Below, piece after piece: positions 1 through 64,000 of a DNA stretch of 64,000 bases (position 1 is the first letter of the stretch; each line of letters starts with the position of its first letter). Made by a program: the position numbers and the translations under genes. Source of the DNA: Channallabes apus (taxonomy: Eukaryota > Chordata > Actinopteri > Siluriformes > Clariidae); the NCBI GenBank assembly GCA_030522415.1, contig CM060107.1:3150847-3214846 (forward strand), read 5' to 3'. A model generated the notes under the pieces. That model was not told the origin of the DNA. It searched no databases and saw nothing but the letters and a program-made list of their open reading frames with translations.

Positions 1-149
1 CTCTCAGGGCCGAAGCGACCGTGTGGAAGGTCAGGAAGATGCCGATGTGGGGACAGTCAGAAAACCTGGAGTGGAGTCTGGAGCGGCGCGCGACCAGGAC
101 ATGATACACACACGCGAGCGCAAAAGCATAATATTATTTTGGCATTTTC

Positions 150-339
150 ATTCATTTATTTTTTACTCAGTAGCGAATATGATTTAAAATGTAGCGAATT
201 ACAATACTTCAAACAAAACATACTTACGTAAAAGTAAAATTACAGATTTTAAAAACTACTTTAAAAAGTAGAAATACACAAAAAAAACTACTAAATGACA
301 GTAACGCGAGTAAATGTAATTCGTTTCTTTCCACCTCTG
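150..339. mobile_element. Possible hAT-like element end
   Basis: The stretch ends in TTTCCACCTCTG, preceded by an alternating run of short words such as AGTAAATGTAATTCG. This resembles the termini of non-autonomous hAT elements common in fish, recognised from memory only. No matching opposite end lies in the first 150 bases, so it is a fragment or its other end is outside the window. The first 150 bases show nothing else identifiable. Confidence 0.3.
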
Positions 340-749
340 TATTTATGATATAAAAAAACACTGTTTTTAAAGAAAATATATTAAGTAACAGATGATATTA
401 GTTTTATGTTTCAAATTAGATAAAATACTGATTTTACAGCAGTAAAATTATTGTATCTCTACAGATTAAACATTTAATAAGCACTGCATGTGCATGTTTG
501 TGTATTTTATGTGTATAGATTTTTAAAAATGATTAATAATAATATAATAATCAACAGCAACATTGTACGCCATCAGGTAAAACATAGGCTACATTTGCTT
601 TGCATTGTCCCCACCTGATGACGTCATACAGTATGATGTAATTCCATATTAGATTCATTATGAATGTGAGTTGTTGTTATTCCGCCTGTTCTATGTTTTT
701 TAACTTTGAGCACCCGCCCCTTTAAACGTCTCTACACGGCCCTGATAAA

Positions 750-870
750 GTATAAACCTGAGTAACATCCACTTCTTAATCCATAGGGTTTAATATGATG
801 TTGGCCTTTTGCAGCTATAACAGCTTCAACTCTTCTGTGAAGTCTTTCCTCAAGGTTTAGGAGCATGTAT
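750..870 (-). mobile_element. Tc1-type transposase fragment
   Basis: About 120 bases read, on the minus strand, like the C-terminal part of a Tc1 transposase gene. The plus strand has GATGTTGGCC, TTTGCAGCTATAACAGC and TCAACTCTTCTGTGAAG, parallel to the C-terminal region of the intact Tc1 transposase near 19500. There are no TIRs and no open frame. It is a short relic. Confidence 0.45.
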
Positions 871-884
871 GTAACTAATGTTAA

Positions 885-1790
885 TACATACTATGATTTA
901 AAATAAAAAATAATGGCCCTGTGTAAAGATTGTGCTGCAGATGATAATGCCACTGACTATATTTGTGAATATGAAGGTGCATAGGTAGTTGTGTGGTTTT
1001 TGGATGTTGGTATACTGATTGGAAGCTCACAGGTTCAAACCCCAGCACCACAAAGCTGCCACCTGGATCTTTGAGCAAGGCTAATTTATCAATTCAGTAA
1101 CATTTTTCAGTTCTAAGGTTGAAATGCCTTATGAACAAATGCTTACCAGTGCTTAATCAGTTGGTCCACATTTTCCACCAACTAAATACACCATAAGACA
1201 TTTCAGGAGATCCTCTCTTCATACATTCACCTCCAGACTCTGGGAATGTAAAAACAAACATAGTATTGTTGGTTATGGTAGGCTTGAAAAGCGTGATAAA
1301 ATGAACATGGCAGACATCGAATCCTGTATTCAGACAGCATACACTAACCTGTGAACAAGTTAAACTAAAATGTTTTATTCAGGTAGTTATGTTTTAATTT
1401 AGTGCGTCACAGCCAACTTGATGTGGATGCCTTGCTCAGGTCCTGTGGCTTCCATTCACAACATTACATTTGACACCAAGCTAATTTCTGCTTTTTTGAG
1501 TGAGTACATACCAGATCAAGAACTTGAAGATGAAGATTATATCTATGGTCTTCTCGCTTGACGGTTCCTCCCTTGTTTCTGATAATCTGAATTAATTTGT
1601 AATGTTGCTTGTCCAAGGAAACCAGCAATATTCCTTGAAGTGGAGCAGATATAATTCTCAGAAACTCATTACTGATTTCAAAAAAAAAAGAATAAACACA
1701 AATTGGACTGGCTCAAGTTCTTATCAAATCTTAATTACAGTGTGTATAGAAAGAATCACCCGCCCTCACACACACACACCTTTAAAATAA
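885..1790. repeat. Dispersed repeat, left-hand copy, containing a tRNA-SINE
   Basis: This roughly 0.9-kb segment recurs in the same orientation at about 56845-57730. Shared words include ACATACTATGATTTAAA, GCACCACAAAGCTGCCAC (ACCAAG in the other copy), CAGTTCTAAGGTTGAAATG and AATTACAGTGTG. By eye the copies are clearly diverged, in the range expected for an old repeat. The part near 976-1105 has a pol III B-box-like GGTTCAAACCCC followed by AGCACCAC, typical of a fish tRNA-derived SINE. No coding capacity was seen. Confidence 0.6.
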
Positions 1791-2494
1791 CTGCATTTTG
1801 TTGCTTTGCAAGTGCTCACTACTGATAATACAATAAACCCATGAACATCATTCAGTTTCGCAGGATAATTGAAATTATTCTCTGATATTATCAGATAATT
1901 CAACTACTAATTTTCAGTACTCTGTCATTTTGAGGGAGTTTATTTTAGGATATTTAGATTACACTGACATTTACTAAATTCACAGCAATTCTATTGAATC
2001 ATTTCCATTTAAAAAATTATTCAACTAATTTTTTTATTTGTGCATTCTGGGACTTATTTTCTGCAGTATGGGTAAAATAATGCCCTTTCAGAAAAGCTAA
2101 CAGACCTGTAAACACAAAAGTGAATACAGATTTCATGTTTACTTTTAAACTTCATTCATGACATAGTAATGGCGAACCTCAGCTTGTTGGTCTGTGTAAA
2201 CACTAGCTGAAAGTGGGACAGTGCTCCGCCCATTAATCCATGCTACTACTACCAAGCAAACTGGAAGTTTTTTTAATAATTATATATATAAATAATTTAC
2301 TGTTTTTGTGTTTTATTTCACATTTTATTTAATTTACATGGTTAATTTCGAGGTCGACTTGTGGACTGTTGTACTTTTACTTGTAGTAACGTTAAATCAA
2401 CGTGTCAAACTGCTGCCAGTGTTGGGGATTATATACTGACACCGTTAAAAACGTGTCATAAAATGTCACCAGTATGTCAGGAACATGTGCTAAA
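1791..2494. other. AT-rich intergenic DNA
   Basis: About 700 bases of AT-rich sequence with no ORF of note, no repeat ends and no RNA gene that I can recognise. Confidence 0.5.
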
Positions 2495-3068
2495 GTACGG
2501 AGCCCTGGAAATCACCTAGAGGAGAAAAAAAAAACAGTCCGTGTCAACAGTTTTGCAATTCATACCCTCAGTTTATAATCTATACATCTGGCGATAAGTC
2601 AGTAAATTCAAGTATAATCGCAGGCGTCACACAAAATTCGGATGTGAGGGGGTAATCACACGAGGTCCCCAGGTAATCCTAATCCCCTGCGAACAGTACA
2701 TACATTTGCTTCATGTTGTGAAATTTTAATGATAAAATATTACTTCATATGTCTTAAATAAGCTGACCTCGTTAGGTCACAACAACTGTTGGAGTTAGAT
2801 GCATGTAACGGGTTTCACTGGTTAGTTATTATAAAATAATTAAGTGATTACACTGCATTCAGCTAGAGAGTAACTTGTACATAATTTGTTTTGTGTTGCT
2901 TTTTACCTTTTCTTCTCGAAACGCTGACAGAGTCGCATCATCCAACTCCCTGTCGATTTTGAGAAAATGAAGGAAATTGTCCATTTTGCAATACAGTGTA
3001 TCGCGCACCTAAACAGGTGGCCTGGTTGTATCTGCCGGGAAAGACCGGGGGCGGGGCCAGATTTATTA

Positions 3069-3107
<39 letters not shown>
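3069..3107. repeat. (AAT)n microsatellite
   Basis: About 13 uninterrupted AAT units. Confidence 0.95.
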
Positions 3108-3108
<1 letters not shown>

Positions 3109-3237
3109 CGCTGATTTATCACAATTATCACATGATTTAAATGCAAATCATTCTTATTAAATCGTAGTATTCTACCTCAAACCTTCTACATTTGATAGAA
3201 TCACTATAAGCTTGCAGTTAAGACAGTTTGAATTATT

Positions 3238-3618
3238 CATTCATTCATTCATTCATTTTCTATACCGCTTAATCCTGTGTTCAGGGTCGCGGGGGACCTG
3301 GAGCCTATCCCAGGAGACTTCGGGCACTAGGCGGGGTACACCCTGGACAGGGTGCCAATCCATCGCAGGGCACACACACATACACACACTCACACACCCA
3401 ATCACACACTACGGGCAATTTAGGAACGCCAATTAGCCTAACCTGCATATCTTTGGACTGTGGGAGGAAACCGGAGTACCCGGAGGAAACCCACCAAGCA
3501 CGGGGAGAACATGCAAACTCCATGCACACAGAGACGAGAATCGAGCCTGGCCGGGGAATCGAACCCAGACCCTGGAGGTGCAAGGCGACAGTGCTAACCA
3601 CTACACCACCGCGCCGCC
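3238..3618 (-). mobile_element. tRNA-derived SINE with 14-bp target duplication
   Basis: Read on the minus strand, the element starts with a tRNA-like head: A box GGTGTAGTGGTTAGC and B box GGGTTCGATTCCC. It ends in an (AATG)n tail, seen on the plus strand as CATTCATTCATTCATT near 3238. It is bounded by exact direct repeats CAGTTTGAATTATT at 3224-3237 and 3619-3632, a clear target-site duplication. The body (plus-strand words CCAATCCATCGCAGGGCACA and TTTGGACTGTGGGAGGAAAC) is a very common fish repeat. It may be of the catfish Mermaid/Merou kind, but that name is from memory and uncertain. Open frames across it have no coding meaning. Confidence 0.85.
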
Positions 3619-4023
3619 CAGTTTGAATTATTACACTTATAATAAATAAAACAATAAAATAAAAATTGAAAAAGAAATAAACAAAACAATATACAATAAT
3701 ATTCGTTAAGACGTACCTGGGAACTTCCTGTTCCTGTTCTAAAAGAAGTCTGTGTATAAATCTGTGGGAACGGATATGTAAAAGTGTGCGCACTGATTAT
3801 GAATTTGTGGGAATGGATTACAAAATCCATCTGAGCGCACAGGTAGTTAAAGTGAGGGAACAGTTTACGAAGTTGTGGGAACAGATTCTTAAACAAATTG
3901 ATAAACTGAGGGAACAGTTAAAAAGCTTGTGGGACCGGATTATAAACTGAGGGTATGAATTGCAAAACTGATGCCACGGACTGTTTTCTTTTTCTCCTCT
4001 AGGTGACTTCCAGGGCTCCGTAC

Positions 4024-4266
4024 TACTGTTTGTTTAGCCTAGCATGTTTAGCTCTTGGTTAGCTCTTATTTGGTGAAGCTCATTAGTTTAGGTTCTGCTG
4101 ATTGTAGCCTTTGGTTTCCCTTATGCCCCGTATTGCTCCTCCTTAGTTCTGTTATGTAGATGTCTATTGGTGTTTGTTTTTTCCTTTATTAAAAGATCCT
4201 TTTTCCACATGATCACCTCCGCCTCTATACCTTCTCCAAACCCACACACAGCACCCCGTTACAGTA
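4024..4266 (+). repeat. Possible LTR fragment
   Basis: The stretch has GCTCTTGGTTAGCTC, a run TTCCTTTATTAAAAGATCC and ends CCCCGTTACA. This resembles the R/U5 end of a fish Ty3-type LTR, since LTRs here and elsewhere end in TTACA. No partner LTR or internal sequence is present. Confidence 0.3.
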
Positions 4267-4989
4267 TGTGTGTGTAGTGATCTTACATCAGAAAGGACAT
4301 TTTTCCTGCAGCATAATACACATTTACGGAGTAATGAGACGGTCCAGTGTGTATTTATTGGTTGTAGCTTTGAGACAAATATAGATGCAACTTTTCAGTC
4401 TCACAAGAACAGAAAGCATAATTCACATTCAGTCAAAGATTTCACGCCCAGCATCGTTACAACTGCAAGGGATTTTGATGACTTGCGAGAGCAGGTTTTG
4501 GAGGATTACATCACATGTAGTGTAGATGAAACAGTCAGTGTTCATCACAGCAGTGGTTCTGTAGAATTAGACTTGTCCAAAATAATTGAGAATAATTTTG
4601 CTGCCGCATTGTTAAAATTACAGCCTGTTAGTCATGTGACAGCTACTGTAGCCAATAAATTTTTAGAGGAATTGCATTTTTTCTGCATACATCTGCATCT
4701 GTGACCCTCTCGATTAATAATATTCAAGAAGTGTTGCACAGCCGTAACATTATTGTAGATGAAGCAGTTCTACAGGAAATTGCTGCAGCAGCCTCGTCCT
4801 CTACCCCTTTGTTCAGAGCTATTAGTAAGGCTCGTCTCCTTAGCTCTGATTACCTGCACAAGAAGTATTACTAAGATCATTTTCATCTTGTACAGCCAAT
4901 TGAATACATTCCTGATTTTAAAGAGAACCGAACATATCAGTATGTTCCCATACTGCAATCTTTACAGCAGATTTAGAGAGCAGAAGTAG
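4267..4989 (+). pseudogene. Relic of fish multicopy C2H2 zinc-finger protein
   Basis: An open piece of 144 codons (4270-4704) contains a Cys2His2-like stretch, CVFIGCSF followed by SHKNRKH, then a linker. After a frameshift near 4680 the coding sense continues in another frame (SINNIQEVLHSRN, then IEYIPDFKENRTYQYVPIL), with a TAA stop near 4876. The same N-terminal finger (NETV.CVF) occurs on the minus strand at 60237-60530, so both are remnants of one family. From memory this resembles an uncharacterised fish multicopy zinc-finger protein; its role is unknown to me. It may be transposon-derived. No promoter or intact start was seen. Confidence 0.55.
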
Positions 4990-5404
4990 AGAGGTGCTGG
5001 ACGGCATTTATTCATTTCTCCTCAAAGCCACTTGAAATGAACTGACATCACTGTAAAAGTGTCTTAAATACGTATTAAAGTTTAACTCTGAGCTACTCGA
5101 AACACAGATAATCTCATGAGTGACCCATAATAATACCAGTCTGTGTTTACACGGTGTTACATACATACAGTAAAAAGATATTTATTTACAAGATTTATTT
5201 AAAATTCACTGCATTACAAAAATTTACTTCTGATATTTTTTCAAACTTGTGACTTTTTTTTTTTTTTAGAAGATGCCATCTGGACCCGCCGCTTTCCTGG
5301 TGTTCACCCTCCTCAGCGCATTTACATGGAGCTGAGCTTCACCGTCCTCATTTAAAGCTCCACCCACTCACTGTTACACTACAGTATATCTTAAGACGTA
5401 TACG
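4990..5404. other. Intergenic DNA with a 50-bp inverted L2 scrap
   Basis: Mostly AT-rich sequence without genes. At about 5272-5321 a poly-T run is followed by AGATGCCATCTGGACCCGCC and GTGTTCACCCTCCTCAGCGC. This is the reverse complement of the reverse-transcriptase region of the LINE at 7017-7066, so it is a short inverted L2 fragment. Confidence 0.6.
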
Positions 5405-8400
5405 TGATGGCGCGGCCACGTCCAGACGCCTTCCTGATCGCTCCGTACAAACTGCGTTTTTTTCCTTCTTTCTTTATTTATTTTACTTTAATTCGCTAAG
5501 AGTACTTCAGGTTTAGTGACCTATGACAGTAGAACACTACTGGATATAGGAATTCAGCGCTTACTTATACCACCTTTAAGCCTGACCCGTCGTGGCCCAC
5601 TGAGATACTACGCTGCTCAGACGACAACAACAATGGACGGGACGCTAACCCGCGGCGAAGAACAAAGAAGCGTCGAGGGAAACGCGCCGGCGTCCGTAAC
5701 AGAATGAGAGAACAAGCTCATCGCACCCCTCTGCCGAGTATCCTGCTGGCTAATGTACAGTCAATGGAGAATAAGCTTGATGACCTCAGAGCCAGAGTTA
5801 CTTTCTAGCGAGATATCAGGGATTGTAATCTTCTGTGCTTTTCAGAAACATGGCTGACCCCCATTGTGTCGGACCGAGTCGTAACCCCATCGGACTCATT
5901 CTCTGTGTTTCGCATGGACAGGACGGCAGAGTCTAACAAAGCTAAAGGTGGAGGTGTGTGCTTCATGGTCAACAAGAAGTGGTGCGATGCGAGGAGTGTT
6001 TCCATTCTCTCCAGTAGCTGCTCGCCTCATTTGGAATATCTGAGTGTTAAGTGCCGTCCTTTCTACCTGCCTCGCGAGTTCACCTCGGTCATTGCCACGG
6101 CGGTCTACATCCCACCCCACACGGACACAGGCACTGCTCTGTCTGAACTACATGATGTGCTGAGTGAGTTGCAAAACAAACACCCGGACGCAGCGCACAT
6201 TGTAGCAGGTGACTTTAATAAAGCGAACCTCAGACAGGTTATGCCAAACTTTCACCAACATGTTACATGTCCGACGAGGGGACTCAACATTCTGGACCAC
6301 TGTTACACACCATACAAGCGGGGCTACAAAGCTGTTTCACATCCAGCATTTGGGAAATCAGACCACAACGCCATTTTCCTCATACCGGAATATCAACAAA
6401 GCTTTCGTCGTGAAGCTCTGGTCATGAGGGAGGTGCAACGCTGGTCTGCCCAATCAGAAGCTATGCTGCAGGATGCGCTCGATGACGTAGATTGGGACAT
6501 GTTCCGAGCCTGCGCAGTAGACATCAACGAGTTTGCGGATGTAGCAGTTAGCTTCGTTAGCACGCTCGTAAATGAAGTTGTCCCAACAGTGAGGTTCAAA
6601 TCGTTTCCGAACCAGAAGACTTGGGTAGACCGATCGATCCGCGATGCTGTGAATGCCCGGACCGCTGCTTATAATGCCGCACTCATCAGCGGCGATATGA
6701 GCGCATACAAAACGGCTTCTTATGGCATCAGGCGAGCGATGAGGGAAGCTAAGGGACGGTTCCGACAGCGAACTGAATCACACTTCCATCTGGGTGACAC
6801 ACGCCGCATGTGGCACGGATTCCGCACAATCACGGACTACAAGGTTGCCAAAGACACCACGACGATCGTCGCCGACTCTGCATTCGCCAACGAGCTGAAA
6901 GCATTCTTCGCCCGGGTCGAGGTTAGCCAGGTGGCTAATGCTAGCAGCCTGGTGACTGAGAATGATGATGTCATCAGCGAGGATTGCGTCATCAGCATCG
7001 CAGAGCAAGACGTTCGCACGGCGCTGAGGAGGGTGAACACCAGGAAAGCGGCGGGTCCATATGGCATCTCTGGGCGCCTGCTGCGTTGCTGCGCTGACCA
7101 GCTGTCAGGTGTGTTCACCTGTATCTTTAATGAGTCCCTGGCGAAGTCTGTGGTCCCGGCGTGTTTCAAGAGATCCACCATTGTCCCCGTGCCCAAGACC
7201 AACAAACCCTCATGCCTGAATGACTACCGGCCTGTTGCACTGACATCGATGGTCATGAAGGTATTTGAGGGTCTGCTAAAAAACATCATCTCCTCCTCCA
7301 TCCCCAGCTCCATAGATCCACTTCAGTTCGCCTACCACCCCAACAGATCCACAGAGGATGCCATCTTCCATGTTCTGCACACCACTCTCAGCCACGTGGA
7401 CAAGAAGCAAGGTAACTGTGAGATTGCTGTTTATAGATTTCAGATCTGCTTTCAAGACAATAGTGCCTAACAGACTGTTCACAAAGCTGAGAGATCTAGG
7501 ACAAACGCTTGTGTGCCTGGGTGTTGGACTTCCTCTCGGACAGATCTCAAGCGGTGAGGGTGGGCAAGTGCTTCTCCAGCAGCATCACCATCAACAAAGG
7601 TGCTCCACAGGGATGTGTTCTCTCTCCACTGCTATACTCCCTTTACACTTCAGACTGTGTGGCCATGTTCGACTCCAACACCATCGTTAAGTTTACTGAC
7701 GATACGGTGGTGCTGGGCTTCATCTCCAACAATGATGAGTCGGCCTACATAGATGAAGTGGAGAACCTGGCACTATGGTGTGAAGAAAACTGCCTCCAAC
7801 TGAACGTCAGTAAGACGAAGGAGCTGGTGGTGGACTTCAGAAGGGGACAACTGGACCACAAACCCCTCATCATCAATGGGGCTCCAGTGGAGAGAGTGAG
7901 CAGCTTCAAGTACTTGGGCGTCCACATCTCTGAGGATCTGACTTGGACTGAGCATATCTGTGCTCAGACGAAAAGGGCAAAGCAGCGTCTGTACCACCTG
8001 AGACAGTTGAGGAAGTTTGGGGTTTCCCCTGCTGTCCTTAAGGCTTTCTACTCGGGTGCTGTTGAGAGCATCCTCACACAGAACATTTCATCCTGGTTTG
8101 GGAATAGCTGTGTACAAGACAGGAAAGCCCTCCAGAGAGTGATCCGGGCAGCTGAATGCTGCTGCAGCTTAACTCTCCCCTCCATGCAGGACATCTACAC
8201 CAGGAGATGTAAAACCAGGGCAGCTCGAATCATTAAGGACTTGTCGCACCCAAATAACGGACTGTTAAAACTTCTCCATTCAGGCAGAAGGTTCCGGGTC
8301 ATTATGGCCAAAACGGAGAGACTCAGGAGGAGTTTTTATCCACAGGCGATTAGACTCCTCAACCATGATGGGCCACTCTCCCATTCATAAGACTGTACCA

Positions 8401-8662
8401 GTTCACCCACACACTGCTGTGCTGACATTCCACACTGCACTTTAGTCTGGACTGTAAGCATCACTTGCACTAACATTTTATCCTGCTCAGATACACACTA
8501 TTATGTTTACATCTGCACCTTTTTTTTTTTTTTTCAATTTTCAATTTAGACTATTTCTTTTGTTTCTTGTTATTTTCACAAAGTAGGAGCGGTTCAGGAT
8601 ACATTTCACTGCGTGTTGTACTTGTATAACTATGCATGTGACAAATAAAGAATCTTGAAGAG
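5405..8662 (+). mobile_element. L2-type LINE, near full length, inactive
   Basis: A non-LTR retrotransposon of the L2/CR1/Jockey superfamily. It has a possible 5' leader, an endonuclease-reverse transcriptase ORF, and a 3' UTR ending in ACAAATAAAGAATCTTGAA at about 8662. The left limit is uncertain. A second, 5'-truncated relative lies at 60903-63092 and shares protein motifs and gene order. Decay is visible as a stop and two frameshifts in the ORF. It ends about 75 bases before the left target duplication of the retrovirus. Confidence 0.8.
5650..8390 (+). pseudogene. L2 endonuclease/reverse transcriptase ORF, broken
   Basis: The ORF encodes an APE-type endonuclease, with ENKLDDLRARV near the start, then GDFNKANLR (near 6211) and FGKSDHNAIF (near 6351). 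A reverse transcriptase follows, with RKAAGP, YRPVALTS, GAPQGCVLSPLLYSLY and the catalytic box FTDDTVV, where A of the usual FADD is T. The C-terminal part runs to RRSFYPQAIRLLN. In the endonuclease frame a TAG stop interrupts at 5806-5808. Frame changes occur near 7410-7440 and again near 7490-7510. The longest open pieces are 5866-7470 and 7509-8390. It cannot make a full protein as it stands; two base-count errors in assembly would be the only alternative. Confidence 0.85.
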
Positions 8663-8736
8663 TCTCCTTAGTGCGCTAAGAGTGTGTGTTATCGGGAAAC
8701 CGGCCCAGATCAGCACATCTAGCATCAACAACCATG

Positions 8737-8740
8737 CCAC
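8737..8740. repeat. Target-site duplication of the provirus, left copy
   Basis: CCAC directly precedes the 5' LTR and CCAC directly follows the 3' LTR (39707-39710). A 4-bp duplication is normal for class I retroviruses. With the provirus and one CCAC removed, the flanks read continuously (ACCATGCCAC to TCTCAAAGTGATGC) through what looks like one older dispersed repeat. Confidence 0.9.
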
Positions 8741-9120
8741 TGTAAGCATATTTTAATTACATATATTTGTGCATGCAGTAATATTACAGAAAACTATTGA
8801 TTTTATCTTAAGGATGTGAGATGAAGTGAGCAGAGTTGAGCCAAGGACAATGTGATGTCATAGTACCAAAGACACCATGTGATGTTCAGTATACAGTATG
8901 TACCCAACAAACCTTAGACTGGCAGCCATCTTAGAGATCTCATAGTAACCCTAGAAACGACACCAGATCAGCAGATATGACATAGCCCCAGACATGATGT
9001 AATCTCAGACATGGGGTGATCTTAACTGTGATGTAACAGGCATTGGATACACAAGCAACATGTCAAATTAAATAACCAAAAAACACACACACACACACAT
9101 ACAGTGATCTGAATAATAAG

Positions 9121-9126
9121 TTTAAT
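9121..9126 (-). terminator. Possible poly(A) signal for the antisense LTR gene
   Basis: The minus strand reads ATTAAA here, about 190 bases beyond the stop codon of the antisense ORF. ATTAAA is the commonest variant of AATAAA. It is a short motif in AT-rich DNA, so the support is weak. Confidence 0.3.
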
Positions 9127-9312
9127 AAAGAAATAGACACAAAATAGTATGTGTATCTACATAGTGAATATTATACAATACAAAGTATTAGGCCCAACAT
9201 AAAAAAAGTATAAAAACACACAGGGCCTGGGTAAGCATCAGAAGCAAAATAGAATGCATAAGAAGTCAATAGGCAAAACCTCCTGTGAGGAAAGACAACA
9301 CCAATTTAAAAA

Positions 9313-9853
9313 TCAGTGAAAGGAAATAGAAACAGAAACGCCGCGATTTGGATTTGGCACAAGTGCGGAAGAAAAATCTGTTTGGGTACCAACAGACACT
9401 TTAACATCGGTCTGGGTGCCAACACTTACGTGACAAACAGGCTTTAAGACCAGTGGAGCTGGCGTTGTAGATTCAGGCCGTACAGGCCTAAAAGAAAATG
9501 GATAAGGGCTATCCGCACGTGGCCTCTTCGAAGGACCCGGTTTGGGATCAACATTCTTGGAAAAACTGAGCCCTGTCTCCTCTAGGAACTGCAGTAACGA
9601 AGCAGATGGCTCGGGCTCATCCTCAGTAAAACTCACCAAGGCCCGGTCCATGACAGGTTCAGTAGGAGTATAGTCAGTGGGACTGTGGGCCGGACTGCTC
9701 TGGCTGTCCGAGTCGTCCGGGGCGACGTGGTGATCGTTCGTGCAGATGCGATTAGCTATAAGAATAAAAATAGAGGATAAAAATAGGTAAATACAATAAA
9801 AGTCACAAACTTAGACAAATAATTAAAATAATATGTAGAAGATGCTTACCCAT
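9313..9853 (-). CDS. Antisense spliced LTR gene, 5' LTR copy (novel)
   Basis: On the minus strand an ATG at 9853-9851 is followed at once by a consensus donor (exon ends 9850, intron begins GTAAGC). A 94-nt intron ends TTCTTATAG at 9756. Exon 2 starts at 9755, stays open in the joined frame and stops at 9313, giving about 148 codons. The open piece from the internal ATG at 9651 alone is 112 codons. The product would have an acidic, Ser/Pro-rich N-terminal half (FTEDEPEPSASLLQFLEE), a basic KRPR that could be a nuclear signal, and two tandem SVGTQTD heptads. A TATA box lies about 46 bases upstream of the ATG. The 3' LTR keeps the same architecture with two residue differences. I know no homologue. 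A regulatory protein read from the antisense strand, as HBZ is in HTLV-1, is an inference from position and composition only. Confidence 0.65.
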
Positions 9854-9898
9854 GGCCTGTCTCTTGAAAACTGTAGAGTAAAGCGGAAGCACCAAGAA

Positions 9899-9904
9899 TT
9901 TATA
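9899..9904 (-). promoter_or_regulatory. TATA box of the antisense LTR gene
   Basis: The minus strand reads CTATAAATTC here. Transcription would start about 25-30 bases further on, near 9870-9875, just before the ATG at 9853. The same element is kept in the 3' LTR. Confidence 0.55.
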
Positions 9905-10156
9905 GCAGACATAAGCGCCACCCCAATATTTTTTAAGTTGAACAGAATAATAAAAGTGAAAAGATAATGGAAACTAATTTGAAAGGAAAATAATTTATAT
10001 TGGAAGCAAAATTTGGTAAAAGATGGAGTCAGATAACGAGGTATATGACGTATAATGCAAATGTAATTTTATTGGTTGAAAAATTTGATAAGGAACCAGA
10101 AAAAATAATGAGCAAATGAGGGGGCCAGATGAGCGTCCCGCCCCCCCGTAAAACTG

Positions 10157-10164
10157 TATAAAAG
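10157..10164 (+). promoter_or_regulatory. Sense LTR TATA box (U3)
   Basis: TATAAAAG preceded by a GC stretch CGTCCCGCCCCCCCG. It predicts a start near 10187-10190. The same motif is at 39462 in the 3' LTR. Confidence 0.8.
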
Positions 10165-10261
10165 AAGGCACCGATGTCACAGTAGATCAGTCTGTTCTTG
10201 GTGATGCTCTGATTCACATCTTAGGCATTGTCAGGACTGGCTCACTTTGTTTTATTGTTGC

Positions 10262-10267
10262 AATAAA
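10262..10267 (+). terminator. LTR poly(A) signal AATAAA
   Basis: AATAAA about 75 bases after the predicted cap site, the usual R-region position. In the 3' LTR it would direct 3' processing of viral RNA. Confidence 0.7.
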
Positions 10268-10406
10268 ACTTATCCTTACTTCATCTAGATCTACACGGAA
10301 TCCAGAGTCTTTCTTTAATTTCTTTTATTAAAATTACAGTATTTGTTTAATGTTTTAAATTAGGGCAACTTCGGTGTGGGGAGAATAAAAAATCCACCAC
10401 ATTTCT

Positions 10407-10424
10407 TGGTGACCCCCGACTGCG
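10407..10424 (+). promoter_or_regulatory. Primer binding site, tRNA-Trp-like
   Basis: TGGTGACCCCCGAC begins five bases after the LTR end. It resembles the complement of the tRNA-Trp 3' end used by avian leukosis viruses (TGGTGACCCCGAC) but has one extra C and differs further on. A five-base spacer from LTR to PBS is slightly longer than usual. Confidence 0.65.
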
Positions 10425-10503
10425 ATTGCCTTCGTGGAGGGCCCCTCCGGGGACCTGGGACTTCGCGGGCTGACAGACCATCAACTTATGCCGGCATAAA
10501 AAA

Positions 10504-10510
10504 GGTAAGC
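10504..10510 (+). promoter_or_regulatory. Major splice donor in the leader
   Basis: AAAAAG/GTAAGC is a consensus donor about 100 bases after the LTR. It lies upstream of the 14.5-kb transposon, so spliced messages for env or the 3' ORF would lose that insertion with the intron. Confidence 0.6.
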
Positions 10511-10821
10511 AGAAAACCTGTTTGATCAAATTTCTGCATTAGAAGTTCATGGTCTGTTAGTGTGCGTGCTTCCGGCTGGAGAGGTAACTCCTAGGGTATA
10601 TTGAACACAATTATTTTAAAGTTGCCAAAATTGATAAATTGAATTGACGAATTAATTGATATATTTAAATTAATTGCTGCGTTTTTGCTGATATATAAAA
10701 GACTGGATGAAGTAACGAAACATTAGGAGATCTCCATTTTGTTTTATTTTTTGTGTGTGATTTTATGTTGTATAATTTCTTTATTATTTTATAAGTTGTG
10801 TGATATCTGAGGTAACGCCAC

Positions 10822-11187
10822 TGTGTTTGGGCTAGAGCCCATATATGAGGAATCGCCAACAAGTGGGGCTGGACCCAGATGGTAAAAATTCCTGCAAATC
10901 ACTAAATAGGGAACTTTTTTCGTTACCCAGACGTGGCAGGTGGTAAAAGTCCTGTAGCAAGACGCTGAGTATAGAACTCACTGATTTGTGAGCTGGTACC
11001 AAGACGCGGAACTGGGCAGGTTCTTTTCAAGTGTTTTTCAGATTTTTAAGTATTTATTGTGAAAAAGTCCTGTAGGTGGTTGTGCTGTAATCTCGAGTCC
11101 TAGGGCTAGAACCCACTCGTGTGAGGTATCGCTAGGAGCAGTACTGCAATCGAGTTTCCTAGGGCTAGAACCCATGTGAATGAGGTA
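10822..11187 (+). repeat. Imperfect leader repeats with small palindromes
   Basis: Three related units lie at about 10828-10860, 11101-11141 and 11160-11187. The last is continued after the transposon at 25690-25700. Each contains GGGCTAGA(G/A)CCC followed by a tail like GAGGTATCGCTAGG. The first unit is a perfect GGGCT-AG-AGCCC stem. Related words (GGTAAAAGTCCTGTAG, ACCAAGACGCGG) recur at 10866-11080. No ORF is present. Confidence 0.65.
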
Positions 11188-11188
11188 C

Positions 11189-12395
11189 AGTGGGAGCCAC
11201 GCCAAATAGCCGCGACAGTGTGGCTGAAGTGTGAATGGCGTGTGAATGGCCTTTGCACGCCGTAATCCCCCCTCCCTTTTCTGGCTGAAAGGCGTGTCAA
11301 GATTTCACAGTAAACACGCCCATTCAAGCCCAATTTATTCATTTACCTGGTGCCACCACTAGATGGCGCTTCGTTCTCAAGAACACGTTAAAACAAGCCA
11401 GCTGCGCTGAGTTGCAATCACGTGATTTTAACAACCCGCCTCCACCCCCGCCGAACTGACGCTGCCAAACTACAGAGATGAAGATGACGGCTTAACGGAC
11501 TATTCGTGGTAAGTGATGTTTTATTTTATAAAATGTGTTTGGGGTAGTTTACAGTTTATTTCCCAGTTTAGTTTTTTTATTGGCCGTTTTAAATATCACT
11601 GGCAGCACCAGCAGCGGTCAGATGTGACTTTAGAGAACTTAATGTTCTGTTTACCAAGTCTGGAGTTAATATTACAGCTTACTGTCAGTGTCACACACTC
11701 ACAATGTCACTCCACTTTAACTCAAAAACATGCTCAAGCTTCGAAAATACCATTAATGTCCCTATTACAAGAGCTGCACTACCCGATGAAGAGTGTTTGT
11801 GTTCTCTGTAAATACTGAGAGAATCTCACCGCGTGTTGTCTGGATAAATTCAGCGCTTATTTATTCTCTGGTTAAGAGTTAATCTGCAGGTTAGTTCTGT
11901 GACTGTAATATAATGTGATGCAGTTGATGAGGGACACAGACTGAGGGGAGCTGTACAGGAGCTAGTAACGCTCATAACCCGGTTTATATTTTATACACTT
12001 TGTCCGGGACTTTCCGCAGTAGCGCGAGCGCTCAGTTAAGGAGCTGAATAACAACACAGAAGTGTTTATCAGTTAAGGAGGAGGAGGAGGGGGGAGGTGT
12101 GTGTGTGTGTGTGTGTGAGGGGCTTCAGTAAGTTATAGTTTGGCTTCAGGGATGAACTAATGCTCATATACGAGTGTTATATCGCTTAACTTATTTGTAT
12201 GAGAAGCGCATTAAGTAAATTCCAGGTTAATTTAATGCAGACGATAATACAGACAGTCAGTGGTTAACACTAACACTGTTCACTGGTTAACATTAGCACA
12301 GGCAGATTATTTACATTACAGAATCCCCAAAGCAGTACTTTACACACTCTGTGGTAAATAGGTTTATTAATATATTTTATTTTTATTAGAACTAT
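11189..12395. other. Left arm of the 14.5-kb element
   Basis: This has a CpG-containing stretch (11190-11510) followed by a consensus splice donor, ATTCGTGGTAAGTG near 11505-11518. On the far side of the Ty3 insertion, TTGTCTTTAAGCAG at about 17705-17712 looks like the matching acceptor. The arm may therefore be a captured or element-encoded first exon and intron. The frames are short (11513-11818, 101 codons, unrecognised). A GT microsatellite lies at 12098-12118. Confidence 0.4.
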
Positions 12396-12856
12396 TGTCA
12401 TGATTCCAGTTCATAAGAGGCGGACGCAAGTGCAGGTGAAAATGAGTGAGTCTTTTAATGATAACAATAAATCCCCACAAACGTAAATTCCCCAAAAATA
12501 ACTCCCCTCACAGTGTCGTACTCGCTACAGACGAGGATGCTGAGTCCCGGGGTTATGACCCCTCTCCTGCCGTTAGTTTCAGTCCTGAAACGGAGAAGCA
12601 GGCTTTGTCAGCGTTACTAGTTTGCACTCTTAACATACACACACAAACTCTCACTCATTACAACGGTGGACGAACGGGTGGCTCCGGGGTCGGCTGGTTT
12701 ATATCGGTGCACACAAAGGGGAGACACAGGTGATACTAACTACAGGTAATCAGGACTGACATATACACACAGACACACTAGGGGGAGACAAAGGCTGCGG
12801 CTCAGTAGTCCGGGGAACCGGATCTTCTCTGAGGCCGTGGTGGTTCAGATGTTACA
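12396..12856 (-). repeat. 3' LTR of the Ty3 element
   Basis: 461 bp. On the plus strand it runs TGTCATGATTCC...CAGATGTTACA. The last 55 bases of the gag-pol ORF lie inside it. The TATA box (plus TTTATA, 12698-12703) and the RNA-start region (12667-12675) are present as in the other copy. Confidence 0.95.
12667..12675 (-). promoter_or_regulatory. Predicted RNA 5' end with self-priming complement (3' LTR copy)
   Basis: The minus strand reads GTTCGTCCA about 25 bases after TATAAA. It is complementary to TGGACGAAC at 17185-17177, just inside the 5' LTR. The same word lies in the 5' LTR at about 17459-17467, which would be the real RNA start. Confidence 0.55.
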
Positions 12857-15800
12857 GTACCCCCTCTCCCAGAACCGGCCTCCTGAGGGAGGCGAGGGCG
12901 CCCCCTACGCGCCGTCGAAGGGAGTGAGGATGCACCTGCTTGATGGAGCTGCCGGCGGGCAGGACGACCCGGTGGTCGCGGAGCCGGGCGATCCGGCCGT
13001 GCCCTGTGGAAATCTGAAATGAGTTCTTGACTCAGTATGTCCCGGGCCGGGACCCAACTCCGCTCTTCCGGGCCGTACCCCTCCCACTCGACGAGGTATT
13101 GCAAGGCACCTGCTCTCCTTCGTGAGTCCAGTAGTTCCTTCACCCGGAACGCGGGGGCGCCCCCGATGTCCACGGCCCCAGGGAGTGAAGGTTCCGCTGT
13201 TCCTTCATCTAGTGGGCCCCGGACCACCGGCCTGAGAAGAGAAATATGGAAAATGGGGTTAATGCGAAGATGTGTAGGGAGAGAAAGTCTATAGGAGACG
13301 GGGTTTATTTGTGCTGATATGGGAAATGGACCGATGAACCTGGGGGAGAGTTTCTTGCAGGGGAGGTTGAGGTGAAGGTCCCGTGTCGAGAGCCACACCC
13401 GATCGCCTACCTGGAGCGGAGGACTTTCCCGTCGTCGCCTATCGGCATACTTTTTAAAGCGCTGCACTGCGCGTGAAATTTTTGTGTGTGCGTCTTCCCA
13501 CACTTTCTCCGCTTTCTTAAACCACTCGTCCACCACAGGTACTTCGGTGGGAGTGGCGTCCCATGGACACAGCGGAGGTTGGTAGCCTAATATGCACTGA
13601 AACGGCGTTAGGCCGGTAGAGGAGTGGCGTAGCGAATTTTGTGCATATTCCGCCCAGAGTAGGTAGTCCGCCCATTCATGTTGTCTGCTGCTACAATATG
13701 CTCGAAGATATCTGCCGAGTTCTTGAACAGTCCGCTCTGCCTGCCCATTAGACTCGGGGTGATAGCCCGACGTTAGGCTAACAGTGGTCCCCAATTTCTG
13801 AAAGAACGCTTTCCAGACCCTGGCGATAAATTGGGGACCACGATCTGATACAATATCTTCGGGAATGCCGTAGCAACGAAACACTGAAGTGAATAGGGTT
13901 TCTGCCACCTGGAGGGCTGACGGAAGGGAACGAAACGGGATAAATCTACATCCCTTAGAGAACCTGTCTATTACCACGAGCACCGTGGTGTACCCGTTCG
14001 AGACCGGCAGGTCCGTGACAAAGTCCACTGCGATATGGGACCACGGTCTGTTCGGCACCGGGAGGGGCGTTAGTTTACCAACGGGTAGGCAACGGGGGTT
14101 CTTTGTAGTCGCACAGATGGCGCAAGACAGAACAACCTTTTTCACGGTTTCACTCATTTTAGGCCACCAGAACTTTGGTTCCAACAGGTGGGTGGTGCGG
14201 GTGACGCCGGGATGTCCTGATGCTAGACTCGTATGAGCCTCGATCGTCACTCGTTCACGAAGCGACTCCGGTACGTAGAGTCGATTCGGAGGACAGTCCC
14301 TAGGCACGGGGTTGGACCGTGCCCACTGGGCTATCTCCGACTCGATACTCCACATAACGGGAGCCACTACGAGCGACGCGGGGAGAATTGGTTCCGGATT
14401 GGTAATCGGCTCCGGCGACGGATAATAGCGGGAGAGCGCGTCCGCTTTGATGTTTTTAGAACCGGGGCGGTAAGTTATCACAAATCTGAAACGCGTGAAA
14501 AAGAGCGCCCAGCGGGCTTGACGTGAGTTCAGTCTTTTTGCCTGTTGGAGGTACTCGAGGTTACGGTGATCTGTGAGTACCGTGAATGAGTGTTTCGCCC
14601 CCTCCAGCCAGTGTCGCCACTCCCCTAACGCCGCCTTTACTGCTAATAGTTCTCTGTTACCGATATCATAATTCCGCTCGGCAGGTGTTAATTTCCTAGA
14701 GAAGAAAGCGCACGGGTAAAGTTTCTCGGGGTGGCCGTGACGCTGTGACAGCACGGCTCCTATCCCTACTTCAGACGCGTCGACCTCTACTATAAAAGGC
14801 TTCTCTGGGTTCGGTAGTTTTAATATAGGCGCCGTAGTAAATGTTGTTTTTAGTCGCGTAAACGCCTCCCGCGCTTCCTTTGGGAACTCACGGAGGCGTT
14901 TCGGCTTACCTGCCAACAGTGACGTGAGTGGTGCTGCCACCATGCTGAAGCCTCGGATAAAGCGTCTGTAAAAATTGGCAAACCCCAGGAATCTTTGTAG
15001 CTCCTTCACTGTCGTGGGTTCCGGCCATTGTTGCACGGCCGCGACTTTGGCTGACTCCATTTCGACCCCCAGTGGCCCTATGTGATAGCCGAGAAATGCC
15101 ACCTCCCGCTGATGAAATGAGCATTTCTCTGCCTTCACATAGAGCCCGTGTTTGCGCAGGCGCTGAAGGACGGCCGTTACATGACTGACGTGCTCGGAAT
15201 ATGACCGCGAATATACTAGGATGTCATCTAAGTATATTATGACAAAACGGTTGTACATATCCCTAAACAAGTCATTCATGAACCCCTGAAACACCGCAGG
15301 TGCGTTCACCAATCCATATGCCATTACGTTATATTGGTAATGCCCAGATGTAGTGCTAAACGCAGTCTTCCATTCATCACCCTTACGCACACGAACGAGG
15401 TTATATGCGCTGCGGAGGTCGAGTTTGGTGAAAATGGAGGCGCCTCGGAGCTGGTCTATTGCGGCCGGAACCAGGGGCAGTGGGTGCTTATATTTTATGG
15501 TTACTGCATTGAGTCCCCGATAATCTATACATGGCCGAAGGCCCCCCCCTTTTTTCTCTATGAAAAAAAAACCTGCCGAGGCGGGAGACGTGGACCTGCT
15601 GATGAGCCCCTGCTGGAGTGCCTCGCTCACGTATTCCTCCATTGCCCTGGTTTCTGTCACTGACAAGGGATAAATGCGCGAGCAAGGAGGTGCTTTCCCC
15701 GGCAGCAGCTCGATCGCGCAGTCCCACGGGCGATGAGGGGGAAGTCGTGCAGCAGCCCTAGCACTAAACACCTGTTCAAACCTCGCATACTCTGATGGCA

Positions 15801-17193
15801 CGTTCACTTTGTGTGGGGCATTCGGACTCTCTATGGTGGTGGTTTGGACCGTCACTATGGGCGGTGTACAAGTTTTGGCGCATCTAGGGGACCAAGAAAC
15901 GATACTTGATTGAGCCCAATTGAAATTAGGGTTATGGGCGCTAAGCCAGGGGAGACCTAGCACGACGGAATGATCAGACTGAGGGAGTACGAAGAATTTT
16001 AGCTCCTCCGTGTGATCAGGGAAGGTTAACCGCAGTGGCGCTGTGATTAATTTAATAGGCGACTGGTCTAATTCACGGCCATCTAGAGCTTTAACTGGTA
16101 TCGGTTGCGGAAGCTTCGACACGGGAGCTCGCAGTGTGGAAATCAATGCCGAGGAGATGAAGTTCCCAGCCGCCCCGGAATCTACTAAAGGGAAGACAGA
16201 CACAACAGCGTTACAAAAAGACACTTGTGCTTTTACACAAAAAGGATGATGCGTGCGGGGCGGTGTGCGTGACGTTACTTTGAGTAACGGGCAGTCCTTA
16301 ATGCGGTGCCCGTCCCCCCCACAGTATAGGCACAGGCCCGCTGTGACGCGCCTTCTTCTCTCCGCATTCGTGAGGCGGGAACTGCTCACGTCCATAGGCT
16401 CGGGTCGAGCTGTATCTCCCGTATCACGAGGCGGTCTCCGAGGTGTGTCGCAGAGGCGGGGTGGTGCTGACCTGGTGAGTGGTCGCTGGCGCTGGCTGCG
16501 CAGATGCTGGTCGAGCTTAATCGCCAGGCCGATGGTTTCGTCCAGCGAGAGGTTGGCGTCCCGGCACGCCAGCTCGAGCTGGATTTCTGGCTGGAGTCCA
16601 TCACGGAACCGCGCGAGCAGGCTCCGCTCGCACCAGCCGCTCTCCGCCGCCATGACCCGAAATTTGATGGCGTAGTCCGCCACCGGCGCACTCCCTTGCC
16701 TCAGCCGCATGAGACGCTGTTCCCCGGAACGCCCCTGGTCTGGGTGGTCAAAGACCGCCTTCATAGCGTCCATGAAGCGATGATACCGAGAGGTGAGCTC
16801 TCCCCCTTCGCTCCAGATCGCTGCGGCCCAATCCATGGCCGGACCTGTGAGCTGCTGAATGACAAAACGGATTCGCTGGGTGTCCGTCATGTCAGGGTAA
16901 TCGGATAAATATAGTTCACAGGCCAGGAAAAATCGCTTACACCCCTCCGGATCGCCGGCATATCTCTCCGGGGGGTTGGCGCGCGGTGGTGAGGGGGTGG
17001 AGCTTTGAGGGGGTGTCCCAGCCGGTGCGGAGGGGTTTGGAAAAGCCAGGTGTTTTATACTGTGGGCTAGGTCGCTCACCGCTCGTGCGAGCCCCTCGAT
17101 CTGGACCTGTTGTTTCTCGATGTAGCGCATTGGGTTCTCATCATCCGGCAGAGGGACACCTGCTGCGTCCTGATAGGTTCGTCCATCTGTCAT
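12802..17193 (-). CDS. Gag-pol polyprotein of a chromodomain Ty3 element
   Basis: A single uninterrupted ORF of 1463 codons. Gag occupies about residues 1-310 and ends with one CCHC knuckle, CLYCGGDGHRIKDC (288-301). An aspartic protease with DSGA follows near 336. The reverse transcriptase has YLDD at 654-657, and RNase H begins about VEVDASEVGIG. The integrase has an HHCC finger (SGHPGVTRTTH...CAIC) and the core residues in VDFVTDLP, VSDRGPQF and HPESNGQAERTV. The chromodomain lies near 1345-1395 (LQYLVEWEGYGPEERSW) and binds histone marks to guide insertion in this group. Gag and Pol are fused in one frame, as in Tf1. The ATG at 17193 lies in the last bases of the LTR. All catalytic residues look present. 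Confidence 0.95.
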   Translation of the reverse strand: MTDGRTYQDAAGVPLPDDENPMRYIEKQQVQIEGLARAVSDLAHSIKHLAFPNPSAPAGTPPQSSTPSPPRANPPERYAGDPEGCKRFFLACELYLSDYPDMTDTQRIRFVIQQLTGPAMDWAAAIWSEGGELTSRYHRFMDAMKAVFDHPDQGRSGEQRLMRLRQGSAPVADYAIKFRVMAAESGWCERSLLARFRDGLQPEIQLELACRDANLSLDETIGLAIKLDQHLRSQRQRPLTRSAPPRLCDTPRRPPRDTGDTARPEPMDVSSSRLTNAERRRRVTAGLCLYCGGDGHRIKDCPLLKVTSRTPPRTHHPFCVKAQVSFCNAVVSVFPLVDSGAAGNFISSALISTLRAPVSKLPQPIPVKALDGRELDQSPIKLITAPLRLTFPDHTEELKFFVLPQSDHSVVLGLPWLSAHNPNFNWAQSSIVSWSPRCAKTCTPPIVTVQTTTIESPNAPHKVNVPSEYARFEQVFSARAAARLPPHRPWDCAIELLPGKAPPCSRIYPLSVTETRAMEEYVSEALQQGLISRSTSPASAGFFFIEKKGGGLRPCIDYRGLNAVTIKYKHPLPLVPAAIDQLRGASIFTKLDLRSAYNLVRVRKGDEWKTAFSTTSGHYQYNVMAYGLVNAPAVFQGFMNDLFRDMYNRFVIIYLDDILVYSRSYSEHVSHVTAVLQRLRKHGLYVKAEKCSFHQREVAFLGYHIGPLGVEMESAKVAAVQQWPEPTTVKELQRFLGFANFYRRFIRGFSMVAAPLTSLLAGKPKRLREFPKEAREAFTRLKTTFTTAPILKLPNPEKPFIVEVDASEVGIGAVLSQRHGHPEKLYPCAFFSRKLTPAERNYDIGNRELLAVKAALGEWRHWLEGAKHSFTVLTDHRNLEYLQQAKRLNSRQARWALFFTRFRFVITYRPGSKNIKADALSRYYPSPEPITNPEPILPASLVVAPVMWSIESEIAQWARSNPVPRDCPPNRLYVPESLRERVTIEAHTSLASGHPGVTRTTHLLEPKFWWPKMSETVKKVVLSCAICATTKNPRCLPVGKLTPLPVPNRPWSHIAVDFVTDLPVSNGYTTVLVVIDRFSKGCRFIPFRSLPSALQVAETLFTSVFRCYGIPEDIVSDRGPQFIARVWKAFFQKLGTTVSLTSGYHPESNGQAERTVQELGRYLRAYCSSRQHEWADYLLWAEYAQNSLRHSSTGLTPFQCILGYQPPLCPWDATPTEVPVVDEWFKKAEKVWEDAHTKISRAVQRFKKYADRRRRESPPLQVGDRVWLSTRDLHLNLPCKKLSPRFIGPFPISAQINPVSYRLSLPTHLRINPIFHISLLRPVVRGPLDEGTAEPSLPGAVDIGGAPAFRVKELLDSRRRAGALQYLVEWEGYGPEERSWVPARDILSQELISDFHRARPDRPAPRPPGRPARRQLHQAGASSLPSTARRGRPRLPQEAGSGRGGTVTSEPPRPQRRSGSPDY
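17177..17187 (-). promoter_or_regulatory. Self-priming site of the Ty3 element
   Basis: On the element strand the LTR end is followed by GA and then TGGACGAAC. This nonamer pairs perfectly with GTTCGTCCA in the LTR, placed where transcription should start. Tf1 and sushi elements are known to prime reverse transcription with their own RNA 5' end in this layout. No tRNA-complementary TGG site was recognised instead. Confidence 0.6.
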
Positions 17194-17648
17194 GATTCCA
17201 GTTCATAAGAGGCGGACGCAAGTGCAGGTGAAAATGAGTGAGTCTTTTAATGATAACAATAAATCCCCACAAACGTAAATTCCCCAAAAATAACTCCCCT
17301 CACAGTGTCGTACTCGCTACAGACGAGGATGCTGAGTCCCGGGGTTATGACCCCTCTCCTGCCGTTAGTTTCAGTCCTGAAACGGAGAAGCAGGCTTTGT
17401 CAGCGTTACTAGTTTGCACTCTTAACATACACACACAAACTCTCACTCATTACAACGGTGGACGAACGGGTGGCTCCGGGGTCGGCTGGTTTATATCGGT
17501 GCACACAAAGGGGAGACACAGGTGATACTAACTACAGGTAATCAGGACTGACATATACACACAGACACACTAGGGGGAGACAAAGGCTGCGGCTCAGTAG
17601 TCCGGGGAACCGGATCTTCTCTGAGGCCGTGGTGGTTCAGATGTTACA
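17188..17648 (-). repeat. 5' LTR of the Ty3 element
   Basis: 461 bp, apparently identical to 12396-12856. It is the promoter-bearing LTR for the minus-strand ORF. Confidence 0.95.
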
Positions 17649-17653
17649 ACTAT

Positions 17654-18692
17654 ATGTTCTGTAAAGTTTATTTGTCTTTGTCTTGACTAAATTCTCCTGT
17701 TGTCTTTAAGCAGAGCTCCGCTGTGGAGGATTGGGGGGTCAGACGGCTGATGGCTGGACTTTTGGAGCTACAAGACTGGAGGAGCCTGAACAAGCTGTTG
17801 AGGGAGCTGTAGGAGGGATGACGTCACAGTCCGACAGCTTTAGAATGATGTTTGATCAGGTCTACTGTATATTCTGAACATAGTACTGCAAAATGTCTGA
17901 TACAGTACTTTGGGGGAAACAAAGACTTAAACTGTTAAGTAATAACATTATTAATAACAAATATGTAATAGTTTTGATATTTGAAAAATTAATATTTTAA
18001 TGTAAAAGGACTATAGATAGAGACTTATAAGCAGCTGGTGTATCCGGGTTGTTTAATGAACTTTAAGCAAAAAGACAACATGTATTCATCTGTTTTATAT
18101 AAATTACTGTTTTAACTTTGACTAGTTTTGGGAGAATAAATTGAATTGTTAAAGTGATGTTTTGCGTGTTTTAATTTTGGGGGATTGTTTGGGTTTTTAA
18201 AAATTGTTTAGTTGAACCAACAACTTCAATTGGCAAAAAATGGGACACAACTTTGTTTTAAATAGTCAAAGAGTTGGGCTGAAAATAATAATAATAATTA
18301 TTGATCATAGAAACAAATGAAACCAGTTAAACACTTGATTATATGTATTTGTGTTTGTGATTGTGACCCATAATAATTTTTTCTCAGTATAAATAAATGT
18401 TTTGGGTTTTAAGAACTCCAAAAGAGCAACGACAAACTTGGTATTCTCCATTGAGGTTTCTCACCTTCCACTCCTGAGTATGACATGGTGTTAATTGCTC
18501 TGTGTGTGCGTGTGTGTTTTTGGCGGGGGGATGGGTGTGTGTGTGTTTTCGGCTGTTCAGCAGTTCTAAACACAAGCACAGTTTTTGTCCTTAACTAAAA
18601 TACTTCAATACGTTAATAATGAATTTATTTTGCTGAATAAGGTAATAAGCGATGTTTAAACCAAACCAGTAAGTTAAGTAAGTGTTCCATAC
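17654..18692. other. Continuation of the 14.5-kb element's own sequence
   Basis: It begins right after the Ty3 target duplication. A polypyrimidine-AG (TTGTCTTTAAGCAG) is followed by a GC-richer stretch to about 17860 that looks exon-like but has no long frame. The rest is AT-rich with short GT runs (18500-18550). Nothing else was recognised. Confidence 0.35.
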
Positions 18693-18950
18693 ATTAGATA
18701 GATAGATAGTTTATTTCAGTTCAACACTGAAAAAAGGTGTAGGCTGAAGCCTTGCTTATTATGCCTACCCTTTGTACATCAACAAATGATGAGCGACACT
18801 TTACAGTAAATTGCACAAAATATTGTCAACAAATATTGTCACTTGTGCACATAAACAAAACATGTCAAAATTAATTATTCTTTCACTTGGGAAGAGAAGA
18901 GAAATTTGGAAAAGAAAATAATCATGTCTATATACAGTATATATATTACT

Positions 18951-19273
18951 TTATGTCATATATTCACTAAACACCTTGTCTTTAAACATTTTTTTAAATC
19001 TATGAAGTGAATTACATAATTTTAATTCCATATTACATTTATTCCATAAATTAACCCCTTTAATGGAAATGCATTTATTCTTTAAATTTGTTCTGGCCCT
19101 TATTTTGCTAAACATCAACATTCCTCTTAGACAGTAGTACTGGCTGACTTTAATTTTGAACAGCCTCTGGATGCAGCTGGGAAGTAAATTATTATAGGCT
19201 TTATACATTATTTGTGCAGTATACAAATCAACTAGATCCACAAATTTCAAAACTTTAGATTTTATAAACAATT
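18951..19273 (-). CDS. LINE reverse transcriptase, C-terminal piece
   Basis: About 106 codons (FIKSKVLKFVDL to KVFSEYMT) form the end of the ORF that begins at 23109. When the Tc1 element and one TA are disregarded, this piece continues the upstream frame without a break. It holds the conserved LINE tail region with YKAYNNLLP. Confidence 0.75.
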
Positions 19274-19275
19274 TA

Positions 19276-20897
19276 CAGTGGTGTGAAAAACTATTTGCCC
19301 CCCTCCTGATTTCTTATTCTTTTGCATGTTTGTCACACAAAATGTTTCTGATCATCAAACACATTGAACTATTAGTCAAAGATAACACAAGTAAACACAA
19401 AATGCAGTTTTTAAATGAGGGGTTTTATTATTTAGGGAGAAAAAAAAAATCCAAACCTACATGGCCCTGTGTGAAAAAGTAATTGCCCCCTGAACCTAAT
19501 AACTGGTTGGGCCACCCTTAGCAGCAATAACTGCAATCAAGCGTTTGCGATAACTTGCAGCGAGTCTTTTACAGCGCTCTGGAGGAATTTTGGCCCACTC
19601 ATCTTTGCAGAATTGTTGTAATTCAGCTTTATTTGAGGGTTTTCTAGCATGAACCGCCTTTTTAAGGTCATGCCACAACATCTCAATAGGATTCAGGTCA
19701 GGACTTTGACTAGGCCACTCCAAAGTCTTCATTTTGTTTTTCTTCAGCCATTCAGAGGTGGATTTGCTGGTGTGTTTTGGGTCATTGTCCTGCTGCAGCA
19801 CCCAAGATCGCTTCAGCTTGAGTTGACGAACAGATGGCCGGACATTCTCCTTCAGGATTTTTTGGTAGACAGTAGAATTCATGGTTCCATCTATCACAGC
19901 AAGCCTTCCAGGTCCTGAAGCAGCAAAACAACCCCAGACCATCACACTACCACCACCATATTTTACTGTTGGTATGATGTTCTTTTTCTGAAATGCTGTG
20001 TTACTTTTACGCCAGATGTAACGAGACACGCACCTTCCAAAAAGTTCAACTTTTGTCTCGTCGGTCCACAAGGTATTTTCCCAAAAGTCTTGGCAATCAT
20101 TGAGATGTTTATTAGCAAAATTGAGACGAGCCTTAATGTTCTTTTTGCTTAAAAGTGGTTTGCGCCTTGGAAATCTGCCATGCAGGCCGTTTTTGCCCAG
20201 TCTCTTTCTTATGGTGGAGTCGTGAACACTGACCTTAATTGAGGCAAGTGAGGCCTGCAGTTCTTTAGATGTTGTCCTGGGGTCTTTTGTGGCCTCTCGG
20301 ATGAGTTGTCTCTGCGCTCTTGGGGTAATTTTGGTCGGCCGGCCACTCCTGGGAAGGTTCACCACTGTTCCATGTTTTTGCCATTTGTGGATAATGGCTC
20401 TCACTGTGGTTCGCTGGAGTCCCAAAGCTTTAGAAATGGCTTTATAACCTTTACCAGACTGATAGATCTCAATTACTTTTGTTCTCATTTGTTCCTGAAT
20501 TTCTTTAGATCTTGGCATGATGTCTAGCTTTTGAGGTGCTTTTGATCTACTTCTCTGTGTCAGGTAGCTCCTATTTAAGTGATTTCTTGATTGAAACAGG
20601 TGTGGCAGTAATCAGGCCTGGGGGTGACTACAGAAATTGAACTCAGGTGTGATAAACCACAGTTAAGTTATTTTTTAACAAGAGGGGCAATCACTTTTTC
20701 ACACAGGGCCATGTAGATTTGGAGTTTTTTTTCTCCCTTAATAACATAAACCTTCATTTAAAAACTGCATTTTGTGTTCAATTATGTTATCTTTGTCTAA
20801 TAGTTAACGGTTTTTGATGAGCAGAAACATTTAAGTGTGACAAACATGCAAAAGAATAAGAAATCAGGAAGGGGGCAAATAGTTTTTCACACCACTG
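19276..20897 (-). mobile_element. Tc1 transposon with full-length transposase
   Basis: 1622 bp with TIRs starting CAGTGGTGTGAAAAACTATT at both ends and TA duplications (19274-19275, 20898-20899). The first 60 or so bases of the two TIRs match closely and then diverge, so this copy is not brand new. The transposase resembles the Passport branch of fish Tc1 elements, by memory of the family only. Confidence 0.95.
19496..20518 (-). CDS. Tc1 transposase
   Basis: 340 codons, the usual full length, without stops. The N-terminal paired-type helix-turn-helix region (residues 1-110) has GYKAISKALGLQRTTVRAI, then a GRPTKITPR hook. The catalytic DDE domain has the first Asp in LWTDETKVELFG, the second in QQDNDPKHT and Glu in PDLNPIEMLW. 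There are 34 residues between the last two, so DD34E as in Tc1. The glycine-rich box GGGSVMVWGCF is present. It ends KGGPTSY. It cuts and pastes elements bearing its TIRs at TA sites. It could be functional. Confidence 0.95.
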   Translation of the reverse strand: MPRSKEIQEQMRTKVIEIYQSGKGYKAISKALGLQRTTVRAIIHKWQKHGTVVNLPRSGRPTKITPRAQRQLIREATKDPRTTSKELQASLASIKVSVHDSTIRKRLGKNGLHGRFPRRKPLLSKKNIKARLNFANKHLNDCQDFWENTLWTDETKVELFGRCVSRYIWRKSNTAFQKKNIIPTVKYGGGSVMVWGCFAASGPGRLAVIDGTMNSTVYQKILKENVRPSVRQLKLKRSWVLQQDNDPKHTSKSTSEWLKKNKMKTLEWPSQSPDLNPIEMLWHDLKKAVHARKPSNKAELQQFCKDEWAKIPPERCKRLAASYRKRLIAVIAAKGGPTSY

Positions 20898-20899
20898 TA

Positions 20900-23109
20900 T
20901 TTGTGTGTTCATAATAATCGGCCTTATTAACAATCCTTATTGCTTTTTTTTGTAACACAGATATTGGGTTTAAATAAGTTTTATAAGGATGCCCCCATAC
21001 CTCCACACAATAAGTGATGTATGGAAATATGAGTGTACAATACAATATGCATAATGTTTTATTATCCAATACATACTTTAATCTGTTAAGAATTCCAACT
21101 GATTTAGAGATTTTTGTCTTAATAAAATTAATATGTGGTTTCCAATTCAGTTTGTTGTCAATTATTACTCCCAAAAATTTAATTTCGGAGACTCTTTCTA
21201 TTTCCTCATTATTAATTCTTATTTTCACATCATGATTAATTTTTTGATTACTAAAAATTATGAACTTAGTTTTAGTCAAATTCAATGAAAGCTTACTATC
21301 ATCTAACCAACTTTTAAGCCTCAGCAATTCATTTTCCACTGTGTTCAGAAGCTGTTTCAAATTTTTACCTGATAAATATAAAGTAGTGTCATCAGCAAAT
21401 AATAAAAATTTTAATACATTGGACACTTTATCAATATCATTAACATACAACACAAATAATTTAGGGCCCAATACTGAACCTTGTGGAACACCGCATGTAA
21501 CTTCCAATAAGTCAGATTTGTCATTATTAATTTGTACATACTGATGTCTGCTTTCCAGGTAGCTTTTTATCCAGTCTAACGCTTTTCCTCTTATTCCATA
21601 ATTTAACAATTTCTTCACTAATAAATCATAATCAATTGTATCAAATGCTTTCTTTAAATCTAAAAATACTCCCAATGTATATTCCTTGTTTTCTACTGCA
21701 GTTGAGATATCTTCAACCATTTTCATTACTGCCATTGAAGTCGACCTCTTAGTCCTAAATCCGAATTGATATTCACTCAGTAAATTATGTTTTTCTATAA
21801 ATTTGTCAAGCCTCTGCACAAATACTTTCTCTAAGATTTTTGAAAACTGCGGCAGAAGAGCAATTGGTCTGTAATTAGAGAAGGAATACTGATCTCCTCC
21901 TTTAAAGATCGGAATAACTTTTGCCATTTTCATTTTACTAGGAAAGATACCGGTTAAGAAAGACAGATTACAAATGTAAGCAAAAGGTTTTGCTATACTC
22001 ACAATTATATTTTTTAATAATGACATGTCTAGATCATCACAATCGGTGGAATATTTACTCTTGCAATTATTAACTGTTAGAAGTATTTCTTTTTCATCTA
22101 CAGCCTGAATAAACATTGTATACTTATTACATAAGTTTTTTACTTCATTCACTGATCCATGTTTAGTAATTTTTTCTGCTAATTTAGATCCAACATTTAC
22201 AAAATACTTATTAAATTCATTGACAATATCTTCCCCTTTATTTATACTTTGATTATCATCATTTACAAAACGATTTGGGTAATCAAAACTACATGTATTA
22301 TTTTTAAGTATACCATTAAGTACCTTCCATGTTGCTTTGACATTGTTTTTATGGATATTCAATAACCTATTGTAATAGTCCTTCTTACTGAATCTTATTA
22401 TATTTTGTAATTTATTTTTGTAAGTCTTATAATCAATTTCTGCTTGTTTTGATCTTGTTGTTAGAAATTCCGTGAATAGGACATTTTTCTTTTTACATGC
22501 CTTCTCTATTCCTTCAGAAATCCATGGTTTATATACATTCTTTTGCTTTATTATAATCCTCTTAGATGAACAATGTTTATTAATTTGCTCATTTAATATA
22601 TTCAAGAACACTTCATATGCCTTACTGGGGTTGCTATATGCATAAACTTCATCCCAATTTTGTATTTTTAAATCTTCATTAAGAGCATCTATTGCCTCTT
22701 GTGTTCTATTGCGAATAATTTTATAACTATTAGTCCTTTTTTTGAGGGGGGGATTTTTCAATAAATCATAGAAAATCACAAAAACTGGAAGATGGTCTGT
22801 GATATCATTGATAAGCAACCCTCCTAGTCTTTTTCCTTTTAATTCATTAGTATATATATGATCTATTAATGTTGCTGTATCTTTTGTCAATCTACTAGGT
22901 TTTGTTATCATTGGAATCAAACCATAACTGTACAGTGCATCAATAAAATTAGCAATTCTCTTACTTCCATGTGGATTTAGTAAATCAATGTTAAGATCAC
23001 CACATATGATGTTTACCTTATTTTTAATTGATTGGTCAAACATATCAAATAACTCTTTTGTAAATTTATCAATGCATGTGCCTGGAGCTCTGTACACACA
23101 ACTGATCAT
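20900..23109 (-). CDS. LINE endonuclease (partial) and reverse transcriptase
   Basis: About 740 open codons. The N-terminal part is the second half of an APE endonuclease (YRAPGT, CGDLNIDLLN, IDHIYTN, ITDHLPVF). The reverse transcriptase has YRPIALLPQFSKILEK, FGFRTKRST, FLDLKKAFDTIDYDLL, CGVPQGSVLGPKLF and the catalytic FADDTTLY (box at about 21388-21399). The frame stays open upstream of the first ATG until a TAG about 45 bases further on. The open frame is cut by Tc1 insertion after HTN. No other break is seen. Confidence 0.85.
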
Positions 23110-23157
23110 TATATTTTTTGTACTTTTTGTTTCAATTTCAATTGTTACACACTACAA

Positions 23158-23425
23158 AACATTTTCTATGGCAAATTAAAGTACTGTGTATAACCAAGTG
23201 CCCTAGCAAACAGTTACAGTACAGTTTACAGTACAAACAGAGTGTGTGCGCTGGGGGGATTGGAAGGTGAGTGAGAATACTCATTTACAAGACAAAAGAC
23301 GGTCAGAGGCAGCGCCGTTCTAGACCAGACAACACGGGGTGGGGGGAGGGGGCATCATGTTCGAGCACTGTTTTTACCTGGCCTTACTGTATAGTAACAG
23401 TATTGTATTTGCTGAATTGTGTTGA
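23158..23425. other. Unassigned sequence of the 14.5-kb element
   Basis: No gene. It has G-rich stretches such as GGGGTGGGGGGAGGGGG near 23336-23352. Confidence 0.4.
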
Positions 23426-23479
23426 GGCACGCAAACCCCCAGACCACAATAAGGTGGCAATCCCTCAGGGGGAAACAAA

Positions 23480-23521
<42 letters not shown>

Positions 23522-23690
23522 TATATAATATCCTTAATCCAGATTTTATCAATCAATGACATAACATTTATCTAAGCTGGATGGTCAAATTCTCAAAAAC
23601 GTTTAACCTAAAGTAAGACTTAACACACTATAACTAAAATATTTACAAAACTGAAAGGTTGTCTTATGAATAATAAAAAATACAAACTAA
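23426..23690 (+). repeat. Dispersed repeat R1, copy 1
   Basis: It starts GGCACGCAAACCCCC, continues with ACCACAATAAGGTGGCAATC and CCTCAGGGGG, then TATCCTTAATCCAGATTTTA and GTTTAACCTAAAG. Other copies are at 45629-46015 and 49418-49825, all on the plus strand. CCCCC(T/A)GA and TCAGGGGG can pair into a stem. An A-run and AT microsatellite (23468-23520) interrupt this copy. No coding capacity. Confidence 0.8.
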
Positions 23691-24049
23691 ATTAAAACAG
23701 ATGGGCTGTTGAACAGATCATAATATGTTTTATGTTTTCTGATTATAAATGATATATGGGTTGATTTTAGAAAGGCTAAATGAAATAGATAGTTTTGGTC
23801 ATGTCAGTCCAGTAACTATACTATGTAAAAGTAATTATAATATGAATTAATTAAGAGCAGGACCTAACCTAATGTTAATAATTTACACCATGATAACATT
23901 AGTATTCATGTTTTTGTATATATTTTTAAATGTTCAAATGAACGTTTCAGAGTATATAATTTGTCGTGTCATCTGTGATTGAGACCCATGAGTTAAATTG
24001 AAATATTTTTTATAGGTAGTAAGCCAGGTTTTAGTAACCTTGGATAAAT

Positions 24050-24150
24050 CAGCATGAAAGCCCTCTCTCGCGCACGCGCTCTCACGCTATCTCTCGCACT
24101 CACACACACACACACAGACACACTGTACACACACAGACAGACACACACAA
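24050..24150. repeat. CT/CA microsatellite block
   Basis: CTCTCGCGCACGCGCTCTC passes into (CA)n with CAGACACA variants. Confidence 0.8.
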
Positions 24151-24169
24151 ATAATACATGAAATCGCGT

Positions 24170-25110
24170 AAAACCAAATGAAACTAGGGTAAAAATATGA
24201 GCAGTAAAATACAGTAGTATCCTGTAGGTGATTCCTGTCCTGTGATAACAGGCACTAACACTCTAGAACTGTTTACTTCTGTTAGTTTTGTTTTCAAGTG
24301 TGAATGTTTATGGGGATTAAATCTGTCTCTGCTGCTGCATCTATACACCGTTGTGATAAGTGATTTGTGCCCCATCAGATCTTTAATGTGGGACATTATG
24401 CTGGTTAAATGACTAAAGACACACTGATCCGTATGGACAGATATTTGTTCCAGATATTATGCGCCATTAATCAATTTGTTATGCCAATTTGACTTTCAGC
24501 GAAAACATAAAAAATATAACGAAAACAAACCCAAGCAGAAGTTACATTTTAAGCTTTACTTTCAAATTCAAATTTGTCACATACACAGCGCGATATGCAG
24601 TAAAAAGTTTTGGGTGCTTTAGGTGAGACTCGAACTCGGCATTGCTTCACCTGGACCGCTTTATAAGTGTCACGCGCTAACCGATTGCGCCACGGGAGCC
24701 ACACGGAAGTTGGTCTTGTCAGAGTATCCTCTCTCTTTTTTTTTTGCGTAAAACCCAACGAAATATAAGCATTAAAAAAAAAATCAGTAAAAATACATTA
24801 GTATAACAGGCGCTAACCCTCTGGAACTTTTTTTTTACTATTGTTTCCAAGTGTTTATGGGGATTTAATGTGTCTCTGCTGCCGCATCCATTCACAGTTG
24901 TGATAAGTGATTAATGCCCCATCAGATCTTTTGACGGGGGAGCATTATGCATGATTCCATATGGGCAGATATTTATTCCAGGTTGCATGCGGCATTAATT
25001 GCCTTTCTTATGCCACTTGTAGACTATCAGTGAAAAAATCAGCGAAAACATCATCAAAAATATAACGAAAACAAACCCAAGCAGACGTTACATTTTGAGC
25101 TTTACTTTGC
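24170..25110. repeat. Direct duplication flanking a SINE
   Basis: 24170-24562 and about 24746-25110 are diverged copies in the same orientation. Shared words include GCCCCATCAGATCTTT, GGCAGATATTTATTCCAG (GACAGATATTTGTTCCAG in the other), ATATAACGAAAACAAACCCA and GAGCTTTACTTT. The tRNA-Ile SINE lies between them. No coding capacity. Confidence 0.75.
24561..24700 (-). mobile_element. tRNA-Ile(UAU)-derived SINE keeping an intron, with L2-like tail
   Basis: On the minus strand the head reads GGCTCCCGTGGCGCAATCGG then TTAGCGCGTGACACTTATAA, the 5' half of tRNA-Ile with anticodon UAU (plus ATA at 24663-24665). About 18 extra bases then sit where tRNA-Ile(UAU) genes carry their intron, followed by AATGCCGAGTTCGAGTCTCACC with a B box. 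The short body ACTGCATATCGCGCTGTGTATGTGACAAATTTGAATTTGAA matches the 3' end of the L2 LINE at 63027-63090 piece by piece. The tail is thus L2-like, the known way such SINEs borrow a LINE's machinery. It is about 140 bp. No clear target duplication was seen. It is not a working tRNA gene. Confidence 0.7.
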
Positions 25111-25687
25111 AGCAAAATATTATCTATCAGTATATTAAATGGAACGGGGTAAAATACACCGTAATGTAAAATAATGTACATAGCCTGCGTTTTTATTCCG
25201 TACCTACAATGATCGGTATAGACAAATTACAGCCGCTACCGTGTCTTTAAGGATCATTTCAGGATGTCTTAAAAAATATTTCACTAACTAATTTTATTAA
25301 TTCATTATTAAATAATAAATAGCATAATCATCATGGGTTGTGTATTGAGTGATTTAACAAATCTGTTTTATTAATCGGTCTGTTGTTGTTTTTTCATCTA
25401 TTTATGAAACTATGTTGACAATGCAAGAACTGTCTGTATATTAAAGATACGGTATTGGGCTTCCTGGACACTGCAGTTAACTGTGCCAGTCAATGCTCCA
25501 TCTGGCGGAATTATACGGCATTGCAACCATCTTTTTAGAAAGCGCATGGGGGCGTTTATGGGGCGGGGCATCGTTAACTGCGTCATCGCGGGGGATCACA
25601 TTCCATGCACGAAGCCTGCATTAACCCTTCATGGATCTGCCACGGAGCAGTCATGCTCCAGGCGGCTGTTTGACGTGGCTCCCACTG
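25111..25687. other. Right arm of the 14.5-kb element
   Basis: AT-rich to about 25480, then GC-richer toward the right TIR (GGCGGCTGTTTGACGTGGC near 25659-25677). No gene recognised. Confidence 0.4.
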
Positions 25688-25689
25688 TA

Positions 25690-26386
25690 TCGCTAGGGAA
25701 CATAAGGTGATTGCTGGTTGAAAATTCCTACAGGTGGTATTGAAGTTTTCTGGGCCCAGGTTGTGTGATGAATTGTTTTATTGTTAAAAATTGTTCTGAG
25801 TACTCCAAATTTTTTTGAAATTGTTGTAAAAGCGTTTCTGTTGTTTGTATGTCTTGTATGTGTGTCTTTTAAGTGTTTGTGCATGTTATATTTATGTGTA
25901 AAAGTCTTTTGTTGAATTTATGTGTATGAGTTAAAATATAATGAATAGATTATAAGCTATATAGCATTAGTGTTACTAGACATAGACCTTACTGTGACAT
26001 AGGTCTTGTCTGTGACATAAACTGTGACACGCTGCTAGACATAGAGCTTACTGTGACATAGGTCTTGTCTGTGATGTAAGCGGTGATGTGCTATTGGACA
26101 TCACTGAGCACACTGTGACATAAGCTTCCTCTGTGACACAAGCTTCCCCTGTGACACGAAAGTGGTACGGGTGCTGAATGTGCCAGCATAGTAGTATTAT
26201 TAAATAATAATTTCTTTAGATTAGTTATTGAAGCTTAAGTTTAAGTAAGATATAAAAGGTACCCTTTACGTTTTTGTGTAGTCGACAACACAATACTATT
26301 AATAGTAAACATAGTGCATAAAATAATAAATGCGCCTAGGTTACACATAAAATAAAATATTAAATATAACAAATAGAGGAGATCAG
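25690..26386 (+). promoter_or_regulatory. Retroviral leader, second part, with candidate internal promoter
   Basis: The leader resumes at TCGCTAGGGAACATAAGG. Between about 25978 and 26165 the word TGTGACA(T/C)A recurs at least seven times, often as CTGTGACATAGGTCTTGTCTGTGACATAA-like units. It is close to motifs in U3. A strong TATA box TATAAAAG lies at 26251-26258, about 135 bases before the first ORF. TTTTTGTGTAG at about 26270-26280 could be a splice acceptor. The combination resembles an internal promoter such as foamy viruses use for accessory genes; that function is inferred. Confidence 0.5.
26251..26258 (+). promoter_or_regulatory. TATA box of candidate internal promoter
   Basis: TATAAAAG, the same octamer as the sense U3 TATA box at 10157. 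It lies in the leader just after a cluster of TGTGACAT repeats. Confidence 0.5.
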
Positions 26387-26659
26387 ATGATAAGTGGAGT
26401 TAGAGCAATTAACTGGGACGAGCAGATAAGTGAAGAAGGAGTTTTAAATAAGTGTGAACGGGAGTTTAGAATTTCGGAGTCAGATCAGAGTGAAACAAAT
26501 AAATGGTTGTTGAATAATCCAGGAAAGGATCTACTTTTAGTGAAAGAGTGTGATAACGGAGAGTGGACACTTAGGCTTTCGTTAATACCTGACGTATTAG
26601 AGCTTAACTGTGACACACACACCTTAATTCTTACATCATATTTTAGAATGAAGATATGA
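26387..26659 (+). CDS. 5' accessory ORF 1 of the provirus (unknown)
   Basis: 90 codons, no recognised family, no membrane segment or zinc motif. The product is acidic and begins MISGVRAINWDE. Its TGA stop overlaps the next ATG as ATGA (26656-26659). A position between leader and gag matches orfC of walleye dermal sarcoma virus, but no sequence similarity is claimed. Intact in an otherwise damaged provirus. The start context is weak (C at -3). Confidence 0.6.
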   Translation: MISGVRAINWDEQISEEGVLNKCEREFRISESDQSETNKWLLNNPGKDLLLVKECDNGEWTLRLSLIPDVLELNCDTHTLILTSYFRMKI

Positions 26660-27006
26660 GTCATTTCCTTGGATTAGTTCCTAAAGAGATTCGTTTAAAA
26701 GTAATAAATAGCACATTTGAATTTGGAGGATTAGGTGGACCTCCACGTTTAACTCCGCTCATTTCACTACTGCAAACATACCCAGATTTTGATATATTAT
26801 ATTTAGAAGAAGACGCAGAAGGCCGAAAAGCAAAAAGATACAGATTAACAGGAGCACAGACAGGTCCGGTAGTGCTGAGTCGTATGTGGATGGTTGACAA
26901 CAAAAGCGAATTTATGATAATACCTTTTGGACCAGACGGGAGAATAATTTTTCAGACCCTTGACAAAATCGTTACGCCTCTGATACTGACACCAGTGGAA
27001 AATTAA
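26656..27006 (+). CDS. 5' accessory ORF 2 of the provirus (unknown)
   Basis: 116 codons without interruption. It is rich in Leu/Ile/Pro with FEFGGLGGPPRLTPL near the start and FMIIPFGPDGRIIF in the second half, suggesting a small globular domain. No signal peptide and no family that I recognise. The start overlaps the previous stop (ATGA) and its own stop overlaps the next ATG (TAATG, 27004-27008). This chain suggests coupled termination-reinitiation or use of separate spliced RNAs. Confidence 0.6.
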   Translation: MSHFLGLVPKEIRLKVINSTFEFGGLGGPPRLTPLISLLQTYPDFDILYLEEDAEGRKAKRYRLTGAQTGPVVLSRMWMVDNKSEFMIIPFGPDGRIIFQTLDKIVTPLILTPVEN

Positions 27007-27800
27007 TGTTTAAAAAATATAAAGAGAAAAGACAGTTGTTGAAAATTGGCAGTGGTCACAAAGTACACAGCAAAGGAACCTTAGTTAAAAAGAGAGAGAA
27101 GAAACACAAGAATTCACATTATAAGTCAGGACAGAAGTGTGTGATGGGAAAGTTATTCTGCCGTAAAGGTGCGTGGCCAAAGCCAGCGACACCTGTAGAT
27201 GCAATTATAGCTAAACATAAAGAAGATGAAAAGTACATCAGAAAGTGTATGATAAAATGGCATGACAGGACATCAGGAGATTTACAATGGCCTAAAGAAG
27301 GAACCTTTAATGAAGAATGTTGTAAGGAAGTAAAAGAAATGCTCAGACACACCACTAAGGAAAAGGGAAGCAAGGGAAGAGTCAAATTAGCTCAAAAATT
27401 AGAAATTGTACAATGGTTCGAAAATGATGGAAAGGAACAGGAAAGACAGAAACAAGTTGAAGAAGGGAAAAAGGATCAGAAGTCAGACAAAAGTGAAGAC
27501 AGGAAAGAAAAAGTTCAGAAAGCAAGGAAAGAGAAAGTAAACTTAGAATTAGAGAGACCACCACCATACACTGAGGAACACATGCAACAGAGGGATGGAG
27601 GAATGTACCCACAACTGAAGCTGCAGGAACAAGACAAAGGAGCATGGGGATTTGAAGGACGAGTGACGGGACAAATTAAAGTGACGTCATGTGACTCTGA
27701 GTGGATGGATGGACAACTTGAAGAAACAGAACAAGAATCAATGACTCACAGACAAAGTGATGGCGACGAAAGGGAATGGAACAGAGAAAGAAAAATATAA
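27006..27800 (+). CDS. gag: gag, 5' part: matrix and late-domain region
   Basis: An open frame of 264 codons. The likely Gag start is the ATG at 27144 (residue 47 of the frame), because it gives MGKLFC, a myristoylation-type start, in a good context (G at -3 and +4). The 46 codons before it could be an N-terminal extension or leader. A matrix-like helical segment follows (IRKCMIKWHDRTSGDLQW), then a Lys/Glu-rich linker and the late-domain motif PPPY at 27558-27569, which recruits NEDD4-type ligases for budding. The frame meets TAA at 27798-27800, but the same frame is open again directly after, so this is a premature stop in one gag gene. Confidence 0.85.
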   Translation: MFKKYKEKRQLLKIGSGHKVHSKGTLVKKREKKHKNSHYKSGQKCVMGKLFCRKGAWPKPATPVDAIIAKHKEDEKYIRKCMIKWHDRTSGDLQWPKEGTFNEECCKEVKEMLRHTTKEKGSKGRVKLAQKLEIVQWFENDGKEQERQKQVEEGKKDQKSDKSEDRKEKVQKARKEKVNLELERPPPYTEEHMQQRDGGMYPQLKLQEQDKGAWGFEGRVTGQIKVTSCDSEWMDGQLEETEQESMTHRQSDGDEREWNRERKI

Positions 27801-29750
27801 TCACATGAGTCAAGAGAAACCAAAGAACTGCAAGGTAGAGGAAGAGAAATGAAAAGACTGAAAGAACAAAATGTGAAATTCCTGTCAGAAATACAGGGAC
27901 TCAGAAATGAACAACAAGTCACGTCGAAAAGAAGGATGATGGAAAGCAACAAAAGGAAGCAGTCCCGGGAGAGATTCGAAGGAAAGAACATGCAAAGAGG
28001 AAATAGCATAAAGTCATATCCTGAACAACCATACACATCCCTTCATGAGTCTGACAGAGATGAAGCAGAAACTGAAGAAGAGGTAATCGAGCTAGATCGA
28101 CAAGAACCAGTGAAAAGAAAAGTTAAAGGGCACCTGATCATTGAATCTGAAAAAGAAGCAAGGAAGAGAACAGAAAGAAAAGAACAGACAAGCACACCAC
28201 GACGCAATGACCAATACAGAAGCAAATATCAATGGGAAGATGCTAGTACACAGGCAGAGGATGATGACAGTGAAGCCCTTGATGAAGCAATCAGTCAAAT
28301 AGAAAATCGAATTGACAGACGCATAAAAAACTCAGAAAAGAAAATGAAAAAAGCTGCAAAAAAGTTGTCTGCATCAGACATGCCATCAAGCTGGAAGGTC
28401 CTCTCATCCTGGCCTGATAAAGGAGGACATGGGAAACACACCAGTTTTGACGAACAGCACATGCTGCATGATGAAGATGAAAATGAAAGATACACTAGTT
28501 TTAATGAACACATGCCAGACCCGGAAGACCACAATGAAGGTAGACAATTCCCACTTGTTGTTAAAGGAAGTAGGTACCAATATGTGCCATGGTCATTCAT
28601 GGATATGACAGGCCTGGCAAATCAATTACCAGACTTGTGCAATGGAGCCCAAAGATGGATAACACAGTTTGAAGAAAAAACTACTGGACACCTCCTAGCA
28701 CTGGGAGATGTAAAAGCTATTCTAGCACAAACAATTGGGAAAGTGAAAACCACAGAAATACTGGATGAAGCTAACCTGCATACATTAACAGGACAGAACA
28801 GAGGAGATACCCTAGCATTTGGGCCTCTCAGAAACAGGATATGGGATGCCCTTCGAAAAGCCTATCCCACCAAAATGGATCCAGGAAAACTGGAATCAGT
28901 AGCAATGAAAGAAGATGACAATGTTGTAAAATTCATCAATGATTTCCAGACAAAATGGAGAGAGGAAACTGGAGGCTCCTGGGACCAAACAGATACCAGT
29001 AAGAGCCTGTTCCGAATGATGCTGAAAAAGTGCATGCCTCAGGAAGTCCAAACAGCCCTGGAAGGGGTAGTGGGACTGAACACATTGCCATGGGAAACAT
29101 TTCAAGCACACATTGTACACTATGTGGACCAACATCGAAAGAAGAAGAGGGAAGCTAAAGAAACTGCTGAGTCGATCGCAACCCAGTTACACAAAATACA
29201 ACTGGGGGAATTCACAGCTGCAAAGAAAAAGGAAAAAGAGAAAGTTAAAGGTCAAGTCCAAGCAGCAGTAATGGTGCCTGAAAATCCGATAACACCGCCT
29301 CCTGCTGGACCAGTGCAGCAAATACCACAACCAGCAGCAGCCAATGCCCCTCCAACATATGTGCACCCTGGAAACCAACAAGGACAAAATCCACCCATGA
29401 GGTGGCAAGGACAGGGCCCCAGGCCTTATGGAGGCAGGGGACAAAGGGGACCATACCAACAGAAACCAAGGAGACAACCATTCAGAATGAATTCCCCAGG
29501 GCAAATGGGCCCAAATACTCAAGACATGCAGTGTTGGCAGTGTGGAGGAGCAGGACACATTAGAAGAAATTGTCCACAAATGTCATGGGCTCAAAATGGA
29601 CCCCAACCTCAGGGGCCATATGGAGCAGCACAAGCACCTCGAGGGAATATGGGACCTCCTGGCCCCAGACAACCTCCTGGACCATGGACACAAGGACAGC
29701 CCCAGAATCAGTGGACAGGTCCCTGGATGGGACCACAGAATTGGAATTGA
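27801..29750 (+). CDS. gag: gag, 3' part: capsid and nucleocapsid
   Basis: It continues in the frame of the preceding piece; the first internal ATG is at 27849 (633 codons). A charged, probably coiled-coil region (MKRLKEQNVKFLSEIQ) comes first, then the capsid starting near FPLVVKGSRYQYVPWSF and containing MTGLANQLPDLCNGAQRW. The capsid style is that of class I retroviruses. The nucleocapsid has a single CCHC knuckle CWQCGGAGHIRRNC (29532-29573) inside a Pro/Gln/Gly-rich tail. It ends with TGA at 29748-29750, followed by CAAGGC. Pro-pol continues in the same frame, so expression of Pol would need readthrough of this UGA, as gammaretroviruses do with UAG. Confidence 0.92.
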   Translation, partial: SHESRETKELQGRGREMKRLKEQNVKFLSEIQGLRNEQQVTSKRRMMESNKRKQSRERFEGKNMQRGNSIKSYPEQPYTSLHESDRDEAETEEEVIELDRQEPVKRKVKGHLIIESEKEARKRTERKEQTSTPRRNDQYRSKYQWEDASTQAEDDDSEALDEAISQIENRIDRRIKNSEKKMKKAAKKLSASDMPSSWKVLSSWPDKGGHGKHTSFDEQHMLHDEDENERYTSFNEHMPDPEDHNEGRQFPLVVKGSRYQYVPWSFMDMTGLANQLPDLCNGAQRWITQFEEKTTGHLLALGDVKAILAQTIGKVKTTEILDEANLHTLTGQNRGDTLAFGPLRNRIWDALRKAYPTKMDPGKLESVAMKEDDNVVKFINDFQTKWREETGGSWDQTDTSKSLFRMMLKKCMPQEVQTALEGVVGLNTLPWETFQAHIVHYVDQHRKKKREAKETAESIATQLHKIQLGEFTAAKKKEKEKVKGQVQAAVMVPENPITPPPAGPVQQIPQPAAANAPPTYVHPGNQQGQNPPMRWQGQGPRPYGGRGQRGPYQQKPRRQPFRMNSPGQMGPNTQDMQCWQCGGAGHIRRNCPQMSWAQNGPQPQGPYGAAQAPRGNMGPPGPRQPPGPWTQGQPQNQWTGPWMGPQNWN

Positions 29751-31739
29751 CAAGGCCCAGAGGAGCCAGAGGGGGAGCAGATGCAGTATGTCTCAACACT
29801 GCATCCACAACAAGAACCAACTGTAATGGTGTCTATAAATAATTCATAACCAATTCCATTTATGATTGACACAGGTGCTACATACTCATGTATAGGACGT
29901 GAAGGCTCACAGCTCCCTCTCTCAAGCAATACGATAAAAACCACAGGCTTCTCGGGACATTCACAGATATTGCATTTTACAGAGCCCCAAATAATAACAC
30001 TAGAAGACACCACTATAACAGCACCTTTACTATTCTCGCCTATTACTCCAGTCAATTTACTGGGAAGAGATTTGTTGTGCAAACTTAAAGGAAAAATTCA
30101 ATGTAATACTAAAGGACTGTATGTAACAATGGGACAGTTCTTACAGATTACTAGAAAACCTGACAACAAACAAGATACAGTATACTGGCTATTGTGTTCT
30201 GGTAAAGGAGCACAACAAGCACAGAGTTTATGGGAAGAATGGATTATGCAACGACGACCAGATTGCAAAAGAGTAACCTTACCACTACACTGTACTATGT
30301 ACTATGACCAAGGAAGTCAAGATGAAGAATATGCACAATTGTGGTCAGATGTGATTGAAAACACAGTCACTGATGTGGCACTAGGAGATATAATTGTAGG
30401 TGCTCCAGGAGCAGCCATTACTGTGCACCTGACTGAACGAATGGAACATTGGCATCAAGTACCTAACACAGCACCTCACATTTCCTTATTAGTGGGGGGA
30501 AATGCACAATCCAAAGAATTAGGACGGATGGTCAAACAAGCAGCTGAAATAACTGATTGGGAACAAACCTCTGACCCTTCTGTACATATTTCACATGATC
30601 AGAGATTTTTGAAATTAACATTTTCAGGAACAGATAGAATGAGCGCAACACACACAGAGATAGATGGGAACATGACGTTGTCAACACACCCTCAGAGGGG
30701 GATGTGTAACATGCCGTTGTCATCGCACACACAAATGCCAGTTAAGATGTTAGGGCAGATAGATGAAAAAGAATTAGCATTAGAGGAAGAAATACTTAAA
30801 ACAATCTCAGAGAAACTATGGACAAGACACTCCACAGATGTAGGATTAGTTAAGTCTGGAGGACAAGCCTTAGTAAAAATAAGACCAAATGCAAAATTGC
30901 CTTATCAAAGACAATATCCACTGACACCCCAAGCTATAGAGGGAATTAAACCTACTATAGATGGGTTATTAGAAGCAGGAGTACTAATACCCACTAAAAG
31001 TCCTTGTAATACTCCTATATTTCCTGTCAGGAAGCCCAACTCAGATAAATGGAGACTCGTGCACGATTTACGAGCCATAAACCAAATTGTAGAAGCAGAA
31101 TTGCCTATAGTGCCTGATCCACACACCCTACTGTCTAATATACCAGAAGACACTCAGTGGTACACTGTCATAGATTTATGTTCAGCATTTCTTAGTATTC
31201 CACTACATCCAGAATCACAACATTTGTTTGCTTTTACATACGAGGGACAGCAGCTGTCTTACAGTCGCTTACCGCAGGGATACTGCGAAAGCCCATCAAT
31301 ATTTAACCGAGTACTAACTCAAGACCTAGCCTCAATAAATATCAAGAGTACTTTGATCCAGTACTGTGATGATTTGCTGATTTGTAGTCCAACCAGAGAA
31401 CAATGCGAAGCAGATTCTTTAAGAGTCTTGACAGTACTAGCAGAACATGGACATAAAGTTAGCAGAGAAAAGTTACAATTCTGTAGACAAGAAGTAGAGT
31501 ATCTAGGCAGAGTGTTGAAAGGAACATCTAAGCACATATCTCCAGAACATATAGAAGCAATATCAAAAGCCCCTAAACCACGAACTGTAAAAGAGATGTT
31601 ATCCTTTCTAGGCATGGTAGGATTTAGCAGAGACTGGATATGTGACTTTGCATTAAAAACAGCACCCTTAAGAGCACTAATCAAAGCAGCTGGACAGACC
31701 AAAAATAGTGCAGTGTTAGAATGGCACCTGAAGCACTAG
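29751..31739 (+). CDS. pol: pro-pol, first part: protease and reverse transcriptase
   Basis: In frame with gag across the UGA. A second TAA at 29847-29849 interrupts just before the protease. The open piece from 29862 has the protease active site DTGA (29868-29879). An unusually long stretch of roughly 200 residues without a recognised domain (about 30180-30780) separates protease from reverse transcriptase. The latter has PVRKPNSDKWRLVHDLRAIN, LPQGYCESPSIFN and the catalytic YCDD at 31362-31373. The frame ends at TAG 31737-31739 because of a one-base loss in a G run at 31723-31724, after which coding continues in another frame. Substrates are viral RNA and DNA and the Gag-Pol precursor. Confidence 0.92.
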
Positions 31740-34408
31740 AAGCTTTTGAACAGCTAAAAAGAGAACTCTGTACAGCCCCAGCACTTGCTAGTCCAGAGTA
31801 CAACAAACCATTCCACCTGTATGTCTCAGAGCGAGGCGGATTTGCCACAGGGGTTCTGACCCAACAACAAGGTCCTAGCAAACAACCAATTGCATATTAT
31901 AGTACAGCGCTTGATAATATTGAAAAAGGCATGCTTCCCTGTTACAGAGGGGTGGCAGCCGCAGCATTTGCTTATGAGAAAGCAACCTCAATTACTATGG
32001 GACATCCAGTAACGCTGTACACCACCCACGCATTACACGCACTCCTGACCAGTCCATCGTTTGTAATTACAAATGCTAGAAGAACAGGATACGACGTAAT
32101 ACTCTCTGCACCTGAATTAACCATACACAGGTGTCAGACAGTAAATCCAGCAGATCGTATAATGACCCCAGCAGAGGGAGATCCCCATGATTGTCATCTA
32201 GTGTCAGCGGAATATCTAAAGACACGCCAAGATTTAGAGAACCAACCTCTGTCACATCCAGATTGTATATTCTTTGTAGATGGGTCATGTTTTAGAGATG
32301 GGGACAGTAATAAAGCAGGCTATGCCATAGTAATACCCACTTTAGATGGAGAAACATTCAAAATTGCACAAGCAGAACATGTGCCACAACCATGTTCTGC
32401 CCAGTTAGCTGAATTAGTCGCGTTGACAGGCGCCTGTAAACTAGCAGAAGGGAAAGCATGTACAATATACACCGATTCAGCTTATGCATATGGAATATGC
32501 CATTTGTATGGCCCCATATGGGCACAAAGAGGTTACAAAAGAGCTGATGGAACACCAGAAGTACATGGAGAAGCAATATCAGAACTGTTAGATTCAATCA
32601 AATTACCATCAAGACTAGCCATAGTTAAATGTGCAGCACATAAAAAAGATGGCACTTTTGTTAGTAATGGAAATGAAGCAGCAGATGAAGCAGCAAAGAA
32701 AGCAGCAGTAAATCAGATAAATATGATGCCAGAAACAGCAGCACAACCAGAACCTAATCCGCAGGGAGATAATGAACCAAGTTCACCAGAATTGAGCACT
32801 GGTCCTGATGAAGAACCAGGTGCAAGTCCAGAGCCAGAAGAAAGATTTCTTATACCTGAAGACTATGCGCCTCCCACACCAGATTTAACCTCATTAGCAG
32901 ACATGCAAGCAGCAGCATCAGGAGAAGAGATTCGTAAATGGATAAAAAGAGGAGCAATAAAAAACAATGATACTAATGTATGGCGAAGTGCAGATGGACG
33001 TTTTGTAGCACCACAAAATTTCCTTTTAACCCTGATAAAACAAGTTCATGGGAATGATCACGTAGCAAGAGGGGAATTGATAAAAAGAATCCAAAAGGAA
33101 TGGTGGTCGCCTTATTTAGGTCCAATGGTTCATCGAACATTATCACAGTTTTGCGACATCTGTGCTAGATTTAACATTAGAAAGCACTTCACATCACCGA
33201 TAGGACACATCCCAGAGCCAGATGGGCCATTCAGGCATATAATGTTTGATTATGTAGATATGGGGGAACCTAGGATACAAGGAAAACGATACATCTTAGT
33301 GGTCGAAGATAGGTTTAGCAGATGGGTAGAAGCTGTAGCAACAGCTAGGGAAGATGCGACGGCAGTAGCAAAATTCTTGTGTAGAGAAGTGATACCAAGA
33401 TTTGGAATTCCAGATACAATCAGTTCAGACAATGGAAAACACTTCACAAATAAGATAGTACAAAAAGTAACTCAATGGTTGAACATCAAGCACAGATTTG
33501 GATGTGTGTATCATCCCCAATCTCAAGGCATTCTAAAAATGAAATTGGCTAAAATATGTGCAGATACAAATATGGATTGGTTTCAAGCCTTGCCGTTAGC
33601 CTTAATGGGCATGAGATCGCAAACTAACCGCAACACGCATCTAACCCCGCACGAAATGCTTACTGGCAGACCTATGCTTACTTCTTTTACCCGCGGGCCC
33701 TATAAAGGCCCCACACTTGAACAACTGCAAAGTGAACTTGATCATTATGTGAAACACTTATCTGAAATACACAAAGTTATTTTCCAACAGGTTAAGGGAG
33801 CTACAATACATGACAACACCAGACAGAGAGCAGCTGATCAAGCTGAGGATGCTGAGGCAGAGGACATAGACGAAAGAACTGTACTGCCTGGTGATTGGGT
33901 GTTTATCCGAGTGTTCAAAAGAAGGTGGAACCAAGCTAGAAGGGAAGGACCATACAAGGTGGTGTTGGCAACTCCAACTGCAGTAAAAGTTCAAGGTAAA
34001 GACGTATGGTACCATTTAAATCATTGCTGCAAGGCACCAAATCCGGACCAGGTAAGAGACAGGTTTCCGCAGGAGGACACCGAGTCTCCAAGAGCAGGAC
34101 CCTCGGGTCTGCAATCAGATCCTCAGAGAGACGGCGAAAGACCCAGACAACAAGCACCAGATCCATATGAACGGACTGAAAGTTTGCCGTGGATAGAACA
34201 GGAAGAAGAACAAGGCTACTGGCCAGAGTGGCCTCAAGAAGATATACAAGACTGGGAAGCTGAACTTGAAGAAGAACAAGCAGAAGCAGAACAAGCAGGA
34301 CCATCTCATAGAACAAGAGCCCAAGTTAGACAGCGAGAAGATAAACGCACTAAAATAGAAACAGCACGGAGACAGTTAGAAGTTGATACTGGCTCAGATA
34401 CTGATTAA
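31721..34408 (+). CDS. pol: pol, second part: connection, RNase H and integrase
   Basis: It continues Pol after the frameshift (895 open codons). RNase H has FVDGSCFRDG and IYTDSAYAYG. The integrase has an HHCC finger (HGNDH...CDIC) and the first two core residues in MFDYVDMG and ISSDNGKHF. Where the third catalytic Glu should lie, in the conserved helix after YHPQSQG, the sequence jumps to ILKMKLAKIC. Several residues including the Glu are missing without loss of frame (about 33520-33545), so the integrase should be inactive. The C-terminal tail is long and Glu/Gln-rich (34040-34408), unlike compact integrase ends. It stops 75 bases before the env ORF. Confidence 0.92.
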   Translation: MAPEALEAFEQLKRELCTAPALASPEYNKPFHLYVSERGGFATGVLTQQQGPSKQPIAYYSTALDNIEKGMLPCYRGVAAAAFAYEKATSITMGHPVTLYTTHALHALLTSPSFVITNARRTGYDVILSAPELTIHRCQTVNPADRIMTPAEGDPHDCHLVSAEYLKTRQDLENQPLSHPDCIFFVDGSCFRDGDSNKAGYAIVIPTLDGETFKIAQAEHVPQPCSAQLAELVALTGACKLAEGKACTIYTDSAYAYGICHLYGPIWAQRGYKRADGTPEVHGEAISELLDSIKLPSRLAIVKCAAHKKDGTFVSNGNEAADEAAKKAAVNQINMMPETAAQPEPNPQGDNEPSSPELSTGPDEEPGASPEPEERFLIPEDYAPPTPDLTSLADMQAAASGEEIRKWIKRGAIKNNDTNVWRSADGRFVAPQNFLLTLIKQVHGNDHVARGELIKRIQKEWWSPYLGPMVHRTLSQFCDICARFNIRKHFTSPIGHIPEPDGPFRHIMFDYVDMGEPRIQGKRYILVVEDRFSRWVEAVATAREDATAVAKFLCREVIPRFGIPDTISSDNGKHFTNKIVQKVTQWLNIKHRFGCVYHPQSQGILKMKLAKICADTNMDWFQALPLALMGMRSQTNRNTHLTPHEMLTGRPMLTSFTRGPYKGPTLEQLQSELDHYVKHLSEIHKVIFQQVKGATIHDNTRQRAADQAEDAEAEDIDERTVLPGDWVFIRVFKRRWNQARREGPYKVVLATPTAVKVQGKDVWYHLNHCCKAPNPDQVRDRFPQEDTESPRAGPSGLQSDPQRDGERPRQQAPDPYERTESLPWIEQEEEQGYWPEWPQEDIQDWEAELEEEQAEAEQAGPSHRTRAQVRQREDKRTKIETARRQLEVDTGSDTD

Positions 34409-34604
34409 ATTATTTAAACCAACTACAGTAGAAAGAACATACCCAACAAAAAACACCCCAAGAAATATATTGTGTAGATTATTTGGCCATAATCCCACGT
34501 GTCACCGTTGTGATCCTGATGGAGAAACCATCCTCTTATTACCGCCTAAAAAACAGAAGGAAGTCTATGGGAATAACAATACTTCTTATGATCGGTTTGA
34601 CTAG
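34383..34604 (+). CDS. Small ORF across the pol-env junction
   Basis: 73 codons in the third frame, overlapping the end of pol and the start of the env ORF. It contains GHNPTCHRCDPDG, a Cys/His cluster, and a Lys-rich end. The env frame over the same bases (34483-34566) reads less like protein than env after the ATG at 34567, so this ORF may be the real coding frame here. No family recognised. Confidence 0.3.
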   Translation: MILAQILIKLFKPTTVERTYPTKNTPRNILCRLFGHNPTCHRCDPDGETILLLPPKKQKEVYGNNNTSYDRFD

Positions 34605-36441
34605 TAGTTGGGCCGTCAGAAGTGAAAAGAGCAAACCAAAATGGAACACTGAAGAAAGACAAATACATTGCGTACTAGCTACAATAACTAGAGCAAGAAT
34701 GGTAGCTGGTTTATCAATGTGGGAAGGAACAGGAAATTGGGAAGGAACTTTTCAGATAGAGGTAGACAAGTCACGACCCCAAGAAGTGCGTATTTATGTA
34801 GAATTAGAGAAAACCCCTGGATCAAAAATGAAGATTGCAATAGGCGGATTGATTGAGGCAGTACCAACATCCAATGAATGGTGCGCATTTAATAAGTCAG
34901 CAAGCGGAAAAATACGAGGTGTATGCTTAGCATATCCATATTTGCGTGGATGTACGGCAAAAGTACCAGGCCAACCTAGCGTATCAGATGATGAGTCAGC
35001 AATCTATGTAACGGTAATTCCAGAAATAATAAAACAGGTACCTGGAAACAAAAAAGAATCTGATCAAACATGGAAAAATGATATGTTCTACCAATGGATG
35101 AAATTCACAGCTGAGTCTTTAACAAATAAGGACTGCATCGTATGTCATGACAGAAGTCATAAGCCCCCAAAAGTGGCGATAACACAAGGAACAAGAGAAT
35201 GTATAGATGATCCAGAATATAGTGAATCACGATTATGCCCTATCAGCTGTCTTTTACATTCAGCTGCAATAGATTATGGTCCAGAATGGATGCAGAATAT
35301 AAGCAAATGCACGTATCATCCTGTAGAAACCATAGATGCTGTCCAACGAGAAATAACACCTGTGCAACAGACCTATCCTCTATGCATCTGTTCAGACGGA
35401 AGTATAGAAGTAGGAAATCTATCATCAAGCTGCAACGAAACACAGTCAGCAGCAGGTTTTTCCATAAAAATGAGACAGATATGCGACAATACAACAAGCA
35501 ATATGTCATGCAGTGAGATAGTCAACGTACGACAACCAGACTTAAGATTAGGTACAACACCCTTAGCTGACATATTTTGGTATTGTGATGGAACCACAGT
35601 TAGACAAACTCTACCACAAGACTGGAACGGATGCTGTGCTCCAGTATTACTAGAAGGAGAACTAATTGTAATAGGATTGCATGGCACGCAAAACAGAAGA
35701 AGCAAACGTGAGATAAAATTCTTGGACACGGTCGGTCAAGGGGAATTAAAGAAATGGGAAGAGTTTGATAAAGAGGGAGGAATAACAGTAAGTTGGGATG
35801 GAATTCCACTTGGCGTACCAACTGAACATGAGGTTATAAACAGAGTAGGAGGAGCATTCACGACAATCTTCCTCCCATGGGTTCAAATTTCTAAAAACGC
35901 AAGGTGGATAAACTTACTATGGTACAATCAACAGAGATTTTGGAATCACACTTTAAGTGTCTTAGGATTAGTACAAGAACAATTAGACAGAACAACAATA
36001 ATGACCATGCAAAATAGATTCGCCCTGGACACTATGTTAGCACCTCAATGAGGAGTGTGCGCTTTAATTGGAGAAGACTGCTGTACATACATTCCAAGAC
36101 ATACAGGCCCTGATGGTAATATAACCAAAATACTAAGAGCCATGCGGAATCTGAGAGATGAACATGTTAGAGTCACCCAAGAAGTGCAGAAAACCACCGC
36201 GTGGACCACATGGTTTGACTGGCTTAATCCTTCTAATTGGTACGGACTACTTGTGAAACTAGGCACAATTGTTCTGATAGTGTTAGGAACCCTACTCATT
36301 GCATCTTGCTGCGTTATTCCCCTGGCAAGAGCAAGCATTCAGAAAATGGTAGGACAATATACAGTTGTTGTGGAATATCACGACCAGACGACACCATATG
36401 AGGATGAGGAAGAGGAGTCCATCTATATGCAAATGAAGTGA
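34483..36441 (+). CDS. env: env, interrupted by one stop
   Basis: Envelope glycoprotein, surface plus transmembrane subunits. The frame opens at 34483, but the ATG at 34567 begins a convincing signal peptide (MGITILLMIGLTSSWAV), so it may be the true start. The surface subunit is Cys-rich with several N-glycosylation motifs (for example NISK, NLSS). A furin-type site NRRSKR lies near 35692-35709. In the transmembrane subunit a heptad region (MQNRFALDTMLA) precedes CX6CC (CALIGEDCC), typical of gamma-type Env. A TGA at 36049-36051 sits between them; the same frame is open on both sides. The membrane anchor is LGTIVLIVLGTLLIASCC near 36258, followed by a short acidic tail. As it stands only the surface part and a truncated stalk could be made. 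Confidence 0.92.
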
Positions 36442-36670
36442 AAGAAGACCAACTACACTGCATAATGGACAATTGACTATATCCTTATTGATCACGTGTA
36501 TATTGAAAATTTATCTAATGTAACAACATATTTTAATCCAACTTATTTAATCCATGTTTTAAGTAACCATATCAGAGAAAAAGTAGTATTAGTAGAAAAA
36601 GTATGTCTTCTATTTTGTGTTTTGTTTTTGTGTTTGTGTTTTGTTCTGCTATACACGTATGTATTGCAGG
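36442..36670 (+). other. Gap between env and 3' ORF with splice acceptor
   Basis: Pyrimidine-rich TTTTGTTCTGCTATACACG leads to TATGTATTGCAG/GATGG at about 36659-36673, a good splice acceptor directly before the next ATG. Confidence 0.5.
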
Positions 36671-37354
36671 ATGGAACTGGTACCTGACCCAAGGTGGATA
36701 GTTTCCTGCACCGTCTGCTGTAACGCATGGAACGAGGTTGCAGAAATGGCGCCGAAGAAAAAATGGGCAGAATTGAGACATGATCTCGTTGACTGGCATC
36801 CACAACGCACGATAGGGAATAAGGAGTTCATCACCAATGCCAACGTCTTGACAAAGGACTTCAAATGGATCAAAGCAAGGACACAGGAGACGTTCAACCT
36901 TGACATGAGCACAGGACTTCACCTGGTAACAACTTCATATCAGCTTGGGAGACATCTGAAGCTAGGCATCTACAGAGGTATTGGGATCGAAGAGGATTGG
37001 GCTGCATATGATATTTGTGGAATAGTTGAGTTTGACGATGTGTACATGGCAGCAACTAAGACCATAACCAAAGTAATGTTGGGGGATGACATCTTATGGA
37101 GAGATACACCGATATCCCTGCAGCGTGCGCTGGATGCTCTTCCAAAAGCCGATGAAGTGTGGTTAGACTTTTTGCGTTTAGAGACGGGCAGGATAAACCG
37201 AATTCCACTATCTCAGCTGGCAAGCTGTAAGGACCTGTATGTGATCGAATTCACAGACGAGGATCGTAAGACCTGGACTGAAGAGGGGTCTGAAAATCTT
37301 GATACACTATCTTTAACTTACAGGGACCCTAATGGACTGCTTAAATGGCTTTGA
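36671..37354 (+). CDS. 3' accessory ORF of the provirus (unknown)
   Basis: 227 codons from the ATG directly after a splice acceptor (frame open from 36617; I prefer 36671 because of the acceptor). It begins MELVPDPRWIVSCTVCC, has a basic APKKKWAELRHD, and a middle part rich in aromatic residues (GIGIEEDWAAYDICGIVEFDD). No signal peptide, zinc finger or cyclin box that I can recognise. It is intact although gag, pol and env are broken. Its place after env matches accessory genes of epsilonretroviruses and foamy viruses; expression would be from a spliced RNA. Function unknown. Confidence 0.65.
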   Translation: MELVPDPRWIVSCTVCCNAWNEVAEMAPKKKWAELRHDLVDWHPQRTIGNKEFITNANVLTKDFKWIKARTQETFNLDMSTGLHLVTTSYQLGRHLKLGIYRGIGIEEDWAAYDICGIVEFDDVYMAATKTITKVMLGDDILWRDTPISLQRALDALPKADEVWLDFLRLETGRINRIPLSQLASCKDLYVIEFTDEDRKTWTEEGSENLDTLSLTYRDPNGLLKWL

Positions 37355-38036
37355 TGGTTTTCAATGTTTGTCATATATGTGTTATTATACAGGATGAGGT
37401 CCTGGTGATGTATACACTGTCGAGCACAAAAAAGCTGGCAAGGTGTGGAATTTTTCCTTCTGAATTGGCTGTACTGAAGGTTTTTTCGCCCACCTCTGGA
37501 CTCATCATACTATAACCATTGCATGCTTATTATATTCTCATATATGTTTATGCTTATATTTACTCATTTTCAATTGTTTTTCCTAAATGGATGGTTTAGT
37601 GAGGGGGTAATATGTAAGGTTAGGTTGAATATGTAAGGTTGTAAGGTTTTGAAAGTTCTTTGAAAGTTCTACACTTTTAGCTTTCTTTGCTTAAGCTTTA
37701 ATTACATTTAACTTTAAGTAATATGTAAAACTTTATATGTAAGATTTCTTTGAATTAGATTTTTCTCTGCCTTTGATTTAAAATGATTTAAGATACCATA
37801 ACCTTGATGAAAAGTTACTAGTTCAAGGTTTATTTCTTAGTTTTTTCTTATTCTATAAGGATTAATATTGATGTGTAAGGTTTATTTCTTGTTTCTGTAG
37901 TAATAAGTAAGGTTAAGATTCATAAGTTAAGCATTGTTTAAATTCATTGTTTAAATTCTGTTAATGTTCATAAGTTAGTAAGTACGTACTATTTTCTTTT
38001 TACTTTTCTTTATGCTCTTTTATGTGACTTAAAAGT
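37355..38036 (+). other. 3' untranslated region of the provirus
   Basis: Non-coding, T-rich, with the word GTAAGGTT repeated about six times between 37613 and 37915 (TATGTAAGGTT, GTTGTAAGGTTTTG, AGTAAGGTTAAG). A short stem-like GTGACTTAAAAGTCAC lies at 38025-38040, just before the polypurine tract. Confidence 0.55.
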
Positions 38037-38039
38037 CAC

Positions 38040-38052
38040 AGAGGGGGAAATA
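38040..38052 (+). promoter_or_regulatory. Polypurine tract
   Basis: AGAGGGGGAAATA directly before the 3' LTR, the primer for plus-strand DNA synthesis. Confidence 0.85.
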
Positions 38053-39706
38053 TGTAAGCATATTTTAATTACATATATTTGTGCATGCAGTAATATTACA
38101 GAAAACTATTGATTTTATCTTAAGGATGTGAGATGAAGTGAGCAGAGTTGAGCCAAGGACAATGTGATGTCATAGTACCAAAGACACCATGTGATGTTCA
38201 GTATACAGTATGTACCCAACAAACCTTAGACTGGCAGCCATCTTAGAGATCTCATAGTAACCCTAGAAACGACACCAGATCAGCAGATATGACATAGCCC
38301 CAGACATGATGTAATCTCAGACATGGGGTGATCTTAACTGTGATGTAACAGGCATTGGATACACAAGCAACATGTCAAATTAAATAACAAAAAAACACAC
38401 ACACACACACATACAGTGATCTGAATAATAAGTTTAATAAATAAATAGACACAAAATAGTATGTGTATCTACATAGTGAATATTATACAATACAAAGTAT
38501 TAGGCCCAACATAAAAAAGTATAAAAACACACAGGGCCTGGGTAAGCATCAGAAGCAAAATAGAATGCATAAGAAGTCAATAGGCAAAACCTCCTGTGAG
38601 GAAAGACAACACCAATTTAAAAATCAGTGAAAGGAAATAGAAACAGAAACGCCGCGATTTGGATTTGGCACAAGTGCAGAAGAAAAATCTGTTTGGGTAC
38701 CAACAGACACTTTAACATCGGTCTGGGTGCCAACACTTACGTGACAAACAGGCTTTAAGACCAGTGGAGCTGGCGTTGTAGATTCAGGCCGTACAGGCCT
38801 AAAAGAAAATGGATAAGGGCTATCCGCACGTGGCCTCTTCGAAAGACCCGGTTTGGGATCAACATTCTTGGAAAAACTGAGCCCTGTCTCCTCTAGGAAC
38901 TGCAGTAACGAAGCAGATGGCTCGGGCTCATCCTCAGTAAAACTCACCGAGGCCCGGTCCATGACAGGTTCAGTAGGAGTATAGTCAGTGGGACTGTGGG
39001 CCGGACTGCTCTGGCTGTCCGAGTCGTCCGGGGCGACGTGGTGATCGTTCGTGCAGATGCGATTAGCTATAAGAATAAAAATAGAGGATAAAAATAGGTA
39101 AATACAATAAAAGTCACAAACTTAGACAAATAATTAAAATAATATGTAGAAGATGCTTACCCATGGCCTGTCTCTTGAAAACTGTAGAGTAAAGCGGAAG
39201 CACCAAGAATTTATAGCAGACATAAGCGCCACCCCAATATTTTTTAAGTTGAACAACAAAAGTGAAAAGATAATGGAAACTAATTTGAAAGGAAAATAAG
39301 TTATATTGGAAGCAAAATTTGGTAAAAGATGGAGTCAGATAACGAGGTATATGACGTATAATGCAAATGTAATTTTATTGGTTGAAAAATTTGATAAGGA
39401 ACCAGAAAAAATAATGAGCAAATGAGGGGGCCAGATGAGCGTCCCGCCCCCCGTAAAACTGTATAAAAGAAGGCACCGATGTCACAGTAGATCAGTCTGT
39501 TCTTGGTGATGCTCTGATTCACATCTTAGGCATTGTCAGGACTGGATCACGTTGTTTTATTGTTGCAATAAAACTTATCCTTACTTCATCTAGATCTACA
39601 CGGAATCCAGAGTCTTTCTTTAATTTCTTTTATTAAAATTACAGTATTTGTTTAATGTTTTAAATTAGGGCAACTTCGGTGTGGGGAGAATAAAAAATCC
39701 ACCACA
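38053..39706 (+). repeat. 3' LTR of the provirus
   Basis: 1654 bp, nearly identical to 8741-10401. Differences seen by eye include a 5-base shortening after GTTGAACA (near 39252) and single-base run changes. The TATA box is at 39462 and AATAAA lies about 105 bases on. It is followed by CCAC (39707-39710), the right target duplication. Confidence 0.95.
38624..39164 (-). CDS. Antisense spliced LTR gene, 3' LTR copy (novel)
   Basis: Same architecture as 9313-9853. The ATG is at 39164-39162, the exon ends at 39161 and the intron starts GTAAGC. The intron ends TATAG before 39066, and the stop is at 38624. The ORF from the internal ATG at 38962 has 112 codons and differs from the 5' copy by two residues (Ser for Leu in MDRA.VSF and Leu for Pro in PKPG.SKR). 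Reading frame, splice sites and TATA box (about 39210) are all kept. This copy would be transcribed from the 3' LTR back toward env, the usual origin of retroviral antisense messages. Confidence 0.65.
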
Positions 39707-39710
39707 CCAC

Positions 39711-39950
39711 TCTCAAAGTGATGCTCGGTTGGCTGGTTAGATATTTGCTTTAACAAGAAGTTGACCAGGTGTACCTAATGAAGTGGCCTGTGTGTGTGTA
39801 CAGTTTCCACCTCACCAGCTTCCTTCCAGTAGAATATGTTATGTAATAAATGTGCTGACATTTCTGTTTATAAGTATCGCTAGCCTCTGGCATTTTATGT
39901 GTTTTTTTTTTACTGTTTGAATGAGAAATACAAAGATTCTCACATTACAC
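39711..39950. repeat. Host repeat flanking the provirus
   Basis: TCTCAAAGTGATGCTCGG, GTTAGATATTTGCTTTAACA and GGTGTACCTAATGAAGTGGC look like the end of a dispersed fish repeat whose other side is at about 8690-8740. The provirus inserted into it. Confidence 0.5.
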
Positions 39951-40039
39951 TCTCTGGCTGGAGTGACAGTCAGATTGATGACAGGAACAGTGTTACAGTA
40001 GTAAATCCCCGAGTCTGAGAGAGACATATTCCTTATATA
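39951..40039 (-). pseudogene. Ig V-type receptor exon, 3' half
   Basis: On the minus strand the sequence reads YIRNMSLSDSGIYYC and then NTVPVINLTVTPAR, the end of an Ig V-set domain with the D-x-G-x-Y-x-C signature. A possible donor (GAGTGTAATG) follows at 39950. The matching first half is at 55876-56071; a 15.8-kb transposon splits them. Confidence 0.7.
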
Positions 40040-40498
40040 CAGATGTCGCCCTTAAAACCCTGCGTGTTTTCCCGCGGTATGCCGCAATTTAGCGCGCGGC
40101 TTGCCGCGACTTGCCGGAGGCAACATTCGGGAATTTAAAATGAATGTGTTGTGCTTCACTGAATATCCGCCAGATGGCGCATAGAAGGACTTTATCTAAA
40201 AGCCGGTGGTCCGGGAAAGTCAGTTTCCCTATGTTTCCCCGGTGGCGCGCAGATTCAAATCATGACGTCACTCGCTACCTAACGCTGAGAAGGCGAACGA
40301 GGATTTTAACAGTTTTTCTCTCGTTTTAAAGTGTTTTTATGAACTTTTTGAATTAAACAAATAACCTATGCATAATAATCGAGTGTCTTTTCGCTTTTTT
40401 TTTGTATATTTGAAGATAATTCATACGTTTTAAGCCGCTGCAAAAGGCTGGTTTGCTGGGCGAGTACTGACATCACGACTACTTTTATTACACCTACA

Positions 40499-40784
40499 TT
40501 TGTTTATTTGTATATGTATGTTATTAATATTAATTTTTTAGTGATTGTGTGTGCGTGCACGGAGAGTTTGTGTTGATAAGTGTATGTGGATAAGTTGATA
40601 AGTGTATCAGAAAGCATTAAAATGTTCATTTGAATTAAAATGACACACACACGTCTGTATATACAGTATATCAATTACATATATATCAATTTCATTAGTT
40701 TCACAAGCTTCGGATGTTTTTTTTTTTTTTTGGTTTGGTTAGATTAGTTCTGAACTCGCTTCCGTGAAACTATCGCTAAAACAA
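40499..40784 (+). repeat. Duplicated segment D, part 1 (copy at 47952-48249)
   Basis: TTTGTTTATTTGTATATGTA, CGTGCACGGAGAGTTTGTG and TGAAACTATCGCTAAAACAA are shared in the same orientation with 47952-48249. Copy 1 then has about 740 bases not present in copy 2. No coding capacity. Confidence 0.85.
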
Positions 40785-41525
40785 TGTACTGAGCCCTCCT
40801 GAGGATATAAAGCTTTATTATTGTGTTTGAATAAATATTCAGATCTACCACAGCAGGTAATAAACTATGGTGTGTCATAACCGAAGCAAACACCACGATT
40901 ATGCCTCGTTTCGTTCGACGGGAACGTGGTTCACTTGGCCGCGGTGTATTATAAACCTGTGGAATGTTTCACTGTTTATGTTCACATAAGAGGAACAAAA
41001 GCTCAATGAGGACTAAACCAATGATTTCGGTAACTCCACTGAGTGTAACATCTGCATAGTGACACTGAACATCTTCACTTTTCCGTTTACCTCTGAAAAA
41101 AAAGCTGTATTTTGTTTGTTTATATTTAGAGTTTTTATAACAGTAGAACAAGTACCCGCGCGCACGCACACACATAGACACACACACATAGACACACACA
41201 CACACACACACAGACACACACACTCCCCTGAGCCCTCGGGAAACATCCAATCACCGTCGGTATACAAATGAGTCAAGACGTAGCCTAACGTGGTGTCGTG
41301 CCGGATTTCAGTGGTCACGGAGTGGGAAGACTTTGAAGAAGCTGCAGTGACAGTAAACAGCTGAACAACTTCACTTTTCCGTTTACCTCTGAGGAAAAAA
41401 AGCTGTATTTTGTTTGTTTATATTTAGAATTTTTATAGTAGTATATAAGTTATAGTTTGGTCTGTATTGTAGTTCGCACCCTTGTAGAGAATAAATAAAT
41501 GAATAACACCTTCATATCCCCTCTC
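40785..41525. other. Segment present only in the first D copy
   Basis: It contains TCCGTTTACCTCTGA(A/G)AAAAAAGC twice (about 41081 and 41376) and the first of four modules made of CA repeats ending CCTGAGCCCTCGG (41150-41245). The open frames through the CA run are repeat artefacts. Confidence 0.6.
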
Positions 41526-41682
41526 AAGAGTGTCATAGTCCATTGTTAGTTTTAATGATCTGGCTGAAACTAATTATCACTACATAAGTACCCTAACACC
41601 ATTGATCATGAGTCTCAGCTGAACCTAATTCTATACTTGTAACTGAAAATGTAGATGCAGATTCCAAATGTGTATTTATATA

Positions 41683-41720
<38 letters not shown>

Positions 41721-42482
41721 GTGTGTGTGTGTGTGTATAGGCTCTACGCAGGGGCAAGAGAGGGCAACGCACCCTTAAATGTCTGCATATGTTAATATAT
41801 TCCTAAAATGTATATATTACAAGTTGATAAACTGATCTGCGGTAGCGGAAAAATTCGCTGAAATAGGACAGGCTGCAGCGCACGCGCACACACACACATA
41901 CACACGCGCGCACACACGCACACACACACAGACACACCTCCCTTGAGCCCTGCGTCTGTCGGATTTCAGCGGTCACGGGGTGGAAAGACTTTGAAGCAGT
42001 TTATATATGAATCTAAGCTTGAACTTATCAGCATTGTAAATATATAATACTTTTCAAATAAAATCGCTATTACTTTGATCCTGAAGTTTAGTTTAGCACA
42101 CACAAAAAACAAAAAAGTCATTTCTGGTAAATCAACGGAATGTGTAGTTTATTTACAGTAATTCATTAAAAAATGAATATACATTGTACAGTACACGGTA
42201 AACACGGGAAAGATTACAAAATGAAAAAACAATCAGTGTCTACTTTATAAACAGCTTAGTATGTGCGTCGAGATGCTGAAATCCCTTGCATGTTTTTGCT
42301 TCCAAGTGGAGAGATATTTGACCGATAGCCTAGAACAAAAGATCTATAGGTGTGATCACAACCCCCTCCGACCGACCGTGCCATCACTCCCATCACATCA
42401 ATCACTGACCACCTCAGAAGTTCCCTCCAATGTATGGCTGCAATACTTGTTTTGCAAGTATTTTTAACACCATTCAAAGGCT
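41526..42482 (+). repeat. Duplicated segment D, part 2 (copy at 48262-49203)
   Basis: It matches 48262-49203 closely, from GAGTGTCATAGTCCATTG through GATCTGCGGTAGCGGAAAAA, GAGCCCTGCGTCTGTCGG and AAATCCCTTGCATGTTTTTG. It includes an ATAG/TG microsatellite (41680-41735) and a CA module (41881-41940). A 68-codon frame at 42261 recurs at 48992 but only because the DNA is duplicated. Confidence 0.85.
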
Positions 42483-42600
42483 TCAAAGGGGCAGTTATCG
42501 GCTATGACACGTTGTAGGAGAACTTAATAGTTCTCAAAAATAGTGTAAATGTCTGCAACAATCACTAACCATTAAAATGTTTTTTTTTTGTAATTAAACA

Positions 42601-42634
42601 CGAAAATATTAATTATATTTCCATATATACACAC

Positions 42635-42681
<47 letters not shown>
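42601..42681. repeat. (AC)n microsatellite
   Basis: Long AC run just left of a TIR element. Confidence 0.95.
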
Positions 42682-42684
<3 letters not shown>

Positions 42685-44214
42685 GGGCGTAGGTTTGCTA
42701 CCTATGACTCCTAATACCCCATCCCCCAATCCCCTTTTTTCCCCAATATCTTATTTTGTATTCAACAAAATAAAGAAAATCATTAAAGTTTGGAACCACT
42801 TAAGGAGTAAATAGTGAGTAAAGTTTTTTTGGGTGTGAACAATGGCTTTGACCCTAACTCTTCCCCTCTGACTGCACTAGGACCGGACAGCATTGCCACC
42901 TGATGAAATAGCGTGACAAAAAAGTGAAATGTCAGTTCAAAACTTTTGCCAAAAACACTAATGAATCACTTACATCCTCAGCCTATCACTCCTCATAATG
43001 CTAAATATTAGTATAATCAACATGTATAATACACGCACACATATTATATGTTATATACTGTATAATCAACATTCAGATTGACCTCCTGTGAACTCGCCTC
43101 TTCACCTGAACTACAACATGGCTGATCTGCTTCTGTCCCCTAATTGAAAAACATTGAGGGATTCCTTATGAGCATGGACAGAGAATGCCTCAGCCTATTA
43201 TTGGTAACAATGTTAAATCTCAGGACAACTACAGTGGCTTGCAAAAGTATTCGCCCCCCCATGAACTTTTCCACATTTTGTCACATTACAGCCACAAACA
43301 TGAATCAATTTTATTGGAATTCCACGTGAAAGACCAATACAAAGTGGTGTACACGCGAGAAGTGGAACGAAAATCATACATGATTTCAAAAATTTTTTTT
43401 TTTACAAATAAATAACTGAAAAGTGGGGTGTGTGTAATTATTCAGCCCCCTTTGGTCTGAGTGCAGTCAGTTGGCCATAGACATTGCCTGATGAGTGCTA
43501 ATGACTAGAGAGCACCTGTGTGTAATCTACACTCTCTCCATCGCTGTCTGATATACAGCACAGGTGTTTAGGTTCTGTTACCTGACAAAACAGGATAAAC
43601 ACATGCCATTTAAACAGCAATCATTTTATTTCACTTTTTCTGAGTCTTAGTGTGCAAACCTCGAATCAAATCATTAATGTTCGCCAAGTAAGTGAATGCA
43701 TTTTAAAAACTATTTTTCTGAAGTGGATTGTCTATTGGTGTCAACAAAATTCTAGCCATATGGCAATATTAGTATATTAGTTTATCAATTTCTTTCACAA
43801 TACTGATTTCTGACAAACAGTCACTAGATTAGGAGACTGACAGGGATCATATTTATACTTTTACATTTAGCTGTTTAATCTGCTGTTAGTTTTACGCCCG
43901 TATTCACAGACTATATCCTGGCCTGCTGTACTGAATGTGAGTCCACTGCATTTGGCGCTGCTTGTGTCTGAACGCAGCCAATCGTCTATCACATGATGGC
44001 AGGGAAAGGCACAGCCAATCAAAATGTTCATATGTGTTTTGGGGGCGGGCGGACTCAAGGAGAGAACGTGATTTATCCCTTTCTGCGTGTCTAGGTTAAT
44101 GTTGACAGAACGATTTAAAAAAAAGTGGATTAAATTATTGGTGGGGACATTTCAATGGTCGGAGGATATTGGTGGGGACACATCCCCTCTGTCCACCCTA
44201 AATCTACGCCCCTG
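42682..44214. mobile_element. TIR element CAGGGGCGTAG type, with a Tc1 relic inside
   Basis: The left end CAAGGGCGTAGGTTTGC and the right end, reversed, CAGGGGCGTAGATTTAGG are inverted repeats. Right-hand inner words GGTGGGGACA are typical of a fish element whose ends read CAGGGGCGTAG. The flanks are microsatellites, so a duplication cannot be read. No transposase. A Tc1 end fragment lies inside. Confidence 0.65.
43232..43560. mobile_element. Tc1 end fragment
   Basis: CAGTGGCTTGCAAAAGTATT and TTTTCCACATTTTGTCACAT are the classic TIR start of another fish Tc1 lineage, preceded by TA (43230-43231). TTATTCAGCCCCC and TGCCTGATGAGTGCTAATGA follow. No right TIR and no transposase remain. Confidence 0.75.
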
Positions 44215-44348
44215 TATATATATAATTTAAAACTATTTATTCATTTGTCTTTTATTTACTTACTTACTAGCGAATGCTTTTTTAGGGCTCTAAAAACTAC
44301 GGCAGTATGAATGACAATGGAATAGGATGTGTGAGTTGCACCGGTCAC

Positions 44349-44365
44349 ACACACACACACACACA

Positions 44366-44430
<65 letters not shown>
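44349..44430. repeat. (AC)n(AT)n microsatellite
   Basis: AC run, a short spacer, then about 30 AT units. Confidence 0.95.
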
Positions 44431-44434
<4 letters not shown>

Positions 44435-44879
44435 TTCTTAAAACATCGTGTTCACCCATGCACTGAAAAAAAGAACTTGTAAGATTTACTTGATAAAATC
44501 CTCATAACAATTTGGACACAGATTTTAAGTAAATTTTATTGCTCCAATATTAAGGCTGAATCCCAACCCTTCCCCCTACTCTTCCATTTGACGCGTTCAC
44601 GTGCAGGGGTAGTGGTGTCTCATTTCTCTTTTGGTTGGAGGTGTAGGGGGAGGGGGGAAGGGCCAGATAGCCCTCCAAACGAAGATTTTTCAGGACCTCA
44701 CTTCAAACGAAGGGCTAAGCGAAGTTTTCAACATGGCTGCTCACTCGAGCAAACAGACCCATAAATGTTAAGTCATTTTTGCCATTAATAAAGATTTTTA
44801 TGACAAGTTTTCATTGTATGTATATTACCTTTAGTCTTGTGTTTGTGTTTATGGTGATGTTCTGTAAAGAAACGTTTGC
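44431..44879. other. Unassigned sequence
   Basis: No gene recognised. It includes a G-rich GTGTAGGGGGAGGGGGGAAG at 44641-44660. Confidence 0.4.
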
Positions 44880-44985
44880 AAAAAAATCGCTAAAGTTTGC
44901 TAGCGGATAGCACATATTGCACAATATTACAAATATATATTTTTATGTCACATACACTTTACTGCATGCTACAAACAAATATGAA
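44880..44985 (+). repeat. Direct repeat E, copy 1 (copy at 52210-52312)
   Basis: GTTTGCTAGCGGATAGCA, TGTCACATACACTTTACTGC and ATGCTACAAACAAA are shared with 52210-52312 in the same orientation. Confidence 0.8.
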
Positions 44986-45628
44986 AGTTCAGTAGTACGG
45001 CATTTTGCCGAGCATTTGATAACGCATTGTTTGTTTTGCTTATGGCCATACACTATTGTTTTGCTTACACTATTCTTACTTATTGCAACGTGACCACAGT
45101 TTTGTAATTTATATTCTGTATATGGACGGCTGAGGAAACCCGAAGACTCATCCGTGTTCGTGGTGAAAATGAGCAACTTTTTTAAAAATCGAAATACGGC
45201 GCAAAAAACCTTTGGGAGTGAGTAATCTCTCTTATTGGAATGTGTGATAAACATCGGCGCATGTCCTCTGACGTAACATGGACACACAGGAATGTAAATG
45301 AACACTGCATTTATGACCCAAAAAATAAACGCTTTGAGATGATTGATTTGCCATATGGTGTGTTTATTTGAATATGTTCAGTAAATTTATGAATTACACT
45401 CAAAGTGACAGCGAAACCGGTTTGCAAATAATTTGTGTGTGTGTTAGGTGATGTGAGAGTGGGTTTTTCAAACTTGCAGTAAAACATTTTTGGGGGCAGT
45501 TTTTGATTCCCCCTTATCTAAGTACTGTAAAAACTTATATAGTCTTGGGTTAAAAAGTCTGCATTTCAATATGCATCCCCCACCTCCAAAGACTAAGCTC
45601 CTGTTGGTATAGCTCTTAAGGTCACTGT

Positions 45629-46015
45629 GGCACGCAAACCCCCTGACCACAATAAGGTGGCAATCCCTCAGGGGGGGGAGGTGAAAAATACAAATTAAAT
45701 AAAATAAATTATCCTTAATCCAGATTTTATCAATCAACGACATAATATTTATCTTAGCTGGATGGTCTAATTCTCAAAACCGTTTAACCTAAAGAAAAAC
45801 ATAACACACTATAACTAGAATATTTACAAAACTGAAAGGTTTTCTTATGAATAATTAAAAAAAACATTATAACTCAAAAAGATCATATGTTTATATATAT
45901 ATATTTTATAGTAACTGAACAGCTCTCTTCTCTCCAATCCACTCATACACCACAGTCTCCTATTTCTCTGTGCGCGCGCTGCAGCCTGTGAATGAATACA
46001 CGCAGCGGAGGTTTT
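45629..46015 (+). repeat. Dispersed repeat R1, copy 2
   Basis: Longer than the copy at 23426 and closest to 49418-49825. Beyond the common part it continues through AACAGCTCTCTTCTCTCCAA and ACACGCAGCGGAGGTTTT. It contains the CCCCCTGA/TCAGGGGG stem. Confidence 0.85.
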
Positions 46016-46063
46016 ACATATTTAAAACGTAAAAAGGTGTCTCCATCATAAATAGCCCTGAAT

Positions 46064-46064
<1 letters not shown>

Positions 46065-46158
<94 letters not shown>
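46065..46158. repeat. (AT)n(AG)n microsatellite
   Basis: About 25 AT units followed by about 19 AG units. Confidence 0.95.
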
Positions 46159-46160
<2 letters not shown>

Positions 46161-46906
46161 AAGGTGTTTTGCTGGCGAAAAACATTTTAGGCAGAGACGC
46201 CTGCTCGTTTGTTTTAAAAAACCCCAATTCTACCCCATTCCCGGAAACCGGTTTGATAACTTCACACCTTATGTGAATGAAAGGTGAGATGGGGGAATTA
46301 CAGTGGGGGTTCTGTGGGTCTCCAAACTCAGAAGGCTACGTGTCAGCCGATAACTGCTCCTTTGATCTGCTGGTTACAGCGGGGCGCCGACTGCTGATGA
46401 GCGTATACAGTGGTTACAAAATCGGAGCGTCGTATGTAACGTCGCCACCGCATTACGGGATGTGCATTTGCTGTGCATTTGCTGGCTTTTACCACTGAGT
46501 GGCGCTATATAACTACAGACTGACGCCTCATGCCTTAGTTCATTCTCTGCCTCAATAATACACGTAATAGCCGATAACATCAAGTGAAACACTGTAGTTG
46601 ACCGAATTCATAATCACAGTACTATAATTACAGTACAAATGTAGAATTCAAATTAAATCAAATCTTATTAAGATCAAATTTAAGCACAATAAATATTAAC
46701 ACAGTGAGCCTTTAGATTTTATCACGTGTAATTAGAAAAGAAGTGTGTAGGGTTTTATTTAAATATAAATTTCTAAACCAATAAGATCAAATAACACCAA
46801 GTTATTATTATAACAGGCTTACTTCGTCACTTATCAAAGACGTACACTTGCTTTCAAAGAAGTCGAGTGGCTTATTAACGTCTCTGGTGTGCATTGTCTC
46901 TAAGTG

Positions 46907-46970
46907 GCCGCTTGGTGTAGCGGTTAGAACACTCGGCCAGTGATCTACAAAGCGCCGGTTCGAATCCTGA
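46907..46970 (+). repeat. tRNA-like module, copy 1
   Basis: A box TGGTGTAGCGG (46913-46923) and B box GGTTCGAATCC (46957-46967) have normal spacing, but the ends do not pair into an acceptor stem. It is a SINE head or tRNA relic rather than a tRNA gene. The flank words CTTTCAAAGAAGTCGAGTGG and ACTTCGTCACTTATC are shared, inverted, with copies at 50752 and 51315. Confidence 0.65.
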
Positions 46971-47071
46971 GTGATGTTTTAAAATTTTTTATTTTAAAAC
47001 TAACTAAAATGTTTTAAGTGCGCTTAAGGTAGAGTCTTATAAAGGCTATGTAGACTTATATAGTTTTGTTA

Positions 47072-47951
47072 TATATTTTTTGCACATTAATCTGAGTCCT
47101 CATCTGTTAGATCTGTTTAGTTTTTTTTTTCCTGCCGGGACGAATGCGCGGTTCCATCCCTTTCCCGCCTATTCAGGGAGCCTGCGGAGTGAGCGATTAA
47201 CCATAGTCGAATCGATTGGTGTGCGTCCAACTCAAGTTACTCGTGTGCTATTCATGCCGGCTGGTGATAATTAACGTTAATATGATCTCGGGCTTGCTCA
47301 CGATGCTCAACATCTATAAAAATAGCAAAGTATTGTGTATAGAGTGATAAAAAAAAACTATCTAACGCATGTTAGAAAACATAATTTCCTGCATTTTTTT
47401 TCTGCTTCAGGAGTCAGTCTGTTCTGAGACAGTGAGAGTAGAGGACGGGGCAGATTCAGGACCTGGGAGGGAGCCGGAGACAGCAGAACAAAGAGATGAT
47501 ATTGCCAGCACCAGCACAGGGAGCACAGTTTTTAGTTTAGATCTCATGTTTACATTTTATTGTATGTTGATGGCTTGACTGTAAACAACATAAACAATGC
47601 AATAAATTTATAAAAATATATATTTATTGTCCCCCCTGCTGTTAAATGAAATTTGCGTTATTTTACGTTAATGTTACATTATTACATTATTAACGTCGAC
47701 AGTATAAAGTAAAGTTTTATTTCTGGAATTGATGCACGGGCTTCATCTTAGGCTTTTTTTTCTTTCGGTTCTTTCGTTTCTCAGCGCCGGACTGTTGATG
47801 TCTCTTTCCAGGACCAGGCATATCATTCAATTATTATAATTCTTTTGGCCAAATACTATAGGCAGCCGTAACAGAGGTGAGGGCGCGCGCGTCATCACGT
47901 GTGCTTAGCCGACTCTGCGTTCACCGTAGACTTCAATATAGACGTTTATAT
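47072..47951. other. GC-richer stretch with possible exon-like parts
   Basis: A pyrimidine tract and AG (TTTTTTTTCTGCTTCAG at about 47394-47410) precede a 150-base stretch that looks exon-like, but no recognisable protein is encoded. Short frames of 64-69 codons only. Confidence 0.3.
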
Positions 47952-49203
47952 TTTTGTTTATTTGTATATGTATGTTATTAATATTAATTTTTTAGAGATT
48001 GTATGTGCGTGCACGGAGAGTTTGTGTTGATAAGTGTATGTCGATAAGTTCATAAGTGTATCAGAAAGCATTAAAATGTTCATTTGAATTAAAATGACAC
48101 ACACACGTCTGTATATACAGTATATCAATTACATATATATCAATTTCATTAGTTCGTTCATTCTATTTGAAGCTTCGGATGTTTGTTTTTTTCTTGGTTT
48201 GGTTAGATTAGTTCTAAACTCGCTTCCGTGAAACTATCGCTAAAACAATGTGTGTAAAACAAGAGTGTCATAGTCCATTGTTAGTTTTAATGATTTGGCT
48301 GAAACTAATTATCACTACATAAGTACCCTAACACCATTGATCATGAGTCTCAGCTGAACCTAATTCTATACTTGTAACAGAAAATGTAGATGCAGATTCC
48401 AAATGTGTATTTATATAATAGATAGATAGATAGATGTGTGTGTGTGGGTGTGTGTGTAGGCTCTACGCAGGGGCAAGAGAGGGCAGCGCAACCTTAAATG
48501 TCTGCACATGTTAATATATTCCTAAAATGTATATATTACAAGTTGATAAACTGATCTGCGGTAGCGGAAAAATCCGCTGAAAATGACAGGCTGCAGCGCA
48601 CGCACACACACACACACATACACACGCGCGCGCACACACGCGCACACACACACACACACACACACAGACACACCTCCCTTGAGCCCTGCGTCTGTCGGAT
48701 TTCAGCGGTCACGGAAAGACTTTGAAGCAGTTTATATATGAATCTAAGCTTGAACTTATCAGCATTGTAAATATATAATACTTTTCAAATAAAATCGCTA
48801 TTACTTTGACCCTGAAGTTTAGTTTAGCACACACAAAAAACAGAAAAGTCATTTCTGGTAAATCAACGGAATGTGTAGTTTATTTACAGTAATTCATTAA
48901 AAAATGAATATACATTGTACAGTACACGGTAAACATGGGAAAGATTACAAAATGAAAAAACAAACAGTGTCTACTTTATAAACAGCTTAGTATGTGCGTC
49001 GAGATGCTGAAATCCCTTGCATGTTTTTGCTTCCAAGTGGAGAGATATTTGACCGATAGCCTAGAACAAAAGATCTATAGGTGTGATCACAACCCCCTCC
49101 GACCGACCGTGCCATCAATCACTGACCACCTCAGAAGTTCCCTCCAATGTATGGCTGCAATACTTGTTTTGCAAGTATTTTTAACACCATTCAAAGGCTT
49201 ACA
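47952..49203 (+). repeat. Duplicated segment D, copy 2
   Basis: Counterpart of 40499-40784 plus 41526-42482 without the 740-base middle. It includes a CA module at 48596-48676. It lies inside the 5.5-kb TIR element, whereas copy 1 lies outside it. Confidence 0.85.
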
Positions 49204-49229
49204 AGTTCCATTCAACATATAATGATGTC

Positions 49230-49348
49230 TCCACATGTTAATATATTCCTAAAATTTATATATTACCAGTTGATAAACTGATCTGCGGTAGCGGAAAAAT
49301 CCGCTGAAAAAAGCACAGGCTACAGCACACGCGCGCGCACACACACAG

Positions 49349-49380
<32 letters not shown>

Positions 49381-49410
49381 ACCTCCCTTGAGCCCTCGGT
49401 AAACATCCAA
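49230..49410 (+). repeat. Extra copy of the CA module
   Basis: TTAATATATTCCTAAAAT, GATCTGCGGTAGCGGAAAAA and a CA run ending CCTCCCTTGAGCCCTCGG repeat the module seen at about 41790 and 48510. Confidence 0.8.
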
Positions 49411-49417
49411 GCACTGA

Positions 49418-49825
49418 GGCACGCAAATCCCCTGACCACAATAAGGTGGCAATCCCTCAGGGGGGAAGATGAAAAATACAAATTAAATAAATAAAACAAA
49501 ATAAAATATCCTTAATCCAGATTTTATCAATCAATGACATAATATTGATCTTAGCTGGATGGTCTAATTCTCAAAACCGTTTAACCTAAAGAAAAACTTA
49601 ACACACTATAACAAGAATATTTACAAAACTGAAAGGTTGTCTTATGTATAATAAAAAAAACCTCATAACTCAAAAAGATCATATTATGTTTTTATATATT
49701 TTTTTAGATATTTTTTTTATAGTAACTGAACAGCTCTCTTCTCTCCAATCCACTCCTAAACCACAGTCTCCTATTTCTCTGTGCGTGCTCTGGAGACTGT
49801 GAATGAATACACGCAGCGGAGGTTT
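49418..49825 (+). repeat. Dispersed repeat R1, copy 3
   Basis: Matches 45629-46015 closely over its whole length; same strand. Confidence 0.85.
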
Positions 49826-50751
49826 TGTAAACTATAGAGATACAATAATTTTACTGCTGGAAAATCAGCATTTTATCTAATTTGAAATATAAACCTAATA
49901 TTATCTGTTACTTAATATATTTTCTTTTGATGATGACCATAACAGCCTACTGCATTTCATTATTTATAATAACACAAAAACAATATTACAATATTTGATA
50001 TTTTAATATAAACTCGGTATCATTATCCTCCTTGTGTATGTGTAAAATACATTTGATTTGTTCTATTTTTTATTCTGATAGTGTGCTCAATTTGTTTCTA
50101 GTAATTTATATATTTAAATTCGGATGCCTTTTACTGTTACAAATTTAACTCTTTGCTGTACAAGCCCTTGTGTTGTTGTTTGTGCTGCTGTTCTTTAATA
50201 ATACCAATAATCAGATACAAACAGTCTGTCTAAACGAAAATTAAGCAATGCTTCTTAACTCATCATTATGTGGATATTTTTCATGTTCGTTGGATAAAGT
50301 ATGTACTGTAATGATTTGGTCTACTCTGTACTGTATGTGCGTGAGAGAGAGGGGTGTCGCGGTCGTGAAACAAAGGCTCATTTCAGCTCATTCAGTTTCT
50401 CTGAATGGATAGGTGAGAACAGCTGATTCACGGTGAATAATTTGCATTTGAGTGTTGCCAAGTGAAAAGAAGACAAACATCAAGACGAACAACATATAAA
50501 ACTGAGACAATATTTTAAAAAGAATCGCAATCAACCTGAACAGGTAAGCTGGAATAAAATCAGTAGCAGCATTAACTAAAGTAATTAATAATTATTAGCT
50601 GCTACTGATTTTATGGACTCATCACTGTTAAATACGTTGGTCACATGGGACTCATTACGGTTGTATATCGTGCTCTGAATAATATTTTTTTTTGTTTGCT
50701 GTTTGTTTGCTGAGTAAAATTAAAATAGAACAATTTTTTAAAACAACATCA
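49826..50751. other. AT-rich unassigned sequence
   Basis: No gene recognised. It includes TAGAGATACAATAATTTTAC and TTCTGCTTAATATAT-like words that also occur, inverted, near 360-470, so it is probably another repeat. Confidence 0.35.
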
Positions 50752-50825
50752 TCCAGGATTCGAACAGACGATTTGTAAATCCCTGACCGAGCGCTCTAGC
50801 CGCTACACCAACCAAGCACTAAGAG
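50752..50825 (-). repeat. tRNA-like module, copy 2
   Basis: On the minus strand TGGTGTAGCGGCTAGAGCGC (A box) and TGTTCGAATCC (B box). It is flanked by AAGCCACTCGACTTCTTTGA, the inverse of the flank of copy 1. Confidence 0.6.
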
Positions 50826-51314
50826 ACAACACACCTCCGTGATGTTAATAAGCCACTCGACTTCTTTGAAAGCAAGCGTTAAATAAGTAATGAAGTAAGC
50901 CTGTTATACAATTATACTATTTGCACGTGTATTTTATCTGTTTTAAACTTGGTGTCATTTGATCTTATTGGTTTAGAAATGTTTGTAAAAAAACTATTGT
51001 TATCAAAAATGTAACAGATGTAACACCGGACTTCATTACCCACAATGCATCTCCCGCACTGGACTACACTGCCGTAAACAGCTGTCGTAAATCAAAACTC
51101 CCGGTACTGCAGATGGCCACCACTAATGACACACACACACACACGCAGCAGCAGCAGCAGACCGAGCCGTCACTCCCCTAAATTTAAAGAATACAAACTG
51201 GTTGCGTGTGAGTTTGCTGTTTTTTCTATAGTATGCTGAAGCAAAATCAAAATACAACAATTTTTTTATTTTAATTTTGCTATAATTAAAATAAAAAAAT
51301 TTAAAACATCATCC

Positions 51315-51385
51315 CTCGGGATTCGAACCGGCGCTTTATGTATCACTGACCGTGTGCTCTAACCGCTACACCAAGCGGGCACTTA
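51315..51385 (-). repeat. tRNA-like module, copy 3
   Basis: On the minus strand TGGTGTAGCGGTTAGAGCAC (A box) and GGTTCGAATCC (B box). Acceptor halves do not pair. Related to copies 1 and 2. Confidence 0.65.
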
Positions 51386-52209
51386 AAGATGATGCACCCA
51401 AGTAACGTTAAATAAGGCAAGGTTAATAAAGCAAGCGCTGGATAAGTGACGAAGTAAGCTTGTTATAATAATAAATTGGTGTTATTTGGTTATTTTGTTA
51501 TTGGTTTATAAATTTATATTTAAATAAATAGTAAACTTGGCCGATTTTGTTATAATTTTGTTTGATGAGTGGGGCTTGAAAATTCTCTTGAAAAATATGG
51601 TCATTTATTTCAGTTAATAAATCAACTATAATTTTTTTTTTACTCATTATTGTACAGTACACATTAATAGCTCTGGTTCAGATTTTTCATGTTTGTTGTG
51701 GAAATTACCATCACTGTTGTATTTACTGCGATGAATGAAAATGTCACTTTGCGCCACCTGGCGGCCATTTTACGAATGACTTTGAAATGCAACTGATTTA
51801 TTTTGGCCGCTGTTGCCTTTAAACGGCGGTATACGCGGCGAGATCGCCATTCCAATTTTGTAACCACTGTAGTAGCCTGTACAAGCTAGGCCATTTTTAG
51901 ATTACATTTGAAATTTTAAGGGGTTGAATAGAGAACCTACTGTCTTATTTATGTAGCGAAAACACGAAATTAAACTAGATAACATGATCAGAGTTTTAAT
52001 ATTTATATTTAACTAGATGAAAGGCTTTTCAAGTCACATGGAAAAAAAATTCTGTTCAGTTCTACAGTTTATCCCACAGTTTATTCCATTGTCCAGCCTC
52101 AGGCCAATGTAATCAATGTAATATGCTGTTTTCTGGTTAAATTTTTCTGATTGGACCCGTACATAGAAAGTTTATACTGTAAACATACTTTATAGTATAC
52201 AAAAAATAA

Positions 52210-52312
52210 AAGAATCGCTCAAGTTTGCTAGCGGATAGCAGAGATTGCACGATATTACAAACATATATTTTTGTGTCACATACACTTTACTGCATGCTAC
52301 AAACAAACTCAC
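52210..52312 (+). repeat. Direct repeat E, copy 2
   Basis: Counterpart of 44880-44985. Confidence 0.8.
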
Positions 52313-53035
52313 CCGTAATTGTCAGGTAAAATCTACTTAATTAAATTAACAATAAAATAAATCAAGTAAAAGTTACATATTTATACTTAATGCACAAATT
52401 ACTTGATTATTTTAAATAAATCTAAAGTTAATGCATTGTTGTATCAGCAGGAACCTTGATTTTATGAAATTACTATCATTTTGTTTTGTGAGATTTTCCC
52501 TTACTTGGTTTTATCAATTTATATTACTCCCTATAATAATGTAAACATTGCTAATTTATGTTTTGGAAAGAAACTTAAGTAATTATTTCATCTATATCTT
52601 TCATAAATCACACAACTAAAATATAATTAAACAGTTTATTCACCAACATTACCAAATATTTGTGACATTCACAGTCTTGATCCAAGTTGTCTTTTTAATA
52701 AAAGTGCATTCAGCTAAATTTTGCATCCATAGAAAAAAACTGCACGGCACCAGGGCCTGAAATACTTGTTTTAAACAAAATTGTGTAAAATAATAAATAA
52801 ATAAAATACAGCATTCATTTAGAAATAAAATGCAGCAGAAAATACTTTAAACAATCTGTAGAATAAACGTTAAAACGTAATAGCCCTCTGAAGCAGTGAA
52901 GTTGCAACTTTCAAATCAGCACTCTGGACTAGTGCACTTAAAAGTATGCCATTGAAACCTTAATGCATGAAAACATTTTAAGCTGAACATGTAAACACAA
53001 CATGTAAACACTTGTAGTCAAGCCAAATCAAATGT
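52313..53035. other. AT-rich unassigned sequence
   Basis: No gene or clear repeat end recognised. Confidence 0.4.
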
Positions 53036-53240
53036 TTTAAGATGATAACTTCATCTTTAAAGCTTGCACTTTTGGTGATAGCTTAATCCCATCAAGTTCT
53101 AGAAGAACTTTCTGAAAATAGCCTCTCCTTCAAGGATTATGGATACACCAACCGGTTCTTCCCCTTCAACAGCACGGACGACAAGGATTTTAAGAAGGTG
53201 TCACTTCATCTGTCCCCCTGCATAAAATTTACAAGAAAAT
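53036..53240 (-). pseudogene. 3'-terminal scrap of a SAMD3-like gene
   Basis: On the minus strand one frame reads ILVVRAVEGEEPVGVSIILE and, after a frame change near 53105, another reads VLLELDGIKLSPKVQAL. Both fit the C-terminal end of the fish multicopy SAMD3-like proteins as I remember them, with the part between them missing. A short relic. A related N-terminal part lies at 58551-59551. Confidence 0.45.
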
Positions 53241-53984
53241 AAATCATTTATTTTGAGAAACAAAAAAAATCTGAATTGCTTCAACCTGTGCTGACTTCAT
53301 TGAGAAAAAAAAAAAATAAAAATAAATGATAATAAAAAAATTACCATCACTTCATATACTTCATATTGTTAAACTTGGGTTAAATTGCTTTAGCACTAAT
53401 CTTGCATCAGTAAAACATGGCATGAGATGGCTTTACAGTGTCAGGAAATCCTATGATGAATGCTGAGTTTGTATTTAAAGGGTTAGTCCAAACATGAAAA
53501 TTCGTTCAATAATTACTCATATTTATATATTCATTTGCATTTATATGCTTCTGTCCAATACAACAAACACTATATTCAAGGTATTAATAAATTGTATAAT
53601 TAATAAGAAAACAATGCTTAACCAGGCAATCATCAAAGAGATCCTCTTCAGATTCACGTCTCATCTTTACGCTTTGTTTCTGTGAAAATATTTACATTGT
53701 ATCATTACATAATCTTTTATTCGTACAACTACATTTAGGCATTTCTTCATCTTTTGTAAGTTTGCCTTTATCCAAAGCAAATTACAAAAGAGGAAGGCAT
53801 CAAGCATGTCAAGCAGTGCTACTAACACAAAGTTTCTGACACCGATAGAAAATACAAGATAGAACAGTGAGGGATTAAGGAAAAAGTGAGAAGCAAGAAT
53901 CATGTGTGCAAAGATTAAGCATGCAGGGTCACAGGATGACTCGACTTATTTTTATTGTCTGCAATGCGATTTAGACAAATTAGA

Positions 53985-55142
53985 ACTGCGGTAAAGCCAG
54001 CCGGCGTTCAGAAAAACACGGTCAAGCCAGCCGCGATTGATTTTAGTGTGCGCACATATTACAGTGATTACGGTAGTTTCAGGACCGACACAGACACAAC
54101 GCGCTTTCAGAGCGCTTTTCATTTAGACGCCCAGGACTGAGAGATAATACAACATGCTCGTCAATTTTTACTTGCTTATTTATTTGCATTTCTGCTTTAA
54201 TATCCGTGTTATTTATTGGTGACTTTGACGGTTGTCTGTTACAATATTTTTCTTAATTATTCACCATTCAAATAATTGTTTTATGTAGATAAGTTACAGC
54301 AGAATTCGTAGAAAACAGACAAAATAATGTATTTAGTCTTTCTAAATACCAGAATTGATTTTTATTTTGTTTTACTGTTCAAAAGTAGCAGTTATTCTTC
54401 AATGAATGTTTTCTATAATGAGGATTAACGTCTGCTTTGGAAGAGAGGTCAAATAAATGTTCACAATGGGGAAAAAAAGTTAAATAAAATGCCTTTATTT
54501 CACTTCAGAGACCTATGAAAAAATAAATTCTAGTAAGTATAAAACGCCATAGTCAGTTTTTATCCCATATAATGTACACACATTATATGATAAAAAAAAA
54601 GTAGAAAAAAACAATGATCAGTTCTTATTCAGGACGTCCCATACTATATACACACCACATATGAAACTATTTTACTGCAGCATTTTTCAGATATGGGGCA
54701 TTATTACATTTCAAAGGGGTATAAAGACCCCATTTCTAATAAGTGTAAAAGCTAAACTTACCTCGAACACGACAAACTCCAGCTGCAGCCACGCCGTGTT
54801 TGTAACCTCCGTGATGATTCCCAACCGACTGATACACAGCGCGGGCACAGCGACTCCAAACACGCATGCGCAGTTTAATTTGCACACATTTTCGGCTTCA
54901 GTAGACACACAATACTTCAGACTGAAACAGAAAAAAAACAATGATCAGTTCTTATTCAGGACGTCCCATACTATATACACACCACATATGAAACTATTTT
55001 ACTGCAGCATTTTTCAGATATGGGGCATTCTCTCTGTGTTGTTCATGAAACTACCGTAATTACTGTAATATGCGCGCGCACTAAAATCAATCGCGGCTGG
55101 CTTGACCGTGTTTTTCTGAACCGCGGCTGGCTTTACCGCAGT
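53985..55142. mobile_element. Non-autonomous TIR element with 8-bp duplication
   Basis: The TIRs start ACTGCGGTAAAGCCAGCC and extend about 100 bp (53985-54090 against 55043-55142). The flanks are exact AAATTAGA (53977-53984 and 55143-55150). An 8-bp duplication points to the hAT type. Inside, 54597-54725 and 54920-55030 are a direct duplication (words CAGTTCTTATTCAGGACGTC and TTTTACTGCAGCATTTTTCA). 54745-54930 recurs outside the element at 55583-55770. No transposase. Confidence 0.8.
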
Positions 55143-55582
55143 AAATTAGAGCTGCTGTCAATACTGTATGAACATATGTACAGGTTCTTTACTCGTAACT
55201 CATTAATAAAGTTCGGCTTCAGAAAAAAAAACGTTTATTGCTATTGCTCTTTTACCATTTAATGCTTTAACACACACGACTCAGTTTGTTCAGAAATGGC
55301 ATCTAACTGGCGAGGCTTTGTCTGAAGACGCCGTTTTCACTCGGGTTGGGGGTAAGAAACACACATCTCGGTGTATTAATCCGCGCGCTCGGTTCGTTAT
55401 TATTTTATTTATTTATTTATTTACCACAGGACCCCTGGGGGGCTCCGTAGGTTCAGGTTTTTACACGAAAACGGTGTTTTGTGAATCTCCACACTATTAA
55501 AAACTGAAATTGCTAATTGTACGTCCTGAGATTAAGATGAACATTTATTGGGAGTCATGGAAGCGAGAATCACATCCAAAAA

Positions 55583-55770
55583 AGAAAGCTAAACTTACCT
55601 CGAACACGACAAACTCCAGCTGCAGCCACGCCGTGTTGTAACCTCCGTGATGATTCCCAACCGACTGATACACAGCGCGGGCATAGCGACTCCAAACACG
55701 CATGCGCAGTTTAATTTGCACACATTTTCGGCTTCAGTAGACACACAATACATCAGACTGAAACACGACT
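55583..55770 (+). repeat. Second copy of a segment of the 8-bp-duplication element
   Basis: AACTTACCTCGAACACGACA, ATTCCCAACCGACTGATACA and CACATTTTCGGCTTCAGTAG match 54745-54930 almost exactly. It lies at the right end of the 15.8-kb element. Confidence 0.8.
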
Positions 55771-55875
55771 GCCCCCTACAGGTAATGAAGGGCATGTTCA
55801 CAGCTTCCCGCATGCAGCCGCGCAAAGTCACGGGATCCCTTTTCTCGAAACGCAGGTTTTTAATGGCGACATCTG

Positions 55876-56071
55876 TAGAGTGATAAATCACCATCTAACA
55901 CACTGTATCTGTGATCTGGATCAGATTTGAATTTAATGGTGATGCGTCTGTGTTGAGTAATGAGGATGTCCTCTCTCCCTCCAGGAACATCTTTACCCCA
56001 TATCACACTAGCAGTATTTTTACAGAAGAGAGCTGTCTCAGTCCCCTCTGTGTGTCTCTGGTCGACTATGG
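55876..56071 (-). pseudogene. Ig V-type receptor exon, 5' half
   Basis: A pyrimidine-rich acceptor TTGTTTTTACAG ends at 56072. The minus-strand exon then reads VDQRHTEGTETALFCKN (first Cys), SVIWGKD (core Trp) and SDPDHRYSVLDGDLSLY, and breaks at the transposon end. The rest of the domain is at 39951-40039. A signal-peptide exon candidate lies upstream at 56207-56290. The gene would be a small teleost Ig-superfamily receptor of leukocytes; the exact family is not clear to me. Use of this exon is destroyed by the 15.8-kb insertion. Confidence 0.7.
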
Positions 56072-56206
56072 CTGTAAAAACAAAAACAATAATCACTGAA
56101 ATGTACACAGCATTTCTGTTTTTATTTTTTATTAAGTCTTTGTTTAAAACACGCTGCAAACCGTCCTGTGAACCAGCAGTTAACATACAGGTAAAGTTGC
56201 CCTGCT

Positions 56207-56290
56207 TTAGTGTATAATAGTTGACTCAGCACTCGGAGCTGTGTGTACAGAAGTATAAACCAGGAGGGAAGTTAAAGCGAGAACCCACAT
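56207..56290 (-). pseudogene. Candidate signal-peptide exon of the Ig receptor
   Basis: The minus-strand ATG at 56290 begins MWVLALTSLLVYTSVHTA, a typical signal peptide, and reaches a stop at 56207 if unspliced. The donor is not obvious. It lies about 140-220 bases upstream of the V exon on the same strand, the usual arrangement. Confidence 0.45.
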
Positions 56291-56844
56291 TGCTGCCCCT
56301 CTGTGTCCTACAAGACTCATACAAAATGCTTTAGTCTGTGATTGTAGTTTAAAATGAAAGATAATAGAGAACTGTACGACATAATCATCTCAATTATGAC
56401 AAATCACGGCTTGAACTATCTTGCTTTGCATGTAATGAGTCTCTCATATATTAGTTTCACCTTTTAAGTTGCATTACTGAAACAAATGAACTTTTGCACG
56501 ATATTCTAATTGTACGAGTTTCATCTGTACACACAGGGACACACACCAGTAGAAATCTGGAAATGTCATTTACAGTAAAGTTGTGCATGATTGAAACAGA
56601 TGATCAGCATTTAACATCCTCTTTTGATCCAGCCTTTTCTAAAAGATATAATGACTTACAAAGTTTATTCACATTTGATAAGCTATTTTGAGTAGGCAGG
56701 TATAAAATAGGTCCTGAAAATATTAATCCTGGCAACCAGTGTCATGCTTGCAGGAAATTCACAAGTACAATTTCTACTAATAGCTATGCTCTTAAACAGT
56801 CAAAGCAACTGCTGAACTGTTCAAGAAAACTAACGATAATAATA
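56291..56844. other. Intergenic DNA
   Basis: AT-rich; no gene, repeat end or RNA recognised. It would hold the promoter of the Ig receptor gene if one exists. Confidence 0.4.
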
Positions 56845-57730
56845 CATACTATGATTTAAAAAATTCATAATAATGGCTTGAGTACTGGTTGTGCTGCAGC
56901 TAATAATGTCACTGACCTCGTATTTGTCAATATTAAGGGACAGAGGTAGTTCACTGGTTAAGACATCATTCTACTAATTTAAAGCTCATGGGCTCAAACC
57001 TCAGCACCACCAAGCTGCCACTGTTGAACACTTGAGCGAGGCTAGCTTATCAATTAAATTATATTTTTCAGTTCTAAGGTTGAAATGGTTCATGAAGAAA
57101 CGCTTACCAGATAGTGCTTAATTAATTGGTCCACATCTTCCCCCAAATACCCCATAAGGCATTTCAAAAGACACTCTCTTCGTACACGCCCCTCCAGGCT
57201 CTGCCCAAACAAACATACAGTACAGTATTGTTGAGTATGTTAAGTTTGTAAAGTGTAATAAAATTAAGATTGGCAGACCTTGAAATCTATACTCAGACAA
57301 CATGTACTAATCTGTAAACAAGGTATATAAATAGTTTTATTCTCCTGGATATGTTTTAATGCAGTACATGAGTCACATCCAACTTGTTTTGCATGCCTTG
57401 CCCAGCTTCTATTCGCACTATTACATTTGTGACACAAATATAATTTCTGCTTTATCAAGCAAGTACAAACCTGATCAAGAACTTTGATTATATCTCTGGT
57501 CTTCTCTCGGACAGTTCCTCCCTTATTTCTTATGATCTCAATAATTTTGTTGTGGTGTGTGTCCAAGGAAGCCAGCAATCTTGTTTGTAGTGGAACAGTT
57601 GTAATTCTTTTTTAAAGTTGTTAATCTTTAAAAAAAAAAAAAAAAAGAGAACATTAAAGTTGGCCTGGCTCAAATTCATGGCAAATCTTAATTACAGTGT
57701 GGATAGAAAGAAATTACCTCTTTAAAATAA
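56845..57730. repeat. Dispersed repeat, right-hand copy, containing a tRNA-SINE
   Basis: Partner of 885-1790 in the same orientation. The SINE-like part is at about 56938-57070 (GGTTAAGACATC, GGGCTCAAACCTCAGCACCA). Clearly diverged from the other copy. Confidence 0.6.
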
Positions 57731-58496
57731 TTATATTTATTTGTTTTGCAGCCTAAAAAAGAGACACTTTTTGTTTTATCCAGCTATTTTACTCAGTGCA
57801 ACTTTTAACATTTAAGTGAAAGATCCAAGTGAAAGATATAATACCAAGGACAGAATACCTTTATCAATTTAGAAATCTCCTAAAGAATGACTTGTAAACT
57901 CAATCAGGTGAAGCTAATCACCTTCCCAATGGCACACAAACCATCTGACTTTAAACTGTGATAAAATGTTTAATGTCTAAATGATATAATGAAAACATGA
58001 CATTTCATGAAAACATGTTTAATGATATAATGTCTAAAACTAGGAAATTCCAGAGAAATGTACTGTAAATGTCTGTGGCAAATTTCTGTACATGAACTTC
58101 AGGAAGCAATCAATCCTTGCATTAATCCCACCTTTCTGACTGCAAGACCAAGTGGATCCAGCAGATTTCAAAGAATAATCACTGATTGTAATTTTATGTA
58201 ATGAGATAGCTATAAAAAAAATATCTTGCTTGTTTTTTTTTTTTTTTAATCTGCACATTTGTTAAACATTGAACTTCAATGAACCAAGCTTTCATTACAT
58301 TTGTCACTGTGATTATATGCAAATTTAACCATGTGTATGATCACATTGACAAATGTAATGGAAGGTTTGTTGGTTGAAGGCTTTTAAAACAGTTTAAAAA
58401 TGCTGGGTAAACCCTCTTCAATTCTAACATGGACTCCCCCATTCTTTGTTTTCCTCATCAATTTATCCAGATATCTCTGTAAACCTAACTGTTGGC
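57731..58496. other. Intergenic DNA
   Basis: AT-rich; no gene recognised. An AATGAAAGCTTGGTTCATTG-type inverted word at about 58273-58300 and 58355-58380 suggests a small hairpin or MITE remnant. Confidence 0.35.
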
Positions 58497-58550
58497 TCAC
58501 CACACAAGTTTCCCCATCAAATAAAACGCTGAATAAGCATTTTCAACATA

Positions 58551-59551
58551 CCTCATCCATGGTGAACAGTGCAGGCCATCTCTCTCTCTCAACTCCTCCA
58601 CTCCAATTTCAGTCTCCACAATTTCTTGTCGTCGAGGTGAAAAGGTTTTGGCCATTTTCTCTTTAATCACCATGCAATTATTTCGCTTCTTCACTTCATT
58701 TAAGAGTGCCACCCTCTCACTCTCCACTTTTTCAGGGGTCTCTCCAATAGGAATGTCAGGAATGTGGTTGGCTTCTCCTCGCCTTGACCTCTTTACTTTC
58801 TTTGCTGGAAATGCATCTTCTGGTTCTTTGTTTTTTAGTGAATTTGCAAGCAACTCCGAACACCCAATGCCTTTAAGTTGGGTTCGGTAGTTGCCCATCT
58901 TGTATTTTAGTCTCTGCTTCCACCCATAGCAGCCATTGTATGAGCCTGGTTCAGAGAGGCATGGATGCTTCTTAATAAGTGCTTCCGAAACATCACTAAA
59001 GTCACAGTCTGTTGGATATGCCTTGTACTTGAAAATCTCTTCTGCGACTTTTCCCAGAATATCTGAAGTCATTTTTGAGCTCAGTGTCAATGTCTTGCTC
59101 TTGTCATGCTTGACTCATATGCTGCATTTCCCTTTTGTAACTGTAGTTCAGTGTCATAAGAAAAAGCTGGAATGGGAAACTCTCTTGGCCATGTTTGAGT
59201 TCTTGTGGAAATTGAGCTAGAGGGTATGGACAATAGCTCTGTATTATCTGAATGAACAGACTGTGAATCGTCATGGACAGAGTGATCAAATGTTTGCCTG
59301 CAGTCTTCTGTTACTGGGATGATCTTGACAGTGGTTAAATCCTCAAGCTCAGTTGTAGACATCAAATTTACTAATGCACATCCAAAATCTTTGTCTTGGT
59401 ACTGTAGCGTAAAACTCCCATTTAACTCGCACTCTTTCCTGACTTCATCCATAAGCTCCTCCAGTGTGTCTGTAATTCCATCTGGTAGAATTAGCTTCCG
59501 GATATCATCAGAATTCAGAATAACTCGCAACTTGATGGTCTTTTTTGCCAT
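58551..59551 (-). pseudogene. SAMD3-like gene relic, N-terminal exon
   Basis: From the ATG at 59551 the frame encodes a PB1-like ubiquitin-fold start (KKTIKLRVILNSDDIRKLIL, then FTLQYQDKDFGCALVNL). A frameshift near 59105-59118 passes coding to the frame starting at 59090 (DILGKVAEEIFKYKAYPTD, CYGWKQRLKYKMGNYRTQL). Near 58579-58590 a TC run is two bases out of step, breaking the frame before a clean donor (GATGAG/GTATGT, exon end about 58553). From memory this matches a fish-expanded family annotated as sterile alpha motif domain-containing protein 3-like, function unknown. The relic zinc-finger gene lies directly upstream on the same strand. Confidence 0.6.
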
Positions 59552-59893
59552 AGCACCATATATAAACGGATCTAGGGAAAAAAAGGATTTTTAAAAAGTA
59601 TTAACTGCAGCGCAAATGACCACCTTTAATTAACATCTAATTTTCATTCACGGATTAAATCATTATTTAAATCATAACATCTGCCTACACAGACCTCATC
59701 CGTTGTAGAAAATTATGCAACCAAGCTCAAATGTGCAACTGCAGGGAAGTATTTGCACTAAGCGCTAACCAGTGAGCCGCTACAATTTGAAAAAAAAATA
59801 ATTCAAATCACCCTTTTGCATTATTGTGTAAAAATTTCACATTTAAATATTTCATTTAAAAGGTACAAGCCCTACATCCATGCATATCCAACC

Positions 59894-60707
59894 TTATACA
59901 TGTATATCTCTCTTCAGAGAGATGAGGTGCCGTCCACCAACAACATAGTGAGCCAGAGGATACTGATCCTTCAGTTCATGTGCCTCAACAAGGCTTAGTT
60001 CTCTCGCAGTAGATATGGCCAAGTCATAAGCTCGATAATGTTCCATGTACCAAGCATCCAATTTTCTATTGTGAACTATTTCACAAAACTCTGGAAGGCC
60101 TGCAAGAGACCCATGCGCTACTACCATTCCAATCCTGTAGTTCAAGCTGTTGTAGGTTACATTTTTTGCAAGCGTCACAATGTCAAAATGTGGGTGCTTC
60201 TGTTTCACTGCCAATGCAATATCCTGATTGATGACATCAATGGGAAGTGTTGACGCATCTGTAAATTCCAAACTGGGCTTTGTATATAGGTTGACAAAGG
60301 TGCAGGCTGTGTGCAGTCTGAAACTGGTGCCTCTGAGCTAATGAATACAGTACATTTTTGTAATGTTTTTGTAATTGAAACACACAATCAACAGTCTCAT
60401 TATTTTTTAGATGCTGTGCTAGGTGTTCGAAATATTTTTTCAGATTGGAATGTTGATTGTAATTGCACAAGAGGCATTTATATGTGGTAAGCTCATTTTG
60501 GGAGGATGGCTGGTGATGACACCTTGACAAATGAGTGAGAAGTGCATTCCAAGTTTTTCAAGTGTATGGACAGTTTAAATAGATGCACGGCTAGGAATGC
60601 CGATGTCCATAATGTCAGTGTTCAAGCTTATAATGTTTAAGAAGCTCAGATCTTCGTGAACATGAAGTACCACATTCTTTGCACATTTGCAATTCCACAT
60701 CTAGTTC
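59894..60707 (-). pseudogene. Relic of fish multicopy C2H2 zinc-finger protein
   Basis: On the minus strand the start has C2H2 finger words (MCKECGTSCSRRSELLKHY, then TWNALLTHLSRCHHQ with stops in between). YKCLLCNYNQHSNLKKYF and HLKNNETVDCVF follow (60237-60530). After a frame change near 60260 the C-terminal part reads IVTLAKNVTYNSLNYRIGM and YPLAHYVVGGRHLISLKRDI. The long middle part of the protein is missing. The same family is seen at 4267-4989, which keeps more of the part lost here. Broken by stops, a frame change and a deletion. Confidence 0.55.
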
Positions 60708-60718
60708 CCAAGACTAGA

Positions 60719-60765
60719 CAGAGAGAGAGAGAGAAAAAGAAAGAAAGAAAGAAAGAAAGAAAACA
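60719..60765. repeat. (GA)n/(GAAA)n microsatellite
   Basis: GA run followed by about five GAAA units. Confidence 0.95.
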
Positions 60766-60817
60766 AATAGACCTGCTTCATCATTTAGCACTCAATACAA
60801 TTTGCTAAAAGCAGCAG

Positions 60818-60888
60818 GCATTGGTGGTTCAGTGGTAGAATTCTCGCCTGCCACGCGGGCGGCCTGGGTTCGATTCCCGGCCAATGCA
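60818..60888 (+). tRNA. tRNA-Gly (GCC)
   Basis: 71 nt with a complete cloverleaf. The acceptor stem is GCATTGG/CCAATGC and the anticodon stem CTCGC/GCGGG, with loop CTGCCAC giving anticodon GCC at 60850-60852. The T arm is CTGGG-TTCGATT-CCCGG, with one G-T pair. A box TGGTTCAGTGG and B box GGTTCGATTCC are intact. No CCA is encoded. The terminator is weak: only TTTCTTT follows within 12 bases, then L2 sequence starts. Probably functional, decoding GGC/GGU. Confidence 0.93.
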
Positions 60889-60902
60889 CATGTTTCTTTG
60901 AC

Positions 60903-62738
60903 TATCAGAACGTTTCCCAACCAGAAGCCGTGGGTGGATAAAACCATCCGCGACGCTCTGAGATCTCGCACAGCTGCCTACAACACGGGACTTGCGTCGG
61001 GGGACATGGAACCATACAAGGCTGCGTCATATAACGTCCGGAATGCGGTGAAAGAGGCGAAGCAGCGCTACGGGAGAAAACTAGAGTCACAGCTTCAACA
61101 GAGTGACTCTAGGAGCCTGTGGCAGGGACTGAGAACAATAACGGATTATAAAGCACCAGCATCCGGTATGACGAACGCGGACGCGACTCTGGCAGACGAG
61201 CTCAACACATTTTACGCTCGCTTCGAGTCTGCAGCTAAAGACGCTAGCAATGCTAATGCTAACGGCGCTAATGCTAGCGGCGCTAACGGTTGCAGACAGG
61301 AAGACACAGCCAGCACCGGGAACGCGCTCATCATCTCCGAGCACGACGTGAGGAGAGCCTTCAAGAGAGTGAACACCAGGAAAGCAGCAGGACCAGACGG
61401 CATCTCAGGTCGTATTCTCAGAGCCTGCGCAGACCAGCTAGCACCTGTGTTCACTGAGATATTCAACATCTCTTTATCTCAGTCGGTGATCCCCACATGC
61501 TTCAAAGAGTCCATTATTTTTCCTGTTCCAAAGAAACCACATCCTGCTTCCCTCAATGACTATCGCCCTGTAGCTCTCACCTCAGTAGTGATGAAGTGCT
61601 TTGAACGCCTTATCAGAGACTTCATCATTTCTTCACTACCCGACACACTGGACCCACTACAGTTTGCATACCGTCAGAACCGCTCCACAGACGATGCAAT
61701 CTCTCATCTCCTCCACACATCACTCACTCACCTGGACTCTAGGAAAGGGAATTATGTTAAAATGCTCTTCATCGACTACAGCTCTGCTTTTAACACAATA
61801 ATTCCCTCCACACTCACCACCAAGCTGGAGCACCTGGGACTGAGCTCATCTATATGTCACTGGATCTCCAATTTTCTGACTGGCAGACCACAGGCAGTAA
61901 GGATGGGCGGACATGTCTCAGCCACACTCACTCTCAGCACTGGAGCCCCCCAGGGTTGTGTTCTGAGCCCCCTGCTGTACTCTTTGTACACCCACGACTG
62001 CGTTGCCACTACCAACTCCACCTCCATCATCAAGTTTGCTGACGACACCGTCGTGGTCGGACTGATCACCAACAATGATGAGTCGGACTACCTAGAGGAG
62101 ATTGGAAATCTGGAGAACTGGTGCCAGAGGAACAATCTCCTCCTGAACGTCAGTAAGACAAAGGAGCTGATAGTGGACTTTTGTACAAAGCAGGAGAGGA
62201 ACTACCAGACCCCCGTCATCAACAGGAGCCCAGTGGAGAGAGTGGACAGCTTCAGATACCTCGGTGTTCACATCACGCAGGACCTATCATGGTCCTGTCA
62301 CATCAGCACCGTGGTGAAAAAGCCCGGCAGCGTCTCTACCACCTCAGACGCTTGAGAGACTTTAGACTGCCCTCCAAGGTGCTCAGGAACTTCTACTCCT
62401 GCACCATAGAGAGCATCCTGACGGGAAACATCACGACCTGGTTCGGGAACAGCACCATGCAGGACAGACGAGCTCTACAGAGGGTGGTGCGATCAGCCGA
62501 GCGCATCATCCGCACTGAGCTCCCTGACCTACACTCCATCTACAGCAAGCGGTGCTGGACTAAGGCCAGGAAGATCATGAAGGACCTCAGTCACCCCAGT
62601 AATGGACTGTTCTCTTTGTTGCGGTCTGGGAAGAGATTCCGCTCCCTAAAGGCCAACACAGAGAGACTGAGGAGGAGCTTCTTCCCGCAGGCGATAAGGT
62701 CTCTCAATCACACAATCACACCACAAACACAGGACTAA
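60903..62738 (+). pseudogene. L2 reverse transcriptase, truncated and frameshifted
   Basis: It begins FPNQKPWVDKTIRDAL and has RKAAGPDGISGRILR, YRPVALTS, FIDYSSAFNTIIPS, GAPQGCVLSPLLYSLY and the intact catalytic FADDTVV. One base is missing in the G/C run at about 62326-62330, so the frame ends at 62355 and coding continues in another frame to 62738 (ARQRLYHLRRLRDF to FFPQAIRSLN). The apparent upstream frame through the tRNA is chance. Confidence 0.88.
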
Positions 62739-63092
62739 TAACATCTTTTAAGCTCACAACACCGACTGGACAATCATGGACACATTCATACACACTTGCA
62801 CTAAATACTCATACATCTGGACAATTGCACGTCACCTCCATGCATACTTGCACAACCACTGTCACTTTAATCCTATATTTTTGCAATATTTTATTATGCC
62901 CTTATGCACAGTTAATTTTACTAGTTAAATTTATTTCTTTAGTATTTCCTTTTTATTGATTATTTTACATACAAGCTTTTATTTTCTTTTTTTTAAGGTC
63001 ACTGGCGGTCGTATAAAGCATTTCACTGCATATTATACTGTGTATGATTGTGTATGTGACCAATAAAATTTGAATTTGAATTTGAATTTGGT
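60903..63092 (+). mobile_element. L2-type LINE, 5'-truncated
   Basis: It starts within the ORF about 15 bases after the tRNA-Gly gene, at the point equivalent to 6600 in the other L2. It ends with the 3' UTR and a tail of AATTTG(AATTTG)n at 63067-63092. The endonuclease is missing, the normal result of incomplete reverse transcription. The sequence is better preserved than in the copy at 5405-8662. Confidence 0.85.
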
Positions 63093-63527
63093 AAAGTGAA
63101 TGCAGCAAATATGTTTTTCAGTCTTCAGTACAATTAAAATTTACTCAAATAAATGAACAAAAAAAATAAAAGAATTAGCATTAAAATTGACAAAGGCTAG
63201 TATAAACGGAATAAAACGTTACATCATGTGAAAGTGTTACCAGTATGTCAGAATGTGCTAATGCCCTGTTTCATATGAGGGAATATAGTTTTAGCGATAT
63301 TAACATTACTTACAGGTTAGCAATTCCAGAAACTACAAACAGCACTCACTCCAAATTGGTTGTTCTATTTTTATGCAACTTTCCCATAACTTTTTACATC
63401 GTTAACCAACGGTACTTAAATATAATACATTTCATGCAATTTGACAACTTAAAAGCATTAGTTCGCTAGTGCTACAGTAGGTAATATAGGTGTAGTTAGC
63501 CAGATCTACAATCTACAATCTACAAAG
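63093..63527. other. Intergenic DNA
   Basis: AT-rich; nothing recognised. Confidence 0.4.
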
Positions 63528-63911
63528 TGTCATGCACACACAATCTGCGGCCGGCACTAGGACCCGGAAGTAAGTCGGCCGCCTACCAGGAAGTATAAGA
63601 GGAGTAAACAAACGGTGGCTTACCGCTCAGTCATTGAGTTCGGCCCATGTCGGTTAACGTTGGCTTTCTTCAAACCGTGAGTACTCACTGTGTTTTGGTT
63701 ATCGCTTCTTACCGTTGTGTGTGTATTTATAGGACGCGGGTTAAATTTGTGTTTTTCCCTTGCTCCACTTTCGTGAGAGTCCTTAAACTAAATCGCGTGG
63801 TTATCCTGCCTACTCGCCGTTACTCCGCGTTTGGGTTTACCATCCACGCTACATTGGGCTAACCGCTAAAGCTACGTCTTCTGGTCACCTCAGGTTAGTT
63901 CATCTCTGACA
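63528..63911 (+). repeat. 5' LTR of a second Ty3-type element
   Basis: 384 bp, TGTCATGC...CTGACA. TATA box TATAAGA is at 63594-63600. The predicted RNA start at about 63625 reads GCTCAGTCATT, which is the exact complement of AATGACTGAGC just after the LTR. The LTR start (TGTCATG) is like that of the Ty3 element at 12396. The 3' LTR is outside the window. Confidence 0.7.
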
Positions 63912-63912
63912 G

Positions 63913-63923
63913 AATGACTGAGC
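63913..63923 (+). promoter_or_regulatory. Self-priming site of the second Ty3-type element
   Basis: AATGACTGAGC starts about two bases after the LTR. It pairs over 11 bases with 63625-63635, placed 31 bases after the TATA box. The gag start codon lies inside this site. Confidence 0.65.
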
Positions 63924-64000
63924 CCCAAGCGGTAAACCCAGCGGAGCATGCGCGCCTATGCGGCGTGGTAGATCAGCATGCCGTGCTCATTAACGGACTA
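63914..64000 (+). CDS. Start of gag of the second Ty3-type element (cut by window end)
   Basis: The ATG at 63914 opens a frame MTEPQAVNPAEHARL that runs off the window. A start directly after the LTR matches the layout of the Ty3 element at 12396-17648. Only 29 codons are visible, so the identity rests on the LTR and priming-site layout. Confidence 0.55.
   Translation, partial: MTEPQAVNPAEHARLCGVVDQHAVLINGL

What the first reader, a model, noticed from the sequence alone, without database searches (positions are those of the whole stretch)
9313..9904. A spliced gene on the antisense strand inside both LTRs of the retrovirus
The minus strand of each LTR has, in order, a TATA box (CTATAAATTC), an ATG, a consensus donor one base after that ATG (G/GTAAGC), a 94-nt intron, an acceptor (TTCTTATAG), and an ORF. 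The ORF stays open for about 146 codons in exactly the joined frame. All of this is also present at 38624-39210. Antisense genes are known in HTLV-1 (HBZ) and a few other retroviruses. A complete promoter-intron-ORF unit lying wholly inside the LTR, so that every provirus and solo LTR carries it, is not something I know of.
Basis: partly seen in the sequence, partly recalled or inferred. Interest (0 to 1): 0.92.

Follow-up and report, generated by a model that had tools for sequence, protein, structure and literature searches.

The report
Backward spliced gene inside retrovirus LTRs
The repeated ends of a recently active fish retrovirus carry a small complete gene that reads backwards, needs splicing, and was kept working by natural selection while the virus copied itself, so many stand-alone repeat ends left in the genome carry the gene too.

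Summary
The window holds a provirus with two 99%-identical 1.66-kb LTRs. On the minus strand of each U3 lie a TATA box, ATG, donor, 94-nt intron, acceptor and a frame that joins to 148 aa. In the host assembly 150 copies were scored (of 727 candidates); I fetched 130 and aligned 123. Of these, 109 keep a spliced frame of 140 aa or more, although introns vary from 86 to 96 nt. Indels shared between proviruses are frequent in flanks and intron but absent from TATA-to-donor and from codons that took no part in choosing the copies (0 seen, 10 expected, P=4e-5). Changes older than integration are depleted in amino-acid changes; younger ones look neutral (that contrast alone is modest). Against five older copies dN/dS is 0.15-0.34. 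Of 27 aligned solo LTRs with an exact target duplication, 24 keep the frame. An NCBI-annotated Clarias gariepinus protein, 79% identical, starts exactly at the predicted splice. A gene under selection is shown; its role is inferred: a disordered, probably nuclear regulator with two LC8-type motifs, working like HTLV-1 HBZ but not related to it by any test here. No RNA was available.

The parts
8741..10401 (+). 5' LTR of the provirus (U3 about 1.44 kb)
   Evidence: self-comparison, TG...CA ends, 4-bp duplication CCAC at 8737-8740 and 39707-39710
38053..39706 (+). 3' LTR of the same provirus
   Evidence: 99.0% identical to the 5' LTR; differences listed
9896..9905 (-). antisense TATA box CTATAAATTC
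   Evidence: identical in 123 of 124 aligned rows
9850..9853 (-). exon 1 coding part: ATG plus first base of codon 2, in GCCATGG context
   Evidence: ATGGGTAAGC in 119 of 124 rows
9756..9849 (-). intron, 94 nt, GTAAGC...TTCTTATAG
   Evidence: lengths 86-96 nt in other copies with the same spliced frame
9313..9755 (-). exon 2 with the rest of the 148-codon frame and TGA
   Evidence: selection tests
9574..9603 (-). codons 53-62 (ASLLQFLEET), the only predicted helix, next to an acidic stretch
   Evidence: AlphaFold2 model, pLDDT 78 in this block, 55 overall
9517..9528 (-). KRPR, basic stretch resembling a nuclear localisation signal (motif recalled, not tested)
   Evidence: sequence; KRPR in 118 of 123 aligned copies; KRLR or KRPC in three of five older copies
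9406..9429 (-). first LC8-type motif VSVGTQTD
   Evidence: compare VSRGTQTE in PMC3078936
9376..9399 (-). second LC8-type motif VSVGTQTD; differs from the first at 6 of 24 nt and 0 of 8 residues
9121..9126 (-). candidate antisense poly(A) signal ATTAAA; GU-rich run follows (CA repeat on +, 9083-9099)
10157..10162 (+). sense TATA box of the virus, 252 bp from the antisense TATA and pointing away from it
10262..10267 (+). sense poly(A) signal AATAAA
39207..39216 (-). antisense TATA box, 3' LTR copy
39161..39164 (-). exon 1 coding part, 3' LTR copy
39067..39160 (-). intron, 3' LTR copy
38624..39066 (-). exon 2, 3' LTR copy

Best explanation
It is a real protein-coding gene of the retrovirus, transcribed from its own TATA promoter on the minus strand of U3, spliced once and probably polyadenylated before the LTR's outer end. 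Its intron survives because the genomic RNA runs the other way and cannot splice it. Reverse transcription copies U3 to both ends, so one gene in the virion RNA becomes two in the provirus and one in each solo LTR. The gene was kept by selection during viral replication and drifts after integration. Likely role (inferred, about 0.4): a mostly disordered, probably nuclear adaptor, paired by the host hub LC8/DYNLL through two VSVGTQTD motifs, that tunes transcription from the U3 shared by the sense and antisense promoters, as HBZ and APH-2 do in HTLV. Shown: sequence anatomy, coding selection, presence in solo LTRs, relatives elsewhere. Inferred: transcription, splicing, poly(A) site, localisation, LC8 binding, effect on the LTR. 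The confidence below is for the gene, not for the role.
For: Relatives: two database proteins at 77-79% identity over 99% of the 148 aa. The Clarias gariepinus protein LOC128540840 (NCBI; by its name presumably a RefSeq gene model) begins MANRICTN, i.e. the spliced product; the other is an intron-read-through call on an 863-bp ENA contig. Copies: 150 scored of 727 candidates in the host; 107 of 124 aligned rows give exactly 148 aa after splicing although introns measure 86, 87, 90, 94, 95 or 96 nt, and the unspliced reading is 16 codons in 117 of 124. Indels shared by two or more proviruses: 16 in 445 nt and 40 in 523 nt of flanking LTR, 4 in 79 nt of intron, 0 in 62 nt TATA-to-donor, 0 in 113 nt of acceptor plus codons 2-36 that were not in the search query (P=4e-5); private indels in that 113-nt stretch occur at the neutral rate, 8 seen and 8.7 expected. 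Amino-acid (plus stop) to silent variants before integration 43:37, against neutrality P=1e-3 to 2e-5; after integration 28:7, as neutral. dN/dS 0.28 within the main family and 0.15-0.34 against five older copies (P=4e-4 to 7e-9). TATA-to-ATG differs by 1.0% between copies, other noncoding parts by 3.2-4.6%. The two LC8-type repeats differ at 6 of 24 nt but no residue (neutral simulations 5e-5 to 1.2e-4). 37 of 40 LTRs chosen by R/U5 DNA alone carry the 112-codon stretch without a stop.
Against: No RNA or peptide evidence was available; what supports the Clarias model could not be seen. Copies chosen by protein score are biased towards intact frames in codons 37-148; the indel test and the 40-LTR check avoid that, dN/dS does not fully. 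The direct contrast of pre- with post-integration variants is modest: Fisher P=0.012, but 0.073 if two LTR pairs more than 1.5% apart, perhaps mispaired, are left out (post 21:7), and 0.042 for shared against all private variants. Variant counts are not independent along the tree. Exon 2 as a whole is not less variable than its flanks (0.040 substitutions per site to the window copy against 0.027-0.033); only its amino-acid sites are. 14 of 123 LTRs are broken or lack the unit; the one extra LTR found by DNA alone has only 105 aa. The antisense promoter and poly(A) site are consensus matches only. No Pfam or NCBIfam family and no solved structure matches, so the role rests on short motifs. The period-3 pattern of the repeats fits one sense-strand reading nearly as well (one residue changed), but that frame is only 37 codons long.
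Confidence: 0.88

Rival explanations
1. The unit makes a functional antisense RNA (decoy or silencer of the sense transcript) and the open frame is incidental.
For: Noncoding U3 antisense RNA is described for ERV9, and LTRs often transcribe both ways (PMC5237517 passages; PMC10186651 sections 4 and 6).
Against: Selection acts on codons: amino-acid changes are depleted before integration, dN/dS 0.15-0.34, no shared indels in codons 2-36, synonymous divergence of the repeat motifs. An RNA function may exist in addition.
Confidence: 0.05
2. A coding antisense gene, but its product works outside the nucleus: as an LC8/dynein adaptor for transport or assembly of viral particles, or by occupying LC8 to change cell survival.
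For: Two LC8-type motifs close to the phage-evolved optimum, well conserved; at position -1 the variants are T, I and V, the three that the published motif allows.
Against: KRPR basic stretch and an acidic helix-forming stretch point to the nucleus; in HTLV the antisense proteins act on the LTR (PMC10186651 passages). Neither is a test.
Confidence: 0.3
3. A host gene that the virus captured, or a solo LTR that the host has taken over, with the many copies as by-products.
For: Exon 2 is 52% GC against 34% in the rest of the LTR, as if acquired; the Clarias hit is annotated as a gene.
Against: The two protein searches (5.8 billion sequences, limited to relatives sharing short exact words) gave only the same two hits, whose own genomic setting was not seen; copies sit in LTRs of many recent proviruses. 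An old capture is not excluded.
Confidence: 0.05
4. Chance open frame with chance splice-like sites, spread by copying of the LTR.
For: Frames this long are not very rare in this LTR's composition (23 of 2000 shuffles reach 162 codons).
Against: Everything under coding selection above; full unit in 1 of 4000 and 0 of 4000 shuffles.
Confidence: 0.02

Closest known systems
HTLV-1 HBZ and HTLV-2 APH-2 (antisense genes of deltaretroviruses)
   Same: minus-strand gene driven from an LTR promoter, spliced, with the first exon in the LTR (HBZ exon position recalled; spliced transcripts and 3' LTR start sites from PMC10186651 passages); APH-2 also lacks a bZIP
   Different: their ORFs lie outside the LTR between env and the 3' LTR (recalled), so a solo LTR cannot carry them; no family hit for the fish protein; no direct sequence comparison was made
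HIV-1 ASP
   Same: antisense protein with no known homologs (PMC12568219, start of abstract in the listing)
   Different: unspliced frame opposite env (recalled), outside the LTR
ERV9 U3 antisense RNA
   Same: antisense transcript from U3
   Different: described as an RNA decoy (PMC5237517 passages)
MMTV Sag (recalled, no call)
   Same: a protein encoded inside the LTR
   Different: sense strand, made from the viral sense transcript
Antisense extra ORFs of plant LTR retrotransposons (Grande gene23, RIRE2, Retand)
   Same: conserved antisense ORF with its own promoter in Grande
   Different: located between pol and the 3' LTR (PMC7264820 abstract and passages)
Accessory ORFs of fish retroviruses (SnRV, walleye viruses)
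   Same: complex fish retroviruses with extra small genes
   Different: in SnRV made from sub-genomic viral mRNAs, i.e. on the sense strand; SnRV provirus is 11.2 kb (PMC12193657 passages)

Membership tests
Retroviral antisense gene (general kind) | open frame on the minus strand of a provirus with gag, pol and env | tested here: met
   minus frame in both LTRs; zinc knuckle, protease, RT, RNase H and integrase matches on +, Env TM below the curated cut-offs
Retroviral antisense gene (general kind) | coding selection | tested here: met
Retroviral antisense gene (general kind) | minus-strand transcript starting in the LTR | not testable with these tools
   only consensus TATA and poly(A) motifs and an annotated protein in another species
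HBZ family | bZIP domain | tested here: not met
   no Pfam match at E up to 1; model disordered with one short helix
HBZ family | ORF outside the LTR, only exon 1 in the LTR | tested here: not met
   whole unit in U3; the family feature itself is recalled
LC8/DYNLL client proteins | core of the motif: [T/V/I]-1 Q0 [T/V]1 [D/E]2, with S or D at -4, in a disordered region | tested here: met
   VSVGTQTD twice, also V-5 and G-2 of the evolved VSRGTQTE; single copies and the database relatives depart at +2 or -4
LC8/DYNLL client proteins | K (natural) or R (evolved) at -3 | tested here: not met
   V at -3 in both motifs
LC8/DYNLL client proteins | binds LC8 | not testable with these tools
   needs a binding assay
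Class I-like (gamma/epsilon-type) retrovirus | 4-bp target duplication, MLV-type integrase C-terminus, CX6CC-type Env TM (features recalled) | tested here: inconclusive
   CCAC duplication, MLVIN_C 2.8e-11, TLV_coat 0.0014 below its cut-off; the CX6CC stretch is read from the ORF; no tree was built
Lokiretroviruses | position in an RT phylogeny | not tested
   considered on the way; only literature listings and passages were looked at

The most novel reading that the evidence does not exclude
An LTR can be a self-contained gene: a retrovirus placed a complete antisense transcription unit inside U3, so every integration doubles it and recombination to a solo LTR leaves a working gene behind. 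The host genome would then hold a hundred or more intact copies of a viral regulator that could act in trans on all proviruses of the family, a route to dosage-dependent self-control or to domestication.
Probability: 0.5. Interest if true: 0.9.

Novelty: new variant of a known kind. Interest (0 to 1): 0.84.

Why it matters
[quoted passage not shown] Here the case rests on selection, not on an open frame alone. Because the gene is within the LTR, the usual view of solo LTRs as promoters without genes does not hold for this family, and repeat masking would hide such genes in other genomes. The family looks recently active (13 of 35 LTR pairs identical), so expression, splicing and function can be tested in living fish cells.

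Tried and rejected
Pfam, NCBIfam and solved-structure searches of the antisense protein gave nothing. A profile search with three sequences found no relatives beyond the same two. Viral and prokaryotic contig collections gave no locus. The AlphaFold2 model is disordered (mean pLDDT 55), so no fold search was made. ORF length as evidence was rejected as weak. A comparison of minimal nucleotide changes between intron and exon against P0001 did not separate them (7 in 25 codons against 33 in 138); only the indels did. A host-gene origin was considered because exon 2 is GC-rich; the searches made give nothing else for it. The intron-read-through reading of P0001 as a membrane-anchored isoform was dropped, because the same reading stops after 16 codons in 117 of 124 aligned rows. 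The idea that the host is Clarias gariepinus was dropped: among the 150 scored copies none exceeds 81% identity to the Clarias protein.

Full report
What is there. The window holds a provirus from 8741 to 39706, flanked by the 4-bp duplication CCAC. Its sense genes match a zinc knuckle, protease, RT, RNase H and integrase with an MLV-type C-terminus and, below the curated cut-offs, Env TM families. Its 30,966 bp are swollen by nested elements. In the host assembly, 17 of 35 paired LTRs lie 14.6-15.0 kb apart, so the plain provirus is about 16.5 kb.

The unit. On the minus strand of each LTR lie CTATAAATTC, 52 nt later GCCATGG with the donor one base after the ATG, a 94-nt intron, and a frame that joins to 148 codons. 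The unspliced frame stops after 16 codons. A minus-strand ATTAAA at 9126 is followed by a GU-rich run. The sense TATA is at 10157 and the sense AATAAA at 10262. So the unit is wholly in U3, and the two promoters point away from each other, 252 bp apart. A unit of this make-up turns up in 1 of 4000 and 0 of 4000 shuffles.

Relatives in databases. Two proteins match at E up to 1: a Clarias gariepinus protein (161 aa, 79% identity; NCBI LOC name, presumably a RefSeq model) that starts MANRICTN, so its first two residues come from the same splice, and a 190-aa call on an 863-bp ENA contig that reads through an 87-nt intron (length inferred from the protein). A profile of the three finds no more. 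The evidence behind the Clarias model and its genomic setting were not seen. Neither carries the window family's C-terminus; both run on past it.

Copies in the host. The assembly that holds the window (1.165 Gb, 93 contigs) has 727 candidates for the 112-codon piece. The best 150 were scored, and 147 of the 150 have no stop. Seven short or incomplete LTRs were dropped, leaving 123 plus the window's 5' LTR as reference row; that LTR is also L001, so it counts twice among the 124 rows. TATA is identical in 123 of 124 rows, ATGGGTAAGC in 119 of 124. Where the standard unit is found (117 of 124), introns are 94 nt (69), 86 (37), 95 (6), 87 (2), 96 (2) or 90 (1), and the spliced protein is 148 aa in 107. 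By kind, frames of 140 aa or more: 38 of 42 5' LTRs, 39 of 44 3' LTRs, 29 of 34 LTRs without PBS or PPT, 3 of 3 others. Of 35 loci of the solo kind among all 130, 28 have an exact 4-bp duplication; 27 of the 28 are in the alignment and 24 of these 27 keep a frame of 140 aa or more.

Selection, with and without the bias of the search. The copies were chosen by similarity over codons 37-148, which favours intact frames there. Two checks avoid this. First, distinct indels shared by two or more proviruses: 16 in 445 nt (right LTR part), 40 in 523 nt (left part), 4 in 79 nt (intron), 0 in 62 nt (TATA to donor), 0 in 113 nt (acceptor and codons 2-36, outside the query), 0 in 336 nt (query part). At the flank-and-intron rate, 10.0 are expected in the 175 unbiased nt (P=4e-5). 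Private indels in the 113 nt are 8 against 8.7 expected, so single copies decay freely. Second, 40 LTRs picked by 222 bp of R/U5 only (40 of 514 candidates scored): 39 lie beside a hit (positions compared) and 37 of 40 are free of stops there; two (one LTR pair) have a TAG, and the last, L136, has only 105 aa. These are the best DNA matches, so young copies prevail.

Variants before and after integration. In one LTR of a pair only: 26 amino-acid changes, 2 stops and 7 silent; in both LTRs of one provirus: 8, 1 and 10; in two or more proviruses: 34, 0 and 27; in unpaired copies: 46, 0 and 22. Neutral expectation is 2.4-3.0 amino-acid changes per silent one. Pre-integration 43:37 is below neutrality with P=1e-3 to 2e-5, post-integration 28:7 is not different from it. 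The direct contrast gives Fisher P=0.012, 0.042 for shared against all private variants, and 0.073 when two LTR pairs more than 1.5% apart, perhaps mispaired, are dropped (post 21:7). So this contrast is supporting evidence only. The counts are not independent along the tree.

dN/dS. 0.28 over 89 distinct intact ORFs; with one LTR per provirus, 0.45 for codons 2-36 and 0.27 for codons 37-148. Exon 2 as a whole is not less variable than the flanks (0.040 substitutions per site to the window copy against 0.027-0.033): its silent sites vary more (pS 0.060), its amino-acid sites less (pN 0.017), than noncoding LTR (3.2-4.6% between copies, but 1.0% from TATA to ATG). Against five older copies found with the Clarias protein dN/dS is 0.34, 0.23, 0.15, 0.29 and 0.31, each with P below 5e-4. 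Pairs among the older copies give 0.29-0.72, as expected where decay after integration is added. Over the 138 codons compared, the only indel is one 15-nt in-frame loss in L135, while the alignable introns carry indels. L131 has no alignable promoter and exon 1; in L135 the ATG, TATA and acceptor are not recognisable; three of the five (L132, L133, L135) hold a stop in the stretch matched.

What the protein looks like. Disordered, with one helix at codons 53-62 beside an acidic run, a KRPR stretch (118 of 123 copies; KRLR or KRPC in three of five older copies), and two VSVGTQTD motifs 10 residues apart. The phage-evolved best ligand of LC8/DYNLL is VSRGTQTE; the natural motif allows T, V or I at -1 and has K at -3 (PMC3078936, abstract and passages); here -3 is V. 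In the copies, position -1 is T, V (2 proviruses) or I (older copies L133, L134), and Q0 is invariant in the aligned copies. Departures: N at +2 of the first motif in 2 proviruses, G at +2 of the second in 1, N or I at -4 in 1 each. In the two database proteins the second motif ends in A instead of D, and the first has N at -4, in the Clarias protein also D at -3, which may weaken binding. The motifs are well conserved but not more so than several other stretches of the protein. Between the two repeats 6 of 24 nt differ and no residue does.

Mechanism. Shown: a coding gene under selection during viral spread, carried by both LTRs and by solo LTRs. Inferred: transcription and splicing; dimer formation through LC8; nuclear action on U3. 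I put about 0.4 on an HBZ-like regulatory role, 0.3 on an LC8-centred role outside the nucleus, and the rest on others.

Known ground. Antisense proteins are described for HTLV/STLV and HIV-1 (PMC10186651 abstract, passages and sections 4 and 6); the same review sees no evidence of such proteins in endogenous retroviruses. Plant elements have antisense ORFs between pol and the 3' LTR (PMC7264820, abstract and passages). I found no description of an antisense gene wholly within an LTR in the searches (listings of the best-ranked papers only, open-licence papers only).

Noticed in passing
8741-39706 and host assembly G000: 17 of 35 paired LTRs lie 14.6-15.0 kb apart, so the plain provirus is about 16.5 kb, large for a retrovirus (comparison recalled); 13 of 35 LTR pairs are identical, so the family was active very recently.
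   Followed up: partly
26387-26659, 26656-27006, 36617-37354 (+): Three sense ORFs of 90, 116 and 245 aa before gag and after env without a family match above cut-off; they look like accessory genes of a complex retrovirus.
   Followed up: no
27849-36441 (+): gag and the protease-RT ORF lie in the same frame, gag ending in TGA; pol is split between two frames around 31721-31739; env has an in-frame TGA at 36049-36051. Described only.
   Followed up: no
12396-17648 (-): Nested Ty3-type element with 100% identical 461-bp LTRs, an open 1463-aa frame with a chromodomain, and 5-bp duplication ACTAT: a very young insertion.
   Followed up: partly
18951-23109 (-): A Tc1/Sleeping Beauty-type transposon (about 19274-20899) appears to sit inside a LINE-type RT element, itself inside the provirus.
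   Followed up: no
L006, L007, L008: Three LTRs in a row 16,405 bp apart on one contig with the same match score: a tandem LTR-internal-LTR-internal-LTR array, presumably from recombination between LTRs.
   Followed up: no
9313-9340 (-): The window's subfamily has a different C-terminus from the Clarias protein and from older copies because of indels near codons 140-146.
   Followed up: partly
L131: Older copy with most of exon 2 (80% to the Clarias protein) but no alignable TATA, exon 1 or intron; could be a rearranged LTR or a different promoter.
   Followed up: no
60818-60889 (+): A tRNA-Gly prediction lies at the start of a LINE-like RT frame (60802-62355).
   Followed up: no
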